Source: Polytrichum commune (lineage: Eukaryota > Streptophyta > Polytrichopsida > Polytrichales > Polytrichaceae). From it: 64,000 nt of DNA. The stretch spans positions 17,732,001 to 17,796,000 of the forward strand of contig OX485804.1 in the NCBI GenBank assembly GCA_950295325.1, written 5' to 3'. The position numbers and the translations under genes were made by a program. The notes under the pieces were generated by a model. It worked only from the letters and a program-made list of their open reading frames with translations. It was not told where the DNA came from and did no database searches. Within the stretch, counting starts at the first letter, position 1. Every line of letters starts with the position of its first letter. Below are positions 1-64,000 of the stretch, piece after piece.

Positions 1-2460
1 TGTCTTCTCCAAGTGTTAACACTTGGATCAAATTGTAGATTCAATTAGTGGCTTTAATAGTTTTGAATTGTTCTTGGTTCTCCTGCAACAAAAGAAAACA
101 AATTTATTCTCAAATAATACATGAAACTATAAGGTGTACCATGCAATTGCTCAAATCTTGAAGCTAAAACCCTAAACTAGATTCACTTGGAATTTGCACA
201 AAAAATGATTGAAAATGCTTTCTAACAACTCTATAAAATTTCCTTATTGTTTTTAGCAATGTATTCTTGTGAACTCCACACAAGTCTCCTATGCCTTACA
301 ATCCATCACTGCTACCCAACCTATGCAATGACATCGCTACCATCTTTTGCACCAACATAATAACCCTAAAATGAGTATCATCTTTCTTCAAATATGGGCC
401 CAACCTCTCACAAAAAAACATGAATGTCATGTATTTCACTCGTTTTCACTTCCTAAACTCTTTCTTTGTCCAGGAACCCAACAACAAACAGTCTATAAAT
501 CTCGTACATCCATTCTTAACTCCATATGCTTCTACCTCTATGCCTCATATTCTCATAAACCAAGCTCAAAATTATGAACTTCTCCCATTCTCCTTGCAAA
601 AGCAATGCTTGAATGTCTAGAACATGCTTCACATGTATAATCCTAAGAGCAAAATAAGGCTCCTCCTCCTCTCTTTCATTGCAACCATGCTTGTTGAAAT
701 TCAAGGTGAAAACAAGCGAAAATAAGAAGTGAAGCCAAGAGAAGACAAGTGAAACCAAGAAAATGGTTAAACTTGACTTATTTTTTAAAACTACCTTTTT
801 GGGCATATATTAATAAATAAATAAATCAGCTCATTCACTTTTTGGTGCATGATCATTCTTCTTGATCCACATTCGATTTACAGCTAGTGAGGGCCCAAAG
901 ACTTTGTATATTGATTTTTTTAAAAAAAATCGGACCATGGAAAAAGGCCATTTTCCATTGTCCAACTACATGGTACATGGTGTAAACCGGCCCTTAGTGT
1001 AGTGGCCGGCATTTACTTCGGGTAGGTAGACGATATAATGCACGGGAATGATTGGCAACCCACAACACAGGTCAATGAGAGCAGCCATGACTTCATCCAC
1101 CTTCATGGATTCTACCATCTTTTCATCCGTGTTTGGGAGGTCTCATCTAGTCATTGTTAAACGGTTACATCCAATAACTCGGTTGAGGAGGATGAATCGA
1201 CTCGCTATAGTTCATCATCCATCTTCTCTCCTTGTGCTCACCATCACAAGAAGAAGCGGTTTGGTCTTTGTGCACTTGCGAGGTGAGAGGTGTGGAGGCT
1301 TCCGGAACTCTTTGGGTATTGTTGGGCCGGCATCAACGTCCGGGGCAGGTAGGCAACGGATTCCGTTCAAAATGAATGGTGACTTGATACAAGTCGGGCA
1401 TGGCTTTGTCCAAATTTTAGGGCACTTGTTGTGTTTCATCCATGTTTGGGTGATTTCATCTGGTTTGCTCTTGAAACGAAGAAGTTGATGCATAGTCTCT
1501 GTCCTACAGACATAGCCAATAAAATTGGTTTGCAAACTATACATATGGGATGGTGTTGTGTATAATACAATGTTAATATCATTTAGTGCACATGGTAATA
1601 ATTCCCGAAACACTCACTATTTTGTCATGTCTCAATATTAACATAGTGCCAAGAAAGATGAATAGTGCCAAGATGAATAGCACCCATACTTTCAATGAAT
1701 AGTGGTGCTATAAATAGAAATTTCATTGAACAATGCCGAGATGAACAACCACTCTTGGATCTTTTAGTGGCACAAATTCCATAGCATAAAGAAATTTAGT
1801 ACCACCTTCATTAATTTCCCACACTCACTAGCAGCCCTCCCCCACTTATTGGGATAATCCATGTAGTATTGTACAAATGAATGGGACACTATGGAATTCG
1901 TAGGGGGAGGTAAGTTCATCCTAGGGCCCTCCTAGGTATCTCCGAATGAGGGTTCAATGATGGACCTACCGGGAGTGGACACATGTCCCTATCATATTTA
2001 GTTCATGTACATAGAAATTCAAAATAAAGCCATTGTGTGAGGCCAAACCTCCCAACCTTAGCGTCGTAATCCAGGTGGGGGCATGTAGCTCACAGTCAAC
2101 AATCAATACATGTCACTTCTCTGACCTTGTCCAGTATTTCCCAATGGTCATATCAACACACAATTTATTTCATGAAGAAGGCACAAGTATTGAAAAAATA
2201 CTTTCACCTTTCTTCTTTTACACAATCCCTCACCCTCCTTCACACTTAAACACACATAATCCTACTTCAGCCCTAATCCCTAAACCTACATGAACCCACT
2301 AATGAGTCATTAACTTGCTAATCACCTAAAATCCTTAGCCCAACCCTCTTCCTTGCCTATATGATTTTATGGGCCCATGGGAGAACCCCTAACAGGTCTG
2401 CTAAAGTGGTCCTTAGGCTCACAAAGTCGGTAACCAAAACTATAATCTACGTTGTTATCG
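1..2460. other. Intergenic, no supported gene
   Basis: AT-rich sequence with scattered short open frames on both strands. None shows a domain I recognise, conserved residues or a coherent exon structure. Open frames at 1048-1488 (+) and 1215-1613 (-) overlap antisense to each other; the minus one has a few Cys pairs, but I cannot assign it. Near 980-995 there is a short stretch matching the right terminus of the MITE at 13897-14264, so a degraded relative may end there. Confidence 0.5.
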
Positions 2461-3340
2461 CTACAGGCCGGCCCGTCACTGCCCGTCAGACGGGCTAGCT
2501 CCTTAGCACAGTAGTTCGTTGACCGGCCCCCTTCCTCTGCAGCCCATTGACACTAATTCAAGCCCCCCTCCAGCAACTCCCGCTGCTGGAGTCCCCGCAA
2601 CCAGCTCACAACATCCTCCTGACTCCTCCGATAATTCACACCCTCGAACATCTGAACTCCAACCCGATTCGAAACCCTTGCAGTACCTAAGGAGGCGACC
2701 TAGATTCTTCTCCACTCCTTCAACATTAGCGTGCCAACCCTCAATCCTTCGAGGCATTCAACCTGCTATCAGATGGTTATGTGCGCCCCGAAACACTACA
2801 TTGTTGGCTTACGGTTACCCGCGTCGGCGTCGAGTTTTGTCAGATTGGGCACCCCTTTCAATCTCCTGAGTGCAGTGGCAGCTGCAGCCGGCAGCTACCT
2901 CTTCCGGAATCCTTCTCTCACCGCCCTCTCTCCATCTTTGCTCCTAGTGTTAGCTTCTCCTTGCCAAACCTGGCTCATGACCAGCAGCCAAGCTCCGAGA
3001 ATCACTAGAGTCCACAGGACCTGTGCCCTTGAATGGGCACCCCTCACATCCTTCCCGGCACAGGGCACTTACCCCAAATTGGACAGAGTTGCACCCATAG
3101 CGGTCACCTCACCCTGGCTCCATGTGGCTACCGCTAATCCGAGTGGATTCCAGCTTAAAGAGGCCGAGCCAAAATACTAATTAATTTAATGCATCCCCCG
3201 CATTAACACAGAACTGAATCAAAACTAACCAATAACACTAATACAATTTACCTAACACACAATCGATCCAAAAATCAATCCAACGCTAACCTCACTCTTA
3301 ACTCAACCTGAACGAGAGTTCGGTTCTTACACTCTTTTTA
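2461..3340. other. GC-richer unassigned repeat-like segment
   Basis: This segment is visibly richer in G+C than its surroundings and open in two overlapping plus-strand frames (2519-2869 and 2731-3180). The predicted peptides are Pro/Ser/Arg-rich and low in complexity, so they are probably not real proteins. A short hairpin of the form GCCCGTC/GACGGGC sits near 2480-2495. The right edge (about 3322-3331), read on the minus strand, begins TGTAAGAACC, which resembles an LTR start. I found no partner end or primer-binding site, so the identity stays open. Confidence 0.3.
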
Positions 3341-3559
3341 TGTTTTATGAATAACAATGTAAATTAAAACTCAAGCCTTAATATCCTTCAAGGCTTAACA
3401 CACATGTGGGACCTTCAATTTGGGCTCACACATTGACAAGGGACTAACTATGACGTGTCCAAAATCAAAAGTTAAGGATTTTTGGGGGGGGAAACAAATT
3501 AAGTCCACCTCGATCTTGACATGGACTAATAGAATATGTTTAAATTCAGATCTATGATA

Positions 3560-4190
3560 CTATGAATCAAGAATGCTCAAGAACACCTCAATTGGAGGTG
3601 TGAGCTAGGAGATATGGCAATTTGAGTGGGGCATTGTCCCGAGACATCGCCATGCTACAACATTGGCCTGGGAGTGGCTCCCGAAACTGGCAAACATAAC
3701 TTCCTCAAGTATAACCTCCTCAATACTTGTCCAAATGAGGCAAAAGAGGAGTCCGTCAATATCTGCGTGCAACGCATATGAGGATGGAGTGGTTGCATGT
3801 GAGCATCAAAGATCATAGAATGAAGTTATGAAGTTATGAAGTTGTTGGGGGCTTCCAGCTCTAGCGACTAAGGGAAAATGTCTACTTGGCCCCAATTCTT
3901 GGTAAAGAGAAAAATGTTTCTTGTCGGTGGGGTAGGGGCCCTACCCAAAGTCTTAGAGGCTTATATGGGTGAGGCGGCATGGCCGACCGAACCCACCCAA
4001 GGCCGAACGGCATTGCCTTCACGAGCATTAGCCCAACATGGGGACATAGTTGCATAATATGGTTCGGGTTGTTGTAGTGTTGCTCCAGCTACACGATGAT
4101 CAACTAAAGATTGGACTTCCATAGATGGAAGTCCACATCTTACCATTGATTACCAATTAAGTGGTGAGTCCCGAATGCAAGTCCCGAATA
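3560..4190 (-). repeat. Repeat X, partial inverted copy
   Basis: Read on the minus strand, this matches the interior of the LTR-like repeat X at about 16555-17135 (+). Shared blocks include the stretch ending in a CACCTCCAAT-like motif, the block on nearly filled 'GTTGGGGCC' context, and the block around CAACAACCCGAACC. It lacks both outer ends of X. The divergence is that of an old copy. Confidence 0.7.
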
Positions 4191-5200
4191 TCCCTAGGTC
4201 TCAAGATGATCCCTGCTTGGATGATTGTATCGGACGTTCGTAACTACACAACAATTGTAGAATTTATCTCTACACTATTTCAGAAGCATCCAGATCCGTA
4301 TCTAAGTGTCCCATCATTCTACTTCCCTTATCTAGCTGAGGATATGCCCCTTCAAGGAAGTAGAAAGCAAGAAGAGTTCTCTGGCTCTTTACGTTGATTT
4401 TTTTACTTGTACCAAAATCTTCCCGAGGTTCAAAGTGTTCCCATATCCCATGTTGGCTCCTCCATCTTGGCGTTATGAGGTGAACCCTAAACAATGGTCT
4501 GAATTGTCCTATGAAGTGAGTTGGGGTAAGCTGAGAATGGAAGCATACCTAACATTTCTCAACCACATAGGATATTTAGGAAGAGTGGTTATAAATTTCT
4601 TCGGCAAGTTGAAGCCTACTATTGCCGCACTTGTGAGTTCTTCACAACACCCGATATTTCTTTATTTTTTGATTTGGTTTGTTTTTTTTTCACTAATATA
4701 CTATTCATGCGTGTAGATGAACAATTTCAATATTTTTTTGTACATGGATTCCACCTTCATGCACATTTTTGATAAAAATATAGCCCATATTCGTCCATTT
4801 CGGGCAGTGGACTTCGAAAAACAAGAGCCAAATGTTACAAAATATAAATCCCATGAACAATTTCATCCTTACCAAAATTTATTCTCCCTTAAGCTTCTAG
4901 TATGTATCCATCCCCTCTATATCAATTGTTTTGTCTTCCCCTAGTAGCTTGCACTGTGTCTTATACTATTTCCACTAAGTGAGCTTCCACTTGGTCGAGT
5001 GGAATTCATTTTGCACCTTCATGACAATTACTGATGTATTAGCCATTTTATTATGATTCTACATAGGAAGATGTCCCCGGAGGTTGTTCCCCCATTGTCA
5101 GCATCGATAACATGGATATAGACAAACATTTTATTATTCTTAGTTTTACAATGTCAATCTTTGTTTAGTTCATTGTAGCAAGTTTAAGAAGCTCACTATG
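4191..5200. other. No supported gene
   Basis: Short open frames occur here (for example 4435-4716, +), but I recognise no domain and see no convincing splice structure. It lies directly upstream of an FCP1-type domain remnant and could hold decayed upstream parts of the same gene or element. I cannot show this. Confidence 0.4.
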
Positions 5201-5217
5201 GATTCATTCGGCAAGCG

Positions 5218-5846
5218 CTTGTTGTTGTACCCAATCGAAGGTTATTGTGGTGTTCGATTTAAATGGCATATTTTGCCACTGTACCCTCCCCCCCCCCCCT
5301 CCCCCCGGTCCCAAGAATAAGGTAGTTGTCCCTACTTGGATAATGCAAGATCGTGCATTGTACAAAGGCCATGCATTGGTAGGGCCCAAGGTTGTCCTCC
5401 CTAGACTAGGATACAAGCAGTTTTGGGAGAAGATGTCCATAATGTTCCATGTTTGCATATGGTCCTCCATGAGAAAATCCACTATTGATCTTGTGGTGGA
5501 GTACCTATTTGCTGGAATGCCAAAGTCCGCTATAGTACTCAGCCAAAAGGATTGCACCACGTTCAAGGATGTGTGGGGAAATGTCATGAGGAACCCCTTG
5601 AAGCCACAATATGTCTTGTTTTTCAAAAGTTTGCAATCCAAGTTTTGGTGGCCGCCTATATCCATTGATTATGGGAGGAATACTACCACCATTTCAAACA
5701 CTAATGTCGTAGATGATTGCCCTTACAAGTATGCTTGTAATCCGGACGAGTGTGGTTTGTTTCCCAGTCCCTTCACCAATAATCGGGTCGACGACGCAGA
5801 CATGACAAAGATTCTCCTCCATTTCTTTCAAAGTGTGTTCTACTGA
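5218..5846 (+). pseudogene. FCP1/NLI-type HAD phosphatase domain fragment
   Basis: The plus-strand frame reads the core of an FCP1-homology (NLI-interacting factor-like, HAD superfamily) domain. The start of the fold is VVFDLNG, then comes a FHVCIWSS-type strand, a variable middle containing SKFWWPP, and the VDDCPYK acidic motif near the end. In active FCP1/SCP phosphatases the first motif is DxDx(T/V). Here it is DLNG, so the second Asp is an Asn and catalysis is doubtful; plant relatives with this change exist. A run of C at about 5288-5305 encodes a proline stretch inside the domain, probably replication slippage. The frame is open upstream of 5247 with no ATG nearby, so the start is not defined. 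I call it an isolated domain remnant, perhaps carried by a mobile element. An exon of a live gene is not excluded. Confidence 0.6.
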
Positions 5847-6319
5847 CCAATGTCTGATGCATGCAATTTTGTGCTCAACCGTAGATTTGGGCAGCAGCCT
5901 ATCAGGCATAACAATGCAATCAAGCTAGTAGTTATGAAATTCAACAAGTTTTCCAATTGACCCGACTTGCAACCTGTAGAGCATGTGCAAAGAGAATTAG
6001 GATTACATTAATTAGTAGGATTGTATGCCATGTAGCATTGTATCTGTGCTATCTTCAATTTCATCTACTAGATAAACACCCTCCAGTTCCATGCGCTATG
6101 CTTTCGTGTACCCGGCATCGGGGCATCCGCACAGTCTAATTATGGCGCAAGAAATTTCACTAACAAGTCATTTGTTGGAGGTTCCAACTATGAAGGTCAT
6201 TTACAACACTAACACGATATTCAATATTTTGAGAGTGGGACCCTTTCAAAATAATATTGGCCATTTGGACACCTAAAAGTCATGTTAGGTTGATAAATAC
6301 TAGATTATACTTCAGATGT

Positions 6320-6682
6320 GTAGTTTCCATTAAAATGATAGTATGTTAAGCTAGGAAATCGACTGATTTAGGTTGAGTTGATCTAAATGAGGACAATATT
6401 TTGTCAATTTAGGTTGAGTTGACCTAAACGAGGACATTATGTTGTCAATTTAGGTTGAGTCGACCTAAATGAGAACAATATTTTGTCAATTTAGGTTGAG
6501 TCAACCTAAATGAGGACATTATGTTGTCAATTTAGGTTGAGTCGACCTAAATGAGGACAATTATGTTAGTTAATTTAGGTTGAGTCGACCTAAATGAGGA
6601 CAATATGTTGTCAATTTAGGTTGAGTCGACCTAAATGAGTCAATTTCCCATCTTAACATACTCTCATTTTAATGGAAACTAC
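6320..6682. mobile_element. MITE enclosing a seven-unit tandem array
   Basis: Terminal inverted repeats of about 34 bp (left 6320-6353, right about 6649-6682; roughly 31 of 34 positions pair) begin GTAGTTTCCATTAAAATGA. Between them nearly all the DNA is a tandem array of units of about 41 bp. There is no coding capacity, so it is a non-autonomous DNA element or a foldback structure. I could not settle on a target-site duplication. Confidence 0.65.
6367..6640. repeat. Tandem repeat, about 7 x 41 bp
   Basis: Seven units each start TTTAGGTTGAGTCGACCTAA or a one- to two-base variant, followed by a TGAGGACAATATTTTGTCAA-like spacer. Each unit contains an inverted repeat of its own (TTAGGT / ACCTAA), so single strands could form a series of small hairpins. 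It is not a CRISPR: the spacers are repeated, and the host is a plant. Confidence 0.85.
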
Positions 6683-7019
6683 GGCGGAATTTACGGCGGA
6701 AAATCAAATGTTATTTTTTTACTTGTACTCTACAACTTTCCAGTGGTTTTCATTTCATTCTTGGATTAATAGTTTGTTTTATGTACTCTCAATTCACTGG
6801 AAAACTCTCATTTTAATGAATATTGTGTTCACTCCCAATCGACTCAAGGATCCACTTTGGTTTTTGTTATTGTAAGACCCTACACACATTTGATTTTCAA
6901 TTCAGGCTCATTTATATGATATATGTGAATGTGTATGAGTAGATTGGATATGAGTATGCATGGATATAATCACGTAGTTTAGTAAATTGGAGAAATGCTC
7001 GTCCCTTTGTCACTGTGCA

Positions 7020-7510
7020 GAATGTTGACCTCAATATGGTCCCCCCTAGTGGAAAATTCAACATCCCCTTGTGATACGTACGTTGCCCATCATGCGCCCC
7101 ACCACTACACGCAATTACCAAATTTTGCTTATCGAATCAAGAGACCGTAATTCAAGGGGTGTGCATATGTTGTGTGCTGAATTGGCTGGCATTGGCAAGA
7201 CTTGTGTCCCTCAATTGGTCACGACTACAATTGCGTCTCCCCTATTGAGCACGCATGGTGCTGACCTCAATATGTCCCCCCCATTGGACGGTTCAACACC
7301 TCCCAACAAAACATTACGCATCCCGCGTCCCCTTGCTACCCGCGGGCACCAAATTGTGCTTATCGACTCAAGAGGCCCTAATTCAAGAGGTGTTAGTCTC
7401 TTGCATGCTGGATTGGCTGACCTTGCCAAGACCCCACCCCTTCAACCCGGTGAGCCACTGGTTAGCCTCCCTTTGGAAGCCACAAAACAAATCCGCAAGT
7501 CTGATGGATA
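7020..7510 (+). pseudogene. Two-copy protein module, family unknown
   Basis: Two direct DNA repeats (about 7020-7205 and 7258-7440) are carried in one open frame from about 7071 to 7511. In protein the units share the pattern Q-I-x-L-I-(E/D)-S-R-x-x-N-S-R-G-V, then a Leu/Ala stretch and K-T. Conservation of the reading pattern between the copies suggests the unit was once coding. I do not recognise the family. The upstream Pro/Thr-rich linker is repeated as well. No splice sites or start can be fixed. Confidence 0.35.
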
Positions 7511-7801
7511 ATTCTTCCGCTTGTACCCTAAATACGCTAGAAATTAAAACGTCCCCTACCAAATGTGTGCTGACATTCATATTTTTGTCCAATTTTAGTG
7601 CAATACTTAATATATAAAAGGTGGCCAAAAAATTTCACTACCCACTGCATTGTTTTGCATCAACATTTTCATGACTGCTCCCAATGTATGGACCATGTAA
7701 GTCCGCCACTCTTTGTTGCACAATTATTCAACCATGTACATATATTTCAAATGTCTTGTTAGGACAAGACATAGGCTTCCCCCCCCCCCCCAACTACATT
7801 T

Positions 7802-8068
7802 ATGGAATTCTTGAAGAGAATGCAATCAGCTAATCCGGATGCCCCGTTAGACCCCCCAATGGAAGTGAGATGTATTGGCGACAAGTTTAACTACTTAGCT
7901 AAGGAGATTGATGAGTGCACGGGAAATTTCCTTCGACTACAAAAGACTATGACCACTGCTCTAGAGAGATACAATCTCTTGGTTGGAATGCAGGCACACA
8001 TGCTTGGGAGATTGGTGCGTGTTGTTGAACATATAGGGCTCACCATCCCCCAAGTGGAGTTTCTCTAG
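7802..8068 (+). CDS. Small unassigned ORF, 88 aa
   Basis: ATG at 7802 opens an 88-residue frame with a mostly helical, Leu/Met-rich composition and no low complexity. It follows a run of C and a pyrimidine tract that could serve as a splice acceptor, so it may be the last exon of a decayed element gene that also contributed the repeated module at 7.0-7.5 kb. No domain is recognised. It could equally be chance. Confidence 0.25.
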   Translation: MEFLKRMQSANPDAPLDPPMEVRCIGDKFNYLAKEIDECTGNFLRLQKTMTTALERYNLLVGMQAHMLGRLVRVVEHIGLTIPQVEFL

Positions 8069-9100
8069 CAACATATCCTAGACTTGTACTAAATGGAGAC
8101 AATTATGTGGGAAGCCACTCATGAAATCCAACCTCATTTAGAATACCTACTCCATCTTGACATAGATATGATGGTGAACCACGTCAATAAGCTATCAATA
8201 AATTAACAATATTTCATCCTAGATTTTTATAAAACACATGTAGTACGATCCTAGATTAACTCATTTAATTACATTTATACTTTAGAGTGTTACATGATTT
8301 ATTCATTACAAGTCTTCTAGCATAGACCTAGTGTTCAATTCAATTACATTGTGGTGCATTTCCCATTGATTGTATGACAATTTATTTTCATTCAATAAAA
8401 ACATTAGTCTTACATAGATGTACGTTCCCATCACTTAGGTTGCCCATGTGTACTTGTCATTGGCAAACAAAGTTTATGGTGCACAAACCCCTGCATTTCA
8501 AAGCGTGCATATGTGGCTTGGGTTGTTCTCGCCACTGTGTTCCGTGTGTGTTCCCAATGAGTTTCCCCCTATCTTCATAATAATACCAAAATTGTCTTAA
8601 AGTCCCAAAATGTTTAATATAGTGTTATGTTGAGCAAAAACTCATCACACATTCCTTCTATTAATGTTGTCTAGCATGACTCAAAATTTCATGATTAAAT
8701 ACCTAGTACAAAAGGAATTCTCAAGAGTATTATTCAAATTTTTGTAATAATATTCTAAAAACATGAGGATATAGTTGTTCATGCCCACTTTTAGTTTTTT
8801 CTCTCTGTTTTTTACCCTAGATATATGCCAAGGGTTGTATTTGATTCATATATGTAAATTATCACCATAATACGACATACATATCATTTACATCAATTTG
8901 AAATATTGTCAATCATTGAAAAATGCAATATGACTACAGATCAATACGCCCGTTGTGTACAACCAACCGAATAAAATTTGTAATCCACCATGACCATGGT
9001 ACGTAATGTTTTCTTGATTTTTAAGAGCATTTTTGTAGATCACCTCTTTGAGCTAGGCCTAATGGAACCCCATAACACCTCAAGAGATGATTTAATGTAT
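8069..9100. other. No gene seen
   Basis: AT-rich DNA with stops in all frames. I see neither repeats nor coding signals that can be supported. Confidence 0.5.
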
Positions 9101-9332
9101 GGAGTTGTTAAATTGACCACACATTGGTTAGAACAACCACAACCAATATGTAAGGTGTCAACTAGACTCTAACTAGTCATCCAAGTTGGCCAATTTATTA
9201 ATTCTAACACAAAGTTGATATTGTGCTTCTCTTCATGTGTGCGATGTAAAATTAAATTATGGTAGGTCATGTGACCACGTGACATGTCATGTGGTTGTTT
9301 TAACAACCTACGTGGTTAATATCACAACATCC
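9101..9332. mobile_element. MITE, relative of 45243-45486
   Basis: The left end (GGAGTTGTTAAATTGACCAC) and the right end (read in reverse, GGATGTTGTGATATTAACCA) are inverted repeats, and the inner arms ACAACCACA / TGTGGTTGT extend the pairing. The same ends and inner blocks occur at 45243-45486. It has no coding capacity. The termini of this copy are worn. Confidence 0.6.
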
Positions 9333-10900
9333 TTGCTATATTGTCAACTTAAAAATACATTAACAAGGGCTCCTCTTAGAGTTTGTCTTTGGTTTACCCT
9401 AGACCCTATAGAATAGCACTATTTTATTTATTCGTTCAAAGTTTTAATATATAAATATTAGTGTTGGGCTCGCACTTCCCCATGGCCGCATTCAAAAAGT
9501 GGGGTTTCATTGAAATAAGACGGTCCAAGCCTGAGTCTTTGATAAGTTATAGTTAGTGTAAGCTTTTAGCATGGTTATTACATTGAAATTGAAAAACCAA
9601 GAAAGAACTCATCACACAATATTTCATCATGAAGAAGAGTGACGAGTCTGCAATAGAGACAAAAATCACATTCATGTACCAAATAAGGTGTGATAATAAA
9701 CTATACAAGTTTGAAATTTTTTAGTGACCTTATACATGAAAGCATACATCATTCTAGTCATGACTTGTAAATATTAGATCATAATATATTTATTTTGAAA
9801 TGTAGGTGAGAGAAGCATGAGAGGGTGCACAAGTACATATATGAGAGTGATGCTAAATGTATGTGTTCCATGTACCAAATAGGAGTACAAAAGTTTAGGG
9901 ATGATAGGGTGAAAAGAAACTTCAAATATCGCTCATTAAATTGACTCCTCTAGTGAGGTGCAAATGAAAACGTTTAATTGAGACTATCCCAATTGGTGAG
10001 GGAGGGTTGATTGTGAGTATGGGAAATTAGTGAAGGTGATATTAAATTCCTTTATGCTATGAAATTAATGTTCATCTTGGCATTATTTACAAATATACTA
10101 TTCATAGCAACATTATTTACTGAAAATATTGGCACTACTCATCTTGGCAATATTCACTAACAAACATGCGTTTACATTTTTATTTTCATAAACACCTTAG
10201 AACATGCATAATTTTTCTTGGAAATTATGATAAATGAGCATATATTCATGAATTTAGTATCACTTAATATCAATTTCAGCCCTTGGTAATCTTGAGACCC
10301 TGGCAAAATAGTGTGTGCTTTGGGAGTAAGTATCACATGCACTAATTGGGTCAATCAGTGTACCCTTAGTGTCCTAGTAAAAGTACATATTTTATGCATT
10401 GACCATTTTGTTCAACGCCACACATTGTATTGGAGGATGACAAAATTACAAACCATTGCTTCTCTTCTTATCATGTAGGCGGCTTGGAAGGCTTCCAAGA
10501 GCCTCGATGTCATGGGACACTCCAAACTTATATAGTCAAGGTGATGCCCCTCTAGAGAGCATTGAGTTTCAACAATGTCTTCATGAAAAGCTTCATTCGT
10601 ATTGATCATGTATTGAAGGGGAGTGAGGCCTTTGGAGGAGGTCATTGAGACTCGAGGTCGAGGCAAGCTCAAGGCCATTTCTTGTTGTAAGATTCGGCTG
10701 TCTTTCGCGGTTTGGGGCAACACCCCAAACTACACTAAACAGTGTTTTTAGCGTCATATGGTATTTTATGTCACCGTGGTAATTTTTATTAATGACACAT
10801 TTTCTTATGGATGATTTTACAAGTATTGCCATCCCACTTACTATTGACATTCAATGCCAACTATAGAGATAAAAGTTTGGTATATCCTGCATCTTAACAT
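9333..10900. other. No supported gene
   Basis: AT-rich sequence. The minus-strand open frame at 10412-10723 gives a protein-like peptide but has no recognisable domain and no usable context. I leave it unannotated as a gene. Confidence 0.4.
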
Positions 10901-11130
10901 ATATATGTAATGTCATGGATGATTGCAATTTGGATGAAAAAAGTCACTTTGTAAGTGACAGTCATTGCAACAATTGAAATCTACAATGCCCAAATTATTT
11001 TACAACAAATGACAAATAATATTAGGTCTACATTTAGTGTTGGTGACACTACACAAGCAAATTACAGTTAGTGTTGAGAAACACAAACTAGGATTGGTGA
11101 CACTGAATACAATATTTAGTGTCGACATGC
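10900..11130. repeat. Dispersed repeat Y, copy 1
   Basis: This stretch matches the reverse complement of 42800-43040. Shared blocks include GTCATGGATGATTG, AAGTGACAGTNATTGCAAC, TTTAGTGTTG and GACACTACAC. It has no coding capacity and probably derives from a mobile element. The repeated TTTAGTGT words also occur in the neighbouring element at 11235-11543. Confidence 0.6.
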
Positions 11131-11234
11131 TCCCTCCAAGTAAGGCATCCAAGTCCAATGTGAGAGACTAATCCACTCTCAACCAATGTTTGGTAATGTA
11201 AAATTCTAAAACTTCATCCACTTCTGTGGATACC

Positions 11235-11543
11235 ACTACACTAAAAGGGATACTTAGTATTTGATACACTAAATGCCAATAACCCTATGAATGTAAGTCA
11301 CATTAAATATAAATTCAAACACTAAATATCAACTATGATAACATGTGGAAGTTACATGTTTGAATTTAGTGTTAGTAAGGATATGAAATCCATGTTTCGC
11401 ATGAAGGGAGGTGGGAGTAGGGAGGGTAGAGGCACATTTATGTCTGACATGGATTGTCAAAGAATTGAAAATTAGTGTTGAGCAGGTTAGGATGGTAACA
11501 ACATTAAATATAGTCAAACACTAAATATCCTTTTTAGTGTAGT
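11235..11543. mobile_element. MITE with ACTACACTAAAA termini
   Basis: The ends are inverted repeats of about 28 bp starting ACTACACTAAAA, followed by a GGATA(T/C)TTAGT block on each side. The 309-bp element is non-coding. There is a second inner inverted pair (ACATGTTTGAATTTAGTGTT against the left-hand AACACTAA words). I see no clean target duplication. The termini recall CACTA-type ends, but the match is too short to assign the superfamily. Confidence 0.6.
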
Positions 11544-12236
11544 TTCACTCGTTGTCCCTTCTTAAATTTGATTGAAACCATTTTGAATTTATTTTTAGTA
11601 CTTCTCGTGGGATAGACGTTGGAGTTAGCTTCAATATGTAGGTGGATGAATCATGAGTGAGAGTAATGTGGGTAGCTAGAGGGATGAAAGACCCTCGACT
11701 TGAATGGTGGCATGAGATTGCCTTCCTTTTGAGAATGCCATTGGGGGAGAAAATGGTGGACATCTTGTCTTGTTCTAGGGAACGGCTTTGAGGATTCAAT
11801 CAAAGCCTCTTGTGTATGGATTGATTGGGGACACACGTATTCTTGGTATTATCCATTTAGTGTACACATTGTTGGATTGATTTTAGGTGAACTTGTTCGG
11901 AAGGCCTTCAACATGCTAGTGCTAATATTTATGTTGCTCCAAGATGATGCTCAATTATGGTGAAGTTATTGGTGGCCCATTCAACTGATGGATTTCCTAG
12001 CATTGGAGTGGTTGTGTCCACTCTTGTGGATGTGCTAGACTCCAAAACTTTGAGTTACTACTGTCATGGTCTAGCGTACAATTGTCGGTAAGCTGTCCAC
12101 ATTATATTGACATCCCTACTCCATTATAGGTGCCTACGATGATGACATTAAGCATTGAGTCGTGCCCATGCCTAATACTAGTTGAGCTTCAATAAAGACA
12201 CGATGCCATAGCTTTCTAGCATCTTGGGCATTTTTG
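11544..12236. other. No supported gene
   Basis: The minus-strand frame 11545-11799 is open but has no recognised domain. Otherwise the region is AT-rich with frequent stops. Confidence 0.4.
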
Positions 12237-12240
12237 CCAA

Positions 12241-13050
12241 GGGGGCATTCACGGTTGAGGTACTACTTTTGGGACAAAGGACTTAAGGACTTAAGGACTA
12301 GTGGATTTCGGCGTTTATCATGATTTACTATTATTTGATCAATAAATGCTAAATAAATAAGTAGATAGTTCATAGGCTATATCAAGAAAGATATTATTTC
12401 TTATCAAATAATCACCAATAATAAAGAAATTCCGTATGAAATAAGTAGATAAGTCATAAAACTTGAAAAGGGGTCAAATGACTTGTTTGGGCCACATCAA
12501 TGGCATTTTTTGTTCTTTAGGTGTGCATTGGTGGTCAATTATTTCCTGTTTTGCATCTTGGTACCTTGGTATAAGTGTCATGTGTCCATTCATATAATTT
12601 TTTTTGTCCAATTCTAATACTAGACGTTCCTTTTAGGTGTGGCCGCAATTATATGTATTTTTGGCCATGTTTGGTGCCACATGTAAAGTTGGGCAATTGG
12701 TATTCAATACATTTTTGGTTCTGTTGGTACACACTTGAACGATGATTGTGAGGAAAAAAATTGGGATCGTTTCGATTAATTCTTGTTGTCCTATTCATTC
12801 CTTGATCCTAAGGTGAACAATTAAGACAACACTCCTAAATGTCCTTTAAGGAATCAAAATGATATCTTAGATGACCCTATTCCTTCTAAATTAACTTTGT
12901 CGGTGTACTCAATATGGAGTATGAATTGTAGGTATGATCCAAAATATGCTTCACAATACAAATCTAAGCATACCAAGCATGTGAAGTTATCTAAAAAAGT
13001 CCTTTTTCTGTTAGACACCCAAAAGTAGTACCCCAACCGTGAATGCCCCC
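12241..13050. mobile_element. Non-autonomous TIR element, 810 bp
   Basis: The left end reads GGGGGCATTCACGGTTGAGG and continues TACTACTTTTGGG. The right end is its reverse complement with one or two changes, giving terminal inverted repeats of about 33 bp. The same four bases, CCAA, lie outside each end (12237-12240 and 13051-13054) and may be a target-site duplication. The interior has no long open frame and includes a short direct repeat (GGACTTAA). The superfamily is undetermined. Confidence 0.65.
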
Positions 13051-13054
13051 CCAA

Positions 13055-13893
13055 ATAATTGATTAAAGTGCAAAAGGAAGTCAAGTATTCCTAAAAGGAA
13101 TATTTTGAAATTGGGCAAATTCAAAATGTAATTCAAAACAAGTTAGACATTCATCCAAGTCATGTCTATAATTCATGAATGGTTTTCCTAATTTCATCTA
13201 TGATGGCTACGATTAACCTAAACACTTTCCTTAACCAATTCATGCAAATTCATGCTTGTTTTGTTTTTAAACCATGAGCGAGATTGATGCCGTGTGAAGA
13301 CACTGTTGAAGTTATTTGATGCTACTTTGTTGGATTCCAGTGCATGTCACTTGCATGATTGCAATTTCAGGCACTCTTTGAATGTTATTTCCTCTTTTTT
13401 TCGGGACACTCAATGAATTTCCCAAAAAATTAGGCACCTTCATGACTAATTATTTTCTGCCCAAGGTGCTAGAGGGCTACGGTATCCAAAATTAACTTTG
13501 AACTAAAACCGACTGTAAGGTAATTTACCACCACCTCACCCAACTCAACACACTAAATTCTTGCACAATCAAGTGTAATATTGGTTCACAAAATATTCAT
13601 CATGTTTCCATGTTGGTTTTGAGTCATATACCAATAGAATTTTGAACCCATCTAATTTTTGAATGTGGAATTCAAGAAAGACGTACTTTAGTGTGTTGCA
13701 ATTCTATGACAATTCTTGACAATAATCATTGTATTACAAAAAATAAGTGTTAATAGCATCTCAACATTTTATAGTATCAATTTTAACATCATCTATCTTA
13801 CGTACAAAAATCATACATATATGACAATGATTTGTATGTTGATTTTAAGGGATATCTACCTTACTCCCAGTTGCCTTCCTACTATAGAAAGAA
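13055..13893. other. No gene seen
   Basis: AT-rich DNA with no open frame or repeat that I can support. Confidence 0.5.
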
Positions 13894-13896
13894 TAA

Positions 13897-14264
13897 GGGC
13901 CGGTTTACACTACGGTGGAGAAGGCCTCCAGTCGGTTAAGAATGCTTGGCCAAGACATGGTTATATGAGGCAAATGGTGGATGTGCCGGAGAAGAATTAA
14001 AGGCAATAAAATATTTTTATTGAGTTGGGCTTCTCCTGAGGAGGAGTTTCTGAAACTCCTCCTCCGGAGAAGCCCAACTCCAAAAAGTGCCGCCATGTAG
14101 GCGGCCATGTCATTTTATCATCCATGAGAAAAGTTCACCACCGTTGTTTTCTTCACCTAGTGTAAACACCCACCGGTCAAGAGTTGCATTTTCGACCAAT
14201 CACAATTGAGAAACGCCCTTTTTCCATGACCGGTGGACTTCTCCACCGTAGTGTAAACCGGCCC
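13897..14264. mobile_element. PIF/Harbinger-like MITE with internal hairpin
   Basis: Perfect 27-bp terminal inverted repeats start GGGCCGGTTTACACTACGGT. The left flank is TAA (13894-13896), the target type preferred by PIF/Harbinger elements; the right flank is TCA, probably a mutated copy. The GGGCC start fits the Tourist/PIF group. The centre (about 14024-14082) is a long hairpin: GAGTTGGGCTTCTCC pairs with GGAGAAGCCCAACTC, and inside it GGAGGAGTTTC pairs with GAAACTCCTCC. It has no coding capacity. Confidence 0.75.
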
Positions 14265-14629
14265 TCACACATGGCTTCACTTCCTATCTTAACATCATTT
14301 TGACCTGTGAAGAAATCATAGTCATTCTTTGAGGGACAATAAGAAGTGATATAAGGGCTCATACAATAGAGTCCACCTAACTATGAATGTAACAAAACTG
14401 TTTCAATTCACATGATATATTTGTACAATGTCAATTGTTGGTATGATTGTAAAATTGGAATTCATTGGGGGTTTAATGGGACACTCCACCGTTTATTTCA
14501 ACTGGTGTGTATTACTTTCACAGGTACTCAACACTAATTTCTTACAGAGAATGTGGCTTCTATAGTAAGCTTTTGTACGACATAAATTGTGTTGAGTTAT
14601 TAGAGATGAAAGTAAAGATGTTCTTACAG
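14265..14629. other. No gene seen
   Basis: Short AT-rich spacer between two inverted-repeat elements, with no supported feature. Confidence 0.5.
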
Positions 14630-15464
14630 CTTAACCCCTAAGTGCCCAAGCCTTTCGGAATGCACTTTTCCTAAAAAATATGTGCATGGCTTTAATACAA
14701 TCCCCAATGGAGGAATTTGTCTTTTATCCAAAATCTAACCGTATAGATGTCTAAAGAACTTGTTTATTAGTATGCATACCAATTTTGAGACCGAGATTGC
14801 ATAAGAGTTGTGAGATTCAAACAAGAGAAATGTATACATTCTTTTTTTTGTATGCCGCCCCTCCCCACAATGTTGGTATGATTTGCTCATAAGTGTTTTT
14901 AGGAATTTGAGGTGACACGAACAACTCCAACATGTGAAAGAATACGAAAATGTGATTCCAAAGACCCTATGTATGCATATAGAGCTATCCCAATCATTTC
15001 GCAATCCTCCTTGCAATTCTTGAACTGCATTTTCTTTATTTTAACACTTGACGATTTGATATTGCAAATTACTTCACATTGGTAATTGTGAATACTAATA
15101 TTCGACGGTCAAAAATACGGATTTTTTTTACTCTTTCCACTACGACACTTTTCAAAAGAAATGAATAATGAGAACTCTTTGGATGTCAAAAACAAGTACA
15201 ATAGTCCAATTAGTTGAACCATTGAGGAAATAGTAAAGCACTTTCTCCACCCATTCCCTACATCACGGACATATATGCCTTTGCGACCCTCTCTAAAATC
15301 GAATATTTACTCTTTTTGGTCAAAAACGCCTCAATCCAAAAGTTGCCCTTCCATACTGCCCGGCAAAAAAATTTATGTGGTCAAAGGAATTTACCTGCCC
15401 ACACACAAACGAGCCGAAATTTTTGGTCAACCATATATGGTTGCTCGGGCACTTAGGGGTTAAG
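14630..15464. mobile_element. Non-autonomous TIR element, 835 bp
   Basis: The left end CTTAACCCCTAAGTGCCCAA is matched in reverse at 15443-15464, giving about 22 bp of terminal inverted repeat with one mismatch. No open frame of note lies between; 14735-15016 (-) is open but unrecognised. No target duplication is evident. It could be a MITE-like derivative of a DNA transposon. Confidence 0.55.
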
Positions 15465-15514
15465 TGATCACTGTAGTTCCTTTCAATTCTCTTGAGTTTT
15501 CAAACTTAGAATTG

Positions 15515-15965
15515 TGTGTATATTTTGATGCATATACATCATAATTACCCCAAAGACAATTAGAAAATTGACTATAGAGAGAATCATTTCTCATTGATCA
15601 TGGGAGTCACTCTCTCAGCAAGTGTCAAGTTGCTCGCTCATCCTATGAAGATCACCACACATCAATCATTAATATTGGTTCAGTCCTTCATAAATTCACA
15701 AAGTGAAGATTCTTTTATTCTCTTCAAGTGATCAAATAGACCCTCTCAATTGTGGAAGCTATTGAACTTAAAATGATGTGACCTATATTTTGATGAGCAT
15801 GTGATGGCATTGCCTCCAAAATGCTTAGCAAGCAAATAATTGAGAGCATCATTTCTCAAGTGACCATTGGAATCACTCTTAGCAAGTGTTGAGCCGTTGG
15901 CTCATCCTATGAAGGTCACCAAGTTGCAATCACTAAGGTATGCGGATGATATTCAATTATTTTCT
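15515..15965. repeat. Diverged tandem duplication, unit about 265 bp
   Basis: Two blocks share the same order of words: TATATTTTGATG, ATCATTTCTCA, AGCAAGTGT and CTCATCCTATGAAG(A/G)TCACC. They occur at about 15515-15665 and 15785-15925. This is non-coding sequence of unknown origin. Confidence 0.5.
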
Positions 15966-16392
15966 TTAATTGGCTCTTATATTTGATTAGTATGTGCTTC
16001 GGTGAGAATTAAGAAAAAAAAGACCATAAATACACATGTTTAAAAGAGATTAAGTTTGTCTTTAAATTTTATTAACTTTTCCACACTCACCAATGAACTC
16101 AATTGGAGGGGGGGGGGGGAACCACCTATGTGTAAATGTATTTAGTCAAGGAACGAATGGACATGCACTTCTGCTAAACTATAACTCAATCATGGGGTTT
16201 AGATCATCAATTCGTTTATTTGCTCCTTCTTCATCATGGATTTGTTAATACAACACAAACTTCGTTGTGTAAACCTAATTGCTAGAAGTTGAAGAACATG
16301 AACAACAAATCAAAATACACCACCGTACCTTATTGAAGGAGCCCCTCCATAAATCCACAAAGTCATGTATCAATATACCTAAGGGGGGGGGG
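15966..16392. other. No gene; poly-G tracts
   Basis: AT-rich spacer containing two guanine homopolymers (about 16109-16119 and 16383-16392). The second abuts the start of repeat X. Confidence 0.5.
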
Positions 16393-17306
16393 TGTCGCAA
16401 CCCTTGCTAGCCCCCTTAACAATCTTGCCAATTTTCATTTTTAGCAAAGGTTACGAGTGCTAACCCTTCGCATTCCGTTATACTAATGGTTAGTTCCTCC
16501 TACCCCAAACCTTACAGTTCATAAGAGGGGAACCGACTCTCCTACTTTGCTTTCGGGACTCACCCCTTAATCGGTAACCAATTCTTAGATGTGTACTTCT
16601 ATTCATGGAAGTCCAATCTTATGTTGATTATTGCATTGCCGGAGCAACACTACAACAACCCGAACCATACTAGGCAACTATGCCCTCACATTGGGCCAAA
16701 GCCCATGAAGGCCGTGCCGTTCGGCCTCGGGTGGGTGAGGCCACACCACCTTACCCATATGAGCCTCTAGGCCGGGCCCCTATCCCACTGTCAAGAAACC
16801 TTTTGTCTCTCTACCAAGAGTTGGGGCCAAATAGACATTTTCCCTTAGCCGCTAGGGCTAGAAGCCCCCAACAGCTTCAGAACACCATAACTTCCTTATA
16901 TGATGTTTGTTGCTAATTAGCAACCATTCTACCTTCATTTATGCTTCACGTAGATGCCGATGGACTCCTCACTTGCCTCATTTGGGCAAGTATTGAGGAA
17001 GTTATGCCTGCTCAAACCTTGGTAGTCCCAGGAGCCACTCCCAAGGCGTTGTCCCGGAACAACGCCCACTCAAATTGCCATAACTCCTAGCTCACACCTC
17101 CGATTAAGGTGTTCTTGAGCATTCTAGAATCTACACGCCATAAGCTACGCATAGCTCACGGCCTTACCACAGCCTTACCCTCTTGCCTCCTAGTCTCCAT
17201 GGGTGGGAGGCGTTCCCAACGCCCAGGGCCCTCACCCACACAAAGATCACTTGGGCCCCTTGTGCCCATGGTGTTTTGGGCACTCCTCATGGAGAGGTGC
17301 GTGACA
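16393..17306 (+). repeat. Repeat X, LTR-like, fullest copy
   Basis: About 914 bp beginning TGTCGCAACCC and ending GTGACA, the TG...CA pattern of an LTR, with moderate GC content and no protein. A second + copy, split by a retrotransposon, occupies 22636-23015 plus 33107-33600, and a partial minus copy lies at 3560-4190. No internal region or partner LTR is next to it, so it may be a solo LTR. A five-base target duplication is masked by adjacent poly-G. It is useful as the empty-site reference for the insertion at 23016. Confidence 0.55.
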
Positions 17307-18440
17307 AGGGTGGGGGGGGGGGGGTAGGCAATCCATTGTTGGAAAATTTATTTATTTCCAAAATTCCATTTTGACAAATGGAATTTTTTTCCCATATTCT
17401 CACTTTTCTTTTACAAACAACAATGATTGTTTTATAGCAACAATTTCAACAAAATTTCTATGAACCTCCAAATAATAAAATGAACCCCAAAACCATCATG
17501 ATACTATGAAATTGGTTGGGGCGAACCAACCCGTACATTGGTTCCTTGAAGGCAAGGGTTTAGGCATCCAACAAGGAACGAGTGTATGGGTTGGTTCGCC
17601 CAAATCTATGAAGTTTCTCTTCAGTTGTGATTTATTGCCATATTTTGACGAAAATGGGTGAATAAAAGGGAAGGGGGGCAGTCGCCATAATATGGCGCAG
17701 GCAGCGAGGGCCATGATGGCCACCCGATCTCAAGACATCGGCCCATGCTCGCCTCATGTGACAAGGCTGTCACTCTCCCTCCCTCCACTCTTCGTCGTCG
17801 TCGGCACTCATCGCCTGACGATAGGTCACCTCAGCCATGAAGAGTGCAAGAACTAAGTCCGCCTCTGTCATAAGTGTACCCAAAAGTACCTTGGTGTGGC
17901 CAAAACCTATAACTATTTACTGCCATCAGGTGATAAAGGTCATATATAAGCACTCGGCTATGTCTCCCTCGAGCATCTCAAGTCCTCAACTGACTTCGCT
18001 TCCAGGATGCAATATTCCCTCCTCTACCTAGTCCCGGCCATGGCGACATGCAGTCTAGCTTCAGGAAACATATAAGTAACTGATGGAGGTCTACTCCTGT
18101 CTTGCGTCTTTTTCCAGGATTCAGGCAAGGGCATTGCAAGCTGAAACTAGTTGGAGCCTCGAGTCCTACAGCTAGGGATCAGCTTATGTATACAGCTATG
18201 GCACAGGTCTACAAACTCATCACTGTCTGCATGCCATTAGCTAGGATTGAGCAATCTTAGTCGGCCAGCCTGCTGGAAGGGATCACCAGCTCCTCGGTCC
18301 TGGACATGTATAGGACCCGGTAGTAGGTCGGAGATCGGTCTGCATGCAAGCATCGATAGTCAGAATTGAGGAGCCAGCGACCATATATATTCATCACTTG
18401 TGAAATTACTTCGAGTTGCTGCTTGAGTGCATCTACTAGT
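17307..18440. promoter_or_regulatory. Upstream region of the KCS gene
   Basis: There is a poly-G run at about 17311-17323, then DNA that turns GC-richer towards the gene. Two TATA-like words are visible: TATATAAGC near 17943 and CATATATATTC near 18381-18390. The second lies about 55 bp before the ATG, and the first would give a leader of several hundred bases. Neither can be preferred without transcript data. The minus-strand frame 17496-17723 is not supported as a gene. Confidence 0.3.
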
Positions 18441-20006
18441 ATGGTTAGTGGGGTGGCAAAAGCCGAGTCGGGTAACGTACCCGGTAGCGGCGGCGGCTTT
18501 CTGCAGTCGGTCGTCAACCCCAAGACGATGAAAATGGGTTATTATTACCTTGTGACATACGGGCTCAAGGTGATAGTGTTAGTGTCCCTGTCGTGGGCAG
18601 CATTGGCCGTCGCCGGCCGGATGCGGGACCCGGAGCAGATGGGTTATTATTCGCAGCTATGGGCGAGCCGACCGGAATTTGATTCGGCGGTGGTGAGGGT
18701 GATGGTCGCTTGCACAGCGATCGTCGTGGTGGCACTCACTCTGCACGCGGTCGCGATGGGGGGCCCGACTTATCTCGTGGACTACGCATGTTACCTTCCG
18801 CCGAAGCACCTGGAGGTGCCCCGCAAGAAGTTCCTGGAGCGGAGCCGTGCGTCGGGGTACTTCGACGAGACGAGCATGGACTTCCAGGAGAAGATTCTGA
18901 GCCGGTCGGGGCTGAGCGAGCGCACGTGCCTCCCGGCGGGGTTGCACGCGCACCCGCAGCAGCTCGACATGCAGGCCGCACGCAAGGAGGCCGAGGACGT
19001 CATGTTCGCGTGCCTTGATGAGCTGTTCGAGAAGACGCGGGTAAAGCCGCGGGACGTCGGCATCCTCGTCGCCAACTGCGGGATGTTCTGCCCGACGCCC
19101 TCGGTGTCGGCGATGATCGTGAACAAGTACAAGATGCGGTCGGACACCCGCACGTTCAACCTGGGCGGTATGGGATGCGCAGCATCAATCATCGCCGTTG
19201 ACCTCGTGCGAGACCTCCTGCGCTTACACCCAAACTCGTATGCGATTTTGTACAGCAGCGAGAACATCACGCAGAACTGGTACTTGGGAAACCGACGGTC
19301 GATGTTGATTCCGAACTGCCTATTTCGCGTCGGCGGCGCGGCCGTCCTCCTCTCCAACAAATGGAGCGAGCAGTGGCGGTCGAAATACAAGCTGAGCACG
19401 ATCGTGCGCACACATAAAGGCGCGGATGACAAGAGCCACCTGTGCGTGATCCAGCGCGAAGATGAGCAAGGGAAGAAGGGTGTCGTCCTGTCGAAGGATA
19501 TCATGGACATCGCCGGGAAAGCCTTGACGACCAACATGACGACACTCGCCCCGCGGGTGCTGCCTGCGTCCGAGCTGATCCTCTACTTTGCCAACCTCGT
19601 GGGGCGAAAGGTGCTCCACATGAAGACGCTCAAAGCCTACGTCCCGGACTTCAAGCTCGCCTTCGAGCATTTCTGCATCCATTCGGGCGGCCGCGCTGTC
19701 GTCGACGCGTTGCAAACCAATTTGCAGCTCACTGACCAGGACTGCGAGGCCTCGCGCATGACTCTCTACAGGTTCGGCAATGTCTCCTCGGCGTCCATCT
19801 GGTACGAGCTTGCGTACATTGAGGCCAAAGGGCGGGTGCGAAGGGGCGACAGGGTGTGGCAAATCGCCTTTGGCAGTGGCTTCAAGTGCAACAGCGCGGT
19901 TTGGCACTCTCTTAGAACCATCAAACCACCACCAGCGAAATACTCGCCTTGGACTGACTGCCTGGACGAGCTCGTGGGTATACCCGAATTGAAGAAAATG
20001 CTCTAA
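18441..20006 (+). CDS. 3-ketoacyl-CoA synthase (KCS), intronless
   Basis: This gene encodes a 521-residue fatty-acid elongase condensing enzyme. It joins malonyl-CoA to a long-chain acyl-CoA in the first, rate-setting step of very-long-chain fatty-acid synthesis on the endoplasmic reticulum, supplying waxes, suberin or cutin and sphingolipids. Two hydrophobic segments near the N terminus (about residues 35-59 and 83-105) precede the FAE1/type III PKS-like domain. The catalytic triad is visible: Cys246 in GGMGCAAS, His414 in CIHSGGRA and Asn447 in RFGNVSS. The 168- and 33-residue spacings equal those of Arabidopsis FAE1. The open frame extends upstream, but 18441 is the first ATG in it and gives the family's usual length. 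No intron interrupts it. Codon third positions are strongly G/C, unlike the AT-rich surroundings. The KCS subclade cannot be fixed by eye. Confidence 0.96.
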   Translation: MVSGVAKAESGNVPGSGGGFLQSVVNPKTMKMGYYYLVTYGLKVIVLVSLSWAALAVAGRMRDPEQMGYYSQLWASRPEFDSAVVRVMVACTAIVVVALTLHAVAMGGPTYLVDYACYLPPKHLEVPRKKFLERSRASGYFDETSMDFQEKILSRSGLSERTCLPAGLHAHPQQLDMQAARKEAEDVMFACLDELFEKTRVKPRDVGILVANCGMFCPTPSVSAMIVNKYKMRSDTRTFNLGGMGCAASIIAVDLVRDLLRLHPNSYAILYSSENITQNWYLGNRRSMLIPNCLFRVGGAAVLLSNKWSEQWRSKYKLSTIVRTHKGADDKSHLCVIQREDEQGKKGVVLSKDIMDIAGKALTTNMTTLAPRVLPASELILYFANLVGRKVLHMKTLKAYVPDFKLAFEHFCIHSGGRAVVDALQTNLQLTDQDCEASRMTLYRFGNVSSASIWYELAYIEAKGRVRRGDRVWQIAFGSGFKCNSAVWHSLRTIKPPPAKYSPWTDCLDELVGIPELKKML

Positions 20007-22635
20007 TTTGATGCAACATCTCATGGTAGCTGGAGTCCTCCATTTAGATGAGATTCAGTGCAAGTTTAATTTGCTTAATTCTAGTGTCTCATTGTTCTTC
20101 ATCAGATTGAATATTGCATAACTAATTAAGTTGCATGCATGACATAAAAATAATGTAGCATCATGATAGTTCACAACAACAGATCAGAGAGAGGTCTTGA
20201 GGTTCTGTAAAGTTATATTTTATCTGAATGGAGGAAAATAATTCTCTTCAAGCGAGAGAACTTGGCCCAATGTTATATCGCAGAACACGCCACGCGCCTC
20301 CTCAAATATTCTATCAACTGCATAGTGTCACATTAATGGCATCCAGCCCAATCTGTCGTGTTATAATCATACCAGAACTCATATGCTAATCCTATTCACA
20401 AGAAGTAAACGTAAATTTTCATCGACATCGCAATCTAAGGTATTTAAACAAATCTATTTTTGTGTCAAGTGTTATTTGTGCAAGAAAATAATCAAGAAAT
20501 CAAATTGTTACGGGCTGGCTCCCTTCTCAGTGATAAAATATGGAACTTTGGGCAATGTACTACACAAGGAATCATCATGTGACAAAGTGGACGAAGCTGG
20601 AAAATAGATATATTACCTTTCTGATATCATTCACAACTAGGATGAACACCGAGATTCAAAAATTTCAAGAATTTGACAACCTTGTAAAAATGTCACGGCG
20701 CTCTCTCTTCCTCTGCCCGTATATAAGTGCTTGCTGATTTAGGCACATGGCCACAAGTTTTCTGCTTGTGCAATAAACAGGAAGACTTGCAGAGTTCAAA
20801 AGACGACCACAACAAAACTACTACTACAAGAAGAAGTTGTGGCCGGAAGATTCTACAAATGTCTAACCTTATTCAGTTTTGAACAACGAGTCCCTTTTCA
20901 GGCTTCAGACAACAAGTTGATTGAAGAATTATCTGCACATAATGGCACCTTCTAACAAGACTGAGAGGACAGTTGATTACATAGCACTTGGTAGCGTGTG
21001 AGCATATTTGATGAGTCCAATATTTCTTACATAGTACAGTGTCTATCACATTCAAATCACGGTGTGCAGAACATGGTTGAGATCATTAAAAGACAACCCT
21101 CTACATGCCAAATGTTCAGTATGTGCTCCAGTTCTAGGAGTACTTTTAGGTTCGACAATTTTAAGTTCAACAAATTTATTTCTCTATTTATTTTGGGACA
21201 CAACAGACTGCTGCAAGGACTGACATTACCCCGACAAGTTATAACAAAGACAACGCCCATATACGTTGTTTTTTTTGCAAGAATTTCTAGCCCTAGGCTC
21301 TCATCGAGACAATTGACGGTTTGACAACTTCCAACACAACTTTTGTCAAAACGAAGAGAGAAATCAAAAAGGTATGAAGTACAATCACCTCAGCTAACAG
21401 TGAAGATACTTACTCTTTGCACATTTACGCACTTGTGGGTGAAAAACGGCGAGCCTTCATCAGCTGATATAAATCCACTTGTTTCTCTCAAAATATTCTT
21501 AAAGAAACTGATCTAACGTGGTTGGGGTAGAACTTGTTCCTTGTCACTTCACCACCAAAGTACACAAATTTCCTTGATCTCTTTGCTCTTTGCCTTCCAA
21601 TAATTGCAACTCCTCCTACTTGCCTTCACTCCTCTCTTAATTTTCGTGAAATCAATTGGGTGCTCAATTTGGAGGTAGTATGGATGCAGATCCATCCTAA
21701 GGATTGTCAGCAACAAGCGTCCTTCCATAACTCATTGTGCTTCCACTGTTGATTTGGCCCCATCATGTTGTTCAGGTTGCGGATGGCGGCCAAATGGCAA
21801 AGGATGCATCACAATAACGTCAGGATTTTGGACTGGTTTATTGTGTCATTTTGCATGTGTTATAAATCACACACTACAATACTCATTGTATGTTCAGGGT
21901 AGTAAATTTTTTAACATTGCATTAGGGTAGCGTTCTTTAGTCTCTAGTAGAAACAACCTAAATAAGTACAAAAGAGTCCATGTTAATTTGCTCCAAAACA
22001 TGACTTTGCAGTTTGTTGTGTACCTTTGATCAACTTGTTTATGATTTGTGTGGTGTCAATTGTTTCATTTTCCCCTTCTAATTTACTAATTGATATTGCC
22101 TCCTAGTGGCATATGCTTTTGTTGAGAAAATCTAAGCAGAACTCATTGCTTGGAATAATACAATTCATCTTCAAGAGGAAGAGTACCGGTATTAATACCA
22201 GTATTAATACCAGTAGAGTTTTACCTAACCTCAGAGGTAACCCTCATGTTAAAATGGTTTTGTCCTTATCAAGACTCCCAGGTAAGTTGACACCTGTGCA
22301 TAAACGTTTCAACACCCCCTCTTGCACACTTAGCCCTTTTGTTTTTAGAGGCAAGGCATGACAATGGATTTGAAGTTGAAAAAGTTGTCATTGGTAACTC
22401 TACTATCTATTGGTCCAAAGTGGATTCCAAAAAGAACGTTGGTGAGTTCAGTACCGATGGTGAGTGTTTGATGGATAGTTGAGAGTCCTCTTGTTGTTGG
22501 TGTGGGACGTGCTGGTGATATTCAAGTTGAGAATCGCGTCGTTGATTAATGTGATGAAGTGCTTCGTATTTTAGAAAGTCGAGCAAGCTTTGAGTGGGCT
22601 TTCAAGAAGCATGGTCAATGAGGGAGCGATATTAT
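20007..22635. other. No supported gene
   Basis: This is the 3' flank of the KCS gene followed by AT-rich DNA. An AATAAT word near 20149 could serve in polyadenylation. A TATATAAG word occurs near 20731 without a recognisable gene after it. A short repeat (ACCAGTATTAAT) lies near 22190-22220. The stretch 22300-22640 reads like decayed coding sequence in places, but I recognise no family. It ends at the start of the second X repeat. Confidence 0.4.
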
Positions 22636-23015
22636 TGCCCACTTTGTCGCAACCTTTGCTAGTTTTTCTTAACTTATCTTGACCAGATACCAACTCTAGC
22701 AAGTGTCACAAGTGCTAACCTGTACATCCCATGCCCATGTATGGTTAGTTCCCCATACCATGAACCTCCAAGCTCATGGCTTGGTCACCAAACCCTCCTA
22801 CACATACATTTGGGACTCTCCCCTTAGTAGGTAGCCAATGGTTAAATATAGACTTTCATTCATAGAAGTTCATTCTTGAGTTGATCATTATGTTACCAAA
22901 GCAATACTACAACAACCCGAAGTACAGTTGCCAAGTATGTTCCGAGTGGGGTCGGTCGGCAAAGCCGCCTCACTCATATAGGCCTCTAGGACTTTTCACA
23001 AGGCCATACCCCACT
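22636..23015 (+). repeat. Repeat X, left part of split copy
   Basis: This matches X at 16393-16793, from the TGTCGCAACC start to ...CCCACT, where the 10-kb retrotransposon begins. The rest of this copy resumes at 33107. Aligning the two parts with the uninterrupted copy places the insertion point to within a base or two. Confidence 0.75.
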
Positions 23016-23446
23016 TGTCACGTGAGGTGACATCGGGGGCTAAGTCACGTCAATTTAGGAGTAAATGGACTCCACTAGGAGTCCATGTGTGTTGGGATGA
23101 GTAACGGACTCCATTGGGAGTCCTAGTTAGTTGTTCATCCACTCCATGGATGAACTCCACACAGGATTGGGGTTGTATAGAGAGGAAGGCCTCTTGACTT
23201 GCCATTGTTGTCAAGTCAAGTCTTGTGAGTGTGTTTTGAGAGAGAGAGAGCTTGTTGTTGCTTTCTCATGGCTATGGTGTAGTAGATTATGAGTAAAGCC
23301 TTTGCATTCTTTCTCCACCACTTGCACTCTTGGATTCTCCCTTCGTGGAGTGAGAGATAGCTTGACTCTTGTGTGTGAATTTTAGAGTTTCTTAAGCTTT
23401 GTAAGGAGACATTTTAGTTTCTTAAGCTTGGAGAGAGAAACCCTCA
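23016..23446 (+). repeat. 5' LTR of the methyltransferase element
   Basis: 431 bp, TGTCACG...CCCTCA. I saw no difference from 32213-32643. It contains a GA run (GAGAGAGAGAGAG) and short inverted repeats around GGACTCC/GGAGTCC. The sequence just after it (TACTTGACAACAATGGCTC) is not a primer-binding site I recognise. The LTR here lacks the roughly 105-bp segment that flanks the right-hand copy on both sides. Confidence 0.85.
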
Positions 23447-24553
23447 TACTTGACAACAATGGCTCTAATTTTTCATTTTTGGTTGTATTTCTGAGCTAGA
23501 ATGGCCTAGTAATGAGAGTAAATGAGTGATACAAGTGTTTGAAAGCTTAGTTCGTCATTTCTTGCAACCCTCAAGAAAATTTTGAGAGAAATCTTCCCAT
23601 TTTTCTTTTGTTGTCTCTTGTATTTTCTTCAATTGTTGATGGTTGAATCTTGAGATTCCATTTAGTTTCAAGATTCTCAAGTCACATTTTCTTGCTTGCA
23701 AATTGTGAAGCAAAGTTTAATTTAAATAAAAACATAAACCACAATCAAAATCCGATTTATTTTAAATTTTGGTTGAGCTCCGGACGGATCCGGAGCTCAC
23801 CGGACCCTCTTGGAGCTCCAATTCTGAATCCCGGGGGCGGGCGGGCGCTAGCCGGGCCCCACGGGCGGGCGGGCGTCGGCCGGGCCCACAGGTGGGCGGG
23901 CGCCAGCCAGGCCCTGGCTGCAGGTAAGATACCCTTACTTTTATTTTTTATTTTTTATTTTTTATTTTTTATTTTTATTTTATTTTTATTTTTATTTTTA
24001 TTTTTTTATTTGTTTTGTTTAATTAAAACTTTTTTATTTTTTTTATTTTTTTCACATTTTTACTTTCACCTTTCAAACTTGGCATCCAATTCTCACAAAC
24101 TTTGAGGTTCAAATTTGGGGGCATACTAGCTCCGATCGGAGTGAAATTTGAGCCTACCTTGTGTGAAATTTGCCAAGGAATCCAATGGTGTAATTGGATT
24201 GTTGATTGGAATTCAAAATCATTGCTGAAATTATTAATTTCAACGCTGATTTTTGTTTTTGGGAGCAAATTAACTCCGAACGGAGTGAAATTTGAGCCTA
24301 ATTTGTGTGAAATCTTCCTAGGAGTCCATTGGTGCACTTAGTTTGTTGATTGGAGTCCATAATCACCTTGGAAATGAGCCTTTTCAACGCTGATTTTTCA
24401 TTTTAATTACCAATCTCAAACCTTTGCACAATTTTGGAATTCTGGGGGCATAAACACTTGGCATTTGGCAAGGGATTGCCATATAGATAGCCCGCAACAG
24501 GTGCAGGTTGCCATTACCTTGTAGATAGTTGCAGGTACTCAAGTGATTATTTT
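23447..24553 (+). other. Leader of the methyltransferase element
   Basis: This non-coding leader is about 1.1 kb. In order it holds: AT-rich sequence; three roughly 33-bp G-rich repeats of the GGGCGGGCGGGCGC type at about 23832-23915; a strong splice-donor-like CAG/GTAAGAT at about 23921-23930; a long T/A tract (23938-24055); and a tandem duplication of about 142 bp (24122-24262 and 24264-24404) sharing CGGAGTGAAATTTGAGCCTA. Acceptor-like CAG/GT sites lie near 24495 and 24533, just before the gag ATG. A spliced leader intron is therefore plausible but unproven. Confidence 0.5.
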
Positions 24554-25990
24554 ATGGTGCAAACTAGGAGCCGATATTATCGATCTCCATCACCAGATTA
24601 CTTGGAGGACGTGCATACCACAAATCTTGAGCCAGAGGTAGATACCAACGAGGCTTTTGAGCCTATTTCGGCGTTGGACACTACTAGTAGGCATCGGATT
24701 TGGAGTGTCGGCACGTTCGACGAAATGGAGGACGATCGCCACAATTCAGTGCGTGATCGGTTTTCAGGTCGAGCTGGGGGCATTTCCTTGCCCGATTGGA
24801 AACTCCGGTTTCGTACCTGGATTAAGGAGAAACGCTAAAGGTCTTCCAATTTCAATGATTGGTATGCCTTTGAACTTCTGCCTCAACATTTGGAGTATGA
24901 GGCACTCCAAACTTATGAACGCTGGACAGAGGGTCATCAGCGACAACTTCGAGAGGTGGAGCAATATTGGGAGGCTCGGGTTGAGCTCATTTCAGCCCTT
25001 AAGGATGGGGCGGTTGCTACCTTAGCTCCACCCACCTTCAAGGAGGAGGAATCGCCGGCGGAGTCTAAGGACACGGAACTGGCACTTGGGCCAATGTTGG
25101 CTAGCAGTAGCACGGCAACCCTTTCACGGGTGGCACGTGCTACACAGGCAGCATTGACGGCTGTTGGTCCACCACCTCCGTTTAATCCCCTTACTGAATT
25201 TGTTGCACATTTGGAAGTGGAGTATGGTGGGTTTCGGCGAGACCAGATGCAGCGCATCCAGGATTTCCGCCGAGAGAAGGATGATACTCCACGGACCATG
25301 TATACGCGACTCGCGTGATTTGCTGTGGAGTCGGGAGGTGTTTTTGCTGAGAGTCAGCTTGTTAAAATCTTTTTGTCTAAGATTGACAAGCGGCTACTTG
25401 AGTTGGCATCACCTCGGATTATCCTCGACTACGAGGGCCGAGCTACGCTTGCACAAGCGTTTGCCGTGGTTGAGAGATGTGATCGGGCTCTTTGCCAACA
25501 TGATGCCACGGATATGGTATCTTGGATGACAGAGAGTCCGAAACCAAGAAGAATTGTCACAGCTACTAGTAGTTTAACTAAGACTCAACCCGTCAAGGAG
25601 CAAAAGATTTTGCATTGTTGGGGTTGTGGAGAAGCTGGTCATTCGAAGAATGATCCCAATTGTCCTAAGAAGAAGAAAACTTAGCCTTTGGGAAAATTAA
25701 AACAAAAGATGGAACCAGTAAAGACAGGGGACAATTCTAATAAGAGACAATTGAAATGTAACCATTGTGGTGGCACTAATCACGATGTGGATCATTGTTT
25801 CCAACTTCATCCTAAGATGCGGCCTGCCAGTTATGTCACTGGAAAGTCTCCAAGGGAGCAGAGTCTTGAGGCTAAGGTGGCAGAGCTTGAGCAAAAGCTC
25901 AAATCTTCTGCATCTTTTGCTCAAATTTCTGAGCCGCATGTGGATGGTGGCACCTCGGGTTCGGACATGTATATGTTTGGAGCAACTGGA
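24554..25990 (+). pseudogene. gag region with two zinc knuckles
   Basis: ATG at 24554 opens a Gag-like frame, MVQTRSR..., that continues in one frame with in-frame stops at 24836 (TAA), 25316 (TGA) and 25682 (TAG). A capsid-like helical part is followed by two zinc knuckles. The first, CWGCGEAGHSKNDPNC, has CX2CX4HX6C spacing rather than the usual X4. The second, CNHCGGTNHDVDHC, is the standard CX2CX4HX4C and binds nucleic acid in the particle. A short coiled-coil-like stretch follows (about 25860-25920). All three stops are one transition away from sense codons (CAA, CGA, CAG), as expected from cytosine deamination. Confidence 0.8.
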
Positions 25991-26599
25991 GAGGTGGTGG
26001 TGGCGGCTTCTACTCGCTCCCAAACATTGGCAGATGCAGTGGCTTCCACGAGTGGTGGTAGCAACGAGGTGCTACATCCTCGCCATGCCGGACCAGCTGA
26101 TCAAATTGGTCAAGCACGTTTACCTCTTTCATTTGGATTGGTAGACACCACTATTGTTGGGGCTAAAAACCCTGTACCTTTGAGAGATGGGGATTCCATC
26201 TCGAAGGATGTTACGCATGCATTGGCATATAAAATTCTCTATATGCCAATTTTCTCGGGTTCGGAATTTATGGCTTCGGATTTCAAGCCTGCTACAGTTT
26301 TTCATTTAGCTGGGAGAATGTTAGAAGGTAAGGCTGATTTGCCATCCCTTCAAATATCCCAAGCTGTGGTTGACGTACCTGTGGCTGAGGAGTTGGAGGA
26401 CTTAGCCAATTTGCGAGCGAGTCTTGCGGATGCGGCGATCATTGCTTTTGGTAAGCAAACTGATATTCCTCCAGCATCAATTCCAGAAGTGGATACGTCA
26501 TTTTCGAATTATGCGTCGGGAGCGGCATATCTTGCAGACATTTCTGCAAGGCTTGCTCGCGAACGGCATAATTTGCAACCTGGAGTTGTACGGCTAATG

Positions 26600-26990
26600 A
26601 ACGACAAATCTTTGTTTGTCGTTTCACGCACGGATATGCCCACTATCCGTGCTACACCACTGAGAGTTATGATGGATTCCGGTGCTCAACCGGTTATGAT
26701 TGGCAAAGGACTTGCTGACAGTCTTGGATTGACGCCAGCAAGCTTGGATCCTTGTCCATTCACTATTGTGACTTCAGTAGGGGGCACTGAACGTGCAACA
26801 GGTTACACCAAGGCACCTCTAAGTTTGATTTTTCATGTGGGGGCAGGGCCTACTTACAGTCATTTGTCAATGAACTGTGTTGTTACTAATGCTACCAACT
26901 ATGATATATTTGTTGGTCAGCAAGCTCTTTACCCACTTGGCTTTGGTTTGGATAATTGGACGGAAGAGGCATGGATTAGACCGGGATGGT
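26600..26990 (+). CDS. Retroviral-type aspartic protease domain
   Basis: It sits in the same frame as gag and the methyltransferase. The active-site motif MDSGA is at 26672-26686 (Asp codon 26675-26677), preceded by a beta-rich stretch and followed by a typical hydrophobic pattern ending near YDIFVGQQALYPLG, the flap and C-terminal loop region. It would cut the Gag-Pol polyprotein. The catalytic Asp, Ser and Gly are intact. The segment between the zinc knuckles and the protease (26000-26600) is open but unassigned. Confidence 0.8.
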
Positions 26991-27339
26991 CCACTGGAGA
27001 TGGCAGGAAGGTATTTATTCCCGTCACATTTGCAGCCACTGCTATGACTATGGTTGCGGAGGCAATGTTTGGTTGCAGCGGTTCAGTTGCAAATTTGCCT
27101 TGTGCTCCAGTTTTATTGGAGGAAATAATGAACTACACTTGTAATGCGGCAGAACAACAATTTTTACCATCTTTTCAAATTCCTGCTCGACATTTCAAGG
27201 ATCCACCTCCACCATGGCGAACTCCTAAGGAGTTATCCGACCATTGTCAACACATTGTAGCGGATTTGGAGCTTGGAGAAGCACCCCCAACTTCATCCTC
27301 ATTTTCTTTTGCTCAACCCATTCGTTGGCAACCATCACC

Positions 27340-28330
27340 TGAAGGTATTGTCCTTGTGGAGATCTTTGGAGGCATTGGCACAGGTTTGGCGGCAGTGTTG
27401 GAAGCTGGAATTACAGTTTGGCGATATATTCATGTGCACAATGGGTATGCAGCCAACAAAGCCGTCCGACACCACATCCAAAAATTGTTGTTGAGATACC
27501 CCGCACAATTGTCAGCCTCTGCCATTCATGGATGTTGTGGTCAACTTCCTCAAGATGTCACTATGATTAGTGATGAGGATTTGAGAAGGTTGGGCCACGT
27601 GGATTTGATTATTGCAGGATGGCCTTGTCAAGGCCATTTGCGGGCAGGAACTGGCTAGGGATTGGATGACCCTAGGTCTAGTTTGTTTGCGGATTTGATG
27701 CGATTGACGCAATGGTGGTTTATCCACCAATCAACTCCGCCAGGGTACATTTTCAAAAATGTACCATTATTGGGTGATACCCGGCACAAAGTGGTGAAGG
27801 ATGGTGAGTACATTAACCAAATTCTGGGTACTCTAATATTTATGGATGCCGCATCTTTGGGATCCTTTGCTCATCGGCCTCGTTGGTTTTGGACCAACTT
27901 GGTATCACCTCGGGTGCTTTCATCGGCGATTGCCCGCATTCCCCGCCTTATGGATCGCAAGGTGGATGACATTTTAAATGATCATCGTGTTTCCTTGGCA
28001 GTTACCAAGGATGACACCTTGCCATTTGCATTAATTAACAAGGTGGGCATCCCGAGAGGTGCACTACCTACTTTTGTGACATATCCACAGTCTTTTGCAT
28101 TTCAATCTCGTGGACCTGGCATGGTTTGGGATTCAAAATTCCAAATTTATGAGGAGCCTACGGCAGATGAGCGGGAACGCGCCATGGGTTTTCTTACAGG
28201 TACCACGGCTGCTCACGGGCTTCAGGAAGGTCAGAGACGTTTCCTATTGGGGCAAGCTATGGATCTTAATAGCATTGTGTGGATGATTGGAATTTATCTT
28301 GCTGCTCAACAACGTATGGATGACCAATTG
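27340..28330 (+). pseudogene. C5 cytosine-DNA methyltransferase domain inside pol
   Basis: About 325 residues in the polyprotein frame carry the C5 methyltransferase motifs in the ordinary order. Motif I is VEIFGGIGTG (27356-27385). Motif IV is GWPCQG, with the nucleophile Cys at 27626-27628. A LDDPRSSLF stretch follows. Motif VI is read as FKNVP (Lys codon 27755-27757, where active enzymes have the ENV Glu). Motif VIII-like is HRPRWFWTNL, and then come MGF and RRFLLGQAMD (motif IX/X, about 28175-28270). The order excludes the permuted DRM type, and PCQ rather than PCN argues against a DNMT3 type. An in-frame TAG at 27656 splits the domain just after motif IV. It lies between protease and RT, not at an end. 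If intact it would methylate cytosine in DNA, possibly the element's own cDNA. Retrotransposon-borne methyltransferases are known from dinoflagellates and charophyte algae. Confidence 0.88.
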
Positions 28331-28662
28331 CTTACTCTGAGGGCAGAGAACAATGATCAGAGGGCAATGGAGCCGCAATCCAAGGATCACATTGAGGTCA
28401 ATGACACCGAGGGATTATTTCCTTTGAAACTTCATGTTGCGGAAGAGCTTCGAGCCCAACGTGTTTTTTCGGCTTTGGCCCAAGAGTTTGGGAAGTTGGA
28501 GGCCCATAAAATGTTTCCACTTCTATTTCTTGGTGATACTTCATATGTGGGTAGCTATTTAGCTACACAAACTGATTGTAGTGGAGAGGATACACATTTG
28601 GATTCAAGTGCAGATGAGGGGGCAAAGGTGTTGCCCTCTCCACGGACTAGCAATCATAGGCT

Positions 28663-30282
28663 GTGCTGGCACCAAGTGGCAATCCTTCTATGAAGAAGGA
28701 AACCACGGAGTTTGACGATTGGCCAATTGAAGTGGGGCCAAATCTTACTGGTGCCGAAGCACGAAAGGTACGGGCATTTATTCGCTCTTACCGTAATCGT
28801 TTTGTCTTTAGTCTTCATGATCTTGAAGGATATAAAGGTAAACATGTTCGTATTCAACTCAAGGACGACCACCCTATTTTTAGACGGCCATACAGATTTA
28901 GTACCTCTGAAAGGTTGGGTGTTCAAACTCGATGTCAAGAGTTATTGGCAGCGGAATTGATTGAACTCTCCAATGGAGAGTATGCTTGTGCTACGGTTAT
29001 GCCGTCAAAGAAGGATATCTTTGGCAACTGGACGGAAAAACGGATGTGTGGTGATTATCGTCCAGTCAACCGCAAGACCAAGTCGGATCGATATCCAATG
29101 CCGATGCCGGAGGAGTTGTTTGATACACTAGGATTTTCTAGAATCTTCAGCACTCTGGATTTGAGGTTTGGTTATCACCAATTACCTTTGTTGTTGGGTG
29201 ATCGGGTGAAGACCGCATTTTGGGGAATTGATAAAGATGGCAAGGATCAACTTTATCATTGGAAATTTCTGCCATTTGGTCTCAAGAATGCACCAGCTGA
29301 ATTTCAGCGGGTGATGGACCAATTATTGGCTGGTTTGCCGTTTGCTAGATGTTACATTGATGATGTTATCATCTTTAGTAACAGTTCACAGGATCATGTG
29401 AGACATTTGCAAGCGGTATTTGAACGACTTCAACGGTGGGGACTCCGTTTACATCATGGAAAATGTAAGTTTTTCCATGATCAATTGCCCTATTTAGGCC
29501 ACATGATTGTTCCTGGCGGTCTTGGTGTGCAACATGCGAAGGTGGATGCTTTGCACAAAATTCCCGCACCTAGTGATGTACCACGGCTTCGTGCATTTCT
29601 AGGATTGGCAAATTATTATAGGAGGTTTGTCAAAAAATTTAGTTTGATTGCCAAACCTCTTACCATTCTCACGGGGAAAGACCAACCATGGATTTGGAGT
29701 CGGGAACAACAACAGACATTTGATACATTGAAGCAGAGGCTCGGTTCAGCGCCAGTGCTTCGACGCCCGGATGTGTCTAGAGCTTTTCAATTGCACACGG
29801 ATTGGAGTGCAGTGGGATTGGGAGCAATATTGACACAGAAAGATGAAGAGGGAAAGGAATATGTGGTGGCTTATGCATCTAGAAGTAATAATAGTGCTGA
29901 ATCTAATTATTCTTCTTATGAAGACGAGGCCTTGGCGGCCGTTTGGGCCATTGCACATTTTCGACCTTATTTGTATGGGCAGAAGTTTACTTTGGTGACT
30001 GATCATCAGCCTTTAAAATGGCTTATGGAATCAGATAAGCTCACCGGAAAACTTGCTAGGTGGGCATTGTTACTTCAGGAATATGATTTTGAAGTTGTTC
30101 ACCGAGCAGGAATTGCCAACTTGGATGCAGACGGATTGTCTCGCAATCCAAGTCCTTCAGATGAGGATTTAACTAGAGCCAGGTGGCATGGAGATTGCGA
30201 TCGTGAGGCAGTGCCGGGTTGGCATGCTGCCACGTATCTCACAATGATGTTGGGATTGGCTGCTTGTGGAAGAGTAAGATGA
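28663..30282 (+). pseudogene. Reverse transcriptase and RNase H
   Basis: A Ty3-type RT covers most of this frame: the RMCGDYRPVN block, STLDLRFGYHQ, LPFGLKNAPAEFQ and the catalytic YIDD in CYIDDVIIFSN (29355-29366), then the RNase H connection (FLGLANYYRRF). RNase H follows with HTDWS, SYEDEALA and VTDHQPL, giving the D-E-D acidic set. This 1.6-kb stretch has no stop. It is one base out of frame with the upstream methyltransferase frame, and the two overlap between the stops at 28657 and 28691. The position 28663 is the limit of the open frame, not a translation start. The next domain, integrase, is again in another frame. Confidence 0.9.
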
Positions 30283-31550
30283 GGAGGTTGATAAATCTCT
30301 CGTTGTTAGTGATGTGTGGGAAGACCAGGCGGTCTTGCACAAACTTTAACAAGGGATATTTCCTCTTAGACTATCTTCTATGGAACGAGATAGAGTTAGT
30401 CACCGGATAACAAGGTTTCGTTGGGCAAACGGCTTGTTATTTCGTGTATGGCCGAACGGAACGAGGCGCATCATTCCAAGGCCAGATCAAAGAGCTTCTT
30501 TGGTGCGGCAAGTGCACGAGGAGCTTGGACATTTTGGAGTGCGAAGGACACACTCTATGTTGCGCAACCAATATTGGTGGACTGGTATGTACCAACAGGT
30601 TGCCACTTATGTTTCTCGGTGTGAAGTATGTGACCGGGTCAGGTCAAGTTTTAATACTTTGTCACCTCAACTTCAGCCTTTACCTATTATGGGCTTGGGA
30701 TATCGTTGATTTTGCCGGACCGCTTACTATCACTCCACGTGGTTCCAAGTATGTGTTTGTGATGGTGGAGCATTTTAGTAAGTGGATTGAACTCGTGGTT
30801 CTTCCCCAAAATTCCTCAGAATTGGCAGCTATGGCATTTCTTGATCGAGTTTTGGCACGGTTTGGAGCACCTGCAGAGGTGTTGACGGATCAAGGGAGAG
30901 AATTCCTTGGATCTTTCGAGGCTTTGTGTACCAAGGCTTTGATTGATCATCGGACAACTTCCAGAGATCACCCTGAGGCAGATGGCTTAGCTGAACGAGT
31001 TGTTCAGACGGTTAAGCGCGGTTTGCGGAAGTATGGATTGCTTCATGGCAACCATCGCGATTGGGACTTGATGTTACCATGGATAGCAATGGGTTATCGT
31101 TTCAGCAGGCAAGCATCTTTGACATCCTATAGTCCTTACCAACCCTTGTATGGACGGGAACCAATTTTACCTAGCTCGGTGCGAGAGAAATTGGCTCCCG
31201 TGGTAAACTTGGATGATCCAGATGTTTGGGCTCAATGTCTTCATAACCGAGCAACGTTCTTCCAAAAGGCCATGCCTATGGCTATGGAGAACTTAAATAT
31301 TGCTCAACATCGTGATACATTACGGTATGCCCGGATCCGCAGTGGAGCTTATCGACCTCAGGTTCGTAGATTTTCCAAGGGGGATTATGTTTATTTGCAA
31401 CGGGAGGTGCCTACTACATTGGATGTCAAGGTTGGGCGCACGATTTTGCGGGTAAAAGATGTCTTGCCAAGTGGTATATTATTGCTTGAAGGCAAGGATG
31501 GACGGGAATGTCGTGAGCATTCAAAGAATTGTGCTCCATGTCACCTTCCC
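30281..31550 (+). pseudogene. Integrase, zinc-binding and catalytic domains
   Basis: The HHCC zinc-binding domain (VHEELGHFG... CEVCDR, about 30500-30640) is in frame 2 with a TAA near 30348. The catalytic core switches to frame 3 near 30700, so a small deletion probably lies there. The core shows VDFAG (first Asp), LTDQGREF (second Asp) and DGLAER (Glu, about 35 residues on), the DDE set that joins cDNA ends to host DNA. A basic beta-rich tail follows (about 31340-31550), ending in a GPY/F-like segment that is not well conserved. The frame breaks make this copy non-functional as read. Confidence 0.85.
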
Positions 31551-31853
31551 ATCGACGGCTCTGTGCATTCCGAGTTGGCGGTTGTACCACAGGGTCTGCC
31601 TTGTTATGTTTGTGGAGAGAAGAAAGGAGCTGCAACAATGTTATTGTGCGACCAATGTCAACGTGGATGGCACATGACATGTTTGACACCTCCCCTTTTT
31701 ATTCTTCCTTCTGGCAATTGGGTTTGTCCTCGTTGTCGGAAAGCCTCTCATTCCGTGGCCGTTAATGATCATGATTGTGAATTTTGTGGATGTTTACCAC
31801 ATGTTTTAGTGGTGAAGTTGTTATTTAGTTGGTTGGAAATTTTATGGGATTGA
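31551..31853 (+). CDS. PHD finger at the integrase C terminus
   Basis: In the integrase frame, after the basic tail, comes a complete C4HC3 PHD finger (about 31595-31735). Its pattern is CYVC, then CDQC, then HMTC, then CPRC, with the conserved Trp two residues before the third Cys pair region (GNWVCPRC). PHD fingers bind the histone H3 tail, often reading K4 methylation. Many plant Ty3 elements carry a chromodomain at this place to guide integration, so a PHD here suggests a different chromatin target. All eight zinc ligands are intact. The frame ends with TGA at 31851-31853 after a further short Cys cluster (CEFCGC). Confidence 0.85.
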   Translation: MDGSVHSELAVVPQGLPCYVCGEKKGAATMLLCDQCQRGWHMTCLTPPLFILPSGNWVCPRCRKASHSVAVNDHDCEFCGCLPHVLVVKLLFSWLEILWD

Positions 31854-32106
31854 AAATCACATTGAAAGAATTATCCAAGAATTCAACATAAATGGTTGAA
31901 GGCGATTAAGGATGGGGCTCAAATTGCACCCAGCCTATAGTTCTTGGATTACTTTCTTAGTCATGAGTTTAATTCCTTAGATTACCACTACCCAATTGAA
32001 TATGTATAGATGTAGCAACAACTTCATCATGTTCAACAACTCTACCGATGAGTATGTTTGTTCCTAGCCGATTGGAGGGGCTCCTTATATGCTAGTGGGG
32101 GCACTT
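31854..32106 (+). other. 3' untranslated part of the element
   Basis: Non-coding sequence ending in a purine-rich AGTGGGGGCA (about 32094-32103), a candidate polypurine tract. It lies about 105 bp upstream of the right LTR as defined by comparison with the left one, instead of directly next to it. Confidence 0.5.
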
Positions 32107-32212
32107 GAAGAGGTGGTTGTTTAGCATTTTAATTTGTTATTTTATTTTGCTAATTGATGTTGACGCCGACACTCGATCTGTTGTGTTTAACGATCTTAGT
32201 TTACACGACAGC
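32107..32212 (+). repeat. Segment A, inner copy before right LTR
   Basis: CTTGAAGAGGTGGTTG... to ...TTTACACGACA, followed by GC and then the right LTR. The same segment, with about three base changes, occurs after the right LTR (32645-32736, continued at 33092-33106). It follows directly after the candidate polypurine tract. That would make it the start of the LTR if the LTR is taken as A plus the 431-bp unit. Confidence 0.8.
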
Positions 32213-32643
32213 TGTCACGTGAGGTGACATCGGGGGCTAAGTCACGTCAATTTAGGAGTAAATGGACTCCACTAGGAGTCCATGTGTGTTGGGATGAGTA
32301 ACGGACTCCATTGGGAGTCCTAGTTAGTTGTTCATCCACTCCATGGATGAACTCCACACAGGATTGGGGTTGTATAGAGAGGAAGGCCTCTTGACTTGCC
32401 ATTGTTGTCAAGTCAAGTCTTGTGAGTGTGTTTTGAGAGAGAGAGAGCTTGTTGTTGCTTTCTCATGGCTATGGTGTAGTAGATTATGAGTAAAGCCTTT
32501 GCATTCTTTCTCCACCACTTGCACTCTTGGATTCTCCCTTCGTGGAGTGAGAGATAGCTTGACTCTTGTGTGTGAATTTTAGAGTTTCTTAAGCTTTGTA
32601 AGGAGACATTTTAGTTTCTTAAGCTTGGAGAGAGAAACCCTCA
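32213..32643 (+). repeat. 3' LTR of the methyltransferase element
   Basis: 431 bp, by eye identical to 23016-23446 (TGTCACG...CCCTCA). The bases next to it (TCTTG on the right) do not match those left of the 5' LTR, so the target duplication lies further out, after the second copy of segment A. Confidence 0.9.
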
Positions 32644-33106
32644 TCTTGAAGAGGTGGTTGTTTAGCATTTTAGTTTGCTATTTTATTTTGCTAATTGATG
32701 TTGACGCCGACACTCGATATGTTGTGTTTAACGATCAACGCTCAACGGACTCAACGGGAATCGAACCTGGACCGCCTAAAATGCACCACAACCATCGTCC
32801 CTCAACCAACCAAGGACCCATGATCTGGTGTCCACTAATAAAAACATAACACAACTTATACTAGTAACACACAGACAACCACATGCTACAAGAACGACTG
32901 GGCTACATTTATATGTTTTCAGGTTACTAAAGTGTCTATCCTCGAAAGGGGAGAGTAGTCATGTACCAATGTTCCTTTGCCCGGTGGGTACTGGCCCATT
33001 GACAAGACGAACAGACACTCTATTCACGCCGGCCTCGAAAGAGGACCGGAGTTTTTATCTATCTATCTATCTATCTATCTGTTTAACGATCTTAGTTTAC
33101 ACGACA
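32644..33106 (+). repeat. Segment A, outer copy, split by an insertion
   Basis: Repeats 32107-32210. It is interrupted after GTTTAACGATC (32736), resumes at 33092 and ends ACGACA at 33106, directly before CACT, which matches the CACT left of the 5' LTR. It is therefore part of the inserted unit, not host flank. Confidence 0.75.
32737..33079. mobile_element. 343-bp retroposon-like insertion
   Basis: It is flanked by a perfect 12-bp direct repeat, TGTTTAACGATC (32725-32736 and 33080-33091), and ends on the right in (TATC)n (about 33057-33079). Length, duplication size and simple-repeat tail suit a SINE or other target-primed insertion. GGAATCGAACC at about 32758-32768 is a Pol III B-box in reverse, so the strand is unclear. 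The exact family is unknown. Confidence 0.55.
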
Positions 33107-33612
33107 CACTATCAAAAAAAAATTGTCTTTTTCCTAAGGGTTGGGGCCAAGTAGATATTTTCTCTTAGCTACTGTGACTAGAAGCCCTCAGCAGCTTCAA
33201 ACTACTATAACTTCTTCTCATGATCTTAAATGTTATCAAACAACCACTCTATCAACATCTATTCTTTATGTACATGCCAATGGATCCCTCACTTGCTTCA
33301 TTCAAGTAAGTATTGAGGAACTTATGGTTGTTCAAACCTAGACAGGCCCGGGCGTCACTCCCAGGTCATTATTGTCCCGAGACAACGCCCCACTCAAATT
33401 GCCATATCTCCTAGCTCACACCTCTGATTGAGTTGTTCTCAAACAATCTAGAATTCGAACGCCATAAGCTACTCATAAATCATGGCCTTACCCTTGTGAC
33501 TCCTAGTCTCCGTGGGTGGAAGGTATTCTCAACGTCCAAAGCTCTCACTCACACTAAGATTACTTGGGCCTTCTCACCAATGGCACCACAAGTCTCGGGT
33601 GTCACTTTGGGG
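33107..33612 (+). repeat. Repeat X, right part of split copy
   Basis: Matches the X copy at about 16798-17290 (the GTTGGGGCCAA, CAGCTTCA, GTATTGAGGAA and GCCATAAGCTAC blocks). It runs up to the LTR of the second Ty3 element at 33613. Confidence 0.7.
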
Positions 33613-34038
33613 TGTAAGGCCCCTTTAGGACGGAAGCCTACCTTGGGGCGGGCGAACACCTAAAGGGGTTTGGGTGTGCGGTGAGCCGCAACCCCTTAGA
33701 GTGAAGGGTTGAACCCGGTTGGGAATGCACACTTAGGCGGGCGGACTAAGTGTGTGATAAGGTGACCCGTGCAAGGTGCACGAAGGGCTTAGCGACGATG
33801 GCTAATGGGTGAAGACTAAGTGGACTCGGAGCACACGCGGAGCGTGTGGGAAAGGCCTGTACCTTGGACTCTGGATGATCCAGGGTAGCTCGTGGGTTAG
33901 ACTCGGGAAGACCCCAAGAGTGTTAGGATGCTAGTATCCGGAATTACTAGTGTGTGGACTCACCAAGCAAGTGGTTGCGTAGGTGAGTTGTTAGCTTTAC
34001 GCGAGGCGTGAGGAATGTGGCGTTGGAGCGGCGTTACA
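33613..34038 (+). repeat. 5' LTR of the second Ty3 element
   Basis: 426 bp, starting TGTAAGGCCCC and ending GCGTTACA, so the ends form the inverted TGTAA/TTACA pair. It is followed after two bases by a primer-binding site. It is GC-rich. No matching 3' LTR is in the window. Confidence 0.75.
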
Positions 34039-34040
34039 AA

Positions 34041-34052
34041 TGGTATCAGAGC
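34041..34052 (+). promoter_or_regulatory. Primer-binding site, tRNA-iMet type
   Basis: TGGTATCAGAGC, complementary to the 3' end of initiator tRNA-Met and the standard minus-strand primer site of many plant LTR elements. It sits two bases after the LTR end. Confidence 0.9.
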
Positions 34053-34124
34053 GTCTAAGCTCGGTATCGTGATTCGACGCCGAAGGAGCGAAGAAGAAGC
34101 TTAGCGACCTTGGAAGCCGCAACG

Positions 34125-35100
34125 ATGGCGACCACGAAGCGCTCCAAGAAATGCAAAGGCGAGTCGCGACGAGGAGAAAATGAAACTGGAGAGGAGTTGG
34201 AGCCGGAAGTCGCAATGGAGGCGATTCAAGGCGAGGAGGGCGTGACGAGTAAGAAGACTCGCGTGTCACGCAAGAAGGCCGTAGTGCCTACTAAGACCGC
34301 AATTCCAATCCACGAGGAGTTGAACTTGGACCCGATTCACGTTGAGCTCACTCAAGAGCAAGGTGTGGTGAATCAAGCCGAAGTGGCGGAGGACCAACCC
34401 AACGTACCGCCCGTTAAAAGCAAAGAGGTTGAGTCCAAAGAATCCGAGAAGGATTCGGATCGGGAGGGACCCCGGCGACGCGAGACGCCAATAGCGAGGC
34501 TCAAGGATAAGTTTCGCGAAATGAGAGCGACTATGGCCACTTTGATAGACCAAAACCAAATGTTGGTTGAAATTATCCGAAGTGGAAAGAGCTCGTCGTC
34601 GGAAGGTGCCAAGCCGATTTATATGAAGAATGTTCCCAAGCCCATGATGTGGGATACAAAGGATAAGCGGAACATTGAAGCATTTCTCACGGAGTACAAA
34701 ACGTATTGTGATACGTCGGGGTATAACGGCGACGAAGTGCGGGTGAGAAGTTTTGGGTCGTTCCTAAAGGATGGCGCGTCTATCACCTTTGCGGCGTGGT
34801 GAGGTTCGCGAGGCAAATACTTGTCGTGGAAGGACTTCAAGGAATAGGCGATTGAGGCGTGGTGCAAGCCGCACCAACACCTTCTCGATGTAACGTCCTT
34901 GAGCGCTATGAAATGGAAGAACGATCAAAATTTGTCGCGTTATGCCGAGGAGTACAAGTCTAAGCATTTGCAGTACGATTGCGAGAAGAACCCGCAACTC
35001 GGCATGATGGAGGCGTTTCTCGCGAGTCTCGACGAATCAATTCAATACAAAGTGTGGGAGCGGAAGTGTGAGCCCAAAAGGGTACCCACATTTAGTCTTA
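34125..35100 (+). pseudogene. gag of the second Ty3 element, first part
   Basis: A Lys/Glu-rich N terminus and a coiled-coil-like stretch (KFREMRATMATLIDQNQ) are followed by a plant Ty3 capsid (retrotrans_gag type): the MWDTKDKRNIEAFLTEYK block, then LSRYAEEYKSKHLQY. In-frame stops occur at 34800 (TGA) and 34845 (TAG). The frame runs to about 35100, where unrelated DNA begins, and the capsid tail resumes near 36700. Confidence 0.75.
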
Positions 35101-35102
35101 GA

Positions 35103-36690
35103 CCCTTGAAACGTTAGTTGATGCACTTTGAAGTAGCATGTTACTTCACAAAAATATAAAAAGAGTGAAATGTTAGTCTTAGAAGTACCATGTTGTAAGA
35201 GGCTAGGATGTGAGTTGTTATTGTGTTTTTACCTTCGGAAGGATTTGAGTGAATGGGGATAGGTAAGGAGAACTTGGATTGAGTAGTTAGTGAGTAGGCT
35301 AGTACAAATGGATGGAGACAACCAAAGTGACTCAAGAGGCAAGTGCATTCGAATTGGGATGAATGGAGGATCACATGGAGCGCACAAGTGGACCACCTCA
35401 TCATGGCCACTTAATGGGGAAGGCCCAAGGAAGAATGCAAGGTGGAGGATAAGCAAATTCTCAAAGCACCAATCAAATCACGAGTTAAGCATCGTGGTTT
35501 GAATTAAGTGGTGAGCGACGATTTGGGAAAGTAAGGGGAGAAAGTTATGGCGGCGGAAAGCGAAGGAGGCTAAGTTTGGGTTGAAGCATCCCAAGTTTGG
35601 TAAAGTGTGGTAGGTAGAAAGCCAAGGCTAGTTAAATGTTCGAATTAGGATCCTTGTTGATCATTTGAGGGAGGAAGACTTAGAAGATAGGATTGGCGCC
35701 TACTAAGTAGGAGGAAATCTCAAGGGCTTATCGTGAGCCTTGAGGGTGCTCACCCCCTCAAGCTTACTATATAATCCCTCATTCTTCCCTCACTCATCCT
35801 CTCTTTCCTTTGTGCTCCAAGGCACCCCACGAGTTATAAGTGTGGGTGTGGGAAGCCATATTGGAGCACATGTGTGTGCTTAGTTTTTAGTTTGAGAGCC
35901 AAGGCTTGTTAGCCTTGAAGAGGGCTTGACCTCTTGGTAGAATTAGTGTTGACGTGAAGGATTTTAAAGTTAATTCATGATTCCAATTTGTGGTACTTAA
36001 AGTTCATGTTTTGAATACACGTGGTTGCAAGTTCCATGTTTAAGAGTTGAGCACTTGATGTTGTGATGAGTGCAAAAATATACTTGTGTGGATTAGTTAG
36101 TCTTAGTGAAGTTAGGAAATTCTCTCTCCCCCTCTCCTCTCTAGGATTTTAGGATTTTAGGATTAGAGAAGAATTGTGTGATTAGAAAGGGGTTGTTAGT
36201 AGAATTAGGGAAATTAGGTAGGAAGATTAGTTAAGGGCTTGAATAATTAGTGAGGTAGTTGGGGATTACAACTACAAAGTTGTGGGTTCATGAAGGAGCT
36301 GGGTTTATGAAGGAGCTGGGTTTGTTTAGTTAGAAAGTAAAGAGCTGGGTTTATGAAGGACCTGGGTTTGTTTAGTTAGAAGCTAAGGAGCTGGGTTCAT
36401 GAAGGAGCTGGGTTTATGAAGGAGCTGGGTTTGTTTAGTTAGAAGCTAAGAAGCTGGGTTTATGAAGGAGCTGGGTTTATGAAGGAGCTAGGTTTATGTA
36501 ATTAGAAAGTAAAGAGATGGGTTCATGAAGGAGCTTAGTAGATAGCCTACCTAATTAGCTCATAGACAAGTAGTTAGTTACATTATGCTAGTTAGTGTTA
36601 TGTGTGGCTTTCACAAGTAAATGTATTTGAGATTGACTATAGAGAATAGTGTTTTTTTTAACACTTGCATCCTCTCTTTAAAAATAAACC
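35103..36690. mobile_element. Unclassified 1.6-kb insertion within gag
   Basis: The gag frame stops abruptly after a KRVPT-like end and continues at about 36690 with an AQLMENVEHSRD-like block, so about 1.6 kb was inserted. It holds a TATA-like CTATATAATCCC near 35768 and short plant-leader-like sequence. It has no long open frame and no TG...CA ends that I can place. The tandem array at 36290-36540 lies inside. A solo LTR of an unrecognised family is possible. Confidence 0.5.
36290..36540. repeat. Tandem array of GAAGGAGCTGGGTTTAT units
   Basis: About eleven imperfect copies of a 17-18 bp unit, GAAGGAGCTGGGTTTAT, are mixed with longer variants carrying GTTTAGTTAGAAGCTAAG. The higher-order period is about 60 bp. 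No coding role is evident. Confidence 0.75.
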
Positions 36691-37200
36691 ACGTGCACAA
36701 CTTAATGGAGAATGTGGAGCACTCTCGCGATGGCAAGACAAAGGAAGCAAAGACCAAAGTTAAATCCAAGACCACTTGAAGGGTGAACCTTGCACTATGG
36801 ACTCATCCAAGTCCAAATCCAATACCGCGGAGGAATGTGAGCCCAAACCCACTACTCGGACTACGGACGCTTAAGGGTGGGGGGTTTGGCCTCACAGGAA
36901 GAGTCTCCCGACCACGATGATGAAATTGCTAAATGTTGTGATTTCGTTGGTAGACGCGCGAGAGGTTCGACACTCTGATCCTCCAAGTGGAAAGAAACCT
37001 TTTGAAAGGTCTTTCGGGAGTGGCAAGCCCAAGTTCGCGAAGCGGAAATGAGAAGCGAGAGAGGAACCCGAAGGGAGTTCGAGTAGCAAGACGGTCACGT
37101 CAAAGGGGTTCGTCAGGCGGCTGAAGCACGTGGATGCTAAGGACGCGACGAAAAGAGAACTCTACTTCAAGTGTGGCAAGGCGGGCCACGTCGCAAGGGC
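36690..37200 (+). pseudogene. gag of the second Ty3 element, zinc knuckle part
   Basis: Continuation of gag after the insertion: an NVEHSRDGK block, basic Ser/Lys-rich linkers, then a zinc knuckle remnant, KCGKAGHVAR, at about 37160-37195. The upstream first Cys and the last Cys are lost or out of frame. Several stops and frame changes occur here. Confidence 0.6.
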
Positions 37201-37209
37201 GGGATTGGA

Positions 37210-37824
37210 AAGGTAGAATTGAACTCTACTACGATCTCGCCAAGGCAAGTTGAAGAGCTCGACACCTTAATCAAAGAGAAAGGGCCGACTTTCAAACGAG
37301 GGTACCGAGTGCTCGAGAGTCTTAGTCTTAAGACGTTAGTGGCCAAGGGTGGCTTCGAGGCTAGGCTCTCTTTGATTAGCCCGAGTAGTAATGGCTTGGT
37401 TTATTTGAAAGGTCAAATAAACGGTACTAATGTGTCGATGTTGATTGATACAAGAGCCACAAACTCCTTTATGACGCCGGAGTGCGCCAAGAGGATGGGA
37501 GTAGTGGTGGCGGACACGGCCTTGCCGGTGAAGGTTAACTTCGCGCAAGGATCGTATCAAGTGGCGCAAGTTGCGCGGAGCGTGCGGTTTAAGGCGGAAC
37601 CGGCGAAGTTCGAAGAGGACTTCACCGGGTGTGTACTCGGAACAGTGGACGTAGTGTTAGGAAACATGTTTTTGCACTACTGCGGGGTGGAAGTTAAGCA
37701 AAGGCCTAGACTTCAAGTGGTGATGGTCGGATCAGATGGAAAACCGATGTCATTACCTCACATTAAAGTAGCGGAATTAGATGGTTTAAGAATCAATCTA
37801 GTTTCACAACAAGACATTTTTTAG
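37210..37824 (+). pseudogene. Aspartic protease with altered active site
   Basis: A Ty3-type protease fold: a beta-rich block around GQINGTNVSMLIDTRATNSF, then GSYQVAQ, then DVVLGNMFLHYCG (the C-terminal motif). The active site reads IDTRA where the family has D(T/S)GA, so the Gly is Arg (a single G-to-A change) and the enzyme should be dead. This 217-residue stretch is otherwise open. Confidence 0.75.
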
Positions 37825-38193
37825 GAACAATTTGTATTAATTTTTAAAGATGATGTCTTCAATTCTAATACGAAGGGTGAAACCCCATTACTTTCATGTT
37901 CAAGTTATATTACCCAAGTCCTTAACGAATTTGGAGATGTTCTAACTAACCAACTCCCGAAGGAGTTACCTCCCGAGTGGGAGGTAGACCACAAAATTGA
38001 GCTAGTGCTTGGGGCGGAGCCCCAAAACAAGGCTCCATACCGATTCAACCAAAGTAAGTTGGTTGAGTTGAAGAGGCAATTAACCGAGCTTTTAGCGCGA
38101 GGCTATGTTAGGCCTAGCAAGTCATCGTTTGGCGCGCCGGTGCTCTTTGTGAGCAAGAAGGGCGGCCAATTGCGGATGTGTATTGATTACCGT
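37825..38193 (+). pseudogene. Reverse transcriptase, N-terminal part
   Basis: After a stop at 37822 the same region continues into the pre-RT linker and RT N terminus: PLLSCSSYITQVLNEFGDV, DHKIELVLGAEP, then ARGYVRPSKSSFGAPVLFV and LRMCIDYR. It is cut exactly after the IDYR block by the solo LTR at 38194 and resumes at 39285. Confidence 0.75.
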
Positions 38194-39284
38194 TGTCAGG
38201 TAGAGAGGGTTCCGCCTTGGGAAAGCACTGGGCTTTTGGCTGCAACTAGATTTTATCGGACCCGTCAAATCTTCTTGTCTTCAATCGAGTCTTCTGGTCT
38301 TCTAGTCTTCAATTTCTTCTAATCTTCAACCTCTTTCCCGTCGACCTATCCTGTTGCGGCTCTATATGGGTAAAGGGTAAGGGTAGTGTGATAAGAAACC
38401 ACGGGCTTCGGACGGGTAAAACGGGACGTCAGAACACGAGCTGACGTCCGAAAGATTGGCTCCTAAACTTTCAAACCCACGGTGACCAGCAATCGCGCCT
38501 CACCAGTGGGAACGACAGAAAACAACCTTGTGGGTGATCAATCCCACTTCGTTGTCACAAACAACCTTGTGGGTCATTAATCCCACTTCGTTGTCACACA
38601 TGAAACAAATTACGATGCAGAAATGAAATGCAACTAGCCTCCAAAACCGGCTTGGAATCACACACACAAGAAAAAGACAACGTGCCACAAGCAACCACAC
38701 ATTCAAGTCTTGAAGCCTTCAATTCTTCAATTTGTCCGTCTTCTATGGTCGGTCGAAGTCTCAGCTCTTCTTTTAAGAACCAACAGACTTCCCTCCACTC
38801 AAACAAGCACAAATCTTGATTGCTAACTTCCAAAACAACAAGTGAGATCTCTCATGAATCACAAATCCCTCGTATTTTATTTCATATTCTTCTCAAAAAC
38901 CACTCACACCGTGAGCTTCGAATCCACTTCTCTCTATCCATGCGAGAGATAAAGTTCTCTCTTATCCTCATCACATGGCTTCTAATCACCCATTGGTCCA
39001 AAGTAACTCAAGATAACTAAAAGACAAAAATAAACTATGAGTAAATAAAAAGGTAATCTATTTCTATCATTTGGTAAAGGTAACTAAGAGTAACTATGAG
39101 TAAACATAAAGGTAAGCAACTTCTATCCACTTCTATCTTTAGGTAATGATAACTAAAATAAACTATGAGTAAATAAAAAAAGTAATCTACTTCTATTCTT
39201 TATTATTTTTCTCCAAGACCAAGACTCACAATGCAATATTAAATACGTACACATCTATATAGTGTACGTATTTACATCACGACA
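38194..39284. mobile_element. Solo LTR, 1,091 bp, inserted in RT
   Basis: It starts TGTCAGG and ends ATCACGACA, with CCGT on both sides (38190-38193 and 39285-39288) as the target duplication. Removing it restores the RT junction between IDYR and the next conserved block. Inside are a tandem pair of about 38 bp (from 38522, containing CCCACTTCGTTGTCAC) and about three imperfect copies of a 75-bp AAC(T)ATGAGTAAA unit (39000-39205). The end sequences resemble those of the methyltransferase element, but the interiors do not match. Confidence 0.8.
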
Positions 39285-40010
39285 CCGTGCACTTAACCGA
39301 GTGACAGTTAGGAATAACTACCATTTGCCAAAAGTCGATGACTTATTCGATAGGCTAGCGGGTGCAACCCACTTTAGTCGTATAGACTTAAAGTCGGGTT
39401 ACTACCAAATAAGAATTGCGAATGAAGAGGTGCACAGAACGGCGATGCGAATTCGGTACAGTTTGTACAAGTTCCTAGTGATGTTGTTCAGGTTGTGCAA
39501 CGCACTGGCAACTTTCATATCTATCATGAATGAAATTTTTCATGAGGAAATGGACGAATGCATAGTGGTGTATATCGGCGATATATTTATATACTCGAAG
39601 AGCGAGTCGGACCACGCGCGGGGCCTAAGGCGGGTCCTAGAAAAACTTAGGCAACACAAGTTGTACGCGAATGCCGAGAAGAATGAATTTTCACTTAGAA
39701 AAATTGGAATTTTTGGGTCACGTGTTGAGCGGTGAAGGCATTCGCCCGGACCCTAAGAAGATCCAAGTGATCCACGAGTAAAAGGTCCCGCGGACTCGGA
39801 AAGGAGTGAGAACCTTTCTAGGCTTAGCCAACTACTACCGGAAGTTTATAAGAAACTTCTCTAAGGTAGCGTCGCCCCTCTCTAACTTATTAGGCAAGGA
39901 GGGACAAGTCCTGAAGTGGAACGAAAAATGGGATAAGGCATTCGGTGAACCAAAGACGTTGTTGTCTACGGCGGGTGTGCTAAAGTACCCCGAATTCGAC
40001 AAGGATCGAT
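39285..40010 (+). pseudogene. Reverse transcriptase, C-terminal part
   Basis: It continues RT with the NYHLPKVDDLFDRLAGA block and FSRIDLKSGYYQI. The catalytic loop reads YIGD instead of YIDD, so the first Asp is lost. A frame change follows near 39710, with a TAA in the other frame near 39779, then FLGLANYYRKFI of the connection. The sequence ends at a KYPEFDKDR block, where RNase H should begin. Confidence 0.8.
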
Positions 40011-42540
40011 CACACCCAAAATTGAAGATCATCACACCCAAATTGTCAGTTTTCTAATCTTCTTTTATAGACAAGTATGGAGTGTGCATAGTGCGTGGCA
40101 ATTGTGTTGACTTGTTTAAATGTATTGTTGATTTTTGTGACATGGAGTTTTATTTTAGTTTTCAGATTTTTCATTGATGGGATATGTGTAGTAGATCTAG
40201 TGTTTGCAACTAAGACCATGAGTAGGGCTATGGTCCATCCTCTTGCTGTGATGTTGTTGATGAGCGGTTGATATTTTGTAGTTTTTCTATCAAGAATTTA
40301 TGCAACAAATCTATCTTTACATTATGTGATTCTTATAAATTGTATTGTGAGTTCGTGTATAGGGGTTTTGTGGTGGGGGTGGTTGCAAGGGTGGCCTATG
40401 ATGCATAATATGTCAAGTTTAAGAATGGCTTTGCAATGGTATCTTAGGGCACCACATGTGCACACTAATAGCCATGTTGGTAATGTGTTTTCTTAAGGTA
40501 GTATGTTATAACCTCATGCATTCATAATTGTGTAGTGTCTGGATATTTTGTTGGATATAAGAAGTTTCGTAGTTCCTGAATGGATTTGTTGTGCCTTTAT
40601 TATTAGTGTGTGAATGTGTTGTTTGCATTTAAGTAGCATGTGTAGCCATGAATCTGGTAGATTTTTTATGGGTAGGTTCCTCTACCAAGGAAGAGTCGAT
40701 TTTGGGCATGGCCCATGTGTTGCCCTATTTGGAATTTGATTAGGCAAGTATCCGTTTTGTTTGTAACAACGGAAATTTTCCCATAAATTGTTTGATAGTA
40801 TTTGATCTATATCTTTGTTTTTGAGCCATTTGTGTAGTTGGTGTGTTTGGTCTACTATAGCTAATAAGTTGTGTCTTTTTGCTGTATTTAATGTTGTGTT
40901 TTTCTAGATGTATGAAAGGGCCTTTATCAAGTGTGTCTTGCATTGAGTGCCACCAATCTTTTTGGAGATAATGTGGTGTACGGTGTGCATGCTCACCTGA
41001 AGGGAGCTAGCTATAACCCATAGTTAAAGGTCACCATGTGCTTCTTGAAAATGAGATGAATTAAGATTAATCATTTTCAATTCTTGTAGGTTATTCACAT
41101 AAAAAGAATATAGTTGTTTCCAAGCATATGAATTACATGTAGCGTATTGTTGAAATCTACTTTTGACAACTTGACATGACATAGAACCATACGTTTGATT
41201 TGATTGTAAATATTCAAAATCAATTCTTGTCAAGTTATTACATTGTTCATAACCAACTTATGTATAACTTTCTCTGAGGGATTCTAGAAAAATAAATAAA
41301 TACAACCACATATAGAAATGCTTGCTAAATGTATTAGATATTGCATAGAATCATTACATTGTATTCATGAGGGTGGTTTAACCTTTAAGGACCATGAGAC
41401 CTAGAAATAGTCCACCTAGGTTTGAGTAGTTATTGTTTTGCCAAAAAGTATAGAAATGAAATATGGGGTTTATCAATCTCATGTATGGTGTCAATCATTT
41501 TGAAGATAATAATAATAAATTTTGCATATTGTATGCAACCCCTAAGTGTCTTAAATATGTATTGGACAGAGGTTGCATGCACACTTGGTAGTGCTTGGTG
41601 TGTATATGTAGCAATCATCACAAGGTATACATGATCTCCCATGAAATGTAGTATCAATTGCCAAACCGGGCTACGATCACCATCAAACGCTTTTCAACAA
41701 GCCGTAGAGGTCTAAATGTGACCTAGGCATGTGAAATAATGTGTCCTTTGCGTTTTAGAATGGAATGTCCATGTACCACCCATGTCACTATCATATGCAC
41801 TGTACACCTTATGCATTTAGTCTACATGGTGGGCATAATATGATAGTTAAAGCAAGTTAAAGCGAAGCTCAAGCGCATTGTAAAAAAATTATGTGGAACA
41901 TGTTGTGATGTTGGGAAGTGTAGATGCGGTTATTGTGAGATCTTGTAATCCAAGCCAACCCCCCCCCCCCCCCCGAGTTTGAGATTGTTTGGTGTGTGAC
42001 AATCATTTTTGTAATTTGATTCGCATGATATACTCTTTGCATACAAAAACTTTGTCTCGGTCCTTGAGGGTTAAAGCAAACGACTTGACAAAGATCCCAT
42101 GGAAACTCCAAGATTAACCCTTGAATGTATAGGCGACCATAAAGTGGTCGATGCTTGGTCAAAGAGACAAATCTTTGATTTCCAAATCTCCATTGGAGAT
42201 ACTTATTCCATAAGATGTTTAAGTTATGTTATGGTACATCTTTTGACTGTTGGGATTGAGCAAAAGACCTAATTTGTAGATCCTACACCATTGAGAGAAT
42301 TCAAATGTAATGTAAGTGTCCAAAATGCAAACCAAATTATAGGGATGCTTCAATCATGTGCCTCTTGTGATTTTTTTTTCCTTTGCAACTTTTTATCTAC
42401 TAATAAGCTTATACTATCTTTACCATAAATGAAACTTTGGATGAGCTTTACTTAAAATGTCTTGTTTTTTTTTTACATGCAAAAAATCATGACTATTCTA
42501 TATTATGATCAAACCATGTTGAGATTTTGATTAAAGCTTT
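40011..42540. other. No gene seen; one poly-C tract
   Basis: AT-rich DNA with frequent stops in all frames and no motif that I can name. A run of about 16 C lies at 41958-41974. Confidence 0.5.
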
Positions 42541-42559
42541 AGCATACACTTGCCTAATT

Positions 42560-42770
42560 ATACAAGGTTTAACTTTAGAATTTGCGCTCCATCAAGTAAA
42601 CAAAGATTACTCATGTGTAATGCTTTGGCTTTTTGAAAATAATTCCCGATATTAGGGGTTAAACCACCTAAGACTGAAATAATATTTGGATGGGTAACCT
42701 TCCTAGCACTTGATTTCCAATGCACCCTACCATCTATGATTGAACCCAATCATGGTAGGGTTATACTAGT
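42560..42770 (+). repeat. 5S-rRNA-derived element (SINE or Cassandra-like)
   Basis: The core around 42654-42735 follows the 3' half of plant 5S rRNA: a GGTTAAAC block (A-box position), then TAATATTTGGATGGGTAACC (C-box, 5S GTACTWGGATGGGTGACC), then CTTCCTAGCACTTG. A longer relative lies on the minus strand at 47618-47935. Cassandra TRIM elements of vascular plants, ferns included, carry such 5S sequence in their LTRs. I cannot see paired LTRs here, so a 5S-derived SINE remains possible. Confidence 0.55.
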
Positions 42771-42799
42771 GAATCGTTTGTTTTTGGCCTTTGCAAAAA

Positions 42800-43040
42800 A
42801 TACAAATACTATGTACACTAAACATGATATTTAGTGTCTCTGCTTCTAATTGTCTTGCTCAATACTAATTGTAAATTGCAGTGTAGTGTCAGCAACACTA
42901 AATTTTAACCCAACATTCTTTGCCATTCCTTGAAAATTTATGAGGGATTATAGTTTTACAATGTTGCAATTACTGTCACTTACCAAGTGATTTTTCACCC
43001 AAATTTCAATCATCCATGACAATATTTCATCACGAGTTGC
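42800..43040. repeat. Dispersed repeat Y, copy 2 (inverted)
   Basis: Reverse-complement match to 10900-11130 over most of its length, in the same block order. No coding content. Confidence 0.6.
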
Positions 43041-45242
43041 TGACAAGAGGAGATAGGGTTGGATGAACTCATCCATCATCCATGACAATATTTGTTCACT
43101 TATGCATAAGAAACGTGATTTGAGAAGTTATCATAGCAACATAAATACCATATGTTCTCCTAACCATCCCTTATCATAAGTTCGCAGGTTGAAAATGCGT
43201 TTTCCCACCAACTTTCTAGATTGATGATTTGGAATTGATTTATACATTGAAGAAATCATCCCTTTAGATTATAGACATACATGTAATACCATTTTAAAAT
43301 TGCGCAGATACATGTTCTTAAAGCCAAGTATTCATCACTTGTAAGTCCATCTTCATCTATTGTCCAAGAGGTCCAATAAGCTTAAGTCTCGGGTAGGTCA
43401 CTCTATATGATTTTTGTGCATCATGTGCGGCATCAGGGTTTTGTTTAAGAGTTATTTACCTTCAAGGCATGAATTAAAAGCTCCCTATAATTACTTGATT
43501 CTTTAACATGGCCTATTTTTTTACACCCTATCGTTGTTTATGTTGCTCATGTCATTACATTCTTTTGTAGTCTACATTCCTTTTAATTTAAAATATTTTA
43601 ATTTAAAAGTGTATGCAATGCAAAAGTGGTGGGAAAAACCATGGCAAGAAAAAGGCATAAAATTTCATATCGTTGTAAAAACTAAGTGCAAAAACTTATC
43701 ATACATGTGAAAGATTTGTGCTTACCAAAGCAAATCTTAACTTGTGCAAAATATGTGATAACCACGTCACATAAGAATAAATGTGATAACATGATGCATA
43801 TCATTCCAAGACCATAACTTGAATGATATCATGTAATTGCAAGTGATGACAAACACAATGATACTCAAGCGTAATGTAATTTAAATTTTGCTTCAAAATT
43901 TGTAGTTCTATAACCCATAGAATATAACCTTCATGCATCAAAAAAGAAGGCTTAGGGTGGAAACACAATAATAATAAGCATATGTTCACAAACACAACAC
44001 ATGCTCTCTAAAAGTGGCCCAAACACACACAAAAAACCCGCAACCATTGTAGCTATGCATAAGTCTTGTGGTTCTTTACAAGCCTATGCATGTGGGTTTA
44101 GGGTATGCAAAACAAATCAAACTTATGTAACCTTGTCCCATATCTTAGTGTCCAATCCTGCACCAAAGAAACAATTGATTATGACAAAAAAAAAATACAA
44201 ACGTCGAGATCTAAAAGTAGGGGTAACCCATATTCCAACATTGTCGACCCAACCACCACCATGATGGACATAGTATCATTGCAACCAACCTAACTTGAGG
44301 TGCAAATAGATTGCATAGAGGTCCGTTACATCGAAGCATGCAAACGAGCTCGTGAGAAGGCGGGTCGGACATCGGGTTATTCAAAACCCACGACTTATGC
44401 AACAACTCCATGTGAGTGTCGAAATTGTCGATGATTGTCAGCCCTCGAAATGCACGTCGACATGGAGGAAACGTAGCAACATCGGCTTGTGCGAGCTGAA
44501 ATGCACCAAATTCCACCGTGTTGCCCAAAAAAAATCACAACCATGCATTGCAGCTATGTAGAAGTCATGTGGTTATTTACAAGTATGTATAAGTGGGTTT
44601 AGCATACATTTCCTCCTCTTAAACCTTCAACTTGTTGTAATATTATGGCACAGTAGAATCGCCCTTCATAGTCCATGTCTTCATCTGAGTTGCCATCTGT
44701 AAACACCAACATGGCCGCCCCAACATAAGCGGAACAATCAATCACAAGCCACGCACGAAATCTCTAAACCGTAAACCGCCTCCAAAACAACGGTAAGACC
44801 TTTAGCCAACAAAATCAAAACTCTATGTGGAACTTCACAACCACCCTCAACCTAAAGCAACTACAAATGAGACTCTACAAAGAAGGTCCTAAACCAACTA
44901 CAACAAGATATACTTGTTGGATTTTGTTACAATAAGCTTCAACAAAGAGGAGTCTCAACAAAAAGTTGCCCAGAACACAATGAACTCAAGGAAGAAACAA
45001 AACCCTAGGTGTTTTTTATAAGCAATTTTGCGTGGATTTCTTTTATAAACTTTATGTCAAACGAATTTAATCCTCCCTATATTATGTTGCACGTCATTTT
45101 TAAAAAGCACTAAGTGAACTACCCATGGCTTCAGTTAATTCAATGTCTTGAACAAAATCCCAGTGAAGTCACATATTGATAGTTTGCAACTCACGGTATT
45201 CATTAAAAGATTACAAATATAATCCAAGTCCAATAATTTAAA
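43041..45242. other. No gene seen
   Basis: AT-rich DNA. Short open frames at 44211-44528 (-) and 44001-44264 (+) overlap, have no recognised domain and are not supported. Confidence 0.5.
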
Positions 45243-45486
45243 GGGGTTGTTAAATTGACCACACATTGGTTAAAACAACCACAAAGATGTGTCGCACGGT
45301 CACACCACCTATCAAAAATTGAACAATTCCAGTTGTAAGTTGAAATGTGAAGAAAGAGGAAGCAAAGCTAATATCTTGCTCCTCTTGACGTGTGCATTGA
45401 AAAATCAAGGTTTCATAGGTCATGTGATTGTGCAACACGTCTTTGTGGTTATTTTAACAAACTACATGGTCGGTTTAACAATCCCC
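45243..45486. mobile_element. MITE, relative of 9101-9332
   Basis: The ends GGGGTTGTTAAATTGACCAC and, read in reverse, GGGGATTGTTAAACCGACCA are imperfect inverted repeats, continued by AACAACCACAAAGA / TCTTTGTGGTTATT. The total is 244 bp, non-coding. It is flanked by TAA-like and TAG trinucleotides, so a TWA-type target is possible. Confidence 0.65.
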
Positions 45487-46501
45487 TAGATTAAACCTTG
45501 CAAGACCCATTTCAATACTAGACATCAATAGCCCTTTCACTTATTTATTATTATTATTTTGCAAACTAGTACCTATGCACTTAGAGAGAGCAAAGAAAAA
45601 ATATATCATTTTAAAAACTTATCCGATGTTACATTCTCAAATGCTCTTTTCACCACACTTTTGACTATATATGCTTCAAACTCAATAAATCAGCTCAATA
45701 TTTTACAAGTTGTGGAGATCTCAATTGTCAACACCTAATTGTCACGGCGTCCCCTCCTTGAGGGCTCCCTTGTAAGCAGCTTGTAAGGCTGAGGGCCACG
45801 TCACACACGAGCCAAGAGCCATGACCATGAAATTGTGAGAGCCTAAAAGAAAGTGTCCAAAGGCTGTCCCAACACACCTCCGAAATCATGTAGTGTGGTT
45901 ACGGACCCTTAAATGTAGTGTGAAGCCATATGTGACCGGGTCCTAAATCAAATGTTACTTCAATGAATCTATATTCATGTGGGTCTTCACACATGATAAA
46001 ATAGAATAAATCAACGGTTATGAACATTCGGAGTGCCATGGTCTCCCGGCTGTGTGTTAGGCCTACCTCCAAGAAGTGGGTTTTGAAAATAGTCCAAGTG
46101 ACCATGAAACACGATCCATTCGATGCCATGTAGGAATCCAAGCAGACTTTACATCCATCTTGCATTCACTTACTCCGTCGGTCCCTCAAGCATAGTGTGA
46201 AGTGAACTTGGACCGGCTCCACCTTTTCCACCAACGAGAGTGCTTGAAATGCAACGGTCACGGGCCCTCGGTCTCGTGTGTCAAGTGGCCCTTAAGGAGT
46301 TGGGAGATCTTAACATCCCGCATCAAAACAAACTACACCATTCTTGGATTCAGTGCAATAGTCTCGTTTTTATTTCATACAAATAATGGCCAACTATTTC
46401 AATGTTATGGGTGTTCAATCATGGTCTATTTTCCCTCTCTACGGGTGTCCATATTCTCAGCACTACATCCTTGATAGATTTTCGTTGACTCCAATCAACT
46501 C
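45487..46501. other. No gene seen
   Basis: Mixed-composition spacer with no supported open frame. It ends at the left target duplication of the SINE. Confidence 0.5.
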
Positions 46502-46516
46502 TGACAATGTTGAATA

Positions 46517-46875
46517 GAAGAAGAAGAAGAAGAAGAAGACCATGTGATCAGCGTGATTGGAATGCCCGTTCGACCCACCCTTGGCATTAAACCATCAGGG
46601 CATAATACCAGTGGTGTAGGACTACTAACCCCTCTTGGGGTGGGCACTATAATAACACACTATACTAGTTCCTAGCTAGCCACTAGTGCCTTGAGGATAC
46701 CGGACATGGTATCCCCCCAAAGGGCTTTAGGTACCCATACAACAAGGTCCAAGGACCCCCCACCATAGTTGGGTGGACTAAGGTGGTGAGCACCGCGCCG
46801 GCATGGGGAATAGAACCCACAACCTCCTCATTGGGAGCCATGAGCCCTAACCACCAAGCCAAGCCTGTGGTGCCT
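46517..46875 (-). mobile_element. tRNA-derived SINE with 15-bp target duplication
   Basis: Read on the minus strand, it starts GGCACCACAGGCTTGGC, with an A-box-like TGGCTTGGTGG (46851-46861) and a B-box-like GGTTCTATTCC (46807-46817), the internal Pol III promoter of a tRNA gene. It ends in (CTT)n, seen as GAAGAAGAAG on the plus strand (46517-46538). The 15-bp direct repeat TGACAATGTTGAATA flanks it exactly (46502-46516 and 46876-46890). It is 359 bp without coding capacity and would need a LINE's enzymes to move. The clean duplication points to a fairly recent insertion. Confidence 0.9.
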
Positions 46876-46890
46876 TGACAATGTTGAATA

Positions 46891-47617
46891 CATATTTTAG
46901 GAGCGATGCCTCGTCCCTAAATCCCCGAGACAATTTAGGGTTGCATTTTATCCCTTTTACTTTGGCCTTTGTCCAAGACAATCCTAATGACATTAATTTG
47001 CGAACGTCCATTTTCTATGGATTTGTAAATGCATGTTTACTCCACATTCTTGCAAACATCATGTTGTTCTGAACATATGTCAAGTGAATAGTATCTTCAA
47101 ATGACTTCTTTTTTAGCATGCATGGGATGTATACAATGTCACGTTGTATTTGAAGTATGTTTTGAATCGTGCTACTCCAAATCATCACATACTATTTAAT
47201 GTACTCAAATCTCATCAAAATGGTATGAATAGTATGTCATAAAAAAATTCTATGACTGAAATCAATAGAGTTACAATATGGGGCTACGAGCATTGCACAA
47301 TGGAGACAAGCATAAAACAATGATTAATACAGAGGTTGAGACCATGGAACAACATTGAGGTCCTTTGCAACAATTTGGGTGTTGTAGTGAAGTAAGTTTA
47401 TATTTGTAATCCCATTATGTGTCATAAAAATTGTGAGCAATTGTTTCTATGAGATAAAACAATGATGCAATGTAGGACTTTTTTTTTCATGAAGATTATA
47501 TTCTAAAAATATGTCAAAAATCTTAAATGTTAGTTGAGTATAAAGGACGATGACTCCAATGTTGCCATTGGCATGAAGAATGGTGTTGCTTCATTTTTTA
47601 GTTAGTCCAAGTCTATA
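46891..47617. other. No gene seen
   Basis: AT-rich spacer with no supported feature. Confidence 0.5.
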
Positions 47618-47935
47618 TGTAATGCCAGAACGGGCATTACAAAAATTAAAGGGCCCCAACAAATGATTGCCTCCTTTCAAAGGTGAACACCTTGGACGGG
47701 TGTGGATTAATTGCCCCCCCCCCCAAGGGCAAGCCACTGTGTTTCTTACATGGTTGTTTGCACATGTCCAGTTCACTTGGGTACCCCCACTATGATGATT
47801 GGGTGCACCAAAAATCAAGTGCTAGGAATGTCACCCATCTGAGTACTACTCCTCGCCTTCAATGGCTTAACCTCAAAGCTCCCTTGGAACCAAGTTCAAG
47901 CTTTGGATCCAAACCATCCTCATTGATTTAGTATT
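47618..47935 (-). repeat. 5S-rRNA-derived element, second copy
   Basis: Read on the minus strand, GAGGTTAAGCC (5S AGTTAAGCG), GGCGAGGAGTAGTACTC (5S GGGCGAGAGTAGTACT), AGATGGGTGAC and CCTAGCACTTG run in 5S order. The copy at 42560-42770 shares the distal part, GCACTTGATT...TGCACCC. The lower-coordinate end is a palindrome, TGTAATGCC...GGCATTACA (47618-47641), which could be LTR ends of TGTAA/TTACA type. A poly-C run sits at about 47712-47722. Confidence 0.55.
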
Positions 47936-49692
47936 TTTAAATACCTTCCTTATGCCCCCTTCCCACCTAACTTTACCAACTAATCAAAGTCTTTCCTAAA
48001 CTTCGGTAAAGCTCTTTTGGTTATAGCGCAAGCATCCGGCTATCCCAATGCACCTACAAGAACTTGCTCCGGAGATTTTCGAGTAGATTTTAATTAAGTA
48101 GCTATTACACATGTTCTTCACTGTTTTATCTACCAAGCAATGAATGTTGGATAGTTTTTGTCCCATCCCCAAATGCCTTACTACGCATCTATCTTACCAT
48201 TGGTTTATGTTAATGGAGCTCCTCGTGCCCTCATAGTTAAGACTAAAAAGCAACCAATCACAAGGGCTGGAGACGACACTTTCAAAGGTCCTACATTCTC
48301 GCCTCATGTCTAGATACCGATGGGAGGGTTGGTACTTGAGGCTTAAAACCCTCCACTTTTAAACCATGCCACATTATCTAGTCCCGAGCCACATTATCAC
48401 ATTATGCCACATTATCATGCCACATCATTCGTCAACTAGGCTCGGGACTAGATAATGTCAATGTTGTAAAGGCCGTGGTTTAGAACCAACTAAAGGCTTA
48501 GCTAAAGTCAAGTGGGAAGGGAACATTCCTATAATTGATGTCAACTACTATTAGATTTTCTTTCACTTCTATAGATGTCCTTTGTTTATTTCACAATATA
48601 CAACCTTTCCTTCATAGGAGATTTGATTTCAACATTAAAATAAAGATCAACTCCGTACGTTTCTAGAAAAAAAGATAAACATGTGCATTGGAAATCGATT
48701 TGGTTCAAAGGTTCGAGTGACGCACACAAACACGCACATTGAAGTCTCATTGTGGTACATAGAATTAGCGTGTATTACACTCTATCCAAAAAAACAGAGC
48801 AACAAACCTAGTGTAATAGTACACACTACATAGTATACCGTTACATCATTTATAGCAGCATACATTCTGCATGTTAAGGTATGTGGGTGCTATTTGGTTT
48901 GTTTTTAATGTTCTACAACTTTTACCGATTCGATTTACGAACAATACTCGGGTTGCATTAGCAAATCTACGATAAGCATATGCAACAACCATATTGAAAG
49001 TATACATCCTTTGATTTAGTTATGGTTATCGGAAGTGCATGTTTGTTGATTCTTCAACTGGATACATAGGTCCTCCTAATCATGTTCTAAATGATGTTGA
49101 GTGTAGAGAACATTAAACGGTCCCCATTAGTGTGGGTAATAATTATCCTAGAAATAAATATTGTGGGCTACATTAATTTTCTAGTCAGGACGGACTTAAC
49201 ATGGGTCCAAGACCCCATGTCTTCTCCCAAGTCTTCATGAAGACTTTTGACTAACACATTGAATATTAGTTATATGACAGTGTAGTGCAAAATAAAATAA
49301 TCACCCATGCCAATTTTCTAAGAAGAAAAAACAAATATTGCAGCCCACAATAATTTTCAACTGAAAATTTAGTATGGGTTGAAAATGAATGTGAACCACA
49401 TTAATTCTCATTAGGAAAGTTAGCATGGGCTCTAGAAAATGATTGCGGCCCACATGAATGGGACTATTTAGTGTAGTTATTAGTGTTTGAAGATGCAATC
49501 TAATATCTAAACATGTGCCTATATGATGTTCGCTTATTGAGCCCCACCGAACCATGTACGAATGAAATCTAGGGTCTAATTAAGAAAACGAACCACTTAC
49601 AACCCATCAACCTTAGGTTATGATTCTAGTGAAGCTTCATTTTCATAGTTTTGTTTGATGAGTATCATCAAAAGACTCACAAAATAAGCTTA
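47936..49692. other. No gene; one perfect inverted repeat
   Basis: AT-rich DNA without a supported gene. A perfect 19-bp inverted repeat, CATTATCTAGTCCCGAGCC, lies at 48372-48390 and 48439-48457. The 48-base loop is itself made of CACATTATC words. It may be a foldback element remnant. Confidence 0.5.
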
Positions 49693-49695
49693 TAA

Positions 49696-50195
49696 GGGCC
49701 GCTTCACACTATGGGCGTCCAAGTTGAGAGGCCGTGGGATTGAATGGTCAAACTTTGTTGAGAGTCCAAAGAAATGGGTTGAAAATAACCAATAAAATAT
49801 AGGATTTGGAGCCTTTGGCTAGGCACAGTGTGAAGCCTCCAAAGGCCAAGCCCAAAACCCAAAGGAAGAAAGAGCATCCCACTTTATTTCTTGCCCAAAA
49901 CAACCCATCCAATCTAACGCCCAAGATCTTGTCAATTTTTTTTTATTTTTAAATGAAAAGAAATCGACAACCTCTCGACCATAATTTGGGTTTTCATTAT
50001 GGTCCGACCCAAACTTCCTTTGAGAGTCCATCGCCTTGCTTAAAAAGTACCGATGTGTATGCATTTTGGAAAGTGACGACCTTTGGACTCTGGCCTCTAA
50101 TGTGAGGGGTTGAGAGGCCAAATTCTTGGTGTCTTGCAATCTGATTGGTGGAAATCGACGGCCTCTCAACCTTCGCCCATAGTGTGAAGCAACCC
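49696..50195. mobile_element. Tourist-like MITE, copy 1
   Basis: 500 bp with TAA on both sides (49693-49695, 50196-50198) and long terminal inverted repeats starting GGGCCGCTTCACACTATGG, extending some 40 bp with a few mismatches. The TAA target and GGGCC ends indicate the PIF/Harbinger superfamily. It is non-coding. It closely resembles 52761-53242. Confidence 0.85.
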
Positions 50196-50198
50196 TAA

Positions 50199-52757
50199 AC
50201 CAACCACTATTGTCTTTGGAGTATTGTTTGGTTTATGAGAAGCTTATTTGACATCAATAATCATCTACAAATCCCACAAGTCACACTCAAATTTGCACAT
50301 CGCTTGAAACGTTACTCTATTACTTCACACATGCCGTACTTTGCTTTACGGATTCTATTTGGAGTGTTAACACGTAGTTCTCAAGTGAAACTTCATTGTT
50401 TTGAAACCGACACATTGTTGACACATGGCAAACATGTTCAAAATGTTATTATTTGATGTAAAGAAGAAGAAGATGTTATTTTTTTGTAGGTTTTTTGCGC
50501 CACTGCAAAAAGCCTTCATTTTTATAGCATGAAGCTCATAAATTTATACAGTAAGGAAAAATTTAGATTTGTTAGAATAAAGTTGTATAACGATTGTCCA
50601 ATGTGTGCTTGGCTCAAAGCCCCCACAAATTATCATGAAAATTTCAGAATATTAATTCCTCTGATATTCGAGTTTATTATCCATTAAATTCAAAAATCCC
50701 ATGAATATCGAAAAGGCAAAGATAACATTGTGTTTGCGGAAATTGCCTCATGGTCTGAAATTTTACACAATTCTACACATTATAAAGTACACTATAGTGC
50801 AATGTTAGAAAAGGATTTGAGAATGTAGTGTTGAGCATGGATGAAATATTTTAGCTTGTTTATTTTAAGTACTTCATATTTGTCAACAACTATAAATGTG
50901 TCAAAATATCACATATTCTAATATTTTCATCGGTATCTATCATAAAACTTACACATTACATCCAATCTCTAGGGAGGAATTCATGACAATAGCAACACTC
51001 ACTCCTTGTTACTCCGAGGCATATTGTGTTGATGATGTCAAGAACAAAAAACATTCATAGAACATACTTATTGAAAACCATAGCTCATAATTTAATGACT
51101 GATCCAATAACGATTATGCAAGAATACAAACCAATTACAAGTGCCTTCTCATGTCCTATTAAGATTGAGGGTGTCAACGAAATTATTTGGCATGACCACT
51201 ATACTGTTTATGGTTGTTAGTGTCACGCACGTTATTTGCAAAGGGCCTAAACTAGATGCTCAGAGGTCTCAAAGTGTCAGGTCCACTAATTGCCAATATG
51301 ATAATATGTGTCAACATACGTAATTTCTTCAAGAAATACTTTACTTACATCATGACATTTAGTGTAGCACGTTGGGATACTTGAGACGGTAGTTTTGCGT
51401 TTAGTATGCAAGGGGAGGATGTTAGTGAGCATACTAATGGCAAATATAACATGTTTACATTTTCACATGCAGGTGGAAGATATTCTTGCGCATCCTAACG
51501 CCAAGTGCCAATTGTGTACACTTTAGTCAACTTATAGACCATTGTGTAACACACATATACACTTGATAACATTATTGAACGTACATGTGCTAAGATTTTA
51601 GTGAGAGCAATTGAATTCTAGGTGTCATGAGGTGACACTAATGAGGAAGTTGTTGATCATTAGTGTAACCTAGGACACGCCTTAACAAAAGGGTAAGTGA
51701 CACTATTACACTTGTGACACTAAGTACCATAAACAATGTATATATGTACTACAATTACATGAGTGCCCTCGGGGGGGGGGCAATGTGTTAAAAAGTTAAG
51801 GATATAGGTGCGAACAACCACTATTTTATAGGGGGGTATTACTTTCAATTCTCTTCTTTTTTCACATGCTATCATTATGTAAATTTCTACTTTGGGTTAA
51901 TAGAAAAATGGCTTGCATTACTTATAATTCCAAATTACCTATTATTCCATACCCTATAGTACTTTAAAGATGTCTAGTGCCATTTTTGATACCCTATATT
52001 ACTCTTAAGTCCATTTATAATTTTTTAGCCCCCATGTTTTTAAAATACCCTATCATTTGTTCGCACGTATATTGCTACTCCAACCAATGACTACCCCCCC
52101 GAGTGAGTGCCTTTGCACATGTAAGTAACTTCTGAGGATTGGGAGCCCAAGGGAGTTCTTACATGTAGAATATAATACACTAGCATAGGTGCATGACATT
52201 GAAAAAGTACATTGCTAATGGTGCATTTCATGAGGTAGACTATACATGACATATCTAGGTGAAATTAAAGTGTGTATTATGTTACAATCCCAAATAAGAA
52301 ACAATCTACATTCACACTTGTTTAGTTTTTTTGAAAGACACAATAAGATTAGGCCACACCATCTTGAGATTGACTAGAACATTGTGGAGACTTGGAAGCA
52401 CGCGGACCAAACTTCAAAGTTATGGTGGGGAAGAGTGAAAATATTGTATTCCAAATTGAATACCATAATCAATGTGCTTATGATGTATCCATGGATGGAA
52501 ATATTACACATGGTAATATGGTATGAACAACTCCTATTCTTTGGCCAAGGCTTTGTGGCAACCATTTATGTTGAAGGTGAGAACTTTGAAGATTTGTTCC
52601 TCACAATACATTAGAAAATAAATAAATAAATATTTTTGACCTCGATATTAACATCAAATGCACCAAATTAGTGTAACAAGGTAGAGACAACCATGAAATG
52701 TGATAATTGAAAGAGCCATATATTGTACCAGACCCCTAACATGGTTGCCACACATCT
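50199..52757. other. No gene seen
   Basis: AT-rich spacer between the two Tourist-like copies. It has short open frames without recognisable content and a poly-G run near 51772-51779. Confidence 0.5.
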
Positions 52758-52760
52758 TAA

Positions 52761-53242
52761 GGGCCGCTTCACATTATGGCCGTCCAAGTTGAAAGGCCGT
52801 GGGATTAAATGGCCAAACTTTGTCAGAAGTTCATAGAAATGGGCTGAAAGTAACCAATAAAATATAGGAATTGGATCCTTCGGTCGGGCATAATGTGAAG
52901 CCTCCGAAGGCCAAGCCCAGAGTCCAAAGGAAGAAGGAGCATCCCACTTTATTCCCTGCCCAAAACAACCCCTTCAATCTAACGGCCAAGATCTTTTTTT
53001 TATGAAAAAAGATCGACGGCCTCTTGACATAGTTTAGGTTTCCATTCCTATCCGACCCAAACTTCCATCGAGAGTCCATCACCTTGGTCAAAAAGTATTG
53101 CCGTGTAGGCATTTTGGAGAACAACAACCTTTGGACTTCGGCCTCTAGTGTGAAGGGTCAAGAGGTCAAGTTGTTGGTTCTTGCAATTTGATTGGTGGAA
53201 ATCGGCTGCCTCTCGACCTTCGACGATAGTGTGAAGCGGCCC
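52761..53242. mobile_element. Tourist-like MITE, copy 2
   Basis: 482 bp, TAA on both sides (52758-52760, 53243-53245). Same orientation and same block order as 49696-50195, with small deletions and substitutions. The ends are GGGCCGCTTCACATTATGG and its reverse with one change. Confidence 0.85.
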
Positions 53243-53245
53243 TAA

Positions 53246-54531
53246 GCTGACATTCTTTGTCCAAGACGATTACAATTATGGTAATAGACCATTCTTTGCA
53301 AAAATGAAAGAGAGATGAAAAAAGAACAAAGCTAAAAGACTCATGCATCACACTTAGAAATATTTTACAACATATATTCAGCTTGAAAAATTGCGACAAC
53401 CATTAAAGATGAAGGTGAAACATTGAGAATCCCTCACAATTCGGATATGTTACTTATTTAACAAATTTGACCCCGATATGAACATCAAATACACCAAATG
53501 AACGCGATGAGTTCAAATAACCATACATTATAGCAGACCCCTAACATGGCTGCCACGAATCCTAAACCGGTATCCTCCATCCTAGACCTATTACGGTTAC
53601 GGCAACAATAGGCCGATGCGATCCTTATGAAAGCAAGGGCGAGGCATGATGAGCAAAGAAAGGAAGGAAGCTAGAAGGCTTGGGCATCACACTTTGAGCT
53701 GTAGAGAGCTGTAGACAGAGAGAGAGAAAGAGAGAGGAGAGAGAGAATGATTTCATCCCCCTCGCCGCGGGGTCGTCACGAGGGGGGGGCCTCGCATCCG
53801 GGGCGGAGGATGAACGGCTTCGTCGATGAGTGATGAAAGGAAGGCCCAGGACAGCGAGGGGAATAGTACGTTGAAGGATGAGGGATGGACAGAGAGTGGA
53901 TGAGAGGAGGGCGGGCCCACCAGAGGGGAGCGGAGGGCTTACAGCAGCAGCACTTCGGCCCTGCTTCCGAGCTCGGAGTTTTTTTCTTTCTCGGATGCAT
54001 TGCACGCGGTGGCCCATCGCCTCTCCTCTTCTCGCCATCGGTCGTCGCAGATTGCTCCCGCGCTCCTTGCGATCGCTGCCGCCATCGAGTGCGTGTGTCA
54101 CGGCTGGATCCGTCACGGCCGCTGCTTCTTTGCTGCTAACGCCCCAAGCAACCTCGAAATTGGCGCATCGAAGCGTGGTTTGTGTGGACGATCTGGGGTT
54201 TGCATTTGCAGGTAGGCAGCGGTGGCCAGCACTAACCTTGGGCATTCTGTCAGTGGATTGTAAGGCGAGTGCCGAGTGATCTGATCGCTCTGCGGTAGTG
54301 CCAGGTGAATTGGCTCGTTGCGTAGTGTGAAACCTACTTTTATTCCTCTTTCTTGGTTGTCATTGGGGTTGAGAGTCTGTTCTTCTGGCTGCTCTGCTTC
54401 TACTGCTTGGGTTCGTCTGTTCCTCAAGGCTTCTCCGTGTGCTGTGTCAGTGTAGAAGTAAGTTGTGGTGGAAAGGGAGGTGAGACTCAGATTGGACTTG
54501 CCTTCTAGCGATCGGGGTTGCGACTAGAGTC
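53246..54531 (+). promoter_or_regulatory. Upstream region and 5' leader of the RabE gene
   Basis: AT-rich until about 53690, then a GA-rich microsatellite (about 53717-53748) and a GC-rich block (53750-54240) typical of a plant promoter/5' UTR. A TTTGCAG/GTAGGC word near 54205-54217 could be a leader splice site. The transcription start cannot be placed. Long minus-strand open frames here (53625-54245) reflect base composition and show no domain. Confidence 0.4.
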
Positions 54532-57962
<3,431 letters not shown>

Positions 57963-60165
57963 TTGAATCACTCGATATTGAAGTGATTATCATGGGAAGG
58001 TGTTGGAAAAAGTCAGATTGAAGGATTGTGTGTGATTTTGAAGCTAAGTGCAGAAAACATTTGGAAAATGTATTGAGCTGGCTCCACCAAACAGCTGCTA
58101 GCCATGCTTTGGTGTTGATCCCAATTGCTACCACATTGCTAAGGGATGATCCTGGAGCTACCCACAGAAACTTGAATTTCAGTAGGCAGGTGGGGTGACA
58201 TGGACATGGCTCTCTGCATTGAGATGTCTTGCTAACTTGTCTTTCCTTTTTTTTGTAGTAACGTTGTGCAAGGGTATCATTTTCTCTGTCCCATTGGAGG
58301 GTAACATGTCGACAACATTAACTGGACATGGCGCGCCACAATGGGATGACATCCTAACCTCTCTCCATTTTTTACTTAGGTATATTTTGAAGGTCTCTCC
58401 ATCTGTCTCATTGAAGGATGACATGCTGACAACGTGTCCATGTGAAGGACTTTGATTGTGTAATATCTCCCTAGTCTTAGGCCTAAGGGTGGTAAATGTA
58501 TGGTGAGCTAGCTGAATGAAGCTCACAGGATGTAATTACTGGTGGCTTTTCAATGCAACTAAAAAAGAAATGGAGACCTTCACGTGTTGTTAAATTTGCT
58601 GGCATTTGCTGGCTAATATATCCAGTATAGGTATTTTTTTGTACCTTTGATTCCTAAACTAAGGACATCATAATTGAATGATACAACTTTCTGGGATGTT
58701 GCGAGGGATCTATATCTGGCACAGTGCAGATTGATTGAAGTTCTGATTGGATTTTCTTATTGATGCTGGAAGTCAGCATATAGATTATCTATCCTGACTT
58801 TCAGGGCAAGCATTGGGAATGCAGTCCACTGGCTCACTTACCCAAAACAGTTTGAATACATGAGAACTTACATATCATACTTTACTGTAGTTTTAGCTTG
58901 TCTTCCAGCATATGACTATTGTGAGGCAAAACCATCCATGCAGACTCTCATGTATTGATATTATCCTGAGGTGGTGAATGGTTGACTCCCAGCGCTTCTG
59001 GTGTTCTTGGAACAATCAATGTTGAACGTGTGCACTTGAGATGAGTTTATGTGCCTAGTAGTCCATGAAACATCTTATAGTGTTTCAAATCCACCATGAC
59101 TTTGGGATATTTTGTGAGGAGCTTTCCATGATTTCAATGTCCATGGGTTATATTTGCACACTCGTATTCTGGGGGATATTTGCAAGTCACCGAAAAAGTT
59201 ATCTGAAGTTGCAGTTTTGATCTCTGCAACAGTTCGGAAGAAAGCTTGTTCAGAAGGTCACATCCATGTGTTTGAAGTGTCCATTTTGGTCCTTGCCAGA
59301 GCTTTGTGTCAGCATTTTCAAAGTGAAAACATCTAAATCCTTCATAAAATGGAGGTTGGTGTTGGTTGTGTCATGAATTGTTAGCATAGGTATACATTGC
59401 AAGCATGTTTCTTATATGTAGGAAACACACTTGTGTGTTTTGAGACACAAAACATACGATCATAAGTACACAATGTTAACATTGTGAATAATTGGATCAT
59501 GAACTCTAATTTCTAGTGAGTAGACCTGTTGTGCTTCACGTGCTTTGTGAGCTTGTTCAAGTTCAAGGTGAAATGAAAGATGTATCATAATGTCTGTATT
59601 CAAGGGTTAAAGTGGAGTTGACATACAATTGAATGTTGAGAAGGATGAATTTTAGACCATACCTATTTGTACCATTTTGGAACAATGCTCCACCCAAGTT
59701 ATGTTTACAGCATGTTCATTTTTAACTTGAAGCGTTAAATTTATATTGTCATTAGCTAAGTAAGTTGCATATCTTGTAACAAGAAATCATGGCAAGACAT
59801 CATTTAATTATAGTGCATTTTTCCAATTATGAATAGAATATTAAACGTTATAGAGGGAGGTTGTGTTTTTTGAATTTTTTTTCCAAGAATGAACATGAAG
59901 TATTTTTAGTACAAATTATGGAAAAGAAAAGAAAAGAAAATTCAAGAATGAAGGAAATTCTCAACCAGGTCAAACCCATTAAAAATAGCCTTACAACCAC
60001 TTTAGATAAAATTTCAATCTCTTGTTTTTATTTAAGGGTGAACCCTCAAATGTCAAAGGTTGCAATTTGAAATTTCAAATGACGTACTAAGATTAAAGAT
60101 TCTCATTGCTAAAATGTTGATTACACCAATGGAACAAATTGTTCCATAGTACGTGAGGTGCAATT
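57963..60165. other. 3' flank of RabE gene, no further gene seen
   Basis: The first few hundred bases are probably the 3' UTR. Two diverged copies of a block (CATTGGAGGGTAACATG / CATTGAAGGATGACATG) lie near 58290 and 58410. The rest is AT-rich, with short unsupported open frames. Confidence 0.4.
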
Positions 60166-61143
60166 TGTAGAATTGTTTGTTTCCGTTGTCTCAAGAACAG
60201 AGGCACCAAGCTTTAGTGCAACTTGGTAGTGGTGTTTCTACTCGCTAAGTTGCTGCTTTAGTGGACATGAGCCAATCTTCTGTAGTGCGTCTGAGGAGGG
60301 ATGTAGGGGGCAAGATTGAGAGACAAAGAGGAGGGCGTCCAAAGCTTCTTGTAGACTGAGAGAAGAGGCGTTAAGTCACTCTTGTTATTGAAGATTGATT
60401 TGAAATTGCATTTGTGACAACAAAACAACTTCGATTTTAAACATGTAAATTGTTGTCTGACATCACTATGAAACGTACTTTGATAGAGGTTGGATTGGGT
60501 GCACAAGTGCAGCAAAGGAAGCCGTTTCTGAATTGTAAACATGTTCTCGTACGCCTGAGGTTTGCTCAAAGGTATGAGAATTGGACCATTGATGATTGGA
60601 AATGTGTGATTTTTTGTGACAAGACAAAGATAAATAGGTTTAACTTAGATGGTAGGTTATGGTGTTGGATTGGAGATGGAGAACGCGTTGGACCTCAACA
60701 TGTCCATCACACCGTGAAGCATGGTGGTGGGTCAGTGATGATTTGGGGATGCATGATGGCTTTTAGGCCGGGAGCATGGTACAAAATTGAAGGTAGGATG
60801 GATAGGGATTTGTACAAATTTTTAATTTTTTTTCTTCTTCTTGTGGTCAACTGTAGAGAATTACAATTTGGATCCAAGTAGGTTGGTCTTTCAACATGAT
60901 ATTGATCCCAAACACACGAGCAAGATCATGCAAGAATGGTTGGCATCACAACCATTTCAACTCCTTCAATGGCTTGCACAATCTCCGGATTTGAATCACT
61001 TTGAACACTTATGGGCACTTCTCAAACGGTGCTTGAACGAATTTTCGACACCTCCAAGAGGTATCCAAGAATTATGGGAGCATGTGTGTTTAGTGTATCC
61101 CAATTTCAGTGAGAATAATTGCATGTTGTATGAGAGCATGCAA
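60166..61143 (+). pseudogene. Tc1-type (DD34E) transposase, broken
   Basis: This is a transposase of the IS630/Tc1-mariner superfamily, which cuts and pastes DNA at TA sites. The N terminus retains a helix-turn-helix-like part and a basic GGRPKLL (AT-hook-like) near 60325-60345, crossed by several stops. The catalytic part shows the first Asp in FCDKTK (60618-60620), the block GGGSVMIWGCM, the second Asp in QHDIDPKHT (60898-60900), and Glu in SPDLNHFEHLW (61003-61005). That leaves 34 residues between the last two, the DD34E spacing of Tc1 rather than the DD39D usual in plant mariner elements. A frame change lies near 60830 in a T-rich run. I did not find terminal inverted repeats. The copy is inactive. 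Confidence 0.8.
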
Positions 61144-64000
61144 TGAAGGATTGATGTTGTGTTGAAGAGTAGGGGTTTGGGACCAATTACTAAAGATTTT
61201 GTAAGCAACTTGAACAAACTGAGTATTTGTATATAATTTCTCATTTGGCTTTGCAACATACTTTTTTACTATCAATGTAATGTGAAAATTTGCACACATT
61301 TGTACAAGTTTGTGCAATATCATATCTAATTTTCAAATATGGAAAAGAGCATGTGAATTGTTCGCGGTTTGTCTGTTGAAGATGAGTATGTTCAAAGAGG
61401 ACCCTGTATTGTTCGTCAGTGTATACACTACATTTCTTCATGAAATATGATTTTTACATAGTTGATTTTTTACATAAAATAAGTTTGAAGCCAACCTTGT
61501 GAACTATGAACCTTGCTCAAATTATCCGAATCCTGTTGTAGAAATTTTCAAATTGTAGCAGTGTTCAAACTCAAGTCCAAATGTGTAGCTTACAGATTCA
61601 CATGTTTTAAAGTTAACAAACCTTTGATGATTTATAAATCTATGAGGTTTTGTCCAAACACCAATTTTTATTTCTAGAGTATGTCAATTGGGCATTTTGA
61701 TATTTCAGTTAAATACATAAATAGTTTAAAATGTTATATTCGTGGAGAATATACCAAACTGCATGCAAAATCTTTTTGACATAAATTTATGTGGATTAAT
61801 AATGGATTAAAAAAATGTAACAAGTAATCTGATAGACTATTTTATTTCCTAAAAACATTCTTGGATTTCATAACACGTGTGTCTTTCATGACGGGTTGTC
61901 ACTTTCTTAAAAACAATGACCTCCTTTAGCTCTTCATTGCCTCTGGTGATCTGAGGGTCATCTCTTGCTAGGAGAGTGTTCTACATTGCCACCTCACAAC
62001 ATCCTCCGGCTTCCTACTTGGCATGGTGATTCTTATGTACTAGACAGACACAAGTAGTTTGGGCAACATCCCAAAGCAAACAAACTCCCAAGATGGCCTT
62101 TAAGTTCAATATGAGAGATACACATCATCCAGTTAATGAACTTTGACCACCTCTAGAAGAGGCATATGAACTCCAAAATTGGAAAAGTAACTTTTCACAT
62201 GTATGTTTTTCAAATTATTTGGTGTGTATATGCTTCAATCCAAGGGCCACAACTATCATGCCATCCAAATTTAGAAAAGATTCACTAGCTGCCCCAACAA
62301 TAAATTAGCGTAGGCCAATGTAATCTATTGTCACATCTATTGTCAAGTTTTTTCCATAAAGATATGGGCCCCCTTTTGTACATCTACCTTTATTTTGGTT
62401 TTTTTAATAACCTTTTTGGATGTACATACTAGAGAAAATAATACCTTTACCTTATGTATACTATGTATGCTATTGCCTTAAATAATACCCTTGCTTACAC
62501 TTGCGTTAGTTCGTACGTACTATGAAGAATCCACACTCCGGATCTCCAACAATTCTATCTTGGTATTCAAAGGCATACATGTATAACACTTGAATATTAG
62601 GGCATGTTTACACCAATTCCTGGTGACTAGGAGGATCAACCCTTTCTAAAATTCCCCAATTTTCATAACATTTAATTTTAGTAGTTTTTATTTTGGAGTT
62701 TCGTTATAATGCTAATTCTTGGTCGTGGTTTGCTTCCCACTATGTCATGTGACCAAGGTTTTTAAAAAGTGATGTGGATTTCTCTTTGTCATGGTCAAAT
62801 TCGGATTGCTGATCATGATCATGAGATATCCTATTTTTTTTTCTTTCTCATGGCACTTATGAAGTTCATGCTTCTAGCTTTGCCTTGAGGGCTTGTTGTA
62901 AACTAGCTCTATGTTTTACCAAACCTTTTCTAGGCAAGTTTTGGATTTTTTTTTATCATGAGCCTATTTTCTTCAACGACACTTAACAATCCTATTAGTG
63001 TGGAAATAACTAGCCACAACCACATGAAGAAAGGAAAAAGGAACGTCGGTCATTTACCTGGACATGCAATGTCCGTTCACCACCTCCCTTCATGTTCACG
63101 TGAGCTTGAGAATGGAGGCGGCTTAGGGCCTATTTTCATAGGTGGACCGTGTGGTTAGTGTTAGGGCTATGTGTTCTATGTTAGTTTTGGGTTTTAGTGT
63201 TAGTAAGTGTGTTTAGTCAAGTGGGACTAGGGCTTGATTCTATTCTAATATTCTAATGTCTATGAGGCTAGTGTGTGGTCGTAGTTGGGTCCCCCTTGTC
63301 TTGAAAATGTTGATGTGTTGGGGATTGGTGTGAGTTGGAGGTTGGATGTAAAAGTTTGCCATTCTCTGTATTCATTGGTTGGTTGACTTAAGGAGTGTTA
63401 GTTATGACATCCTATAAGGAATATATCTCGGTTAAACCCCCTATGAAGATTGGGAAGTGTGTTGAGTGTGTAGTTAGGGTTTGTTTAATTATTTGTTCGA
63501 TATTAGGGATTATGTGTATGTCTTTGTGTGTTGGCATATATAAGTGGATTAGTACTATGGGGGTGAGAAGTTTATTGGCTATTGGAATAACTTGTAAGTA
63601 AGGGGTAGGTTTGATAGGGGGTTGTTATTTTGGTGATGTTACCGGGGAAGGCAATTGATTTATGTATCATAATGATTAGTCCTTGTCTTGTGGGGACGTA
63701 TTATATGTGAGGGCACCTAATGGATGTGAGTGCATTCAATGTGTTGTTGTATATGATCTTATATGATGAAAATTACATATTTATTTATCTTGTGGGGTTA
63801 ACTTCAGAATTTTTGTTTTTTGTATGAATAGAAGTACAGATGGGATACCATTTATGGTGGTGAGATGGTGGATGTTTTGAAGGCTTTGTGCTCAAGTGCG
63901 TGCAGTTTCATGTGAGGCATATGATGGGGTCTGGGTATATGTTTTTATGTTGGGTTTGGTGTTGATATTAGTGTTAAGCTTAGGATTTGGTGTGATTTAT
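61144..64000. other. No supported gene
   Basis: AT-rich sequence to the end of the window. An imperfect palindrome lies at about 61289-61316 (TTGCACACATTTGTAC...), just after the transposase. It may belong to that element, but its partner was not found. Open frames at 62958-63158 and 63395-63601 show no domain. Confidence 0.45.

Follow-up and report, generated by a model that had tools for sequence, protein, structure and literature searches.

The 64,000-nucleotide stretch of DNA analysed here (the window) carries an element that is almost certainly, both in identity and in kind, a Ty3/Gypsy retrotransposon with a DNMT3-like C5 cytosine methyltransferase, of the KnitGypsy-Dnmt3 kind. This Ty3-type element spans positions 23016-33106 and is bounded by a CACT target duplication; the window has a GC content of 41%, which speaks against Klebsormidium as the host, that of Klebsormidium nitens, from which KnitGypsy-Dnmt3 is known, being near 53%. 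DNA methylation is normally directed at retrotransposons, and an element that brings its own enzyme represents a reversal of this relationship. The explanation proposed as a whole is of a young, broken copy of an element whose methyltransferase ends the Gag-protease ORF, which would prime its own reverse transcription, follow a circular route to integration and methylate itself, and in this entirety it is moderately probable.

The methyltransferase domain occupies approximately 27320-28360 on the plus strand, as judged by its matches to PF00145, to PDB sequences and to the intact domain of a related element, L001. A sequence-only reading of the window had placed a C5 methyltransferase at 27340-28330, and the enzyme is indeed found there, within these somewhat different limits. 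The motifs named by that reading are all present on the plus strand, in order and in frame 2, which Gag and protease also use, namely FGGIGTG (27365-27385), GWPCQG (27617-27634), the motif VI sequence KNV that starts KNVPLLG (KNV at 27755-27763), HRPRWFWTNL (27872-27901) and RRFLLGQAM (28235-28261). Their order is the normal one and not the rearranged order of DRM. The predicted membership in PF00145 is borne out by a significant match (E 2.7e-8; 34 bits, with a cut-off of 22) when an X is set at the single stop of the domain; the two stop-free pieces, each searched alone, returned an E of 0.1 and no match, and the support for a methyltransferase offered by the window copy by itself is moderate. 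In a search of the PDB with E up to 1, the top 25 of 51 sequences are DNMT3A, 3B or 3C (best 3.1e-6), followed by HaeIII (1.1e-4) and by 4onj (0.003), labelled there as a DNA methyltransferase, which we take to be a plant DRM. A two-row profile likewise ranked DNMT3A/B/C in the top 29 of 49 places (best 2.6e-9), with HaeIII, HhaI and DRM-type enzymes next. By these comparisons, the best match among solved C5 methyltransferases is DNMT3. An in-frame TAG lies within the domain (27656-27658, +), and motif VI reads KNV in place of the ENV of L001 and DNMT3A. Because of this internal stop, and of the Lys that replaces the catalytic Glu of motif VI, the methyltransferase of the window copy should be inactive. 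Structure predictions of the domain, alone and with that of L001, gave pLDDT values of 36 and 34, too low for use.

The intact relative, L001, is a 9285-bp public contig (bases 1-8254 analysed) met in a scan of a prokaryote genome collection, where it is filed under a cyanobacterial metagenome bin; it is probably a eukaryotic stray in that bin. ORF1 of L001 (3-3491, open at the contig start) encodes Gag, its knuckle, protease and methyltransferase, and ORF2 (3492-6635) encodes RT, RNase H, integrase and a PHD finger, the two sharing one frame with a single TAG between them. The L001 methyltransferase (PF00145, 6e-13) is of full length, retains both PCQ and ENV, the latter absent from the window copy, and is 66% identical in amino acids to the window domain over 347 codons with zero gaps, at the same position in the element. 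The weak scores of the two stop-free pieces by themselves would be expected of a chance motif match or of an insertion into a single copy, but this reading is ruled out by the intact and gapless L001 counterpart at the same place, and its probability is negligible; the domain is present in another element of the kind, that of L001. A separate match, in Mycobacterium (L002), was taken as chance, its ORFs looking unrelated by eye.

UAG-CAR-YYA is the tobamovirus-type context for readthrough of a stop codon, and the ORF1 stop of L001, a TAG followed by CAATCA, fits it. Because L001 places the methyltransferase in ORF1, ahead of this UAG-CAA-UCA stop, the enzyme may be made at the level of Gag, while RT and integrase would arise by readthrough in smaller amounts; working copies would then produce methyltransferase in step with Gag and reach RT through a leaky UAG. 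The window counterpart of the ORF1/ORF2 boundary is a frame change at 28660-28693. The sequence-only reading was correct in setting the domain between the protease and RT of a Ty3-type element, but the domain lies at the end of ORF1 and not in the middle of pol, as the L001 stop codon precedes the RT ORF. Nor does RT follow directly, as had been claimed, since it begins about 300 nt further on, in another frame (28660 onward).

Phage and viral sequences were also compared with the domain. Matches to the L001 domain were obtained in 766 of 50,697 phage records, all at under 60% identity. Against the window domain, two phage enzymes scored 67.8 and 55.5 bits, compared to 52.0 for a DNMT3A segment shortened to 172 residues. 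The better of the two is no clean relative of DNMT3, because it is about as near to HhaI as to DNMT3B in the PDB (1.5e-27 and 6.2e-27, respectively). An 11-row tree grouped the window domain with the DNMT3A segment and the two phage enzymes, with its inner forks open and its long branches flagged. A viral contig collection held no relative of the window domain, the window RT or the L001 domain, and the two-row profile drew from it six partial matches, compared by score and tree only. The Klebsormidium domains are placed with Dnmt3 (PMC5890265). The phage C5 methyltransferases in L009 (1225-2661) and L010 (1183-2061) score 94 and 70 bits to the DNMT3A segment, that of L009 being about equally near to HhaI and to DNMT3B in the PDB, and are possibly of interest for the origin of DNMT3.

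The coding parts of the window element all lie on the plus strand. Gag (24491-25684, frame 2) bears a CCHC knuckle recognized by eye (Pfam E 0.096) and three in-frame stops (24836, 25316 and 25682), and the part of it from 25103 matches L001 ORF1. The aspartic protease (MDSGA; 26654-26797) matches PF13650 at 2.6e-4, below the cut-off, as is its L001 counterpart. Beyond the methyltransferase lie a Ty3-type reverse transcriptase with RNase H (28660-30282; PF00078 and PF17917; Ty3 RT 4ol8 at 5e-75), the H2C2 zinc-binding region of the integrase (30482-30646; PF17921, 2.2e-19), its DDE-type rve core (30690-30974; PF00665, 6.9e-13; Ty3 Gag-Pol match at 4.1e-8) and a PHD finger at the integrase C-terminus (31602-31736; PF00628, 7.1e-10, and 4.3e-10 in L001). 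No tyrosine recombinase match was found in the scanned ORFs, where the rve integrase was found instead. The order PR-RT-RH-IN and a Ty3-like RT, judged by best PDB match, make the element Ty3/Gypsy by its pol, and its 4-bp CACT duplication and TGTC..GACA ends fit that group (4-5 bp, TG..CA).

The terminal repeats are arranged, from left to right, as A1-internal-B1-A2-B2. Repeat A1 (432 nt; 23016-23447, +) forms the left end of the element and begins TGTC, directly following the left CACT (23012-23015). Repeat B1 (107 nt; 32104-32210, +) ends GACA and is immediately preceded by a G-rich tract, GTGGGGGCA (32095-32103, +; GGGGGGGCA in L001), a probable plus-strand primer by its position only. The joint of B1 with A2 (432 nt; 32213-32644, +) forms a palindrome, GACA-GC-TGTC (32207-32216), the putative integrase site, which lies in a 21-nt run identical in L001. 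Repeat B2 is split into a first part (32645-32736, +), whose joint with A2 (32644|32645) is built like a 2-LTR junction, and a last part (33092-33106, +), which ends GACA at the right end of the element and is followed by the right CACT (33107-33110); compared to B1 it has 3 differences in the first 92 nt and none in the last 27 nt. Between these parts lies a nested 343-bp tRNA-like insert followed by one of the two copies of its target duplication, the 12-bp TGTTTAACGATC (32737-33091 together; the 12 bp at 32725-32736 and 33080-33091). The insert (32737-33079) is SINE-like, carrying a tRNA B-box-like GGTTCGATTCC in its minus strand and terminating in (TATC)n, although its tRNA-like part is at the end opposite the repeat tail; neither Rfam, at gathering scores, nor ARAGORN gave a match within the window. 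With A alone at the left and B-A-B at the right, the ends are not canonical identical LTRs, and the element is thus Ty3/Gypsy by its proteins and non-canonical by its ends.

The insertion lies within a repeat about 600 bp long; two related, element-free copies of this repeat are present in the window, at 16547-17168 (+) and 3567-4180 (-). At the corresponding site these copies have CACT once and CACC, respectively, in alignments that stop at or short of the site (the copy near 3.5 kb extends to it on the left), that start 6 and 16 bases from it on the right, and whose final bases were matched by eye. Repeats A1 and A2 are identical, with 0 differences in 432 nt, and the window copy is young. 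It bears four in-frame stops (24836, 25316, 25682 and 27656) and two frame changes (about 30264-30278 and 30705) besides that at the ORF boundary. Because the copy is young, yet too damaged for decay alone, it was probably broken before it moved, and would have been mobilised by the proteins of an intact relative; intact copies were probably present in this genome until lately.

Reverse transcription is very probably primed by the 5' end of the element's own RNA at a site following A1. The predicted RNA 5' end (23201-23216, +) is complementary at 16 of 16 bases to a primer-binding site that starts at the first base after A1 (23448-23463, +), and a TATA-like box, TATAGA (23176-23181, +), lies 25 bp upstream of 23201; in L001 a TATA precedes the matching place by 26 bp. 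The longest match in 2000 random internal windows of the window element was 10 bases. The L001 primer site has 13 consecutive paired bases, compared to a longest run of 11 in 2000 windows, and 15 of the 16 pairs hold there, with three changed on both sides and one broken; of those three, one is on the far side of the broken pair. No tRNA priming was evident by eye following A1. The self-priming site places the right LTR boundary at the end of A, and the G-rich tract before B1, common to both elements, probably places the left one at the start of B. From these two landmarks it is strongly indicated that reverse transcription would yield an LTR of the form B-GC-A, 541 bp long. L001 itself extends from gag through pol to B-A and then continues to the primer site and a presumed leader, as expected of a circle or a collapsed repeat.

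Relative to these LTR edges, the inserted copy, with A1 at its start and B2 at its end, is rotated by the length of one B, and its A2|B2 junction is a direct joint of both LTR edges, as in a 2-LTR circle. Ordinary LTRs shortened by decay were rejected as the source of this layout, since the target duplication sits exactly at the start of A1 and the end of B2 and L001 shows the same order of B, palindrome, A and primer site. The 21 bases around the B1/A2 joint are identical in the two elements, and the 40-column window from 32180, at 95% identity to L001, is the top of 30 (the others 28-85%, the next best at the self-primer). Staggered cuts that leave CA-3' ends with two-base overhangs are products of integrases, and such a cut at GACA-GC-TGTC would leave ends of exactly this form; a DNA copy joined end to end and cut by integrase at this palindrome inside the LTR would acquire the rotated ends. 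Because the inserted ends lie inside the LTR at a conserved palindrome, integration from circular, end-joined DNA is proposed, if only tentatively. Counting against it, B1 and B2 differ at 3 of 107 positions and A1 and A2 at 0 of 432 (Fisher p 0.008), which is unexpected if both pairs date from one insertion. In DIRS elements the joint has been proposed to arise during reverse transcription, and by analogy the A2/B2 joint may alternatively have formed at that stage.

The rotated ends are known from one insertion, L001 having no insertion ends and being equally compatible with ordinary B-A LTRs, and they might be an accident of a 2-LTR circle cut once and not a rule of the kind. This seems rather doubtful, however, in that the ends are TG..CA with a 4-bp duplication, where B-A ends would be CT..AT, and in that the palindrome is conserved in L001. 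DIRS-like repeats are also reported for KnitGypsy-Dnmt3 (Fig. 4 legend of PMC5890265), which speaks against an accident and would suggest, by analogy, that rotated ends are a rule. The broadest claim, that elements of this kind regularly integrate an end-joined circle through the LTR palindrome, with a Gag-level methyltransferase methylating the circle first and a land plant as host, is itself speculative and rather unlikely. The repeat layout makes testable a long-rejected idea, namely that a DDE integrase may integrate circular DNA, and the palindrome provides a precise prediction for all other copies.

The methyltransferase has changed faster in protein than the polymerase and integrase it travels with. 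Amino-acid identity between the window element and L001 is 57% for the Gag end, 53% for the protease region, 66% for the methyltransferase and 41% for the linker, and then 85% for RT-RNase H, 89% and 91% for two integrase parts and 75% for the PHD region, such that the methyltransferase stands above the Gag end, protease region and linker and below RT, integrase and the PHD region. Across its 347 codons, the two elements differ at 0.207 of nonsynonymous sites and at 0.758 of synonymous sites; five of the eight pieces compared, the methyltransferase among them, are saturated for synonymous change, so that no ratio is given for these. This contrast, together with the gapless 347 codons, indicates at the level of sequence that the methyltransferase has been under long constraint. 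The domain might still be retained for a non-catalytic use, such as DNA or RNA binding or particle structure, or be on its way out, as its faster change and the stop and missing catalytic Glu of the window copy would allow; this is unlikely, as L001 keeps PCQ, ENV and the full length without gaps, and the window copy is broken elsewhere too, so that lesions in its methyltransferase need not be special. Two sequences cannot separate an enzymatic from a structural use of the domain.

If the domain does serve as an enzyme, its most likely role, proposed with due reserve, would be methylation of the element's own DNA copy, either ahead of insertion or during it, the element thereby entering the genome already marked. 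The Gag-level placement proposed above would suit an enzyme that is packaged in quantity along with the cDNA. In yeast, two SymbioDIRS enzymes of dinoflagellates carry out de novo CG methylation, and methylation of cDNA is proposed for DIRS elements by the authors of that work, who saw no methylation signal from the KnitGypsy domain in yeast and judged this result inconclusive (PMC5890265). The enzyme could act instead on the target, marking or finding safe insertion chromatin along with the PHD finger found at the integrase end in both the window element and L001; this appears distinctly unlikely, as methyltransferase and integrase lie in different L001 ORFs, and a single insertion site has been seen. 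Less likely again, and indeed improbable, is self-restraint, in which the enzyme would methylate the element's promoter and keep copy number low. Slowed retrotransposition is one option raised in PMC5890265, and the CpG observed/expected ratio of repeat A, 0.25, is the lowest of 15 stretches measured, as expected of long methylation; silencing of the element by the host would, however, also cause CpG loss, and the identity of A1 and A2 means that the window copy moved recently.

Outside the element, a Pfam scan covered 53 of the 76 ORFs of 85 aa or more. The window holds an intact 3-ketoacyl-CoA synthase ORF of the KCS/FAE1 type (18360-20006, +; PF08392, 1e-125), with a GC content of 58.6%, compared to about 39% in the flanking stretches measured, and a CpG observed/expected ratio of 1.15. 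This gene points to a plant, and probably to a land plant, as the host of the element. Remains of a second, different Ty3-type element lie at 34059-39994 (+), with a gag-like ORF at 34059 (recognized by eye), a protease at 37141 and RT pieces at 39283-39994 that are about 34-36% identical to L001. A Tc1-type transposase remnant (60441-60878, +; HTH_Tnp_Tc3_2, 1.9e-6, below the cut-off), an NIF-like phosphatase domain (5169-5846, +; 2e-8) and, among the 53 scanned ORFs, DDE_3 and Ras-family matches were also seen. Two tandem-like arrays are built of 63-bp units with GAGCTGGGTTT (36283-36541) and of 41-bp units with ATTTAGGTTGAGT (6366-6654).

The A1-internal-B1-A2-B2 layout is shared with DIRS/PAT elements with split direct repeats. 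DIRS/PAT elements carry a tyrosine recombinase and are not known to make a target duplication, whereas the present element has a DDE-type integrase and a 4-bp duplication. Self-primed reverse transcription is shared with Tf1/Sushi and the plant element Tcn1 (PMC6317226), which are chromodomain elements, in contrast to the methyltransferase and PHD finger found here; the main text of that survey mentions neither a methyltransferase nor a PHD finger. PMC10508981, like PMC6317226, makes no mention of a methyltransferase, and PMC9477723 makes one, of another enzyme. The sequence-only reading was right about the DNMT-bearing retrotransposons of dinoflagellates and a charophyte, which are described in PMC5890265. 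Among the open-access literature matches listed, there is no report of such an element from a land plant, and PMC6338049 (2019) states that they are absent from land plants such as tracheophytes, a statement that falls if the present host is a land plant. PMC12344493 mentions streptophyte and dinoflagellate elements, LTR Copia and DIRS, that contain DNMT3, and gives as its source the 2018 paper, where the term used is Gypsy. A DNMT is likewise housed inside a retrotransposon in the dinoflagellate SymbioDIRS-Dnmt3 and SymbioLINE-Dnmt, but these are DIRS or LINE elements, and the authors found no relation between their retrotransposon parts and the Gypsy element (PMC5890265).

The nearest known system is KnitGypsy-Dnmt3 of Klebsormidium nitens, published in 2018 (PMC5890265), and the proposal that the window holds an undescribed system must be given up, as that element already combines a Gypsy pol, a Dnmt3-type domain and DIRS-like repeats. 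The main text of PMC5890265 makes no mention of a PHD finger, priming, target site or readthrough. Common to both are the Gypsy pol, a Dnmt3-type domain within the polyprotein, a motif order that is not rearranged, and a DIRS-like repeat structure (Fig. 4 legend, PMC5890265), seen here in the window copy. Constraint on the domain is a further point of likeness. The kind is characterised by conserved functional residues, of which PCQ and ENV are present in L001 while ENV is lost in the window copy, and by purifying selection with Ka/Ks below 0.2, for which the saturated synonymous sites of the two copies yield no ratio in this domain. The two differ, as compared by description and not by sequence, in that the domain of KnitGypsy-Dnmt3 is reported in the Pol ORF (PMC5890265), whereas that of L001 ends the Gag-protease ORF.
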